The position numbers and the translations under genes were made by a program. A stretch of DNA of 40,622 nucleotides from a virus, in the IMG/VR virus record IMGVR_UViG_3300046010_015986, positions 1 through 40,622 of that record; one strand, written 5' to 3'. The notes beneath the pieces were generated by a model. The model saw nothing but the letters and a program-made list of their open reading frames with translations. It was not told the origin of the DNA and made no database searches. Below are positions 1-40,622 of this stretch, one piece after another. Each line of letters opens with the position of its first letter. Within the stretch, counting starts at the first letter, position 1.

Positions 1-1512
1 CTCGCCCCAAGTCCAACATGTTCCATTGTTCTTTATTGCTGCGGTAAATTTTTCTCCACAAGAAACGGATTTCCAGTCAGTTCCGCCACATATCGTCTGT
101 ACTGGTGATGATTTATTTATAATCGTATTGTCGCCAAGTTGACCATAGTCATCACCATCCCCATCACCATTCCTACCCCACATCCAAAGAGTTCCATCGT
201 TCTTTATTGCTGCCGTGTGGTTGCCACCAGACGCAATCTGTTTCCAGTCAGTTCCGCCAGCTATGGTTTGTACTGGTGATGATTTGTCAACAGTTGTTTC
301 ATCACCGATTTCCCCATATTCATTATGACCCCAAAGCCATAATGTGCCATCAGTCTTTATCGCAGCACAATGTTCGTAGTAGGTTCCGACCACCATTGTT
401 TTCCAATCAGTTCCGCCAGCAATTGTTTGAACTGGTGATGATTTATCAACAGTTGTGTTATCTCCCAAGCCACCTTGTTCATTTTGACCCCAAGTCCAAA
501 GTGTTCCATCATCTTTCAAACCAGCGATATTGTAGTAGCCACAATTGATTTCAACCCAATTGCTACCACCAGCGATTGTTTGAACTGGAGATGATCTATC
601 ACTTGTTGTATTATCAGCAAGTTCTCCGTTACCATTGCTCCCAACGCCCCATACTGTTCCAATAATTGGTGTTACAAGAGGTGCAGGAGGCGTGATCAAG
701 TCACCAGATGTGAGAACATGTGGTATCTGGAAAATTTCATCAGGTTCGGTATTTGTGTCGGTGAAGGTGTAGATGGTCTTTCTGGCTAGATCACCAACCA
801 ATGCACCTGCTGGATATTCGATTATCTCGACAATTCTTCCTTCTTCGTCTACGGTTTGTTTCTTGAATGTGTATATGCCAGAAGCACGACCACGCAACAG
901 TTCCCAATCTGCTTTTGGGCTATCTGGATCAAATCCAGCTGCCGTGATGATAGCTGCATCGACCTCATTTTCCGGATCGAGCTTGATAAGATGGTTGTTC
1001 GCTGGTTCGTAATTAAAACGATTCGCTATTGTGTCTCTCTCGAAGTAGCTTGGAAGTTCGGCTACATTGGCTTTCTTGTTGAATTTTAAGGCAGATTCCG
1101 CAGATGAATTCAACACATACATTTTAATGATTTGTTTGGCTCTTTGAGTCTTTGATGTAATAAGAACATGACTTGCGTTAAAATTCTTTACAACCTTAGC
1201 AATGTACATGCCAGAAAATGTCGCATTTGAATTCAAAAGAGCAACTATTTCTGTTGCTGTTGTTGCTGCTGGAGATACACCAGCAATATTAATTGCAAGG
1301 GAAGCCCAATTTTTATACTCAGTATCCCAAGCATAATTTATTGTTAAAGTATTATTTACAGAAAGATCATAAGGTTCTGCGTTATAAGCAAATTGATAAT
1401 CTTGTGAGTTTTGATTTGCTGGTATTTTGAATGTCAAACTATATTGACGATCACTACCCGTATTTAAATAGCCTTGATACTCTTGATTGAAAACATTTTG
1501 AAAGAATGACAT
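1..1512 (-). CDS. RCC1-repeat virion/fibre-like protein (3' end missing)
   Basis: The frame is open from an ATG at 1512 to the left edge, giving 504 visible codons and no stop, so the C-terminus lies outside the window. An AGAGG ribosome-binding site sits just upstream. Residues 1 to about 285 form an unrecognised N-terminal part. From about residue 286 there are four visible RCC1-type units of roughly 52 residues, each with a GTLWTWG-like strand, an LGDNTT-like turn and an SSPVQTIAGG segment. RCC1 units are seven-bladed beta-propeller blades in known families, so the propeller probably continues off-window. RCC1-like repeats are known from secreted and surface proteins as well as nuclear exchange factors. 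In a phage, with an unrelated N-terminal module, a fibre or adhesin role is the likeliest inference. It follows the ferritin/mini-protein genes on the same strand with a 31-base gap. Confidence 0.8.
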   Translation of the reverse strand, partial: MSFFQNVFNQEYQGYLNTGSDRQYSLTFKIPANQNSQDYQFAYNAEPYDLSVNNTLTINYAWDTEYKNWASLAINIAGVSPAATTATEIVALLNSNATFSGMYIAKVVKNFNASHVLITSKTQRAKQIIKMYVLNSSAESALKFNKKANVAELPSYFERDTIANRFNYEPANNHLIKLDPENEVDAAIITAAGFDPDSPKADWELLRGRASGIYTFKKQTVDEEGRIVEIIEYPAGALVGDLARKTIYTFTDTNTEPDEIFQIPHVLTSGDLITPPAPLVTPIIGTVWGVGSNGNGELADNTTSDRSSPVQTIAGGSNWVEINCGYYNIAGLKDDGTLWTWGQNEQGGLGDNTTVDKSSPVQTIAGGTDWKTMVVGTYYEHCAAIKTDGTLWLWGHNEYGEIGDETTVDKSSPVQTIAGGTDWKQIASGGNHTAAIKNDGTLWMWGRNGDGDGDDYGQLGDNTIINKSSPVQTICGGTDWKSVSCGEKFTAAIKNNGTCWTWGE

Positions 1513-1543
1513 CTTACCTCTTATTTCAAATTATAAACTTAAA

Positions 1544-1711
1544 TTATTTATGCGAGTTAAAGCAAATCTTACATGGAAGCAGTAAAGGCAAATCATACAT
1601 TTTAGTTATACTGTGATCGAATATATATCTATGACCGCAATCTAATTTAATTGCAAATTTTTTGTATTTTGGTATATTTGAAACATATTTTATTCTTCGA
1701 AGACTACTCAT
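1544..1711 (-). CDS. Small CxH/CxxC protein (55 aa), possible zinc-binding
   Basis: This short gene begins ATG at 1711 and overlaps the TGA of the ferritin-like gene in an ATGA junction, the usual sign of translational coupling in this genome. The 55-residue product is basic and has a C25-x-H27 pair and a C47-x-x-C50 pair, the spacing of a minimal zinc-ribbon or treble-clef-like metal site. No enzyme domain is visible. The position directly after a ferritin-like gene makes metal binding attractive, but that is inference. It could instead be a small nucleic-acid-binding or structural protein. Confidence 0.6.
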   Translation of the reverse strand: MSSLRRIKYVSNIPKYKKFAIKLDCGHRYIFDHSITKMYDLPLLLPCKICFNSHK

Positions 1712-2157
1712 GGATATCCTTCCTTTAAACCTCTAACAATTTGCTTCAGTTCATCGACATCATGTCGGCTATCTTCTATTTGCTTTTCTAAGAAAATATG
1801 AACCCAATCACCATCGACCGTTCCAAGTGATTCAGCTTCGTGAATTCTTGTGCTATAATTTGACACTACTTCTTCCTCAAGTGTCAAGGCATGTTCAACG
1901 ATATGTCGTACATTTTTCAAAAATGGCAATTTTTCAAAATTTGGTTGATTTGTAATATCTGCATTAAGACCAATCAACATATCTGAAAATTCTGATACAT
2001 GTCTCATTTCTTTAGCTGCTTCTTCTAAAAAATATTCTTTATATTCTTTTGCATGAAGACCTTGAACTAGGGCAGCACTCTGCAAATAAAAATGCAGATG
2101 TGTAAGTTCATTTCTTAGGTCTTTTTGCAAATTTACAATAAGTTCATTAATAGTCAT
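1708..2157 (-). CDS. Ferritin-like diiron protein
   Basis: The 149-residue product is predicted to be a four-helix bundle of bacterioferritin/ferritin-like length. Candidate metal ligands fall where the family places them: E17 in helix A (NELTH), E50-x-x-H53 in helix B (KEMRH), E94-E96 in helix C (EEE), and E128/D129 with H132 in helix D (EDSRH). Such proteins oxidise Fe(II), store iron or detoxify peroxide. Cage assembly and heme binding cannot be judged from sequence. It starts 9 bases after the M28 peptidase gene, with a GGAGA-type site ahead of the ATG, and overlaps the downstream mini-protein start, so peptidase, ferritin and mini-protein look like one transcript. A ferritin-like protein is unusual phage cargo. 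Confidence 0.8.
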   Translation of the reverse strand: MTINELIVNLQKDLRNELTHLHFYLQSAALVQGLHAKEYKEYFLEEAAKEMRHVSEFSDMLIGLNADITNQPNFEKLPFLKNVRHIVEHALTLEEEVVSNYSTRIHEAESLGTVDGDWVHIFLEKQIEDSRHDVDELKQIVRGLKEGYP

Positions 2158-2166
2158 AGGTTTCTC

Positions 2167-3252
2167 CTAATTAAATTTTTTAATTCCATGGTCATGATCT
2201 GTAGGAACTGGTCTAAAACCACTATTGTTAAAGACTGGAGTTCTTTCTTCTTCGCATACCTTCCAAACTAATTCTAAAGCATATTTAGAAATCTTTTCAA
2301 TACCATCATAGTTCAATTTATCTGGCGTATCCAGTGGAGTATGATAATAGTTGTGACCGCCAGTATGTAAGAATGCAATAGGCACTCTTTTGTTATAAAA
2401 AACAGCATGATCACTACCGCCACCACTTCTAGTTGTTATGTTTTTTGCAAATGAATACTTATCACTTAATTCTCCAATATATTTTGTAATGTTTATAGAA
2501 CTCTCTTGATTTTCAAAAGATGTTTTAATCTTTCCCTTAGTTAAATAGCCAACCATATCCATATTCAGCATGAATATATGGCTCTTAATATTTGGGTCAT
2601 TTGCAGGAAGGATTGGATTTTCAACATAGAATTCGCTGCCCAAAAGACCCATTTCTTCCGCTGAAAAAGCAATGAATAAAATAGTTCTTTTATTATTCAT
2701 GTTTGAAAAGCCTTTGGCGATTTCAAGTAGGGCTGCAGTTCCCGATGCGTTATCATCTGCTCCGGGATGAATTTTAATTTTATTTGGAGCCATGCTCATT
2801 TTTGGTCCATAGCCAATATGATCCATATGTGCGCCAACGACAACAATTTCTTTTTTTCTATTTTCATCTTTGCCGATACGCCAAGCACAAACATTTTGTG
2901 TGAAGTCATCGCCAATTTCATTTTTAGGACCAGAATTTAATCTTCTAATTTTAAACTTCTGATATTGTGTGTTATATCCTAATTCATCAAATTTATTTTT
3001 GATAAATTCTGCTGCCAATACATTACCTTTTTTACCACTCATTCTGCCTTCCAATTCGTCTGACGCTAAATATTCAACTGTTTTTTTGGCAGAATCAGAA
3101 TTTATTTTTTCTAAGGCGGTTTGCAAAGAATCAAATTGTTTTTTTGGTTCGACTTCTAATCGATCAATTGAGTCATATTTTGTTTGTTTTGATACATAAG
3201 CGACTAGACACATAAATCCCAATGCCAAAACAATAATTTGTAACTTTTTCAT
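2167..3252 (-). CDS. Exported or membrane-anchored M28-family zinc aminopeptidase
   Basis: The 361-residue product begins with a KK pair and a hydrophobic stretch (about 4-20), a signal peptide or signal anchor, so it should act outside the cytoplasm. The M28 co-catalytic zinc set is complete: H142 and D144 in AHMDH, the bridging D166 in GADDNASG, E199/E200 in SAEEMGLLGS, D232 in NMDMVG, and H304 in YYHTPLDT. M28 enzymes remove N-terminal amino acids or cleave dipeptides using two zinc ions. It is the first gene of the leftmost minus-strand run and lies divergent to the terminase gene. Phages rarely carry a full-length M28 peptidase. Possible roles are host envelope protein processing or nutrient scavenging, neither shown by sequence. 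Family assignment is firm; role is unknown. Confidence 0.92.
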   Translation of the reverse strand: MKKLQIIVLALGFMCLVAYVSKQTKYDSIDRLEVEPKKQFDSLQTALEKINSDSAKKTVEYLASDELEGRMSGKKGNVLAAEFIKNKFDELGYNTQYQKFKIRRLNSGPKNEIGDDFTQNVCAWRIGKDENRKKEIVVVGAHMDHIGYGPKMSMAPNKIKIHPGADDNASGTAALLEIAKGFSNMNNKRTILFIAFSAEEMGLLGSEFYVENPILPANDPNIKSHIFMLNMDMVGYLTKGKIKTSFENQESSINITKYIGELSDKYSFAKNITTRSGGGSDHAVFYNKRVPIAFLHTGGHNYYHTPLDTPDKLNYDGIEKISKYALELVWKVCEEERTPVFNNSGFRPVPTDHDHGIKKFN

Positions 3253-3326
3253 GATTTTAATTTATACTCCAAATAATTTTGCGAAAATCTATATATTTTA
3301 AGTTAGTTTACAAAACAGGAAAACTT
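3253..3326. promoter_or_regulatory. Divergent intergenic region with TATATATT box
   Basis: This 74-base gap separates the divergent M28 peptidase and terminase genes and must hold start signals for both. On the plus strand TATATATT at 3290-3297 lies 29 bases before the chosen terminase ATG, a plausible -10-like element. No -35 hexamer at normal spacing is visible. A phage late promoter with only a -10 box would look like this, but AT-rich sequence gives such boxes by chance. Confidence 0.35.
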
Positions 3327-5147
3327 ATGAGTACACCCGTATATTTAAAAAATCTTGCCGATTCGGTGTGGAGGAATAAGCATAAATCTCTAAAAGAATA
3401 TTACAATAAAACTTATGATTCCACTTATTTCAAATTTGACAAATACCAATTAGAAATAGATCCTGATGAACCTCTTGAGTTCCTTGAAACATATGATCCA
3501 CAAAAAAGACAACTTGAAATTATAAAATGCGTTCATAGCTTTTCTTACTTTTGTCACAAATATGTTAGGATTTTGCATCCGACTAAAGGTCTTATTCCAT
3601 TTATTATGTTTAAATACCAGCATAAAGTTATAAACGATTACGAAAACCATCGCTTCAACATTATTTCTAAATTCCGTCAAGGTGGTCTTACTACAGTTAC
3701 ATTATTGTGGGGTATGTGGAAGTGTCTATTTCAAACTGATCAACAAATCATGCTTCTGTCTAAAACTGATCGTGAAGCCACAGATATAGGAATGATGATT
3801 GATAGGGCGGTTGAAAATTTGCCACTTTGGTTGAAGCCAAAGAAAGACGGCAAATGGAATGACCATTTGAAAATGTTTACGGAAACTGGAAGTTCTGTGA
3901 AATTTTACTCGCCTCAAGCTGCCCGTGGAAAATCAGTTACATTCTTGATTATTGACGAAGTTGCATTTATTGAAGATATGGACAAGCATTGGAAAGCTAT
4001 GTGGCCAGTTTTATCAACTGGTGGTAATTGTGCTTTAGTTTCAACTGTGAATGGTATTGGAAACTGGTATTATCAAACTTACATTGAAGCAAAAGAAAAA
4101 AGAAATTTATTCCATGTTATTGATTTAGACTATTGGGAGCATCCAGATTATAATGATCCTAAATGGATAGCTGAACAAAAGGCACAGCTTGGAGAAAAGG
4201 GTTTTTTACAAGAAGTTTTGCGTGAATTTTTAGGTAGTGGAGAAACTTACTTTTCATCTAAAATTGTTCGTGAATTAACCGAAATGACAATCAATAATAA
4301 CCCAAGCAAAAAACTTTTTCCAAATTGGTGCAACCGAATAGGTCATGCAGCGACAGTGGAATCTGAAAACTACAAAGGTGCATTATGGATATGGAAAGAG
4401 CCTGTTGAGGGCAGAGAATATATAATTGGTGCAGATTGTGCCGAAGGACAAGGAGAGAATAACGACAATAGTTGTTTTCAAGTTATAGATCAAATTACAT
4501 GTGAGCAAATTGCCGAATTTTACAGCAACACTATTTCTCCAAATGTTTTTGCCCAAATACTTCGTGAAATTTCTACATTTTATAATAATGCTTTGTTGGT
4601 AGTAGAAAATATGGGAGCAGGAATAGCAGTTTTAAATACATTACAGAATCACTTGTACTACGATAACTTATACTTTGAGTCTAAAAAAGGAAATCCAAAG
4701 CCGGGAATTAAAATGGGACAAGTCAATAGACCATTATTTTTAGAATCATTGCAAAACAAGCTAATAAATCGAAGTATTAGAATCAACAGCATCAGATTCA
4801 CTCATGAATTAGGAACTTTTGAATATAATGCAGTTACAAAGAAAGCACAGGCACAAAAGGGAAGACATGATGATGCCATCATATCTATGTGTTTAGCTTT
4901 ATATGTTCGTGATAGTCTTGGTCAAGATATTCCATTGGGAGCTAATATAGATGGAGACAAAGTTGGTGCTAAGATAAATAATGAAATATATGAAGAAATA
5001 AAAAGAGAATTGTTAGACGGCAAGCCAGAAGATATATTATCTATGGGAAGAGATAGCCTGTTCGATGATAATGATGATATTCTGAATTCTGAATCAATGC
5101 AGTTTAGAAGAAGGCATAATAATTTGCTAAAGGAATTTGGGTGGTAA
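3327..5147 (+). CDS. terL: Terminase large subunit (packaging ATPase-nuclease)
   Basis: The 606-residue protein is the DNA-packaging motor that pumps genomic DNA into the procapsid and cuts concatemers. The N-terminal ATPase domain shows a Walker A-like FRQGGLTT (about 116-123) and a Walker B FLIIDEVAF (about 206-214) with its catalytic Glu. The C-terminal RNase H-fold nuclease shows the acidic triad: D370 (GADCAEG), E427 (VVEN) and D515/D516 (RHDDAI). The length matches T4 gp17-type terminases. I chose the ATG at 3327 over one 48 bases upstream because AGGA lies 6 bases before it and the upstream extension is rich in basic and hydrophobic residues unlike the family. It leads a four-gene plus-strand run. 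No small terminase subunit is recognised beside it. Confidence 0.95.
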   Translation: MSTPVYLKNLADSVWRNKHKSLKEYYNKTYDSTYFKFDKYQLEIDPDEPLEFLETYDPQKRQLEIIKCVHSFSYFCHKYVRILHPTKGLIPFIMFKYQHKVINDYENHRFNIISKFRQGGLTTVTLLWGMWKCLFQTDQQIMLLSKTDREATDIGMMIDRAVENLPLWLKPKKDGKWNDHLKMFTETGSSVKFYSPQAARGKSVTFLIIDEVAFIEDMDKHWKAMWPVLSTGGNCALVSTVNGIGNWYYQTYIEAKEKRNLFHVIDLDYWEHPDYNDPKWIAEQKAQLGEKGFLQEVLREFLGSGETYFSSKIVRELTEMTINNNPSKKLFPNWCNRIGHAATVESENYKGALWIWKEPVEGREYIIGADCAEGQGENNDNSCFQVIDQITCEQIAEFYSNTISPNVFAQILREISTFYNNALLVVENMGAGIAVLNTLQNHLYYDNLYFESKKGNPKPGIKMGQVNRPLFLESLQNKLINRSIRINSIRFTHELGTFEYNAVTKKAQAQKGRHDDAIISMCLALYVRDSLGQDIPLGANIDGDKVGAKINNEIYEEIKRELLDGKPEDILSMGRDSLFDDNDDILNSESMQFRRRHNNLLKEFGW

Positions 5148-5150
5148 TAA

Positions 5151-6032
5151 ATGTCAATTAAAGATTTCATAAAAGAAAAGTTAAAAAAGCCAACAATATC
5201 TGTTGATATCAATGAATATGAAGATGTCACAAGAACTGATTTGTTGGTATTGAAAGATAGAAAAAAATTATATGATATTTTTCTTAATCTAGAACAATTG
5301 TCTAGATGTTTGAATTATATTGATTATCCAAAAAAGAATGAAATTTTATTTTATGTAAGTATGCAAGATATTACAAAGCATAATGATGAATACATTAAAT
5401 TCTTAGAATGGTCTAAAAATAATAAAAATGAAACAATTGAAAAAATACAAAAAAGAATAGCAAATATTAGATCTTTTGCTTTGTTAGATTCAGATGTTAC
5501 TTTGGATGATATAGATATTGTGACTAATTATAAGTGCGAATCTGTTCTGGAAACTTCCAAGTTTATTTCTGATATCTTAAGTGATGCGGATGATTATATT
5601 AAATCTTCATGGATTAAAATTAAACCAAAATCAGATACAGTTTTTGAATTAAATACAGAAAATGAAAGTTTTAAAGTTACATTTGAAGATTATTCATTTA
5701 ATCTCGAATCTTTAAATGAATCTGATATTCATTCAGATATGAAGGTTATTCAAAAAACTCTTAATGAATACAATGATAAATATAAAGAATTATATTTTGT
5801 CACAAAAAAATCAGAAAGAAATAGAATTCAAGAATCTATTAGAAGGATGTATTTGGGAAAATATTACACAGCATTCAAATATTCGTTTGAAACAAACAAA
5901 CCTATTGTGTCAGAGAATTATGATATTTGGAAAATAAAAGTAAAAAACAAACACACAAGATTTGAATTTGGAAGTTATAGATTGATTGATGATTCGGCAC
6001 CAATTCGTTACATAAAATTGGAAGAACAATGA
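5151..6032 (+). CDS. Conserved-looking hypothetical protein downstream of terminase
   Basis: The gene begins 3 bases after the terminase stop, with GGTGG just ahead of the ATG, and ends overlapping the next gene by 4 bases, so it is in the terminase transcript. The 293-residue product is Lys/Asn/Asp/Glu-rich, with predicted helices around residues 70-120 and 190-235 and a more beta-like C-terminus. It has no signal peptide, membrane segment or catalytic motif that I recognise. It does not resemble a portal protein, which often lies near terminase. Its position suggests a packaging, head-completion or neck role, but that is inference only. Confidence 0.75.
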   Translation: MSIKDFIKEKLKKPTISVDINEYEDVTRTDLLVLKDRKKLYDIFLNLEQLSRCLNYIDYPKKNEILFYVSMQDITKHNDEYIKFLEWSKNNKNETIEKIQKRIANIRSFALLDSDVTLDDIDIVTNYKCESVLETSKFISDILSDADDYIKSSWIKIKPKSDTVFELNTENESFKVTFEDYSFNLESLNESDIHSDMKVIQKTLNEYNDKYKELYFVTKKSERNRIQESIRRMYLGKYYTAFKYSFETNKPIVSENYDIWKIKVKNKHTRFEFGSYRLIDDSAPIRYIKLEEQ

Positions 6033-6361
6033 AAAAAAATTACAAACAAATAAAAGAAAATATTGCAAAGGTTATGTCTGATGTAAGAAGTCATTATGAT
6101 TTAAGCGAAGCCATGTTCCATCTTAGTGCAGCATTGTCTTTTATTGAACAAAGAGAGAACAAAGAAATTAGAAGAAAATCTAATACTCTTGAGTCATCCA
6201 ATAATTGGATTTTAAATAATGGAAGAATTATGAATCCTGAGGTTGCAAAGAAGATGGTGAATCAAATAGATAAACTTATAGAATTTGAAAATAAAAAGTT
6301 GCAAAATTTTACAACTACAAATACTCAGAATGATAATGAAGAAATGACTCTAATTGATTAG
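6029..6361 (+). CDS. Small helical hypothetical protein
   Basis: The 110-residue product starts in an ATGA overlap with the preceding gene and stops with TAG at 6359-6361. The stop's AG forms part of the AGGAG ribosome-binding site of the next gene. The sequence is highly charged and predicted helical (about 5-55 and 70-95), with a polar tail rich in Thr, Asn and Glu. No domain is recognised. The tight coupling on both sides supports it as a real member of the terminase run. Confidence 0.7.
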   Translation: MKKNYKQIKENIAKVMSDVRSHYDLSEAMFHLSAALSFIEQRENKEIRRKSNTLESSNNWILNNGRIMNPEVAKKMVNQIDKLIEFENKKLQNFTTTNTQNDNEEMTLID

Positions 6362-6368
6362 GAGAATT

Positions 6369-6887
6369 ATGAAAGAAAACTGGAATGGTATAATGAAAAT
6401 TGTTGAAGTTAAAATTATACGCAACAATGAAGTGATTTGGGAAGATAAGAATTTATATAACATTCTTCATTCTGATGGTGAATCCATGATACTTCAAACG
6501 CTATTTTATAATGATGGATCAATGCCACCAGAATATTATTATCTTGGTTTGGATAGTAGAACCGAATTGGCATATGCAGATACCATGGAAGACATTATAG
6601 ATGAGCCATCTGGTAGTGGCTATATCAGACAGCAAATAAGTTCATCTTCTACGGTAAATAGTGGATGGAATATATCAATAGGCACTTCTTTGCACAAAGC
6701 AGTTACGAATATTGTATCTTTCAATGCAACTGATTCATATGGACCTGTTAGTAATTTGTTTTTAACTGATGCTTCTGATAACTCTGGAAATTTAATATCC
6801 AGTGTTTCCCTAAGTTCTCCAGCGACTTTGAACTCTGGCGATACATTAAGTCTAAGAATGACATTGTCACTTAGAGATTGCCCTTAA
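6369..6887 (+). CDS. Small virion-like protein (fibre/neck-type beta protein)
   Basis: I place the start at ATG 6369, 4 bases after AGGAG, rather than at the upstream TTG at 6354; a second ATG at 6393 is also possible. The product is about 172 residues. After a short N-terminal strand region (KIVEVKIIRNNEVIW) comes a segment with NILHSDGESMILQTLF and a YYLGLD strand, then a beta-rich, Ser/Thr/Gly/Asn-rich C-terminus ending in alternating hydrophobic strands (TLSLRMTLSLRDC). This layout resembles that of the small virion protein at 30107-30586: an early helix before a loop with a YYLGLD or LFGDGG strand, then terminal beta strands. I infer a distant structural relation. The exact role is unknown. 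It ends in a 4-base stop overlap with the gene on the opposite strand. Confidence 0.65.
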   Translation: MKENWNGIMKIVEVKIIRNNEVIWEDKNLYNILHSDGESMILQTLFYNDGSMPPEYYYLGLDSRTELAYADTMEDIIDEPSGSGYIRQQISSSSTVNSGWNISIGTSLHKAVTNIVSFNATDSYGPVSNLFLTDASDNSGNLISSVSLSSPATLNSGDTLSLRMTLSLRDCP

Positions 6888-7294
6888 ATAATCGAATCTA
6901 ATAAAACGCTATCGTCATATATTTCAACAATATGAACGACATTGTATCTGATAGATTTTATTTTTGATGAGCTATATTCTTTATATTGAAGCATTTGTCT
7001 GCCTCCATCTTTTTCGTCTTTTAAAGTGTCGAAAATAGGCATGGATATTTTATCAAGATATTTTGGAAGATTTATAATATATCCTTCAGAATATTTGCTG
7101 ATTGCTTTTTTTTTGTCATTAATACTCAAAATATATTTACAAAATACTTCCTTTGCAGGTTCTGAAGTTTTACCTTTATAAAACCAAACTGGAAATGAAA
7201 TTCCAATTACCTCTAAGGTCGATTCTACAACAGATAATTCATATCTTTGTTTTTTTGTCAAAAAGATATTGTGTGATACCGTTAGAGTTAGCAT
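6884..7294 (-). CDS. Hypothetical protein, single minus-strand gene in a plus run
   Basis: The 136-residue product has mixed beta/alpha character, with Lys-rich segments around 75-90, and no recognised motif, signal peptide or membrane span. It lies alone on the minus strand between two plus genes. Its TAA shares TTAA with the stop of the upstream-facing gene, and its start lies 43 bases from the divergent protease gene. The ribosome-binding site is weak (GGTCT). Isolated strand-switched genes like this are often accessory cargo, but nothing in the sequence gives a function. Confidence 0.65.
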   Translation of the reverse strand: MLTLTVSHNIFLTKKQRYELSVVESTLEVIGISFPVWFYKGKTSEPAKEVFCKYILSINDKKKAISKYSEGYIINLPKYLDKISMPIFDTLKDEKDGGRQMLQYKEYSSSKIKSIRYNVVHIVEIYDDSVLLDSII

Positions 7295-7303
7295 TGATAG
7301 ACC

Positions 7304-7313
7304 TATATAAAAT
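7304..7313 (+). promoter_or_regulatory. Candidate AT-box promoter of the secreted protease
   Basis: TATATAAAAT lies 24 bases before the ATG at 7338, in the only 43 bases separating divergent genes. It resembles both a -10 element and a T4-type late box (TATAAATA). There is no clear -35 element. Confidence 0.3.
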
Positions 7314-7337
7314 TAGTATTACATTAAAAGAGGAATA

Positions 7338-8216
7338 ATGAAAAAAATAATTACATTTCTTTTTATGATGGTTGTATTTTTATTTTCTAATTTTGCTGAA
7401 GCCAGCGAAATACCAAATAAATCTGTGGCAGAAATGCCAATTTTTCAACCAGTAGTAAATTACCATGGTTCTGCTCCAATCGAACAAAGGGGCATAGAAT
7501 TTCGCAAATGGTTAGCACCATCAGTAAAAATTGCAGTATCTGGAGGATCTGGATCTGGAACTATTGTCTACTATGACAATGTAAAAAATATAGCTTATGT
7601 TGCGACATGTGGACATTTATGGAATCGTGGAACAATGTCGGCTGAAGAAGGCAAAAAAAAGAATTTAACTTGTAAAATTTTGACATGGTATCAAAATGAT
7701 ATAAAATTGGCAGAACCGAAGACATATAATGCTAAAGTAATTTTTTATTCTTATATCTCAGATGCAGATACCGCTTTAGTAACTTTTGAACCTGATTGGA
7801 GACCAAATTTTTTCCCAATCGCACCAATTGATTATAAATATAAAGAAGGAAAAATAATGCATAGTATTGGTTGCGATGGAGGAGATGAAGTTGCACATTA
7901 TGAAGTTCAAATAGTCGGTCTATTTAACAAAAGCCTAACAACAATAAAGAATAGTCCACGACCCGGAAGAAGTGGTGGTGGCTTAATGGATGACAAATTA
8001 TATCTTGCCACATGTGTAGCCACATCTAATATTGATGGTTCTGGAGAAGGATATTTCACTCCATTAAGTGTTATACATGAGGTATATTCTGGAAATGGCT
8101 ATGATTTTCTTTTAAAAATAAAACCGGGTTCTGATATAGCAAAGAAAATAAAAATTATTGATCGTAGCATTTGGCATCAAAAATATGATGAAAATTATAT
8201 TTTGATTCCTAATTAG
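7338..8216 (+). CDS. Exported trypsin-like (chymotrypsin-fold) serine protease
   Basis: The 292-residue product starts with a textbook signal peptide (KK, hydrophobic 4-18, likely cleavage after A22 in AEA), so it is exported. The catalytic triad of an S1-type protease is visible in order: H93 in ATCGHLW, D144 in DADTALV, and the nucleophile S212 in GRSGGGL. The spacing fits the double beta-barrel fold. AGAGG precedes the ATG. The gene stands alone on plus between two minus genes and ends with TAG inside a TTAG overlap with the facing nuclease gene. Likely roles, all inferred, are cleavage of host envelope or surface proteins, release, or superinfection exclusion. No PDZ, adhesin or peptidoglycan-binding domain is attached. 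Confidence 0.87.
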   Translation: MKKIITFLFMMVVFLFSNFAEASEIPNKSVAEMPIFQPVVNYHGSAPIEQRGIEFRKWLAPSVKIAVSGGSGSGTIVYYDNVKNIAYVATCGHLWNRGTMSAEEGKKKNLTCKILTWYQNDIKLAEPKTYNAKVIFYSYISDADTALVTFEPDWRPNFFPIAPIDYKYKEGKIMHSIGCDGGDEVAHYEVQIVGLFNKSLTTIKNSPRPGRSGGGLMDDKLYLATCVATSNIDGSGEGYFTPLSVIHEVYSGNGYDFLLKIKPGSDIAKKIKIIDRSIWHQKYDENYILIPN

Positions 8217-8974
8217 AGCTTGTCAAAATAAGGGCAAGTATTTTTATAATCACAAAATCTACAATGATTTCCAGTTGTTCCAATTGCATCGTTTGGATTC
8301 ATGGCATAAATTTCCTTATAGGTATTTAAAAGCTCTGTTCCTGCAGAATCTAGAGATTCTTGAGTAAATCCAGTCGAAATTAAATTTGGTCCTTCGAGAT
8401 AATACAAAGCTGCCATAATGTTTTCGGCTTTTGCTCCAAAATGCTTTTGAATAATTCTTCCATAACATCGTAATTGCAAATCTTTTCCAATATTTCCTTT
8501 TGTTTTTCTCCATGGACCTTTTTTTGTTGTTTTATAATCAAGAATGAAATATTTATCTCCACGAATGATCAATCGATCAATAAATCCTTTAATCATTCTT
8601 TTGTTTGGATTATCAAGATCATAATTGAATTCCCATTCTAGTTCTCCATCAAATCCAATTCGATCTGTTAAAACTTTAATGTTTTTCAAATGAACAGGTA
8701 ATTTTTCTGTATATTGAACTGGCAATGGAGGAGATTTAGTAGTTCCTTCTAAAAATATTTTTCCATTCAAAACATCAGAAGCAATTTCTGAAATTTCTCT
8801 TTTTCCTTTTTCTTCAACATAATTTTCTGCAACTTTATGGACAATTTTTCCATAAGTGAAGTGGTCTGCAGTTGGTTCTTCTGATACAATCTTCAAATGA
8901 TAGCGATATTTGTATTGTGCTTTGCAAGTATCAAAGCATTGTTTTCTCGAAACGGAAATATGTTCAATGTTCAT
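8213..8974 (-). CDS. Cas4/RecB-like PD-(D/E)XK exonuclease with Fe-S cysteines
   Basis: The 253-residue protein has the RecB-family nuclease motifs in order: GKIVH with H46, GFID with D133, LDYKTT with D146 and K148, and LQLRCYG with Q167. Four cysteines fit an iron-sulphur cluster of the Cas4/AddB kind: one from C13/C17 near the N-terminus, then C238-x-x-C241-x5-C247 at the C-terminus. These enzymes degrade or resect DNA ends. No cas1, cas2 or repeat array is present, so this is a phage recombination or DNA-processing nuclease rather than a CRISPR component. It lies back-to-back with the primase-like gene (41-base gap), and GAGG precedes its ATG. Family is firm; polarity and role are not. 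Confidence 0.88.
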   Translation of the reverse strand: MNIEHISVSRKQCFDTCKAQYKYRYHLKIVSEEPTADHFTYGKIVHKVAENYVEEKGKREISEIASDVLNGKIFLEGTTKSPPLPVQYTEKLPVHLKNIKVLTDRIGFDGELEWEFNYDLDNPNKRMIKGFIDRLIIRGDKYFILDYKTTKKGPWRKTKGNIGKDLQLRCYGRIIQKHFGAKAENIMAALYYLEGPNLISTGFTQESLDSAGTELLNTYKEIYAMNPNDAIGTTGNHCRFCDYKNTCPYFDKL

Positions 8975-9015
8975 GTGTTTTTACCTCAAGTAATTCTAAG
9001 TCAAAAGGTCAACTC

Positions 9016-10065
9016 ATGGCAATAAACTTTGACAAATTTGTTGAATGGGCAGAATCAAGATTTAAAGATGTTGTTGTCACAGATAAAGAAATAAAGATTA
9101 ACAGCATCTTTACATCAGATGATAAACATCACTTATGGTGTTCTCCTACTGGTGGAAGAAAAGAATATAAATTTGGAGCATTTCATTGCTGGAAAACAAA
9201 TAAAGGTGGCGATCTCATCAAATTGGTCAGACTTGTTGATAATTGTTCAAGAGAAGAAGCTTTATCGACCCTTTGTGGTTATAAAACTATTACACAATTA
9301 GAAAAAGATATTGATGAATTTCTTGGAGATACTACCTCATATCTTTCAGAAGATTCTAAAGATTCTGAAAAATCAAAGTTTTCTTTGCCATCTGGATCAT
9401 ATTTAATTAGCGATCTTGGCACCAATAATTGGTATAGACAGAAATCTGAAGAATATCTTACAAACAGAAAAATACCAATTGATGGTTATTATGTTTGTAT
9501 GGAAGAACCTTATAAGGGAAGAATCGTGATCCCTTATTACGGAAAATCTGGCGAGCTTATTTATTGGAATTCCCGCAGTATAAGCCAAAAATCAAAACTT
9601 CGTTATTTGGGACCTCCAAAGTCGTGTGGTGTTGGTAAAGAAGATGTCATTTACATGGCGGGTAAATGGGCTACATCAGGCAGTATTGTGCATGTTTGCG
9701 AAGGCGAATTTAATGCAAAAAGCTTACAATTATCAGAATTGAACGCATGTGCTTGTGGTGGTAAAAATATGAGTGAAAAACAAGCAATTATGCTTTCTGA
9801 TTATCGAATTGTTGTATGTCTGGATAGGGATAAGGCGGGAACGCATGGAACCATGAAAATGTTAAATATGTTATCTTTAAGTAAAAATTTGCAAAGTAAT
9901 GACAAATTAATGTATGTAAGACCACCAGAAAAATACAATGATTGGAATGAGATGTATATTGATGCTGGAACGGCATTAGTGCATAATTGGATTCATAGTA
10001 GATCTAAATCAGTTGATTTCTCTGCTCCGCATGGTATGGCTGGTGATATTGTTCAATTCTCTTAA
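9016..10065 (+). CDS. DnaG-type primase-like protein with TOPRIM domain
   Basis: I start at ATG 9016, preceded by AAAGG; an ORF extension upstream to 8872 would run across the divergent nuclease gene. The 349-residue product has an N-terminal zinc-finger-like part (about 38-66) matching the CHC2 pattern only partly: H39-x-x-C42 and H57-C58 remain, but the final Cys is missing before the GGDLIKLV helix. The TOPRIM core follows, with E229 in CEGEFNA and D270-x-D272 in CLDRDKAG, the metal-binding residues of primases. There is no helicase domain. It probably makes primers for phage DNA replication. It leads the plus-strand run containing the membrane module. Confidence 0.85.
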   Translation: MAINFDKFVEWAESRFKDVVVTDKEIKINSIFTSDDKHHLWCSPTGGRKEYKFGAFHCWKTNKGGDLIKLVRLVDNCSREEALSTLCGYKTITQLEKDIDEFLGDTTSYLSEDSKDSEKSKFSLPSGSYLISDLGTNNWYRQKSEEYLTNRKIPIDGYYVCMEEPYKGRIVIPYYGKSGELIYWNSRSISQKSKLRYLGPPKSCGVGKEDVIYMAGKWATSGSIVHVCEGEFNAKSLQLSELNACACGGKNMSEKQAIMLSDYRIVVCLDRDKAGTHGTMKMLNMLSLSKNLQSNDKLMYVRPPEKYNDWNEMYIDAGTALVHNWIHSRSKSVDFSAPHGMAGDIVQFS

Positions 10066-10088
10066 ATTCATTCTCTATTAGGTGTGAC

Positions 10089-10454
10089 ATGAAACAAACC
10101 ACTTTGAAAAAAATGACGGAACTTTTTATTGGTAAAATATGCACAATATTGACCGAGCCAATTGCTAAATCAAATTTTAGTGATCCTCAATTCGCAGATT
10201 TTTTCACTGGTGTTGTTGATTCTATAGATGAAGATGGAATTTTCACAACACATACATTGACTGGTTGTAAAAATTTCTATCAATTTAAAAATGTTGTTGG
10301 GATTATAGAAGAACAAGTGCTTAATGAAGAAAATCCAGAACATAAAAAAATTATAAACGATATGATTAAATCTAAAGAAAATAAAATAAACGAGAATACA
10401 AATGATTCGCAATTCATAAATATAGATGAGCTTTCGGATTTAGCCAAAAAATAA
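10089..10454 (+). CDS. Small protein with possible Sm/SH3-like barrel
   Basis: The 121-residue product has a beta-rich N-terminal half: IGKICTIL, then FTGVVDSIDEDGIFTTH, then FYQFKNVVGI. That spacing of short strands with a central Gly-Val turn resembles small SH3 or Sm-like barrels. The C-terminal 45 residues are charged, Asn/Lys-rich and probably disordered. No signal or membrane segment is present. It sits 23 bases after the primase-like gene and 14 bases before the MotA-like gene. Binding to nucleic acid or protein is possible, but the fold call is only a pattern impression. Confidence 0.6.
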   Translation: MKQTTLKKMTELFIGKICTILTEPIAKSNFSDPQFADFFTGVVDSIDEDGIFTTHTLTGCKNFYQFKNVVGIIEEQVLNEENPEHKKIINDMIKSKENKINENTNDSQFINIDELSDLAKK

Positions 10455-10468
10455 AATATAAGGAAATT

Positions 10469-10966
10469 ATGAAAAATCTATTATTCTTACAATGGCACTT
10501 AATTTTCACTTTCATTTGTGTAATATCAATAATTTTATTTCAATGCGGTATAGCAAAAGAAATCTGGATTAAAGATTCAAGTTTTTTAAGTTATATTACA
10601 TATATTATATTCTTAATTTGTTCTCTTCATGCAGGAAACCTGTGTTATCAAATTTCTAAAATTTCTAAAAATTCAAAAGATATTGCCATTTATAAAAATA
10701 AATCAGAGATAGGATGGTTTGTAAGTGAGCTTTGTTTGACATTGGGAATGATGGGAACAATTATTGGTTTCATTATGATGCTTTCTGGCTTTAATTCATT
10801 AGACATTCAAAATATCACATCTGTTCAAGCTCTGCTCACACAATTGGGCGGAAGTATGGCTACTGCGTTATACACAACAATCGTTGGTTTGGTTTGTGGT
10901 AGTATTCTAAAATTGCAATTCTTTCTTATTGCTATTGAACTTGATAAATTAGAAAACAATATTTAA
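10469..10966 (+). CDS. MotA/TolQ/ExbB-like proton-channel subunit
   Basis: The 165-residue membrane protein has four hydrophobic spans (about 8-26, 40-58, 86-106, 127-157). The last two carry the family signature: GMMGTIIGFIMML, then GGSMATALYTTIVGLVCG, including the pore-facing Thr region (T96, T136/T137). In known systems (MotA, TolQ, ExbB, ZorA) five such subunits surround a dimer of a D-bearing partner and turn proton flow into mechanical work. This version is shorter than TolQ or MotA and lacks a long cytoplasmic domain or tail. The next gene encodes the expected single-span, Asp-bearing partner, 9 bases downstream. AAGGA precedes the ATG. Channel activity is inferred from family and context. 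Confidence 0.8.
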   Translation: MKNLLFLQWHLIFTFICVISIILFQCGIAKEIWIKDSSFLSYITYIIFLICSLHAGNLCYQISKISKNSKDIAIYKNKSEIGWFVSELCLTLGMMGTIIGFIMMLSGFNSLDIQNITSVQALLTQLGGSMATALYTTIVGLVCGSILKLQFFLIAIELDKLENNI

Positions 10967-10975
10967 TGAGGTTAA

Positions 10976-11617
10976 ATGAACTTTAGAAAAAACTATTCTT
11001 GTAACACTTCATTTTTAGATTTGCTTTTCAACATGTTGTTAGCTTTTACTTGCCTATTTATTCTTTCATTTGCATTGATAAATCAAAATAAAAAAACTCC
11101 TGAGTCTAAAGCTTCATATCTAATAACTTTTGTTTGGGGAAAAGAACTTGATAATGATGTTGATGCTTATGTAGAAGATCCAGAAGGAAACTTAGTTTGT
11201 TTTGGAAGACGAGAAGATGGATTGATGCATCTTGATCGTGATGATCTTGGTCACAGAAATGATACTGTACAAACAAAATTTGGCACAATTGTATATTCAG
11301 AAAATAAAGAAATAGTCACCCTAAGAGGCACATCTGTTGGTGAATATTGTGTTAATGTTCACGCTTATAATTTCAATGATCAAAAGCCAACAGAAGTTAT
11401 TGTTCAATTAGAAAAAGTAAGTCCAACATATGGTGTCTTAATTCAGAGAAAAATAACATTAATGAAAAATGGCGATGAAAAAACAGCTTTTCGTTTTAAA
11501 ATTAATGGAAAAGGCGAATTAGCTGGCATTTCAGAGATTGAAAAGAAATTGCTTGGTAGAAAGCCAAAAGAAAGTGAACCAGCTAGAACACCTATAATCC
11601 CACCAGAAATTCCTTGA
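10976..11617 (+). CDS. ExbD/MotB-like stator subunit fused to a DUF2135-like domain
   Basis: The 213-residue product has a short cytoplasmic N-terminus and one membrane span (about 13-35: FLDLLFNMLLAFTCLF onward) with an Asp, D15, at its start, where ExbD, TolR and MotB keep their proton-carrying Asp. The outer part is not the OmpA peptidoglycan-binding domain of MotB or ZorB, nor obviously TolR. Instead residues about 48-180 resemble DUF2135/YfaP-type beta domains: a VDAYVEDPEGNLV strand-turn, an acidic HLDRDD stretch and a YCVNVHAYNF strand. Two cysteines (C75, C125) could pair outside the cytoplasm. A Pro-rich tail ends it. GAGG precedes the ATG, and the next gene starts 6 bases later. The pairing with the MotA-like gene is the strongest evidence. 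Confidence 0.75.
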   Translation: MNFRKNYSCNTSFLDLLFNMLLAFTCLFILSFALINQNKKTPESKASYLITFVWGKELDNDVDAYVEDPEGNLVCFGRREDGLMHLDRDDLGHRNDTVQTKFGTIVYSENKEIVTLRGTSVGEYCVNVHAYNFNDQKPTEVIVQLEKVSPTYGVLIQRKITLMKNGDEKTAFRFKINGKGELAGISEIEKKLLGRKPKESEPARTPIIPPEIP

Positions 11618-11623
11618 GGTCTT

Positions 11624-12244
11624 ATGGACATAAATGCAATTGGTATTCCATTAACATTCTTAGTATTATGTGCTATTGGTTTATGGATGATTATATTTTC
11701 TAAAGGATTTTGGGCTTTTAAAACTTTATTTATAACATTTTGTTTGTATTTTAGTTTTGCTATGTGGTTTTCTCTTAGTGATTTAAGTGGATGGGCGACA
11801 TCCGTTGCTATGCCTCAGAAATCAATTATTCATTGGATTCTTGTTCAAGAGCCATCTAAATTCAATAAAAAAGATGATGGTGGTATATTTGTTTGGGCTA
11901 CTGAAGCAGACACAGAAAATAAAGTTATAGAAAAAAGTATTATTTATTTATTGAAACCATTTTCAATTCGTAAGAATAGTGTTGAACCACGAGCTTACAG
12001 ATTATCTTACTCAGAAGAATTGCATCAAAATGCTGCAAAAGCAATGCAAATGATTATGAGTGGCAAAACAATTATTGGAGAAAAATCTGGCAATGGAACA
12101 GGAGAGGCAGAGGCATTAGGAAAAGAGAGTCATGGCGAAAGTAAGGGAAATGGAAGTGGTAGTTTAAGCCAAGAGCAAGTTTTTAGATTTTATGAATTGC
12201 CACCATTTAAATTGCCAGAAAAAATAACTGGCAGAAGCAATTAA
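11624..12244 (+). CDS. Two-span membrane protein, third gene of the proton-channel module
   Basis: The 206-residue product has two clear hydrophobic spans (about 8-26 and 31-50), then a soluble region of mixed structure (about 60-150), a Gly/Glu/Ser-rich linker (about 150-180) and a short C-terminal tail ending in PPFKLPEK. I do not recognise the family. It follows the ExbD-like gene by 6 bases with GAGG overlapping the junction, so the three membrane genes are almost certainly co-translated. By position it could be an accessory stator subunit, an effector, or a holin-like protein, though the long soluble domain argues against a simple holin. Its TAA sits in TTAA shared with the facing small gene. 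Confidence 0.7.
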   Translation: MDINAIGIPLTFLVLCAIGLWMIIFSKGFWAFKTLFITFCLYFSFAMWFSLSDLSGWATSVAMPQKSIIHWILVQEPSKFNKKDDGGIFVWATEADTENKVIEKSIIYLLKPFSIRKNSVEPRAYRLSYSEELHQNAAKAMQMIMSGKTIIGEKSGNGTGEAEALGKESHGESKGNGSGSLSQEQVFRFYELPPFKLPEKITGRSN

Positions 12245-12420
12245 AATTCTGGATCTTTATTTTTTAACCAATTTGAAAAAAATTCATTTTTCATCTCTAA
12301 CTTATTTGGAAGTTTTTTGAATTTTTTGGTTTTTTTAGCCCATTTTTCGCAATCAACCTTGCCGCCAAATCCTTTGCTAGCAAAGCATGCTTTCCATTGG
12401 GATTTACTTTTAAATGGCAT
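12241..12420 (-). CDS. Small MPFKSK-type phage protein (59 aa)
   Basis: This 59-residue basic protein begins MPFKSKSQWKACFA and continues through a KWAKKTKKFKKLP segment. That matches the layout of a short phage protein family that opens MPFKS-x-x-Q and contains a W-x-K/E-x-T-x-x-LP region. Its role is unknown to me. The ATG overlaps the TAA of the upstream acidic protein by one base (TAATG), and its own TAA shares TTAA with the facing membrane-protein gene. Both junctions support it as real. Confidence 0.7.
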   Translation of the reverse strand: MPFKSKSQWKACFASKGFGGKVDCEKWAKKTKKFKKLPNKLEMKNEFFSNWLKNKDPEF

Positions 12421-13688
12421 TATGATCTCTCATTAATTAAAATTTTTATATAATTTTTTTTCTGTTCAAGATTTAATGGCAATAAAGGTGATACACATTC
12501 AATGGTAGATTCAATTGGAGAATCTCCATCACTAATTATTTCATTTACAATAATCTTATATTCGTGTAATAGATCTTCGAACTCTTCTTTTTCCATATGA
12601 TCAATAAGAGCCGTGTTTAATTTTTCTTCTAATTTTTCAAATTCATCTTTTAAAGATGGACTTGCATTTTTCTTCCACTTTGAAAATAATTTTTTATATG
12701 GTTCTTTTTTTCTTAAGGCAGATTTAATTTTTTTGAAAGTTGCAATTGTTTCGTCAAGGTTAAATGGGAATTTTTCTTCTTCTGGTGATTCAGACTCATC
12801 GCCAGAACGACTAGGGATAGGACCAGTTCCGTGAATGGAATCTTTAATACTTAACCAAAGCTTTTCATCTGGATTTCTTCTATAAATTTCTAAATCTTTT
12901 TTTATTTTTTCATAAATATCATCTGGCATTTTTTTCTTTTTTGCTTCTTCTAATTCTTCATATGCATCTGCTATTTTCTTTTCTAAAAAAGGGTCTGCTT
13001 CTGGTTCTGGCTCTGGTTCTGGTTCTGGACTTTTCAATAGTTCTTCAATAGCTTGACATGCAGCTTCTATTTCGCCACGATTAATCATAGATTTTATTTT
13101 AAAATAATCTTTATGACTTATTTTTCCATCTCTATGTTTGTTTTCTAAATCAATACGACATTGATCTCCATCCTTATTGTCTGTTTCTGGAGATGATTCG
13201 GCTTCTGGAGATCCAGAAGTTTTAGAAAAATTTGAAAATAACTTTTTAAGTGTAATTTTAAGAGTTTTAGACCAATCATCAATTAAGCGCATAATTCTTA
13301 AATTATCAGTGCCATCTGCCTCATTGATTGAATTAATATTTTCTTCAAGTTTATCAAATAGAGATTTAATCTCCATGTATTCTTGTAAAGTTAAAGTTTG
13401 TGGATTGAAAGATTCTACTTTAGGGGCAGAAGCTCCAACTTTGGGAGCAGAAGCAGTCGGATCTTTTTTTGAAGAACCAGCGAAGTCACCAAGAGTATTG
13501 ATGAAATAATAGGGATTTTTTTGGTTATAACGACCATGCCAAGCATTAGATACGAAATTCTTAAACCTATCCCACAATCCACGCTTCTGAAATCCATCAC
13601 CAGAAATAATTTGTTTTTTGAGAATGGATACCAAATAATCTACAGATTGATCTATCTTACTCATTGATTCGGCATTCAAATCTGGCAT
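12420..13688 (-). CDS. Large acidic/basic helical protein with Pro-Glu tract
   Basis: I start at ATG 13688, with AGGAG 5 bases upstream, giving 422 residues; an upstream ATG at 13712 lacks such a site. Residues 1-60 form a helical, basic, Trp-containing segment. The middle holds charged predicted coiled-coil stretches and a PEPEPEPEPE tract (about residue 225-235), probably a flexible spacer. Further lysine/glutamate-rich helices follow. Nothing enzymatic or membrane-associated is visible. The modular helical-linker-helical layout could suit a scaffold, an internal head protein or an adaptor, but I do not recognise a family. It is coupled to the MPFKSK gene downstream. Confidence 0.7.
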   Translation of the reverse strand: MPDLNAESMSKIDQSVDYLVSILKKQIISGDGFQKRGLWDRFKNFVSNAWHGRYNQKNPYYFINTLGDFAGSSKKDPTASAPKVGASAPKVESFNPQTLTLQEYMEIKSLFDKLEENINSINEADGTDNLRIMRLIDDWSKTLKITLKKLFSNFSKTSGSPEAESSPETDNKDGDQCRIDLENKHRDGKISHKDYFKIKSMINRGEIEAACQAIEELLKSPEPEPEPEPEADPFLEKKIADAYEELEEAKKKKMPDDIYEKIKKDLEIYRRNPDEKLWLSIKDSIHGTGPIPSRSGDESESPEEEKFPFNLDETIATFKKIKSALRKKEPYKKLFSKWKKNASPSLKDEFEKLEEKLNTALIDHMEKEEFEDLLHEYKIIVNEIISDGDSPIESTIECVSPLLPLNLEQKKNYIKILINERS

Positions 13689-13731
13689 AATAACTCCTAA
13701 TAGGTGCAACAAAAATGCTGCTATTCAAAGA

Positions 13732-13739
13732 TATATATG
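13732..13739 (-). promoter_or_regulatory. Candidate AT-box promoter for the Pro-Glu tract gene
   Basis: On the minus strand a TATATAT box lies about 43 bases before the ATG at 13688, inside the 72-base gap after the tandem-domain gene. It matches the boxes seen before 3327, 7338 and 17146. Evidence is limited to position and composition. Confidence 0.25.
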
Positions 13740-13760
13740 ATTTGAATTACTTAAATTGAC

Positions 13761-14213
13761 TTATTGATTGCTAACATATTCATTGATTTTCTTCAAAGAC
13801 ATCAAACAAGAATCAAATCGGTGAAATTCACTTGATAAATATTCAAGGGAAAGTTCATCAAATTTATCACTTCCATCATCATCAATTTCAAAATAAACAG
13901 CTTTTCCTTTTTTCCCAAGAACTTTATATTTGTGCATAAGGATATAAGCTGCAGCACCTAAATCTGTAACATATCTTTGACTTTTTGCTTGAAATGAATA
14001 GTCTCCAATTTTTTTCAAAGACATAATACATGCGTCAAAACGATGAAATTCACTCGATAAATAATCAAGAGTCAATTGATCAAAATGATCGTTTGATTTA
14101 TTTTCATCTGTCGAAAAAAGAATATCTTTTCCTCTTTTTCCAACCACCTTATAATCATGCATAAGTAAATATGCTGCAGCACCAAGATCACTAATGTTTT
14201 TATAATTTGCCAT
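13761..14213 (-). CDS. Tandem-duplicated DUF5659-like protein
   Basis: The 150-residue product is two copies of a roughly 75-residue unit. Each contains DLGAAAYxLMHxYKVxGKxGK, a D/N-rich turn, then LxxEY/DYLSSEFHRFDxCxMSLKKI. The copies are highly similar, so the duplication is either recent or constrained. The unit looks like the small phage domain known as DUF5659, whose function is not established. I use ATG 14213 rather than the upstream ATG at 14258, because the latter would overlap the actin-like gene and give a basic, low-complexity leader. The gene follows the actin-like ATPase by 22 bases. Tandem domains could bind a repetitive partner such as a filament or nucleic acid, but this is speculation. 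Confidence 0.75.
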   Translation of the reverse strand: MANYKNISDLGAAAYLLMHDYKVVGKRGKDILFSTDENKSNDHFDQLTLDYLSSEFHRFDACIMSLKKIGDYSFQAKSQRYVTDLGAAAYILMHKYKVLGKKGKAVYFEIDDDGSDKFDELSLEYLSSEFHRFDSCLMSLKKINEYVSNQ

Positions 14214-14235
14214 GTTTTTTCTTTCTTTCTTTGTT

Positions 14236-15240
14236 TTATCTTGCGTTTTCTGCAGCAATTAAACATCCACGAGCCACACTATAGAGTGGGTCTTCTGGAC
14301 GAATAACATCACCAATTTTAATTGGCAATTTGGCTTGCATGATCGTATCTCTAAACATCTTATCAAAACCGGGAGGAGAAGATGTACCACCAGCAATTAC
14401 GATATCTACAGGCGTATCACTATGGACTGCTTTGTTGGAAGTTGATAATCCTTTTTTAATTTCAGCGATTGTATGCTCAATCATAATTCTATATTGGGTT
14501 TGAATTGCTCGTTCAACCATAGTTGTTGGAACAGCACCCAAATCAACTTTTGTTTTTTCTTTATTGATATAAGTAGGAGTATCGCCAGTAGCCTTTGCAG
14601 CTTGTCTGTCAATCCAATCGCCACTATTTACAATGGCAAATTTAAATAATGGATTTCCATACATCGAATAACAAAGGTTTACCATTCCGGCACCAAAAGA
14701 AATGCCAATTCCCGTATATGCTTTTTTACCCAATTCTGCATAAACCAATGCTAATGCTTCGTTGATTGGATGTGCGTTAACTTTATATCCCTTATCAGAT
14801 TCGTATGCCTTGAAAATAGCCTCAAGAACCTTAGTATGATAATCGGCATCAGTATCTTCATTAATTGCATTTGCTGGAACGCAATAATATAAAGTTTCAT
14901 TGTCTTGTTTTACACCATCAAGCAAGCTATGAATCATAATATTCAAAATTTGAAAAGCATCTTTTTCTTTTGGATTAACACATCCACCAGACATTGGTCG
15001 TTTAAGCTCAAGTTGGCTAATTGTATATGCCATATTTACTGCAGCTTCTCCAATTACATAAGCAACATCGTCTCGCTCAATAATAGGCGCACCAGCTTGT
15101 TTCATCATGTCAAATACATATCTGTTTTCTAAAGGAAGTTCAATAAACGCATTTATTTCACGATGATTTACAAAATTTTTATTTTCATCTCTTTGGCAGC
15201 AAACCAAATTGTAGGTTCCAACATCAAATCCAATTGCCAT
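14236..15240 (-). CDS. Actin/Hsp70-fold ATPase (bacterial actin-like, ParM/Alp type)
   Basis: The 334-residue protein carries the actin-superfamily nucleotide pocket: phosphate-1 GFDVGTYN (4-11) with D6, a connect-1-type NEALA (160-164) with E161, phosphate-2 GISFGAGMVNL (179-189), a SGDWID segment (207-212) like the GGDxID of Hsp70/MreB, and the adenosine motif VIAGGTSSPPG (281-291). The length matches ParM and Alp filaments rather than DnaK, and there is no substrate-binding domain. AAGGAG precedes the ATG. Likely roles are phage genome segregation, positioning of replication centres, or transport to the cell membrane. A small upstream gene (15250-15480) is in the position of a filament adaptor. 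The exact subfamily is not identifiable by eye. Confidence 0.85.
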   Translation of the reverse strand: MAIGFDVGTYNLVCCQRDENKNFVNHREINAFIELPLENRYVFDMMKQAGAPIIERDDVAYVIGEAAVNMAYTISQLELKRPMSGGCVNPKEKDAFQILNIMIHSLLDGVKQDNETLYYCVPANAINEDTDADYHTKVLEAIFKAYESDKGYKVNAHPINEALALVYAELGKKAYTGIGISFGAGMVNLCYSMYGNPLFKFAIVNSGDWIDRQAAKATGDTPTYINKEKTKVDLGAVPTTMVERAIQTQYRIMIEHTIAEIKKGLSTSNKAVHSDTPVDIVIAGGTSSPPGFDKMFRDTIMQAKLPIKIGDVIRPEDPLYSVARGCLIAAENAR

Positions 15241-15249
15241 ATTTTCTCC

Positions 15250-15480
15250 TTATGATTTTTTCCCAAAGTTTAATTTTGGTACATTTCCAAAATCGGGTAT
15301 TTGCCAAGCAACATCATCTTTTTTCTTTTCTTCTTTTTCATCACTAACTTTTGCTGCTTGTGCATTAACTGCAACACCTAAGGTATTCAAATTGATATTT
15401 AAATCAATACTTATAGAAAGCTTACATTCGCCATCTTTCGTAATTACTTTAACATCACTAGACTTTATAAGTTGTGCCAA
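15250..15480 (-). CDS. Small acidic/basic protein upstream of the actin-like gene
   Basis: The 76-residue product has an N-terminal beta-like part (SDVKVITKDGECKLSISIDL), an alternating hydrophobic N/L segment, a charged EKEEKKKDD linker and a C-terminal peptide PKLNFGKKS. It ends 9 bases before the actin-like ATPase start and so is almost certainly co-expressed. ParM-type systems usually pair with a small DNA-binding adaptor. This protein has no visible ribbon-helix-helix, so a partner role is contextual inference only. Confidence 0.6.
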   Translation of the reverse strand: MAQLIKSSDVKVITKDGECKLSISIDLNINLNTLGVAVNAQAAKVSDEKEEKKKDDVAWQIPDFGNVPKLNFGKKS

Positions 15481-15511
15481 TTTAACCTCTTGTATTTAAT
15501 ATAGTTTATCA

Positions 15512-16474
15512 TTATAAAGATTTGTAATTCCATTTTTGAAACATTTTGTCAATTCCTTCAATTAATTCATTAGAAGATAATTCTGTCAAACAAGGTTTAA
15601 TTTGTTTTTTTGATTTTGGACAGTTTCCATGTATAAAACAAGGTCCACAATCCCAATTTCCATTATCTCTATGTTTTTGAATAAGAATAAATTCATAATG
15701 TTTTCCATAAACTTTCCCATCGGCAAATGTAAAAATACCACATAATGGTTTTTTTAACCCACCAGCTAAATGAAAGGCTGCTGTATCTACAGTAATCATA
15801 TAGTCAACACAATCGACATAGCATATAAGTTCTTTTATGCTTATGTTACTTATTGTGGGTATGCCTAGTTTTTTACATTCACTAAGTTCTTCTTTGTGGA
15901 AAGCAACTAACGAATAATCTTTGCACCTATTTGCTATTGCTTGGATTTGTTCTGGAAGTAAACTTTTCACGATCATTTTTGATTTTGGAGCAAAACCAAT
16001 TAATGGCTTACCAACTTTTCTATATTTATCTAATTTTTCTTTAACTGAATCTCTTAATGATTTATTTAAAACAAAGTTCATTTCATGTGATGTTAACGAT
16101 ATTCCACAATATCTTGCCCAAATATCACTTCTATTTTCATTATAATTAGGAGCATTATAATTTTCATATCGATTAACTATGGTTACACATGTATTAAAAC
16201 AATGGATATAATCATCTAAATTTACAGTTCTGGCATCAACAAATTTATCAATCGCTGGATGATCAACTGCAGCATCTAAATACTCTGGCAAACATGCAAA
16301 AGTTATTTCTGCATTTGGCAAATTTCTTCTAATATCATCAAATATCATGCGCTGCATAAAAACATCGCCAAGACCACCCTTATCATGCCAAATAAGAACT
16401 TTATCTTTAATTTCATGAAAATTTTTAAGAGTTAAAATTTTCTTTTTATAATTGCTTTTCTTTAATTCAGCCAT
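15512..16474 (-). CDS. Glycosyltransferase family 9-like (heptosyltransferase-fold) protein
   Basis: The 320-residue protein has the GT-B layout of the ADP-heptose:LPS transferases. The N-terminal Rossmann domain carries the glycine loop DKGGLGDVFM (31-40), and the C-terminal domain carries ITVDTAAFHLAGGLKKP (227-243), the D-T-x-x-x-H-L signature that binds the nucleotide. The C-terminus has four cysteines (C276, C279, C285, C295) that could bind a metal. GT9 enzymes add heptose or related sugars to lipopolysaccharide. In a phage it may alter host surface glycans or decorate virion proteins. It starts 12 bases beyond a strong hairpin terminator. It is the most convincing of several glycosyltransferase-like genes in the window. 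Confidence 0.85.
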   Translation of the reverse strand: MAELKKSNYKKKILTLKNFHEIKDKVLIWHDKGGLGDVFMQRMIFDDIRRNLPNAEITFACLPEYLDAAVDHPAIDKFVDARTVNLDDYIHCFNTCVTIVNRYENYNAPNYNENRSDIWARYCGISLTSHEMNFVLNKSLRDSVKEKLDKYRKVGKPLIGFAPKSKMIVKSLLPEQIQAIANRCKDYSLVAFHKEELSECKKLGIPTISNISIKELICYVDCVDYMITVDTAAFHLAGGLKKPLCGIFTFADGKVYGKHYEFILIQKHRDNGNWDCGPCFIHGNCPKSKKQIKPCLTELSSNELIEGIDKMFQKWNYKSL

Positions 16475-16486
16475 TGTTTCTCTTCA

Positions 16487-16524
16487 AAAAAAATACCACT
16501 ATCTTAAAATAGTGGTATTTTTTT
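16487..16524. terminator. Strong symmetrical hairpin terminator
   Basis: A perfect 16-base-pair inverted repeat (seven A, TACCACTAT, loop CTTAAA, then ATAGTGGTA and seven T) works as an intrinsic terminator in either direction. It lies 44 bases past the stop of the gene at 16568-17146 and only 12 bases before the GT9 start. It should therefore cap the transcript of the 192-residue protein. It is the only clear intrinsic terminator I found in the window. Confidence 0.88.
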
Positions 16525-16567
16525 GATTTAGATAATCTTACTTTTGTAAGTTCATAGTAACATATTT

Positions 16568-17146
16568 TTAACTCAAACAAGATCTTCTTACAGAACAAAG
16601 AACTTGAACATCTGCATCAATTGCACCAGAAATAGTATTTGTAAATTCTAATTTTGTGACCAATAAATCGCCACTATTGAAAACTTGAGTTTCTGATTGA
16701 CCAAGTACGAATATAGCACTTTCCAAACCATTGATTCTAATATTTATTTGGTTTTCTCCAAAATTAGTAATTTGTACAAAATTAGAGAATGAACCAGTAT
16801 CACCAGATATATCAATAACATTATCTTCATATGCTGATGAAGGAGACACTGTCAAAGTGTAAACTGATGGGAAGTTGTTTTCTGCTGGATTTTCACTATA
16901 GATAGAGCCATCGTCAGAAATAACTTCAATAAAGGCTTGGTCTTCTCCAACTTGAGGATATGCAAATTGTTTCCAATAATTGCAGTCAACAAATTCCTCA
17001 CCATCAAAAAGTTTTCGATATTTTCTTCCCGGACCTTGAACAAAAATAGTTCTTTGAACAGAAGTAGAGAATTGAGACTGTGTTGCGGGATTAACATCCA
17101 TTGTTCCCTGCTTGCTATTATTTAGTTTTACTCTGAATTCGCTCAT
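16568..17146 (-). CDS. Probable abundant virion protein (192 aa)
   Basis: The 192-residue product begins MSEFRVKLNNSKQG and is predicted mostly beta, with an FVQGPGRKYRKLFDGEEF segment (about 35-52) and a C-terminal Ig-like half (about 95-190) of alternating hydrophobic strands ending in a double-Cys tail. There is no signal peptide. It stands as its own unit: a strong AGAGGAG site 5 bases before the ATG, an AT box 34 bases upstream, and the window's best terminator directly after it. That arrangement, typical of highly expressed structural genes, suggests a head decoration, neck or fibre-base protein. I do not recognise the family, and enzymatic function is unlikely. Confidence 0.7.
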   Translation of the reverse strand: MSEFRVKLNNSKQGTMDVNPATQSQFSTSVQRTIFVQGPGRKYRKLFDGEEFVDCNYWKQFAYPQVGEDQAFIEVISDDGSIYSENPAENNFPSVYTLTVSPSSAYEDNVIDISGDTGSFSNFVQITNFGENQINIRINGLESAIFVLGQSETQVFNSGDLLVTKLEFTNTISGAIDADVQVLCSVRRSCLS

Positions 17147-17180
17147 GTTTCTCCTCTTGTTATAGAATGAATTTCATTTT

Positions 17181-17188
17181 TATATATA
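17181..17188 (-). promoter_or_regulatory. Candidate promoter box of the 192-aa virion protein
   Basis: TATATATA lies about 34 bases before the ATG at 17146 in an 82-base non-coding gap. With the terminator downstream it would define a single-gene transcript. There is no convincing -35 element. Confidence 0.35.
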
Positions 17189-17228
17189 TTTTTGGATATA
17201 ACTTCTCATTGGTGATTTATCTATTTTT

Positions 17229-17840
17229 TTACCAATTCATGCTTATAACATTAATTTGAGGAAAAATAGCTTTATATAAAGCCGTTCCAAGACCAGAATC
17301 AATTAATGTGCAATTTATATTTTTTAAAGCACAATTCAGCAATGTTTCATTTTCAACAGAATATATTGAAGAATATTCGTCATGATTTTCATTTACAAAG
17401 CAATTTTTTCCTTTAGATTCTAAATTTTTAACTAATTTTTCAACATGTTGCGAAGATAATGATTTAGTTGGTATATCTCCATTTGTATAAATGTAAATTT
17501 TTGAAGTTATTTCCTTACTTGGCTGTGATAATATTGGTGGTTTTATGTCCGACTCTATTAGTAGCTCGTGAATTGGATGTTGTTTAAAATCAGTCATAAT
17601 ATTTCGAACATAACAATAATTTTCTTTTTTAAAATTGCTTTTTCTTACACATCTTGGTTCATCCTGCAATAAATAATATGATTCATCCTTGCAAGCAATA
17701 TAAATGCTTACTCCTTTATATTTTGCCTCCATGTATGGTCTTAACATTTTAAGTAAAATGATAAATTCATTATTGTTTCCGAAATAGCAGAAACAGTAAT
17801 TATTTTTAACTTTCAAATATTGTTCAAAAGGTAATGTCAT
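17229..17840 (-). CDS. Degenerate GT-B/glycosyltransferase-like protein
   Basis: The 203-residue product starts with a short Rossmann-like strand-helix (NNYCFCYFGNNNEFIILLKML). It ends with IDSGLGTALYKAIFPQINVISM, which mirrors the D-T-x-x-x-H-L-A-x-x-x-x-x-P segment of GT9 C-terminal domains but with changed key positions. Between them, KIYIYTNGD matches the usual start of a GT-B C-terminal domain. It is shorter than active GT-B enzymes, so it may be a truncated or regulatory relative, and catalysis is doubtful. Its ATG shares a CATG palindrome with the divergent small gene at 17839. Confidence 0.5.
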   Translation of the reverse strand: MTLPFEQYLKVKNNYCFCYFGNNNEFIILLKMLRPYMEAKYKGVSIYIACKDESYYLLQDEPRCVRKSNFKKENYCYVRNIMTDFKQHPIHELLIESDIKPPILSQPSKEITSKIYIYTNGDIPTKSLSSQHVEKLVKNLESKGKNCFVNENHDEYSSIYSVENETLLNCALKNINCTLIDSGLGTALYKAIFPQINVISMNW

Positions 17841-17994
17841 GGATCATGATACCGAAAAAATGAAAACTTTTATGGAAGCAATTAATATATTCTCCTCTAA
17901 CTTAGGAGAAGATGATATTTATAAGAGAATACTTTTAGAAGTTTTATTTGAAGAATTTTGCGGTAAAGAGGTAAAAGAAAATGGCAGTAAATGA
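17839..17994 (+). CDS. Small helical protein (51 aa)
   Basis: The ATG at 17839 is preceded by AAAGG at good spacing, and the frame ends with TGA at 17992-17994, overlapping the next plus gene by 14 bases. The 51-residue product is acidic and predicted helical (MKTFMEAINIFSSNLGEDD, then YKRILLEVLFEEF). Its start codon overlaps the minus-strand start at 17838-17840, so the two genes diverge from one CATG. No function is evident. The ribosome-binding site and coupled downstream gene support coding. Confidence 0.6.
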   Translation: MDHDTEKMKTFMEAINIFSSNLGEDDIYKRILLEVLFEEFCGKEVKENGSK

Positions 17995-18352
17995 TGCAAT
18001 AATTTGGATATATCTTGGAAGAAGAGATAAATCTGGTATAAAAATACTTAGTCAATTTCGTGGGAAAAAAATAATAGTAAGTAGAGTATCTGATTTGGCT
18101 GATTTACAACTTCCTGTAGATTACCAAGAAATAATATCAAAAGAAATTTACGATAATAGATTTCTATATGAACCTTGGATCGAATCAGCATTATCTTATG
18201 CAGAATTAAGGGAACAAATCACAAATCGTGGATATTATAATTTGCCAATTTCTAATGTTCCAATTTATGGAACAGGCTATTCAAACGCTTATCCAGAAAT
18301 ATCAGTAAAAAATATACAACAAACAATAACAATGATAAGAAAGCTTAGTTGA
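17981..18352 (+). CDS. Hypothetical protein in a two-gene plus-strand island
   Basis: The 123-residue product has a beta-like N-terminus (DAIIWIYLGRRD, then KKIIVSRVSDL), a central charged helix and a Tyr/Asn/Pro-rich segment (about 80-105). I see no signal peptide or catalytic motif and recognise no family. GAGG precedes the ATG inside the end of the previous small gene. Its stop overlaps the facing minus gene by 8 bases. It could be a small virion protein, given the surrounding structural genes, but there is no direct evidence. Confidence 0.6.
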   Translation: MAVNDAIIWIYLGRRDKSGIKILSQFRGKKIIVSRVSDLADLQLPVDYQEIISKEIYDNRFLYEPWIESALSYAELREQITNRGYYNLPISNVPIYGTGYSNAYPEISVKNIQQTITMIRKLS

Positions 18353-18638
18353 CTTTTTTTAAGAATCTTTTGTGGCAAACAAATGATCCAGCATCAACTT
18401 CAATTAAAAACTTATTGCCATCTTGTTCTGTTACTATTCCGCCAAATTCGAGGAATTGTTTGACCACATCATATTCATCGCCCATTTCAAGAGATATTTT
18501 CTCATCAAAATTTTCAATTCCACTTTTGGCTTTGATTTTCTTTCCTATGATTGAATCATTCTCATTTTCATTTTCAGAATGAGTGGTTACCCACTTTTTG
18601 AAATCAGACAAATTAAAAAAATTAAACGGGTTGTGCAT
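18345..18638 (-). CDS. Small SH3-like hypothetical protein
   Basis: The 97-residue product begins MHNPFNFFNLSDFKKWV. Its C-terminal 65 residues read like a small SH3-type barrel: GKKIKAKSG, ISLEMGDEYDVV, FGGIVTEQDGN and FLIEVDAGSFVCHKRFLKKV. It follows the DUF115-like gene by 8 bases, with AGG upstream of the ATG, and has no membrane or signal segment. The barrel call is only a pattern impression. Confidence 0.55.
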   Translation of the reverse strand: MHNPFNFFNLSDFKKWVTTHSENENENDSIIGKKIKAKSGIENFDEKISLEMGDEYDVVKQFLEFGGIVTEQDGNKFLIEVDAGSFVCHKRFLKKVN

Positions 18639-18646
18639 AAAAATAC

Positions 18647-19492
18647 CTATATAAACAATTTTTCAAAATCTTCTGATTCTATATATGTAGCATTTTGATA
18701 AGTTGCACCACTAGAATGATCAAATATTTCAATTTCTTGATATTTCATTTTATTTAGCCAAAACATTTTAGCATCAATTAATTCATGAGCTATTTGTTGT
18801 GGAGGATATTGATACAATCCATTTTCAAGCTTTTCAGATCCCGGTCTTTCTCCTTGAAAACTATCGTCACAACAAAATAATATGATTTTAGATGCTCCAA
18901 ATTTAAAAGAAAAATGCAAGGCTGCACAAATTGGATTTCTATAGTCATCAATTTGCAATTCAACTTCTTTTACATATTTAGATCTGTATTCGTCTTCATA
19001 TACTGATAAATATTTGAATACTAATCCCCTGTAGTTCATTAAAAAATTAGAGTCAGTTTTTAATGAGGCTATACATTTTGGCATGTTACGCATGCGTCTA
19101 TTAAAATATTTCATGCAAGTTTCATAGGGATTATTTACAAGATAATAATCTAAAGGTCGTTTAATTGTCCATTTAGATAAACTTCCCAAAACTCCAATCA
19201 ATGTTACATTGTTTGGAATTTTCTCAAGTAAGTGTTGTTTTTTTGAAAAATCAAAACCATCAGAAACAATGACGATTGTATCATGAGAAAAATTTTCATG
19301 TTCTATCCATGTAAATCTTTGCATGCTATTTTGAACTTCATTTTTTAGAAATGTAAAATAATCTGATTTTTTATAAGTTTTATTTAAATCTTTATATTGA
19401 TAATTGTTGTTGGTAAAATTTCTAACCCACATGCCATGCGGAGTTCTTATATGTTGGTTACCATCTTCGTATGATTTTATTTTAGCTTTCAT
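18647..19492 (-). CDS. DUF115/motility-accessory-like glycosyltransferase-related protein
   Basis: I start at ATG 19492, giving 281 residues; the upstream ATG at 19546 would overlap the FGP-repeat gene by 31 bases, and neither start has a clear ribosome-binding site. The protein shows a Rossmann-like core: TIVIVSDGFDF (72-82), VTLIGVLGSLSKW (96-108), LDYYLVNNPYE (114-124), then KFGASKIILFCCDDSF later. This pattern of strand, acidic turn and 'name-the-object' NNP segment resembles the DUF115/Maf family implicated in flagellin or surface glycosylation, and related sialyltransferase-like folds. It lies directly after the giant repeat protein, so modifying that protein is a reasonable guess. The activity is not proven by sequence. 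Confidence 0.55.
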   Translation of the reverse strand: MKAKIKSYEDGNQHIRTPHGMWVRNFTNNNYQYKDLNKTYKKSDYFTFLKNEVQNSMQRFTWIEHENFSHDTIVIVSDGFDFSKKQHLLEKIPNNVTLIGVLGSLSKWTIKRPLDYYLVNNPYETCMKYFNRRMRNMPKCIASLKTDSNFLMNYRGLVFKYLSVYEDEYRSKYVKEVELQIDDYRNPICAALHFSFKFGASKIILFCCDDSFQGERPGSEKLENGLYQYPPQQIAHELIDAKMFWLNKMKYQEIEIFDHSSGATYQNATYIESEDFEKLFI

Positions 19493-19515
19493 ATTTATAA
19501 TATAGTTTTGGAAAA

Positions 19516-22500
19516 TTAATCTCCACAAGGAACTATAGCTACGCATTGACCTTTTTGGCTATCGCCATTTAATTTGCTTACATCAAGTTGTATTTTAACA
19601 TCAATTGGCGCACCTCTATAAACCATCTCTATTTCTGGTTTATCTGGCATAACAAGTCTAATTTCAGAAGGTATGCTACCAACAATTTCAATTTGTGGAG
19701 GTATACCAACAACTTGAATTTTATCTGGTATTCCACTTCCATCAATTTTAATTAATGTTGGGAAATTATCTGGCATTTCCAAACGAATGAAATTAGGAAT
19801 TTTACTTGCATCAATTTCAATTGTGCTTGGTATATTTTCAGAAACTAATTTTATTTCTCTTGGTAAATCCGTAGAAATTAATCTTATTTCACTTGGTATT
19901 TGGAAGTCACTAATTAAACTAATTGATGATGGAACCTTTAAAGCTTCGACCCTAATAAGAGCAGGAACATCATGCAATATCTTTATATCTGGAATTACAG
20001 GTGCAATAACCCTAATAATGCTTGGTATTCCAAGATCTGAAATTTCCACATTCATAGTTGGATCTATTGGTTCATCGGCAAATCTTGAAGCGAATGGAGA
20101 CGAACTTGCAGCAGGACAAACAATACTTATCGTGCAACTTACGGTTGGTGGAGTACCCCAATCAACACTTACAGTTGGTGGTGGACCAAAATTTATATTT
20201 GGAAATGTTGGATTAGGACCAAAACTTATATTTATAACTGTCGGCAAATTTGTTGGACCAAAGTTTATAAGTGAAGGCAAATTTGTTGGACCAAAGTTTA
20301 TAAGTGTTGGTAAGCTTGATGGACCAAAATTTATAAGTGTTGGTAAATTTGATGGACCAAAATTTATAAGTGTTGGTAAGCTTGATGGACCAAAATTTAT
20401 AAGTGTTGGTAAATTTGATGGACCAAAATTTATAAGTGTTGGTAAATTTGATGGACCAAAAACAATTTGTGTTGGTATATTTGATGGACCAAAAACAATT
20501 TGTGTTGGTATATTTGATGGACCAAAAACAATTTGTGTTGGCAAGCTTGATGGTCCAAAATCAATTATTGATGGTAAGCTTGATGGACCAAATTGAATTA
20601 CAGTACACAAACCAGTCAATGGACCAAAAACAATTTGTGTTGGTATGTTTGATGGACCAAAAACAATTTGTGTTGGTAAGCTTGATGGACCAAAATTTAT
20701 AAGTGTTGGTAAATTTGATGGACCAAAATTTATAAGTGTTGGTAAATTTGATGGACCAAAATTTATAATCGTTGGTAAGCTTGATGGACCAAAAACAATT
20801 TGTGTTGGTATGTTTGATGGACCAAAAACAATTTGTGTTGGCAAGCTTGATGGTCCAAAATCAATTATTGATGGTAAGCTTGATGGACCAAATTGAATTA
20901 CAGTACACAAACCAGTCAATGGACCAAAAACAATTTGTGTTGGTATGTTTGATGGACCAAAAACAATTTGTGTTGGCAAACTTGATGGTCCAAAAACAAT
21001 TTGTGTTGGCAAACTTGATGGTCCAAAATCAATTATTGATGGTAAATTTGATGGACCAAAAACAATCAGTGTTGGGCAATTCAATGGACCAAAGTTTATA
21101 AGACTACAAACAGGAAATGGTCCAAAATTTATAATCGTTGGTAAGCTTGATGGACCAAAAACAATTTGTGTTGGTATATTTGATGGACCAAAAACAATTT
21201 GTGTTGGCAAGCTTGATGGTCCAAAATCAATTATTGATGGTAAGCTTGATGGACCAAATTGAATTACAGTACACAAACCAGTCAATGGACCAAAAACAAT
21301 TTGTGTTGGTATGTTTGATGGACCAAAAACAATTTGTGTTGGTAGATTTGATGGTCCAAAATCAATTATTGATGGTAAATTTGATGGACCAAAAACAATC
21401 AGTGTTGGGCATATGATTGGACCAAAATTTATAATGCTACAAACAGGGAATGGTCCAAAATTTATAATCGTTGGTAAGCTTGATGGTCCAAAAACAATTT
21501 GTGTTGGCAAGCTTGATGGTCCAAAATCAATTATTGATGGTAAGCTTGATGGTCCAAACTGAATTATGCTACAAAAATTAGGCAATGGACCAAAGTTTAT
21601 GATCGTTGGTAATGTTGGTAATGGACCAAAACTAATTATCGTTGGTATGGTTAAAGGACCAAATGAAATAAGTGTTGGGCAAGTTAATGGACCAAAATTT
21701 ATAAGACTACAAACAGGGAATGGACCAAAACTAATTATCGTTGGGAATGTTGGCATAGGTCCAAAAGTAATTATCGTTGGGAATGTTGGCAGTGGACCAA
21801 AAGTAATTATCGTTGGTAGTTTCAATGGTCCAAACTGGATTATGCTACAAAAATTAGGCAATGGACCAAAGTTTATAATTGTTGGCAATGTTGGTAGTGG
21901 ACCAAAGGTAATTATCGTTGGGATATTAATTGGACCAAAGGTAATTATCGTTGGGAATGTTAATGGACCAAAACTAATAATTGTTGGTATATTTAAAGGA
22001 CCAAATGAAATAAGTGTTGGGCATATAATTGGACCAAAGTTTATGATGCTGCATACTGGAAATGGACCAAATTCAATCATAGTTGGGAATGTTGGAAAAC
22101 TACTAATTACAATTGAAGGAAATGTTGGAAGAGGTCCAAAATCTATAATCGTTGGTAACTTAAGTGGACCAAAATTAATCGTACTACAAAAATTAGGTAA
22201 AGGACCGAAAGTAATTATCGTTGGAATTGGAGGATCTACAACAATAATTGATGGAATATTAATTGGACCTAATGGTCCAATGTCTAAACAAGGAAATACA
22301 ATTGGTGGTGGCTGAACATTAATTGTAGGCAAATTAATTGTAGGTATTATAAGTTGTGGTATATCTGGAATATTTGGAATTAAAAACTCTAAAGGTTGAT
22401 TTGGAGTTTGTATATTAGGCTGCTTGGCTATCTCTCTTTCTGAAGGACTTTGCACAACAGTACATTGGTCTGTATTCACTTGAATCACAGGATCTATTGT

Positions 22501-23148
22501 GGTATTTGCTGCATAAACATGTGTGCCAGATAAATTAGTACTTGTAAATTTACCATCACCGAAGTCGAGTCTGAAACTTTTATATGAACCAGTAATTTCA
22601 ACATTATATGTTGCTATTGTTCCAGTTACTGGACTAATTGATGTGATTGCAAAAAAGAAAGTTACATCTGGACATGTGAAGTCGTCAAAAATCACTTCGA
22701 GTTCAGATAAATTTCTAATTCTCCAATCCAATGTTGTTTGATCTGTTGTAAAATTAAAACCAATAAAATTTTGAGTCTTTATAATTGCATCAGCAAGTTG
22801 ATTGTGGTGTTCTGATACTACAAATCCTCTTATTTCCGATCCAGCATAATTATATTTAGTTTTTGTTCCACCTAAATTTCTCGTGCAATTAGTTAATTTA
22901 TAAACTTTACCATTATTGTTTTTTAATACACCGCCATAATAAAAAAGCTCTCCACTTATATTTGCATATCCATTGTTCGCCCAAATTTCATTTTCATCTG
23001 CATTAACAGGATAAATCTCGATGTTTGCTTCCCAAGGATGATTATCTGAGGTTGTTACGGTTTCACTGGTGTTATAAACCAAATACAAAGTACGATCAGT
23101 ATCGTAATTTTTTGGATATACAGGAATTGGGGGGAAATTATTAGACAT
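19516..23148 (-). CDS. Giant FGP-repeat adhesin/fibre protein
   Basis: The 1210-residue product has three parts. Residues 1-130 match the N-terminal domain of the next two upstream proteins, including SEHHNQLADAI at 112-122. Residues about 165-230 contain a PKD-like fold with LDFGDGKF. From residue 314, about 60 FGP units follow, mostly 11 residues long (FGPSNLPTQIV-type, pattern F-G-P-x-x-hydrophobic-P-T/S-x-I-x), with 12-residue variants carrying Cys (LPNFCSIIQ, LTGLCTVIQ). A diverged IPSxI-type repeat continues to near the C-terminus. Regular short repeats with beta propensity suggest a rod or solenoid, so this may be a long fibre shaft or host-binding adhesin. No signal peptide is present, in keeping with a virion protein. 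It is the last of three related genes. Confidence 0.8.
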   Translation of the reverse strand: MSNNFPPIPVYPKNYDTDRTLYLVYNTSETVTTSDNHPWEANIEIYPVNADENEIWANNGYANISGELFYYGGVLKNNNGKVYKLTNCTRNLGGTKTKYNYAGSEIRGFVVSEHHNQLADAIIKTQNFIGFNFTTDQTTLDWRIRNLSELEVIFDDFTCPDVTFFFAITSISPVTGTIATYNVEITGSYKSFRLDFGDGKFTSTNLSGTHVYAANTTIDPVIQVNTDQCTVVQSPSEREIAKQPNIQTPNQPLEFLIPNIPDIPQLIIPTINLPTINVQPPPIVFPCLDIGPLGPINIPSIIVVDPPIPTIITFGPLPNFCSTINFGPLKLPTIIDFGPLPTFPSIVISSFPTFPTMIEFGPFPVCSIINFGPIICPTLISFGPLNIPTIISFGPLTFPTIITFGPINIPTIITFGPLPTLPTIINFGPLPNFCSIIQFGPLKLPTIITFGPLPTFPTIITFGPMPTFPTIISFGPFPVCSLINFGPLTCPTLISFGPLTIPTIISFGPLPTLPTIINFGPLPNFCSIIQFGPSSLPSIIDFGPSSLPTQIVFGPSSLPTIINFGPFPVCSIINFGPIICPTLIVFGPSNLPSIIDFGPSNLPTQIVFGPSNIPTQIVFGPLTGLCTVIQFGPSSLPSIIDFGPSSLPTQIVFGPSNIPTQIVFGPSSLPTIINFGPFPVCSLINFGPLNCPTLIVFGPSNLPSIIDFGPSSLPTQIVFGPSSLPTQIVFGPSNIPTQIVFGPLTGLCTVIQFGPSSLPSIIDFGPSSLPTQIVFGPSNIPTQIVFGPSSLPTIINFGPSNLPTLINFGPSNLPTLINFGPSSLPTQIVFGPSNIPTQIVFGPLTGLCTVIQFGPSSLPSIIDFGPSSLPTQIVFGPSNIPTQIVFGPSNIPTQIVFGPSNLPTLINFGPSNLPTLINFGPSSLPTLINFGPSNLPTLINFGPSSLPTLINFGPTNLPSLINFGPTNLPTVINISFGPNPTFPNINFGPPPTVSVDWGTPPTVSCTISIVCPAASSSPFASRFADEPIDPTMNVEISDLGIPSIIRVIAPVIPDIKILHDVPALIRVEALKVPSSISLISDFQIPSEIRLISTDLPREIKLVSENIPSTIEIDASKIPNFIRLEMPDNFPTLIKIDGSGIPDKIQVVGIPPQIEIVGSIPSEIRLVMPDKPEIEMVYRGAPIDVKIQLDVSKLNGDSQKGQCVAIVPCGD
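20150..22209. repeat. 33-bp tandem repeat tract (FGP codon repeats)
   Basis: About 60 in-frame units of 33 bases (some 36) run through the giant adhesin gene. Copies between about 20270 and 21560 are nearly identical, for example GATGGACCAAAAACAATTTG recurring many times; copies from about 21560 to 22209 are more diverged. A longer block beginning AATTGAATTACAG occurs at 20591, 20891 and 21257, spaced 300 and 366 bases, showing amplification of multi-unit blocks. All spacings keep the reading frame. Confidence 0.92.
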
Positions 23149-23172
23149 CTTCTCTTTATTTAGCGTTTATAG

Positions 23173-25437
23173 TTAGAAAATAGACATGTTAAATTGTGTT
23201 CCTATTGGTCTATAAGAAACATTGCTAAAAGTTAGCGTTGTTTCATTGAATTTGATAAATGCTTTTGCACTATAATCAAAACTCAAATAGGCAATTTTAT
23301 TAGAATCAGAAGTAGCAACGAGCGTTTGATCCTGTCCATCGAATCCGACAATTGTATTATCTTGAAGATATCTAAATGATGCAGAATTAACACCAGTTCC
23401 ACCTGTTTCCCAAACATTTGTATTTTGGTTATATGCAGATATAGCTCCGGTGTTATTGAAAAAGTAAACTCCTTGACTCAATGGAACTAATTGTCCTTCA
23501 AGTTTTGCCGTTCCAGACATATCAGTTAATTTTTTGATATCTTGAAAATATTCTGATGTTGATCCAGAGGTCTTATAAAAACTTTTAATTCTGAAAAATG
23601 TTCCAACACCTTGATTTCTCAAAAAGAATCCAGATGTATCTTTCCAGCATGATCTGTAAACGCTCATATGACCTTGATTTGGATTGCCACTAATGTCAAA
23701 TGAAACTTCGTTATTTTTCAATTCCTGAGCGCCACTTTTATAATTCGAAGTAGTTAAATTTTCAGTAATAGTGGAAAGATCATTTAAATTTAATTTATCT
23801 TTAACTTGATTTGTAAGACTAGTTCCAGAAATTTGCGGTGTTGTAATATTTCCTAAGATAAAATAAATGCTATTTGCACTGTGCAATTCAACCCAATTCC
23901 ATGGTCTGGAAATTGGGCTTTGAACTAAATAAGTTTGTGTAAAGCCATTGAACTCATGAAAATTAATTGATTCGAGAATTGGAGAATCTACAGCATTTCT
24001 GCCACTTGCATAATAAAGAAGTCCTACGCCACCATTCCCAGAAGGTGTTGTTCCTCTTGGTGAAAATCCAACATTTCTTTCAAATTCTTTTTTTTGTTGA
24101 GCTTCATTTGTTGCACCATCAAGAAATGTTTTATTTCTTGATATTGATACTGCAGTACTAAATCCAGTTTTAAATGTTTCACTTATCAATCCAAATTCAG
24201 AACTTTTAATTTGATTTGCTGAATAATAATTCCATAGCCATAAATTATATTTTTCAACAACATCAATAGCATTATCATAGGTTGTAATTCTATATGCACC
24301 ATAAGCAGTATCGCATCTTAAATGTAAGTTGTAAATTCCACCAACACTATAAGACCCACGGACATTAGATGAATTGTTATGAACAAGATCATCAGCCAAA
24401 TACCAAGTATATGTTGTTACTGGATCAATTGGGTCTAAACCAGAAACTTCTTCTCCAGAATAAGTTTTTCCAGTATTTGGATTGATGCCAATAGGAATAT
24501 CTGCATCAACAAATACATTTACTGGAGTTCTTAATACTGGAGTTGTTGTGTATGGACCACCACTTGGAATTCCATTTACAATTTGTGATTGACCAGTTCG
24601 AACATTGAAATTTATAACTGCTTTTTCTGGTGCTGAAACTCTCGCATTAACAAATTGTGGGAATACAACTGTATCTGTTCCAAAATCATTCGTTACTGTC
24701 AATGAAACATCATAAATTCCCGGTCTAGTATAAACTTTGGTAATTGTTCCACCATCTAAGTCTTCAACTAAAACATTATCTTGAGAAATAGGACCCTCAG
24801 TCGAACTTATTGAACTGATAATAGATGAAGTGTTGTCTCCAAAATCCCAAATATAACTAATTGATCCTGATGTTCCATCTGTGCCTAATCTAAAACTTAA
24901 ATCTTTGAATTGTACTGTAAAAGGAATTAAACCTATCGATTTATTCGATGTAAACCAAGCCTTTGGAATCAATGCTATACTTCTAAGATAATTGATTCTT
25001 TCTTCCATGGTTCCAGTTAATGGAAAATCTGCAATTTCATCTTTTTTACCAGCCGTTTCTTGAATTGCAATTAATGCATTTTTAATTGCATTGTGATGTT
25101 GAGCCATTACATTTTGAGTGATATTTGTTATATCTTTTGGTTTTGCAGTATCAATAAATCCGGGCAACAACTCAAGCTCATCAAAAGAAATTTGAGTTCT
25201 GCTTCCATAGTAAAAAGACAATGATCTAAATTCTGCGTCACTACATTGCTCCGTCAATGTGATAATTCCAGTATCTGGAAATCTTCCTATGATTGTAGTG
25301 TCACCATAAACTGTAATGGAGTTGTCGCCGGGATTATAGTCTTGTGAAAGTTTTACACGCAAACTATCATGAACTAAAAATAGATTATCATCTGTGTCTA
25401 TGCTTGTTGGAAAATTAGATACTGAAGGTATTGTCAT
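23173..25437 (-). CDS. PKD-domain fibre/adhesin protein (754 aa)
   Basis: Residues 1-127 form the N-terminal domain shared with the flanking proteins (QHHNAIKNAL at 113-122). Residues about 160-267 are a PKD domain with YIWDFGDN at 195-202 and the closing GIYDVSLTVTNDFG strand. A second PKD-like stretch (SYSVGGIYNLHLRCDTAYG) lies at about 360-380. The C-terminal half (about 395-754) is large and beta-rich, with repeated strand motifs and no recognised enzyme, perhaps a propeller-like receptor-binding head. PKD domains are common in surface and adhesive proteins and mediate protein or polysaccharide contact. The start overlaps the TAA of the upstream gene by one base. No signal peptide, which fits a virion component. 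Confidence 0.75.
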   Translation of the reverse strand: MTIPSVSNFPTSIDTDDNLFLVHDSLRVKLSQDYNPGDNSITVYGDTTIIGRFPDTGIITLTEQCSDAEFRSLSFYYGSRTQISFDELELLPGFIDTAKPKDITNITQNVMAQHHNAIKNALIAIQETAGKKDEIADFPLTGTMEERINYLRSIALIPKAWFTSNKSIGLIPFTVQFKDLSFRLGTDGTSGSISYIWDFGDNTSSIISSISSTEGPISQDNVLVEDLDGGTITKVYTRPGIYDVSLTVTNDFGTDTVVFPQFVNARVSAPEKAVINFNVRTGQSQIVNGIPSGGPYTTTPVLRTPVNVFVDADIPIGINPNTGKTYSGEEVSGLDPIDPVTTYTWYLADDLVHNNSSNVRGSYSVGGIYNLHLRCDTAYGAYRITTYDNAIDVVEKYNLWLWNYYSANQIKSSEFGLISETFKTGFSTAVSISRNKTFLDGATNEAQQKKEFERNVGFSPRGTTPSGNGGVGLLYYASGRNAVDSPILESINFHEFNGFTQTYLVQSPISRPWNWVELHSANSIYFILGNITTPQISGTSLTNQVKDKLNLNDLSTITENLTTSNYKSGAQELKNNEVSFDISGNPNQGHMSVYRSCWKDTSGFFLRNQGVGTFFRIKSFYKTSGSTSEYFQDIKKLTDMSGTAKLEGQLVPLSQGVYFFNNTGAISAYNQNTNVWETGGTGVNSASFRYLQDNTIVGFDGQDQTLVATSDSNKIAYLSFDYSAKAFIKFNETTLTFSNVSYRPIGTQFNMSIF

Positions 25438-26486
25438 TAGCTCACCACGATGTTTTCAGAAAGGAATGCTTTTTTGCTATTTGAGTTTTCCAACACCAAC
25501 ATTAAACCGGGAATATATGAATTTGGTTTATCGTACACAAATTGAACCTCATGAATGTTGGAATTATTTTCTTGATAGCTTTGATTTGTAACTGGTATTC
25601 CATTAATGGTGCCATTTCCACCAAATATCCAGTATCTTTGACTTATATCGCCATCTGTTTGATCAACAAATTTAAAGATAGTTGGAGTTAGTGAAAGCTT
25701 TAATGCTGTTTCTTTAGATATACCAACTGTTGGTGTTACATAAAAAAATGTTGTAATTTCTTGCTTACTAACTGTTATGTAATTACTTTTTGTTGCAATT
25801 CCTTGTCCTCCAAGGACAGAAACCACATTCAATTGAACACTATAAATTCCTTCATTTTGATATGTATGTATTGGGTTTTTTTCTACGGATGTTGTTCCAT
25901 CACCAAAATCCCACAAATAACGAATGATTGGACCAGTACTAAAATTTTGAAATCTAATAGTTAATGGCGGAACTCCAATGATCTTATGCGCCCTAAATAT
26001 AGGCTTTGGAGCTAAGAATATATTTTCTTGTCTTTTTAATATTCCATTAAGAGATTCTGATGTCGGATCACTACTAGTACCCAAATCAACTTCCATATTA
26101 TAAATTGCATCTCTTAAAGCATTATGATGTTCTGCCATCACAGAATGTAAAACATGACTTCCAGTTGACCAAGTAGATTGTCTTGATCCTGCAAACCCAC
26201 GAACTAGATCGCTAAAAACATTGTTTGTTTTTGCTGCATAATATATCAATTCATAATTTCCAGCTTTGCCGGAAGGAGGACCTATGCGAAGTAGACCTTT
26301 ACTTGGAAACATAGAATTGTCATTTACAATTATATATTTACCATTAAAAGAAAGTGATTGACGCAGAGTTGTTTCTGCATTATTTCTTGCTTCATATAAA
26401 GATTGGCTATTGTCAATACCACTGGGGAATGTAGATAAACCACCAATGGTATAACCAGCATCTAAACTTGAAATTCTAATTGCCAT
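25437..26486 (-). CDS. PKD-domain baseplate/fibre protein (349 aa)
   Basis: This is the shortest member of the three-gene family. Residues 1-133 are the shared N-terminal domain ([11 protein letters not shown] at 118-128). Residues about 160-242 are a canonical PKD domain with [11 protein letters not shown] (190-200) and [11 protein letters not shown] second, weaker PKD-like or Ig-like domain with YWIFGGNG runs to the end. Because it comes first in transcription and is the simplest, it may be the connector that attaches the longer fibres. It overlaps the coiled-coil gene upstream by 11 bases and the 754-residue gene downstream by one base, indicating coupled translation. Confidence 0.75.
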
Positions 26487-27171
26487 TTAATTCCTGCTTT
26501 TGGCTTATCGCCTGTTCTGCTTGATTTTTCATTTGAATCATTTTCTTGTGCATACTATCAAGATTTTTCACTGTTTGACCCTTAATTGGAATGTCATCTG
26601 GAAGAGCCAAAACAGTTTCAATTAGCTCTGTATCTACCTGCGACTGCAACAACATTTTTAAATTTATTTTTTGCAATAGCTTTTCTCCCCAATATTGTTT
26701 TTGAGATTCCAAATCGTCATAATCCTTTAAAGGCTCAACCACTTCCAAATTTCTAAATGAAAGCACAAAGAAATTAGCCTCTTCCTCTAGGTTCTTTTTC
26801 TTTTTAACAAGAGTTTCAATATTCTTATCAGCCATAACTCTCTGTCTTTTTGCTTTTCTTAGCTTGATTTCAGATATTTTTAAAGAATCAGAAGGCTTTC
26901 CCATTGATACTTTTTTATCATATATGGCTATCATCTTATTTATGTTAATATCAATCAATTCTAGGTTGTCCTTGCTTTCATCTATCTCTAAATCTAATGC
27001 TTGTAGAGATTCATATCGACTTTTTATTTCTCTTAAACATTGCCACATTTTAGATTGTGTGGTAGGTTCTTTATTTACAATGAAATATTTCATTTGGAAA
27101 TAACTATGCCTCTCAGCCATTTCGTAATTTAAAATCTCATTCATTTGCTTCAAAATGTTCGTGTTTTCCAT
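26476..27171 (-). CDS. Coiled-coil protein preceding the PKD proteins
   Basis: The 231-residue product is almost wholly helical, with long charged stretches and heptad-like spacing (about 55-150 and 165-228) and a [10 protein letters not shown] segment. There is no signal or membrane span. AAGGAG precedes the ATG. Its end overlaps the first PKD gene by 11 bases. A trimerising stalk, a fibre-assembly chaperone or a small scaffolding protein would all fit, but I recognise no family. Confidence 0.65.
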
Positions 27172-27263
27172 GATTTTCTCCTTAATATATTAGAGTTTCA
27201 AATCTCCATTGATTTCTTTTTAAAATAAATTAAAATGGATTTTTTCTTAAATAGGAGCGAAAC
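27172..27263. promoter_or_regulatory. Divergent intergenic region
   Basis: This 92-base AT-rich gap separates divergent genes (coiled-coil protein on minus, deoxyribosyltransferase-like on plus) and should contain promoters for each. AT-rich boxes exist on both strands (for example TAATATATTA at 27183-27192), but no complete -35/-10 pair stands out. Confidence 0.3.
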
Positions 27264-27767
27264 ATGCTGGCGGGATCTTCAGTTTATTTGAGTGGACCAA
27301 TCGAATTTAATGATCTTAATTGGAGAACGGAACCAATTAATATACTTGAAAATAATTTTGGATTAAAGATTTTTGACCCATTTACAGACCCAAAACAACA
27401 GTGGTTGCCAGAAATCTCTTTAGCCAAAGAAACAAAAAATTTTCAAAGAATGAAAGAAATTGCAGAAGAATTTGTCAGAAAAGATTTAGGAATGGTCTAT
27501 AAATCTGATATTCTCATAGCTTGTTTGCCATATAAAATTCCAACCACAGGAACACATCACGAAATTACAGAAAGCTGGAGAGCCATGAAGCCAACTTTAC
27601 TTGTATGCCCAACAGGAATTGAAAACTTGCCAGTATGGTATTTTGGCTTATTTCCATTAAATCATATGTTTGGATCATGGAATGATCTATATGTATATCT
27701 AGATCGTGTCGATAAAGGTATAGAATACGATGATACTTGGTATCTTTTAAAGCAAAGATGCTCTTAA
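27264..27767 (+). CDS. Nucleoside 2-deoxyribosyltransferase-like enzyme
   Basis: The 167-residue product shows the fold signature of the family: YLSGPI (8-13), an FDPF strand (37-40), VRKDLGMVYKSDILIACLP (71-89) ending the Rossmann-like core, and GTHHE with E100 as candidate nucleophile, followed by a helix and the TLLVC strand. Family members transfer deoxyribose between nucleobases or hydrolyse nucleotide analogues, and related folds process NAD-like molecules. In a phage this could serve nucleotide salvage, modified-base metabolism or counter-defence; the sequence does not decide. It is a single plus-strand gene with AGGAG before the ATG, in a minus-strand late region, and its stop shares TTAA with the facing gene. 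Confidence 0.75.
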   Translation: MLAGSSVYLSGPIEFNDLNWRTEPINILENNFGLKIFDPFTDPKQQWLPEISLAKETKNFQRMKEIAEEFVRKDLGMVYKSDILIACLPYKIPTTGTHHEITESWRAMKPTLLVCPTGIENLPVWYFGLFPLNHMFGSWNDLYVYLDRVDKGIEYDDTWYLLKQRCS

Positions 27768-28294
27768 ACTAAGCCAGCACCAACCACTGCTTTAAATTTA
27801 TATCCATGCCTTAAAGCTTTTTCAGCCCAAAGAGATTTGCATTCTTGGAGCGTACTCATTTGAGGGATATCACCAAGATTTTGATGTGCATTTCTATGTA
27901 TTAATATTCCATTAACTGTTCCATCAATGAAATTTAGCTTTCTATCAACAATTGGAAATAGAATGTCTTTTTCGCTTTCAATAAAACAAGAATATTTTCT
28001 GAAAATTCTATTTCTTATAGATGTACCAGATATAATTATCAGATTCCATTCTGATGGAGAATTTTTTATTCCCTCATTGATTAATGAAGAATAACTATTT
28101 CCAGCTTTATATGTTGGGCAAAATTGTGAAATTTCTTTTTCATTTTCTGAAGATATATTGCTAGTAACAACGCAAATAAATGGGCTTTTATTGAATTTGC
28201 TCTTAATTGAAGATACTGTTATCTCAACTAGTTTTGGGTTGTTTTCTGGAACAATAATAATGAATCCATAATTCAAATCTTTTGGCTCATTCAT
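27764..28294 (-). CDS. Small GT-A-like (family 2-type) glycosyltransferase-related protein
   Basis: The 176-residue protein begins with a GT-A-type nucleotide-binding layout: YGFIIIVPENNPKLVEITVSSIKSK (a strand, then the usual helix), then SSLINEGIKNSP before the strand WNLIIISGTS. In active GT2 enzymes that strand ends in a DxD metal motif; here it reads SGTS, so activity is uncertain. A C-terminal part with GTVNGILIHR resembles the acceptor loop region. It lies between a fibre-like protein gene and a stop-sharing plus gene. It may glycosylate fibres or be a degenerate binding domain. Confidence 0.55.
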   Translation of the reverse strand: MNEPKDLNYGFIIIVPENNPKLVEITVSSIKSKFNKSPFICVVTSNISSENEKEISQFCPTYKAGNSYSSLINEGIKNSPSEWNLIIISGTSIRNRIFRKYSCFIESEKDILFPIVDRKLNFIDGTVNGILIHRNAHQNLGDIPQMSTLQECKSLWAEKALRHGYKFKAVVGAGLV

Positions 28295-28303
28295 TTGAAA
28301 TTC

Positions 28304-29155
28304 TCATGAAAGTGAAATGTCAAAATCTATTCTTATTATATCATTACTTGTTAGTGCAATATCAAGAGCAAAAGATCCATTAGCATAATCTGGAGTAAAT
28401 TTATTTTGAACCCAAGGATCGGTTGGATCACTAGTAGGAACATAAACTGAAGCACTATCATTTATACTAATTCCATTGATGTACACTCTTAAGCTTCCTT
28501 CAATGTACGGAGTGCTTATTGCAGTTACTGTATAATCAATATAATTTGATGTTATTGGCTCAACATTATAATAATGATTGTGAAAATAAGTTGTTCCAAT
28601 GCCTAATATTGGCTTCAATACATATGGCATGGTAGGTCCAGAAGGACCAGTTATTTCCCAATAAATATTGTCAGATGCTTCAAAAGATATAGTTCCTTCT
28701 GGAATTGTTATGGTACTGCTAGGAGTTACTACTTGAAAATCAATATCTGTCGCCTCTTCAGCGATTAAATTCAACTTAGATCTTTCTACATCTAACATTC
28801 TGACATAAGAAACTGGATTTACAACACTCGAAAATCCAAGCGTTGTGTTGATATAACTCAATGTTCCAAAATCTTCTGATTTTGATCCATCTGTATGTTC
28901 TGCTATATTGTGAAGAGACTCATCAACCGCAGATGGTCTTAAATCTCCATTTTCATCAATTGATTGATCTATTCTATTTGCTATATTTCCTTGAGTTCCA
29001 GCACCACTACGAATAATATTCGAAACATTTTCCAATTCATTGTTTATAAGAACATCTCTTTCTGCCAATTGTTTAATTGGAATGTTATCATATGTATAAT
29101 GATATGGGTTCTGAGCAGAGTATTCTGGTGTTGGGAGTCTTGATAGATCAACCAT
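28304..29155 (-). CDS. Fibre/baseplate-associated virion protein
   Basis: The 283-residue product opens with a Pro/Tyr-rich segment containing NPYHYTYDNIPIKQLAERD (about 16-34), a pattern typical of N-terminal attachment regions in contractile-tail fibre proteins. A linker with an IDQSIDENG stretch, Ser/Thr-rich strands (about 135-190) and a beta-rich C-terminus follow. AAGGA precedes the ATG, with an AT box (TATATAA at 29171-29178) 15 bases upstream. It belongs to the late region between the SET-domain gene and the GT-like gene. The precise fibre or wedge identity is unknown. Confidence 0.65.
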   Translation of the reverse strand: MVDLSRLPTPEYSAQNPYHYTYDNIPIKQLAERDVLINNELENVSNIIRSGAGTQGNIANRIDQSIDENGDLRPSAVDESLHNIAEHTDGSKSEDFGTLSYINTTLGFSSVVNPVSYVRMLDVERSKLNLIAEEATDIDFQVVTPSSTITIPEGTISFEASDNIYWEITGPSGPTMPYVLKPILGIGTTYFHNHYYNVEPITSNYIDYTVTAISTPYIEGSLRVYINGISINDSASVYVPTSDPTDPWVQNKFTPDYANGSFALDIALTSNDIIRIDFDISLS

Positions 29156-29303
29156 GTTTATCCTTTGTTCTTATATATGACTTTTTTTATTGTTTTTCTT
29201 ACCGACAATTTTCCATTGTTTTGGGAAAGAATTTACAATGTAATATTTACTGTTGTTTTTTTATATTTTTCTTCTTCTTGCTTTTTTTTATCCAACCAAT
29301 AAT
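29156..29303. other. AT-rich gap, one of the longest non-coding stretches
   Basis: This 148-base stretch lies between the SET-domain gene and the fibre-like protein gene. It is T-rich on the plus strand. A 24-codon minus-strand frame (29233-29307), starting in an ATGA overlap with the SET-domain stop, fits here but is too short to call a gene. I see no hairpin terminator. Confidence 0.4.
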
Positions 29304-29822
29304 TCATTTTAAACCACCAAGATCATATAAATTTAAATCTAAAAATTTCTTCCACAATTTAATATCTGTTTTATTTTTTGATTTTTGCAAATCAGACCAA
29401 GCGAGAATTTTTTGCCACTCATCTCCATAGTTTCCCAATATCTCTTCGTCTTTATGAACATCTTTTAAAAATTCATAAGCAACTTCATAATTTCCAAGAT
29501 AAGTTATTTGAACATTACGCTTTGATTCATCCGCTATATGATTCACAATTCCAGAATATCCAAGTGGTATAATAAAAAAATTACCACAATCAACTTCTCC
29601 ATTGGGTAACGATATCAAACTTGCTGCAAATTTATAAGAATTTGAAAATGTCGTGCATAAATCTGCAGGACTATCCTTTTCAACAAGAATTCCTTTAATC
29701 ATCAATCTATCATTTTCAAGTATTTTTGTTCTGGCAAATAAACCTTTTCCAGCACCAGAAATAGTTGACTCTTTGATGTAGAATCGATCATCCATTTCAT
29801 GGAATGTTAGTGGAGAAGTCAT
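29304..29822 (-). CDS. SET-domain protein (putative protein lysine methyltransferase)
   Basis: The 172-residue protein follows the compact SET layout in order: an N-terminal SGAGKGLFARTKI (22-34), where Gly-rich turns contact S-adenosylmethionine; a central insert; IVNHIADES-x-RNVQ (92-105), matching the N-H-x-x-x-P-N cofactor motif but without the Pro; and DEEILGNYGDEW (125-136), matching the E-E-x-x-x-x-Y-G catalytic segment. Such enzymes methylate lysines on proteins. Targets cannot be guessed from sequence; host proteins or the phage's own virion proteins are possible. It lies in the late minus region between an 89-residue gene (adjacent stop/start) and the fibre-like protein. SET proteins are uncommon in phages. 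Confidence 0.75.
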   Translation of the reverse strand: MTSPLTFHEMDDRFYIKESTISGAGKGLFARTKILENDRLMIKGILVEKDSPADLCTTFSNSYKFAASLISLPNGEVDCGNFFIIPLGYSGIVNHIADESKRNVQITYLGNYEVAYEFLKDVHKDEEILGNYGDEWQKILAWSDLQKSKNKTDIKLWKKFLDLNLYDLGGLK

Positions 29823-30092
29823 TTAAATACTTCCTTTTTCAATAATTAAAAGAAATTCTTCGAGAGTTATGTTTCTGCCACAAAAATCAGAAAAACATTC
29901 TAAAAAATGATTTATTATAGACATGATGATTGATTCTTTCATATCTGGTTTTTGATCAATCATTTTTTTTGCACGATTGATGGACTCTTTGTCAAGACCC
30001 CAATCAAAAACTTCATTGTCTAATACTAACATCTTTACATCTTTTTTAAGATCTTGACATTTTATATCCAAAATTACAATATTTCTTGCCAT
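29823..30092 (-). CDS. Small conserved-looking late-region protein (89 aa)
   Basis: The 89-residue product starts MARNIVILDIK and shows a strand-turn-helix layout: VKMLVLDNEVFDWGLDKESINRAKKMI, then a helix with NHFLECFSDFCGRNITLEEFL. The FDWGLD turn and a second amphipathic helix suggest a small folded domain. I do not recognise it. Its TAA abuts the ATG of the SET-domain gene with no intervening base, so translation is likely coupled. The role is unknown. Confidence 0.65.
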   Translation of the reverse strand: MARNIVILDIKCQDLKKDVKMLVLDNEVFDWGLDKESINRAKKMIDQKPDMKESIIMSIINHFLECFSDFCGRNITLEEFLLIIEKGSI

Positions 30093-30106
30093 ATTTTAAC
30101 CAATCT

Positions 30107-30586
30107 TTATACAAATGATAAACGCCAATTGAAAGTTATTTGCATGGAGGAGGTTTTATTTAAATCTGCAAATGTTACCATGCTATATAAATCGCCATTT
30201 GACATTTGAAGTGCCATTTCATTGAGAGCGTATCCATTAGCATCATCAAATGTTAACACAGATGTGAAAACAACTTGACTTGGAATATTTGGATCAATTT
30301 GACTAATGACTGGCTTGCTCGCTCTGGTAATACCAAATAAACCAGTTCTTTGAGTATCAACATACTTAAGAGTTCCGCCACTGGTTCCTCCATCACCAAA
30401 AAGCATACGATTTATGAAATAATCATAAGTGCTTCCGATACTATTGGCTAGACTTTTGGCTAAGGCTTCTCTGCCCTTACGCAAAATAGTATTTTTTATT
30501 TCGGATACTTCTTTGCTACCATCTTTATATTCGATGATTCTTTCTACCACGCCAACTACGGTCATTGCTTCATGTTGATTTGTCAT
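30107..30586 (-). CDS. Small virion protein with GxxxLA-type head and beta tail
   Basis: The 159-residue product contains KNTILRKGREALAKSLANSIG, a YFINRMLFGDGGTSGG segment (about 55-70) and terminal strands SSMQITFNWRLSF. This arrangement occurs in small fibre- or baseplate-associated proteins of large contractile-tailed phages, where the terminal strand ends in alternating hydrophobics and a Trp. It overlaps the stop of the 1065-residue wedge-type protein in ATGA, with AAAGGCG ahead of its start. A baseplate-edge or fibre-connector role is likely; the exact counterpart is unknown. Confidence 0.7.
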   Translation of the reverse strand: MTNQHEAMTVVGVVERIIEYKDGSKEVSEIKNTILRKGREALAKSLANSIGSTYDYFINRMLFGDGGTSGGTLKYVDTQRTGLFGITRASKPVISQIDPNIPSQVVFTSVLTFDDANGYALNEMALQMSNGDLYSMVTFADLNKTSSMQITFNWRLSFV

Positions 30587-33500
30587 AATTCGCCTTTCTT
30601 CGTATTTCCATCTTGGTAATCTATTATAAATTCAATCTTTTCATTTTGCTTCAAAGATTCAACAAAATTATCTTTTGGTTGATCTTCTGGTTGATCTTTT
30701 GATGCAATAGACATTATTGGATTGATGTTTTCTGAATTTCCTGTCATTTCACTGCCTCGCCTATCAATTCTGTTAAATGTAACTTCTGGCAAATCAAACT
30801 GTTGTCCTGCTATAGTTACATTTTGTGTTTTGGTGTATCTATAAATGGTGTAACTTTCTGAAGTACCACCAGAAGAGAAAGTCTTCCAATACCTGTCTGA
30901 ACCTTCGAGAGTTATTGTAGTATTTCCCGATGGATTGTTGCCATCAATTTCTTGTATAAAATATAAATCTCCATCAATTTCAATCAAATAATTCTCTTTG
31001 AAATAATCATTCTCCAATGGAGTTGATATCAAATTATTGGCTCCATTAACAATACCAAGCGAAGATTCTAAATCGCCAACTATTTGAATTTTAAAACCTT
31101 TATGACTCATATAGCCAATCTTATTGTCAACTAATCTTTGGAATATTTCAAGACTTGTTCCAATAACATCGCCATTTGTATAATTTTCAATGTAAAATTG
31201 ATCGACAGTTCCATCAACAAAACCACTAATCCTATATTCAACACCAGAAATCTTTTGATAAAACCCAACACTGTAAATATTTCGAACATCATGAAAATCA
31301 GAATTTAAAACTTCAGTTCTTCCTCTTGCAGTAACTATAATGCTGCCACTTGTAGATGTGAATAATAAATTGTCATCTTTATCGTATGCCTCATAAGAAA
31401 CAGAACTTACAGATGTTGGCGGAAGTGTTCCATCATCTTGTAATAATAATATTTTATTAGGCAGAATGTTTAAGATATCATAAGCTGTTGCTGAATATGC
31501 AATAATTTTAATTTTCCACGAACCAGACGAATATCCTTCAGTAACATCCCAAAGAGATTTAAATTCAGCAAAATCTTTACTGCTATCTGAAAAAGAAAAG
31601 ATATTATCTTGATATATGTTTATACTACTTGTTGAGTCAATTGGATTTGAAATCCTAAATGAAAATGCTCTTGAATCAAGTCCTAATAAAGAACCAGCAA
31701 ATACGGAATTGGTTTCATCCAATGGTTCTGATACTGTATTTACTTCAATTGTATTTGCAACAGGATTTTGAATTGTATACTCACCAGCTAAAGTACCACC
31801 CAAAACCTTTAAAATTCCTGTTCCATTTAAAACTACGCCAATTTGTTTAAAATTAACTTCACCAGAAAATAAAACTACACTATCGTTATAGGCAATACCA
31901 GATCCAGAATTTACAATAGTAGAACTAGCTAGTGCATTTCTCAATACGGCAGATGTAGTAAGACCGTTTTTCATGCCCCTATTAAACCACATTTGTGCAT
32001 TTCCAGAAATGATAAAGTTGCTTTGCTTGTAAGTCATAAGAGCCTCAATTTCTTCAATTGGTGGCATTATGACTTCTTCAAAACCTCCATAAATATTCAT
32101 TACATGTAAAATTGCATGAAAAGGTAAAGATTCACTGAGAACTTCATAAGCCTCAACAATCCTATCATCACTTAAATTTTTGATTTCTAAATCTATGTTA
32201 TATTTGCTGCTCAAACTACTAAAGCACGGATCGATGAAATTCTTGTCAATATCGCATGGATCATTTGAATTTCTAATCGATCCATTGTATTCATCCATGT
32301 TATAAATGTTTTCTGAAAATGGAAATTCTGTTTTTACTTTCCCGAATATAACATTGTCATGGAATGGATTTTTTGTCGGAATAATAACATCAAACAAAGG
32401 ATCTGTTTCTTCAATCAATCTTACATTCCAATTTTTTAATGGGTACTCTTGATCTCTTTCATCTCTGGTGTCAGAAAGCGATAAAGTTCTTACATAATCT
32501 TCTATCGATTGTTCGGAAGGACTATTGATCTCATTATATTTATATACTAATCTGATCGAATCGCCTTCTTCTAATGTTATTGGATTTACCGAAAGAGTAT
32601 CACCAATCCATTCTATAGTTGAAATACCATCTATATTTCCAAATTCAATATAATCTGATGTTAACAAATCCCATGTGTCACTATCAGAATAACGAATATA
32701 TAATTCAAAATTATTTAAATCTAATGACAATGCTGTTTTTTCTAATACAAAAGTATTTAAATTTCCGTCATAAGTAAACACTTCTTGCCAAGTATAATCG
32801 CTAATTACTTGCCACAATCTTGTATACTTTATAAATTTAATTCCAGATTGATCCAAGGATTCTATTAGACCACTTATGGTTCCTTTCTTCTTGAAGATTG
32901 GCATCGCTCTCTTTATTTGTCTTCTCCACAAATAAGGATCATTTGATTTAAGCTTCAAGCTGAAAAGATTTGATAGAAATGGCAATAATTTTTCATTCAC
33001 TACATTTGCATCAAATAAATCAATAATTTGATTCGCATAATCTTCAATAATGGTAAATCCATCGGCAGTAGCTAAATTCAATTTGTTTATAACATCTGGA
33101 GTTCTATCAAATTCACTAAATCTTATTTTGAATATTTCTGGAGTATATCTTTCAAATAAAGTCGCATATTTTTCTGGAACAGTAAAATGCGATGGAACTG
33201 CTGTGGCTCTTGTATCGCCTAATAAATTAAATTTCTGATGACTTGATTTTGTTGTTCCGGCAATTACAGAAGTCCAAGTAAAACAAATGAAATAATCGCC
33301 TTCACGATATCCTTGAGCATCCCAAATATATTGAAAATTACCATATAAAGTATTTCCATTTGCGTCTGTAGACACTTTTGTAATTAATGCATTATCTTGG
33401 TCTGTAGATAGCCAAGCTGGAAATTCTGGATTGCCAAGAGTGAATACTGGTGTTGCATCTTTGTAATAAAATTTTTGTTGCGTAATACTTGATTCGAGAT

Positions 33501-33780
33501 TGACTCTATTCTTTCTGGCTTTAAATATGTTTTCTTCAGTTGGATAATCACAAGCTAATTTCTCAGATTCTAATGTTGTTTGTAGTTTTTCTTTATCATA
33601 AATTTCTTGAGTATATTCATTGACGGTTGGATCAATAAAACTTCTTTCTATAAAATATATTACTATTTTGTCAACCCTATAAGGATCGGACAATAAACAG
33701 CCATCATCATCTGGAGTTTCTAACTCAAAAATGATTTCATCAGTTATTTTTGGATTCTCAGATATTTTTTTTTGTGCCAT
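30583..33780 (-). CDS. Large baseplate wedge/tail protein with P2 gpI-like domain
   Basis: The 1065-residue protein contains, at about 205-320, the motif order of the tail protein I family: an acidic helix (FERYTPEIFKIRF), YANQIIDLFDA, LLPFLSNLFSLKL, LWRRQIKRAM and KKKGTISGL. In P2 this protein helps form the baseplate wedge. The remainder (about 320-1065) has beta-rich modules, including repeated strand-turn segments and a long C-terminus ending in charged residues. The extra length compared with P2 gpI suggests that fibre- or peripheral-attachment domains are fused on. It follows the gp6-like gene by 5 bases. The family call for the core region is firm; the role of the rest is not. Confidence 0.8.
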   Translation of the reverse strand: MAQKKISENPKITDEIIFELETPDDDGCLLSDPYRVDKIVIYFIERSFIDPTVNEYTQEIYDKEKLQTTLESEKLACDYPTEENIFKARKNRVNLESSITQQKFYYKDATPVFTLGNPEFPAWLSTDQDNALITKVSTDANGNTLYGNFQYIWDAQGYREGDYFICFTWTSVIAGTTKSSHQKFNLLGDTRATAVPSHFTVPEKYATLFERYTPEIFKIRFSEFDRTPDVINKLNLATADGFTIIEDYANQIIDLFDANVVNEKLLPFLSNLFSLKLKSNDPYLWRRQIKRAMPIFKKKGTISGLIESLDQSGIKFIKYTRLWQVISDYTWQEVFTYDGNLNTFVLEKTALSLDLNNFELYIRYSDSDTWDLLTSDYIEFGNIDGISTIEWIGDTLSVNPITLEEGDSIRLVYKYNEINSPSEQSIEDYVRTLSLSDTRDERDQEYPLKNWNVRLIEETDPLFDVIIPTKNPFHDNVIFGKVKTEFPFSENIYNMDEYNGSIRNSNDPCDIDKNFIDPCFSSLSSKYNIDLEIKNLSDDRIVEAYEVLSESLPFHAILHVMNIYGGFEEVIMPPIEEIEALMTYKQSNFIISGNAQMWFNRGMKNGLTTSAVLRNALASSTIVNSGSGIAYNDSVVLFSGEVNFKQIGVVLNGTGILKVLGGTLAGEYTIQNPVANTIEVNTVSEPLDETNSVFAGSLLGLDSRAFSFRISNPIDSTSSINIYQDNIFSFSDSSKDFAEFKSLWDVTEGYSSGSWKIKIIAYSATAYDILNILPNKILLLQDDGTLPPTSVSSVSYEAYDKDDNLLFTSTSGSIIVTARGRTEVLNSDFHDVRNIYSVGFYQKISGVEYRISGFVDGTVDQFYIENYTNGDVIGTSLEIFQRLVDNKIGYMSHKGFKIQIVGDLESSLGIVNGANNLISTPLENDYFKENYLIEIDGDLYFIQEIDGNNPSGNTTITLEGSDRYWKTFSSGGTSESYTIYRYTKTQNVTIAGQQFDLPEVTFNRIDRRGSEMTGNSENINPIMSIASKDQPEDQPKDNFVESLKQNEKIEFIIDYQDGNTKKGEL

Positions 33781-33785
33781 TGTAA

Positions 33786-35342
33786 TTATTCGTAAACGAA
33801 TCCTAATTCAATAATGTCAGATCTAATTATTTCATAAAATTTAGTTGTAACAATATTTGTAGCCCCTAAAGTTATATCATCTGTATTAAATGTAATATCA
33901 ACTGATTTAATTTCCTTTAAATCAGAAAATTCTTTTATTAGATCATTTTCTTTTAATGTTTTGCCATACTCCCAACGATTAATACTGAAAAATGCATCTA
34001 TTCTATTTGAAATTTTAACTCTAAGCTCATCTTCAAATTTTCGATATAATTTATCCATTGTGATTGAAATATTTACATCAACATTAACAACTACTCCGTC
34101 TTTTATACAAACATAATCTGTGATCATTTTTTTTGATTCTATGTAAGACATCAATTCTGTTTTTAGTTGATCACTAGCAACTTCTAAAGTGTTTTTATCT
34201 TTTCTTGAAAGAATATAAAGATCTATAATATTTGCTGCACATCCATGATTTCTTAAAACAGCAATAGATTTTCCAATCTGACCATTATATGGTGATACAT
34301 ATAAGTCGGCAAGAGTTTTATAATCTAAACCTGTAACTGCTCTGTCTTGAGTTCGAAGATACATTGGCAATTTTCTTCGAATGTCTTCAATCGTATCTCC
34401 ATCATATCCATATTGTGCTTTTGTGTAATTGTTCAAAAATACACCTATTGGATAATTTAATCCGGGAACATTAACCAATACAGAACTTTGTGTTGCGTTT
34501 GTTACAAGATTTCCAATAGTTCCACCGCCAGTCCTATAATAGATGCTGATATTAGATCCTTTGGATGGAACCATACCAGCAACTCCATTTCCAAAAATGA
34601 AATATGCTGAAAAATTTGAATCAAATTCAACTCTGTATTCTCTAAATGGTTGAGACTCAGTGAAATAATCAACTTTATTCCACATAACTCCATCTACAAA
34701 AACTTGCATAGAATCATATATGACTGATTGTTTTCTAGATTGAATTGTTTGATTTCTAGATCCGTTGCTGGCGATTTCTTCAAATATTGTTTTTCCTTGT
34801 AGCCCAATAATACTGGCATTTACCACACTATTTGCTGAAATTATAATGTCTTCATCAAAAATAGGATTTCCATCTGAGTCAGCTGAAAATAATTCTATTT
34901 TTACTGAGGTTCCTCCGCCATTGACTTCAAATCCGATTGGCGTTGGTATTCTTACATCTGTTGTGATTGGATTGTTTATTGATGCTGTCCAATAACTTTT
35001 CGCTGCTACTGGTGGTTGTGGATTGTAACCAACTAGTTTGCAAAGCCTAAAAGCATTGTCAATTTCAGAAACAGTATCAATGAAAATTTCATTTGCGATT
35101 TGATCCAACTTAAATGAAAGTGTATCTGCTATAAATGCCCAATTTTCAATAAGCATAATTGCTAGAGATGATTCTACAAAATCTGTAAACTCATTGGAAA
35201 ATCGTTGCTGTGTGAATTCAATCAATCTTGTTTTCATAGACCAAAAATCTTGATTGGTATAATTCAAATTAAACACATTAGGCTTGCCGATTACTTCGGA
35301 AGTTGCGTAAGGTTCAATATTAAATGGACAATTATTTGTCAT
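33786..35342 (-). CDS. Baseplate wedge protein, gp6/Baseplate J-like
   Basis: The 518-residue protein matches the Baseplate J/T4 gp6 layout: an N-terminal helical part (LIEFTQQRFSN to about residue 100), then PQPPVAAKSYW, a beta domain with FIFGNGVAGMVPSKGSNI (248-265), YYRTGGGTIGN (268-278), and the C-terminal domain with LRTQDRAVTGLDYKTLA and repeated strand-helix pairs. In T4, gp6 dimers tie the six wedges into a ring. It begins 1 base after the gp25-like stop and continues to the wedge protein. No odd features stand out. Confidence 0.88.
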   Translation of the reverse strand: MTNNCPFNIEPYATSEVIGKPNVFNLNYTNQDFWSMKTRLIEFTQQRFSNEFTDFVESSLAIMLIENWAFIADTLSFKLDQIANEIFIDTVSEIDNAFRLCKLVGYNPQPPVAAKSYWTASINNPITTDVRIPTPIGFEVNGGGTSVKIELFSADSDGNPIFDEDIIISANSVVNASIIGLQGKTIFEEIASNGSRNQTIQSRKQSVIYDSMQVFVDGVMWNKVDYFTESQPFREYRVEFDSNFSAYFIFGNGVAGMVPSKGSNISIYYRTGGGTIGNLVTNATQSSVLVNVPGLNYPIGVFLNNYTKAQYGYDGDTIEDIRRKLPMYLRTQDRAVTGLDYKTLADLYVSPYNGQIGKSIAVLRNHGCAANIIDLYILSRKDKNTLEVASDQLKTELMSYIESKKMITDYVCIKDGVVVNVDVNISITMDKLYRKFEDELRVKISNRIDAFFSINRWEYGKTLKENDLIKEFSDLKEIKSVDITFNTDDITLGATNIVTTKFYEIIRSDIIELGFVYE

Positions 35343-35343
35343 C

Positions 35344-35772
35344 CTATGCCCCCAATGGTATTTCTAATTTTAATTCTTGTATTTTCGTAATTTCCAACCT
35401 ATCGAAAAATGTTATTCTTATAAGTAAAACACTTTCATTTGTAGGATTTTCATCCAATGGATTCGCACTATCTTTATCTAAACCGCTTTGAATATATATG
35501 TTTTCTATTGCTACTCTTGGTTCCCAAGTTCTTATAGAAAATGCAATCATATCTCGTGCTTCACGCACAGTTACTGGATCATTAGGATTAAAGAACAACT
35601 TTCTTAACGGAGTTCCATAATTAGCCAACATCACTCTCTCTCTTGGATTGGTTAGCAATAGAACAATCAAATCTGATTTTATTTGATCGATACCATGTTG
35701 AATATAAAAAAAACCTTTCGGAGTTTTTGTAATTGGATATGGAACACCTTTAAAACTTTTTATATTAATCAT
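35344..35772 (-). CDS. Baseplate wedge protein gp25/GPW-like
   Basis: The 142-residue protein carries the family hallmarks: ILLTNP-like LLLTNPRERVMLANYGTPLRK (from about residue 38) and the WEPRV motif (83-87), followed by closing strands. In T4 gp25 joins wedge to hub in the inner baseplate, and homologues serve type VI secretion. The length matches the family. It overlaps the spike gene by 4 bases (ATGA) and is followed by the gp6-like gene 1 base later, giving the conserved order spike-gp25-gp6. Confidence 0.92.
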   Translation of the reverse strand: MINIKSFKGVPYPITKTPKGFFYIQHGIDQIKSDLIVLLLTNPRERVMLANYGTPLRKLFFNPNDPVTVREARDMIAFSIRTWEPRVAIENIYIQSGLDKDSANPLDENPTNESVLLIRITFFDRLEITKIQELKLEIPLGA

Positions 35773-38018
35773 GAGTTAATGCCTTGTTCGTCAAGATTTC
35801 CGTCACATTTATTTTTAGCAAAAGGCAACATACTAAATATGCTCATACAAGGATCTTTATCTCCTAAACTACCAATAATTTTTGAACTTGCCCTAATTGC
35901 ACCAGTAGATGGATCATACATAAGAATCATTCCAATTTTTGGAGAATCCTCTTCTCCAGCAGTTCCAGCTAATAAAGCTATAAATTCTTTTGCAAAGAAT
36001 ATGTGCGATTTATCTGTCATATTTACATAGTAATTTTTGGTGTAAACAAGTTTGAATTTACTGATAATTTCAATCTTATTTGCAGGTTTGGAGCAGCCAC
36101 CAATATCTCCAATAACTTCAATGTGATCATCAGTTGTGGCAACTATATGATTTCCAGCAACTCTTAAGAAGACATATCCGGGACCATCTTTCTTTTCTTG
36201 ATATCTGTGAATATGAGGACCACGACAATTGTCATGGTGAGGACAATATATTTGAATATATTGTTGATCAGTTTTTTGTTGATCAAAATCATCACGCATG
36301 GAAAATTCAAGACCATAGCCACTTCTAATTTTTACATATGCTTTTTTCGATAGTGGCTGTGGGTCTCCTCCATGACCAACTGGATTTTGTTCTTCGTTTT
36401 GTTTTTCTGGAGAGAGACTTTTTCTCGAATCATAACAATAATCAAGTTCCTCATCAATCATTTCAAATTGATGTTTACTTGATGTTTGCATGCTTATACC
36501 ATGATGTTTACCGGCTATGCATTTTTGTTTTTCATGATCGTTAAGCTCAATTCTATTGCCATGAGCAGTAAGAAGTTTAATCCCATTCCATTCGCTTCTT
36601 TTATTTGGTTCATCTTCCAAATCACTCATTTCAATCATATGTCCAGTAGTAGACTTCATATAAGTTCTACCTTCATAAACATCACCAGCACCAAAATTAA
36701 ATGGCTTAGTACTTCTTTCCCAATCTGGAATGCCTTCGGGGTGACGAACAGAATCATCCATTACAAATGTATGACCAGAAACAGACATTAATTGAATTCC
36801 AGTTTGGGGAAGATCACATGTGTTGTTTTGTGGAGTTTCTGGTCCTTTATATGGACGACATTCGTTTTCGTGTTTAAAATAAGGATTTTGACCAATTTGA
36901 TCTTTGTAATGTGTTGATTTTGGATGACCAGTTCTTGCATTTGATTTGAATTTTGGAATTAATTGCCCACACATGGGAATTTCTGAAGTTTTTTCTATTA
37001 TTGGTTGAATATTTTTTGCATTTTGCTCTTGGTTTGTTAAAGCCTTGCCACCGTCACTCAAATCGGTATAACTTTCTGCATTAACATTATCTCCAGAAGA
37101 ATCAGTTGCTGCGATTTTTCTATCAATACCAATTGATCTTGCCAAATCTGGATATGGCATTTCTGGAACACCAGCAAGACAACTCACATCATCATCTGGA
37201 ACTATTTCTTTAGTATTTGGATATGTGACTCTACAATCTGGATGCGCCCACTGACCACCATAATGAAGATGGTCATCCTTCATCATAATCCAATTACCAG
37301 TACTTGACATTAATTCTATTCTTTTCCATCTTCGATTACACTTAGGATCTCCATCAACCATTTTAAGCATATGCTTTTCTGGAGTTTTAAATCCATAAAT
37401 GTTTGGATATGTTATAAGCTTTTGAACTTCTGGTTTATCAGCAAAATCAAGAATAGATGTTAAATCAAAACCATTGTAAGACTCTGTATTCCAAGGAGGC
37501 AAAACTTGCGACCCATCATTTGGACCAACAAGATATCCTTTTCTATGACCTTCATGAATCTTGTTATATTCATCCATGAGTTGATTAACACCCCAATTGT
37601 GACCTCCGTCTGGACCACGATTTCTAGACCATACAGTTCCAATATAATATGCCGAAGATCGATTACCACTTTCGAAAATTAAAGCAACTGATGATCCTGC
37701 AGGTGGAACCCAACTTAAACCAGAATCATCAAATCCTCCCATGGCTGAAATTGGATTAGCCCAAGGAAGCTCTTTTATCAAAACATTGGCACGGTGTAGT
37801 TTTGGATGAAAAAATTTAATTCTATTTTGCTTCCATATGTCGATTGTTTCAATTACCAAACCAACCATAACACCAAAGAAAGTATCTTTAGTATCTGGAG
37901 CTTTATTTTGTTGATCAGACCTAGAAATTGCTTTTGTTGAATAATCAACATCTCCAAGTTGAAGCTGCAAACTTTCAATTCTTCTTTCGAGCGTAGCAAT
38001 TTTTTCATTTAAACTCAT
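35769..38018 (-). CDS. Central spike/baseplate hub gp5-like protein with OB domain
   Basis: The 749-residue protein begins with a short coiled coil (4-22) and then an OB-fold gp5/gpV domain (about 46-130: FFGVMVGLVIETID, RIKFFHP, WVPPAGSSVALIFESG, YYIGTVW). A long series of repeated strand motifs follows, SGHTFVMDD, TGHMIEMSD, HGNRIELND and SKHQFEMID, the kind of repeats that build the spike beta-helix in cyanophage-type gp5 proteins. No lysozyme domain is visible. A Cys/His cluster (C592-P-H-H-D-N-C598 then H602-x-H604) could bind iron or zinc near the tip. In T4 this protein punctures the outer membrane. The start has a GGA site. Confidence 0.85.
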   Translation of the reverse strand: MSLNEKIATLERRIESLQLQLGDVDYSTKAISRSDQQNKAPDTKDTFFGVMVGLVIETIDIWKQNRIKFFHPKLHRANVLIKELPWANPISAMGGFDDSGLSWVPPAGSSVALIFESGNRSSAYYIGTVWSRNRGPDGGHNWGVNQLMDEYNKIHEGHRKGYLVGPNDGSQVLPPWNTESYNGFDLTSILDFADKPEVQKLITYPNIYGFKTPEKHMLKMVDGDPKCNRRWKRIELMSSTGNWIMMKDDHLHYGGQWAHPDCRVTYPNTKEIVPDDDVSCLAGVPEMPYPDLARSIGIDRKIAATDSSGDNVNAESYTDLSDGGKALTNQEQNAKNIQPIIEKTSEIPMCGQLIPKFKSNARTGHPKSTHYKDQIGQNPYFKHENECRPYKGPETPQNNTCDLPQTGIQLMSVSGHTFVMDDSVRHPEGIPDWERSTKPFNFGAGDVYEGRTYMKSTTGHMIEMSDLEDEPNKRSEWNGIKLLTAHGNRIELNDHEKQKCIAGKHHGISMQTSSKHQFEMIDEELDYCYDSRKSLSPEKQNEEQNPVGHGGDPQPLSKKAYVKIRSGYGLEFSMRDDFDQQKTDQQYIQIYCPHHDNCRGPHIHRYQEKKDGPGYVFLRVAGNHIVATTDDHIEVIGDIGGCSKPANKIEIISKFKLVYTKNYYVNMTDKSHIFFAKEFIALLAGTAGEEDSPKIGMILMYDPSTGAIRASSKIIGSLGDKDPCMSIFSMLPFAKNKCDGNLDEQGINS

Positions 38019-38037
38019 ATTATTTTTCCATTTATTT

Positions 38038-39540
38038 TTAATCTGTTTCGCCTACAAAAGTACCATCTCCAGTATTGTCCATGAAAGGACCTTCAGATCC
38101 ATCGCCACCAATAGGATCATCAGCACTAAGTTCTGCATTTGGAACTGGTAAACTTACAGACAACTTAGTTATAAACTTACCAGCTTCAATCTGATGATCT
38201 ACGCCCATGATCATCCATTTCTTATTTGATAAAATTTTATTTATTGGTGGATCTGCAAGCCAAGTATCACAATTTGGAGAATCTTTATCACCTATTGAAA
38301 ATGGACTTATAACTACAATAGAAACAAATCTTCCAATAGTTTCGGTCAAATAATAAAAATCTTTAGCATTTCCAATTATGCTTAGTTCTCCCTTTATGCT
38401 TCTAGCTTGATCGAAAGGTTTATTTGCTGTAGTGTGAGCAGCAGTTGATTTTTCTAAAAGAATAACTCTGCTTTCTTGAGGAACAGAGTAATCGTATTCG
38501 CTAGGTATTGATTGAGCATTACCAGAACCAGAAGCTTCAATTGGACTTAAATTGGGATCTTCTTTATTTTTAGCCATTTGGCTAGAAGTGCCGCCACCAG
38601 AAACACCACCAAAACCACCAGCATCAAGAATCCATTCTATTTCTGGATTAAATTCAATAACTGGACTGCAATTCCCACCATTTACTATATAAGTTTTTTC
38701 GACACTCTTGCAGTCGCAATTTTCATCTGGCAGACATTGATCATCCTCATGTATGATTAATCTTGGACCAGTTTTTTCTGATGGATCATATTTAAAATAT
38801 ACACCAAGTTCGAATCCTTGAGTTCTTATTATGCTCACCCAATTTCTTATAACTGACAAAATAGGCAATTCATTCGGTTTCCAAATTGCTTGAATTCCAT
38901 CACCACCACCAGTAGGAAATTCAAATTCTAATTCTTCTCCATCCCTATTTATAAAAGCAACTTCTATTGGAGGGTCTTCTTCTGCACACATGTCTATGAT
39001 TGCTTCTTTTAATGTTTTTAAATTTCCTTCTGAACCTTGAATTTTTTCTATTCTTCTGTCATTATGCCTTTGCATTAAATCTGTACATTCTAATTTTATT
39101 TTTGTAATACCTTTATCAATATTTGTAAAAAGCTTTTTAGGCATGAAATGAATCCAGTCAGATAGTTCCTCTTTTACTTGTCCGCTTTGACAATCTTTAA
39201 GCAACCATCCAAATCTAAATTTATTTTCAATTGTTTCTTTTTCCGCAAGTTTTATAGTTTTATTGAGAAGACGAACAACATCAGCATAAGCATTTGAGCC
39301 TTCTCCCAACAATTCAAATTCAACTTTCATTCCTCCATTTGCTTGTTGAAGTCCATACTGCATTGAACTTATTACCATTTTATGTGGGCTTTGTTCAAAT
39401 GAATCATTTCCACAATTTACTTTGAATGTTCCATTTTTCATTTCCATTTCAACATAAGGAGCATACACCTCTGATTCTGGAGGTATTTCTATAGATCCAC
39501 ATACATATTTTTGTATTTCTTCATTTATTATACAAGCCAT
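38038..39540 (-). CDS. Baseplate hub protein, gp27-like
   Basis: The 500-residue protein lies in the canonical position between the LysM/gp53-like protein and the spike and has the hub layout: N-terminal beta domain (to about 110), an RNWVSIIRTQGFELGVYF helix-strand region in the middle, a Gly-rich insert (GGFGGVSGGGTSSQ) and a C-terminal beta domain with VDHQIEAGKFITKLSVSLPVP. In T4, gp27 trimers form the ring that seats the gp5 spike. An unusual Cys-rich stretch (CLPDENCDCK) may bind metal or form local crosslinks. Identity rests on position and general pattern more than diagnostic residues. Confidence 0.75.
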   Translation of the reverse strand: MACIINEEIQKYVCGSIEIPPESEVYAPYVEMEMKNGTFKVNCGNDSFEQSPHKMVISSMQYGLQQANGGMKVEFELLGEGSNAYADVVRLLNKTIKLAEKETIENKFRFGWLLKDCQSGQVKEELSDWIHFMPKKLFTNIDKGITKIKLECTDLMQRHNDRRIEKIQGSEGNLKTLKEAIIDMCAEEDPPIEVAFINRDGEELEFEFPTGGGDGIQAIWKPNELPILSVIRNWVSIIRTQGFELGVYFKYDPSEKTGPRLIIHEDDQCLPDENCDCKSVEKTYIVNGGNCSPVIEFNPEIEWILDAGGFGGVSGGGTSSQMAKNKEDPNLSPIEASGSGNAQSIPSEYDYSVPQESRVILLEKSTAAHTTANKPFDQARSIKGELSIIGNAKDFYYLTETIGRFVSIVVISPFSIGDKDSPNCDTWLADPPINKILSNKKWMIMGVDHQIEAGKFITKLSVSLPVPNAELSADDPIGGDGSEGPFMDNTGDGTFVGETD

Positions 39541-39547
39541 TAATTCC

Positions 39548-39871
39548 TCAATTAAAAGTTTCTGGTATAAGTATACTTAAACCTGATTTAAAATCCCAAA
39601 TATCACGGATATTATTTTTTTCCATTATTTTCCACCAGAACATAGAAGTTCCATAAAAGTCTTGCGATACTAAGTCTGGTCTATATTCGGTTGATTTATT
39701 TATAACAGTATATTTATCTCTATCACCAGATGAAATATTTCGTCTTCTATAAAGAGGAAATGTAATATACTTATCTTCACCATAATAAATTACTTTGTTA
39801 TCTTCATAACGACTTCCTGAAGCAACCATTTTATTAGCTAATATTTTTGTAATTTCTATTTTATTCGCCAT
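39548..39871 (-). CDS. LysM-like baseplate protein (gp53-type)
   Basis: The 107-residue protein contains a segment typical of gp53/LysM-like baseplate proteins: YRPDLVSQDFYGTSMFWWKIMEKNNI (about 62-87), with a W-W-x-I helix and a following ILIPE strand. In T4 gp53 connects adjacent wedges; in simpler phages LysM-like proteins sit in the same place. It ends 7 bases before the gp27-like gene and starts in a one-base overlap with the upstream gene. The match is to the short motif only. Confidence 0.75.
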   Translation of the reverse strand: MANKIEITKILANKMVASGSRYEDNKVIYYGEDKYITFPLYRRRNISSGDRDKYTVINKSTEYRPDLVSQDFYGTSMFWWKIMEKNNIRDIWDFKSGLSILIPETFN

Positions 39872-40446
39872 TAAATACCTCCAGTGCCAGTCACAACAAT
39901 ATCTTCTGCAAATGGTAAACTTGAAGAATTATATACAACTTCAAAATTTAAACTAACATCAACTTTATATGGACATCCAGTTTCTTCATCCCACGGAACT
40001 TGGGAATCAAATTTCACATTATAATCCAACAGTACAACGCATAAAGGAATAGTAGCCAAAATATCTTTGCATTTAATTTTCATAATTGGAGGAGGAGCAT
40101 AAGGAGCAGATGCTCGTTTTGGATAAACATGTGCTTCTAACCATCTTAGTGTTGTCATTATTGCTTCTGCAGAACGACTACCTGATTTTTTTTGCACAAA
40201 AAAATGACATTCAACACTAATATTTCTATTGTCTGAATTTGAATAAGCTTTGATTGGTGCTGACCTACCAATTCCAGTTTCATCATTGTATTTTGCTGAT
40301 TTTTTATCACTTATATCTGGAATATTATCAAAATACATTTGTATTGAATTATCACTTGCGTATAAATTTCCATTTGCCGACAAATCACTTTGCAAATAAC
40401 AATCTTCAATCTTTTCTAATCTACCATCGCCATTTGTTGCTCTCAT
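39871..40446 (-). CDS. Baseplate/tail-tube-proximal protein
   Basis: The 191-residue protein has an N-terminal strand-rich part (IQMYFDNIPDISDKKSAKYND), a central segment with WLEAHVYPKR and YAPPPIMKIKC, and a C-terminal VSLNFEVVYNS strand pair. This order, with a substrate-like PPPIMKIK loop and a final VxLxFEVV strand, is characteristic of baseplate proteins contacting the tail tube near T4 gp48/54. AAAGG precedes the ATG. The assignment is by layout and neighbourhood; the exact counterpart is not certain. Confidence 0.65.
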   Translation of the reverse strand: MRATNGDGRLEKIEDCYLQSDLSANGNLYASDNSIQMYFDNIPDISDKKSAKYNDETGIGRSAPIKAYSNSDNRNISVECHFFVQKKSGSRSAEAIMTTLRWLEAHVYPKRASAPYAPPPIMKIKCKDILATIPLCVVLLDYNVKFDSQVPWDEETGCPYKVDVSLNFEVVYNSSSLPFAEDIVVTGTGGI

Positions 40447-40455
40447 TTTTTACCT

Positions 40456-40622
40456 TTATTTAGTGCCAGATCCAACATTAGTAACTCCCTTACCACCCGT
40501 TTGGAGGAATGATCCATAAGCCCACTTAGTATTCATGAATGGTTTGTTTCTAACTTTTCTTGCTTCAGTATCTCCGCCCATTCCCCCTGCACTTGATTTA
40601 GTACTATTGTCTGTGTCACCAA
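40456..40622 (-). CDS. C-terminal fragment of an unidentified structural-cluster protein
   Basis: The frame enters from the right edge and ends at TAA 40456-40458, giving 54 visible residues. The fragment is Gly/Ser/Thr-rich, then has a basic KVRNKPFMNTKWAYGSFLQ segment and a Gly-rich tail. The start and N-terminal domains are outside the window. It lies 9 bases upstream of the next gene and belongs to the same transcript. A virion role is likely from position, but no family can be named from this end. Confidence 0.6.
   Translation of the reverse strand, partial: GDTDNSTKSSAGGMGGDTEARKVRNKPFMNTKWAYGSFLQTGGKGVTNVGSGTK

Follow-up and report, generated by a model that had tools for sequence, protein, structure and literature searches.

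Gene content of the locus

The window, that is the whole stretch of DNA analysed here, comes from an IMG/VR virus record and is a fragment of 40.6 kb with a G+C content of 32%. Since it encodes a terminase large subunit and baseplate wedge proteins (Table 1), it can be assigned to a contractile-tailed phage. Three genes, encoding a 76-residue protein, an actin-like ATPase and a tandem-domain protein, are located between the terminase gene on one side and the baseplate wedge and tail genes on the other. They are all encoded on the minus strand and are separated by 9 and 22 bases respectively, as the original prediction had described. Relatives of the 76-residue protein share the N-terminus M/L/V-A/P-Q-L-I-K, as obtained with the TTG start in the window. 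The TTG start called by the program for the tandem gene, at 14258, would make this gene overlap that of the ATPase and is probably incorrect. Promoter scans gave results at chance level.

Upstream of the cassette is a gene resembling glycosyltransferase (GT) family 9, which an HMM search found at 57 of the 83 actin loci that we compared (82 of lineage 1, and LR745208 of lineage 2). It usually, though not always, accompanies the cassette, with which it may be co-transcribed, and we do not count it as part of the core. An AT-rich inverted repeat located between this gene and a conserved neighbour of 192 residues, for which no family match was obtained and which we regard as context only, may serve as a transcription terminator ahead of the operon. 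Still further upstream is the gene of an FGP-repeat protein, kept at many loci.

Two other regions of the window deserve mention. A MotA/ExbB-like gene on the plus strand is followed by two genes that encode N-terminal hydrophobic stretches and have no Pfam match, and the set is a possible phage-borne ion-driven motor unit. Furthermore, ferritin-like and M28 peptidase genes are present on this phage contig.

Table 1. Positions of the cassette genes, their neighbours and inserted elements, in the window and at related loci
Feature	Sequence	Position	Strand	Remarks
Ferritin-like and M28 peptidase genes	window	1708-3252	-	2e-12 and 1e-41
Terminase large subunit gene	window	3279-5147		
MotA/ExbB-like gene and two following genes	window	10469-12244	+	MotA/ExbB-like, 2e-8
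Downstream partner, tandem protein, 150 aa from ATG	window	13761..14213	-	at 82/82 lineage-1 loci
Volactin-family actin-like ATPase, 334 aa	window	14236..15240	-	ATG start; Pfam PF25216
Upstream partner, 76 aa	window	15250..15480	-	TTG start; at 80/82 lineage-1 loci
GT family 9-like gene	window	15512..16474	-	Pfam PF01075, 2e-6; 31 bases upstream of the cassette
Inverted repeat	window	16487-16524		19 bp, 95%
192-aa conserved neighbour	window	16568..17146	-	homologue at 75/83 loci
FGP-repeat protein, 1210 aa	window	19516-23148	-	dozens of 11-residue repeats IPTIINFGPLx; 33-bp tandem units
Baseplate wedge genes	window	33786-35772		
Facultative fourth gene	L082	9083-9775		conserved C-terminus ..YxGLxxLvs..A..ivgklvaxqLKKlF
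Facultative fourth gene	L017	3822-4772		as above
Facultative fourth gene	L011	6198-7196		as above; present at others too
Actin gene with in-frame intein	L084 (RXKI01000042.1)	5369-7507		Hint/splicing and LAGLIDADG domains
GIY-YIG endonuclease gene	L008	2966-3598		between 76-aa gene and actin
GIY-YIG endonuclease gene	L036	5254-5973		between 76-aa gene and actin
GIY-YIG endonuclease gene	L067	5292-5987		between 76-aa gene and actin

The ATPase resembles archaeal volactin

Judged from its sequence, the ATPase is an actin of the Volactin family. Residues 1-330 align with positions 1-321 of the Pfam Volactin profile (PF25216) with an E value of 3.3e-74 and 250.7 bits, against a cut-off of 35, and each of the 32 sequences chosen to represent the phage set matches the same profile. 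The score against MreB_Mbl (E 2.9e-5, 23.5 bits) is under the cut-off of 27, and those against Pfam Actin (E 0.0027) and MamK are likewise under their cut-offs. Profile searches gave no match to the Hsp70 or ParM families at E <= 1 and none to Salactin. An AlphaFold2 model of the ATPase (pLDDT 84) has MamK, BeeR, MreB and actins as its top Foldseek matches in the PDB (5ljv, 4czk and others), with a structural-alignment identity to MreB of 15-18%. The ATPase thus resembles MamK and MreB most in structure, but it scores under both cut-offs and is devoid of an N-terminal extension of the E. coli MreB type. A DnaK-like chaperone is ruled out by the profiles, by the fold and by the tree, where the ATPase is placed apart from DnaK. 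Hence the prediction of an actin-superfamily protein was borne out, whereas the placement it had proposed among ParM, AlpA and MreB resolves to none of the three. Each record encodes a single actin.

The nucleotide-binding motifs are readily recognised as phosphate-1 (GFDVGT), phosphate-2 (ISFGAGM) and adenosine (IAGGTSSPPGF). The Asp usually found in phosphate-2, which is VVDIGGGT in E. coli MreB, is replaced by a Ser that is invariant across a 32-row alignment and also present in haloarchaeal volactins. This substitution could alter hydrolysis. It appears compatible with polymerisation, since the volactin of Haloferax volcanii forms filaments, provided that VolA shares the Ser that was read in Haloarcula and Natrinema members. 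VolA (HVO_2015) forms dynamic, tip-anchored filaments in vivo, and its cellular role is in the disk-shape transition (PMC10869688). The phage ATPase and VolA fall into the same profile family and are similar in length, and the haloarchaeal plasmid members align with the ATPase over the full length and have the same phosphate-2 loop with Ser. The ATPase differs in being phage-borne, and in the haloarchaeal loci examined there were no relatives of its two partners.

The two partner proteins

The 76-residue protein consists of a beta-rich N-terminal stretch (VKIVTKDGExxVSIxLxLNINLN), a variable charged linker and a near-invariant C-terminus (WxIPDFxxxxKxNFGK). P62, F64, F72, G73 and K74 are invariant in 35 sequences, and the charge of the protein is near neutral. 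Among the window ORFs and 400 kb of a 533-kb phage, about 440 kb in total, the C-terminal motif is confined to this protein, and the idea of a tag common to several phage proteins was therefore discarded. Its conservation pattern makes it look like a docking peptide. A resemblance between the N-terminus and the C-terminus of the FGP-repeat protein, seen by eye, was given a probability of 2% in a profile comparison and was likewise abandoned.

The tandem protein is a true duplication, the two copies being 74-80% alike at the DNA level with a spacing of 222-225. Its AlphaFold2 model (pLDDT 91) consists of two equal beta-alpha-beta-beta-alpha-alpha units of approximately 70 residues, and no fold match in the PDB or BFVD was obtained at E <= 0.001. 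The original prediction of a two-copy DUF5659-like protein is therefore correct as to the duplication, whereas the likeness to DUF5659 (PF18903) is distant and holds only in part. Three of 24 relatives match this family (best E 2.5e-5) but the window protein, which has the tandem form, does not. Single-domain versions are found at L082 (LR756511) and L069, on two deep branches, suggesting that the tandem probably arose by duplication within the lineage. Matches to the LidA coiled coil in 19 of 24 relatives (best 4.9e-7; 3.8e-4 and under the cut-off for the window protein) were not adopted, because the AlphaFold2 fold is of the alpha/beta type rather than a long coiled coil.

In a subset of the loci, the window not being one of them, a fourth gene of about 200-350 codons is located between the actin and tandem genes. 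It is facultative, and its product has no match in Pfam. The L014 and L015 versions contain, in addition, a peptide that is shared with the FGP-repeat protein.

Conservation of the cassette

The three-gene order is conserved far beyond chance. All 82 lineage-1 loci have the tandem gene after the actin on the same strand, and 80 have the 76-residue gene before it, again on the same strand; at the other two, L020 and L062, the contig ends within the cassette region. Median gaps over the loci are 10 and 26 bases. Conversely, a scan seeded with the tandem protein recovered the actin at all loci but one, L144, which begins at a contig end. The lineage-2 locus LR745208 is the sole one of the 83 without the tandem protein and the 76-residue protein. 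The conservation of neighbours on which the original prediction depended was thus found throughout lineage 1.

In a comparison with the closest relative, the actin has a dN/dS of 0.042 and the tandem protein one of 0.049, whereas the values for the other four genes that were measured are 0.14-0.25. Across the three relatives that gave a usable dS, the actin remains at 0.04-0.07. No other gene in the neighbourhood is under constraint as strong as that on the actin.

Distribution and phylogeny

Two scans of IMG/VR gave 89 and 149 relatives of the ATPase, most of them on records that are fragments. Many lineage-1 loci are nevertheless found on contigs of 100-595 kb (IMG/VR relatives up to 533 kb), which identifies these as huge phages. 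Among 50,697 phage records, only two matched, both of them from phages that are uncultured, one of 595 kb and one of 485 kb. A cellular host for the phage lineage was also considered and rejected. A conserved-peptide scan of 84,980 cellular genomes matched two contigs of metagenome-assembled genomes (MAGs), both partial or phage-like, and a phylum-wide search of 289 genomes around one of these gave no further member. Locus L084 carries the cassette along with the structural genes that adjoin it in the phages, and is therefore probably phage DNA that was binned with a bacterium.

Relatives encoded on haloarchaeal plasmids are 36-37% identical to the ATPase. Sequences like LR745208 constitute a second phage lineage, where the volactin gene adjoins genes assigned by eye as tail-completion, neck and sheath-like. 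These loci (L121-L127) have neither the tandem nor the 76-residue partner, and a gene of 180-234 codons directly upstream may encode the lineage-2 volactin's own partner. The tree resolves three groups, namely the two phage lineages and the haloarchaea, which together are separated from E. coli MreB, FtsA and DnaK with a support of 82/93. These three proteins were the only outgroups, ParM, AlpC and MamK being absent, and their branches have lengths of 6-10 changes per site, leaving the exact rooting and the direction of transfer unsure. The finding bears on the movement of volactins between phages and archaea.

Possible role of the cassette

The cytoskeletons known from phages consist of the PhuZ and TubZ tubulins together with a small number of ParM-like actins, and the Volactin family has until now been described from salt-loving archaea. 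In the literature searched, we found no volactin paper on phages and no Volactin actin of huge phages with two obligatory partners, although such absence is not proof. The jumbo-phage texts that we searched mention tubulin but no actin (PMC13282480, PMC7162821, PMC7824862).

We consider it somewhat probable that the cassette gives the phage an actin cytoskeleton of the volactin type and two partners dedicated to it, a system which would be used late and position virion parts or packaging sites. These viruses, in other words, probably build a filament skeleton of their own inside infected bacteria. Judged from its family, fold and nucleotide motifs, the ATPase would bind ATP and, by analogy with its archaeal relative, polymerise into dynamic filaments. 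Binding of the partners is suggested by their obligatory synteny together with the short, conserved and docking-like C-terminal motif. This motif may contact filaments or monomers, with the beta-rich N-terminus linking a cargo or an anchor, and the tandem DUF5659-like protein may be a second binder with two copies that could bridge two subunits or two filaments. Neither partner accompanies the lineage-2 genes or the haloarchaeal genes examined, suggesting that they are dispensable for polymerisation as such. From its position, the cassette is probably made late together with the structural proteins. The filament may then position or gather virion parts or packaging sites within a large infected cell, which is the weakest step of the proposed mechanism.

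The arrangement of the genes also recalls DNA segregation. In Corynebacterium prophage CGP3, the actin AlpC works with the adaptor AlpA in a system that acts early and is linked to DNA via alpS repeats (PMC4446434). Like alpA, the 76-residue gene is small, co-oriented and directly upstream of a phage actin gene, and it could accordingly encode an adaptor coupling phage DNA sites to the filament in a ParMRC- or AlpAC-like manner; the ParM-like dynamics of H. volcanii volactin filaments would fit. We nevertheless regard this as unlikely. Neither partner matches an HTH, RHH or other DNA-binding family in profile searches, which a new DNA-binding fold would escape, and the 76-residue protein is near neutral in charge. 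No centromere-like or iteron-like repeats were found at 12200-17300, a region that leaves distant sites uncovered; the repeats there are coding-domain duplications or low-complexity sequence and were dismissed as centromere candidates. The cassette has a late-gene setting and a third obligatory gene, whereas alpAC is induced early, and AlpC is presumably of another actin family. Given that no DNA-binding domain and no repeats were found, and that alpAC is early and linked to DNA, we favour late positioning of virion parts over DNA segregation of the ParM or AlpAC kind, although this is the least secure step. The positioning of phage DNA put forward in the original prediction thus finds no support in the partners or in the operon region.

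Nor is its alternative of replication-compartment positioning supported, given the location of the cassette in the late structural region and the results of searches for a phage nucleus. In 12 volactin-bearing records of 136-595 kb, many of them fragments, there was no match to tubulin (PF00091), a profile with which phiKZ PhuZ scores 5e-7, or to chimallin (PF25677), a profile that models phikzvirus chimallin only and for which the phiKZ positive control works. A phage nucleus or tubulin in these genomes was accordingly rejected. The cassette and the PhuZ spindle are both phage-encoded cytoskeletal NTPase systems of large phages with a proposed positioning role, but the one is built on actin and the other on tubulin. 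The volactin filament may take the place of the PhuZ spindle of nucleus-forming jumbo phages, which belongs to the same weakest step. Our tentative speculation, which we consider somewhat less likely than not, is that tubulin-less huge phages use an archaeal-type actin and two unnamed partners, one an adaptor with a short motif and the other a tandem DUF5659-like binder, as a late-infection cytoskeleton for virion assembly.

A location among tail or other structural genes in both phage lineages would also suit a non-cytoskeletal ATPase that helps to build the tail or neck or is incorporated into the virion. This is improbable, as the actin nucleotide motifs are intact, the conservation is very high, as is typical of polymerising actins, filaments have been shown for the cellular relative, and the flanking genes differ between lineages 1 and 2. 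Even less probable is interference with the host cytoskeleton, where the phage actin would co-polymerise with or poison MreB, or reshape the cell, under regulation by its partners. The influence of volactin on the shape of H. volcanii and the relatedness of the fold to MreB speak for it. Against it are the low structural-alignment identity to MreB given above, a very long tree branch from MreB, and the fact that two co-evolving phage partners would be superfluous.

If the proposed cytoskeleton is real, an obligatory three-gene actin cassette would give giant phages a second way of organising the infected cell, the W-IPDF-FGK tail would add a new motif for actin binding in prokaryotes, and a function would for the first time be linked to DUF5659-like domains. 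The cassette furthermore offers two candidate actin-binding partners, where none is known for archaeal volactin.

Homing elements

The cassette locus is a hotspot that has repeatedly been invaded by homing elements. Such elements usually target highly conserved sequences. The actin gene of L084 contains an in-frame intein inserted in the phosphate-2 ATP loop (GIS|CGAGM), and a Cys is present at the insertion site in many intein-free relatives. To our knowledge, no intein has been described in any actin-family gene. GIY-YIG endonuclease genes separate the 76-residue gene from the actin gene at three loci (Table 1), L062 and L063 have ORFs similar to these, and at L099 a LAGLIDADG gene is located after the actin.
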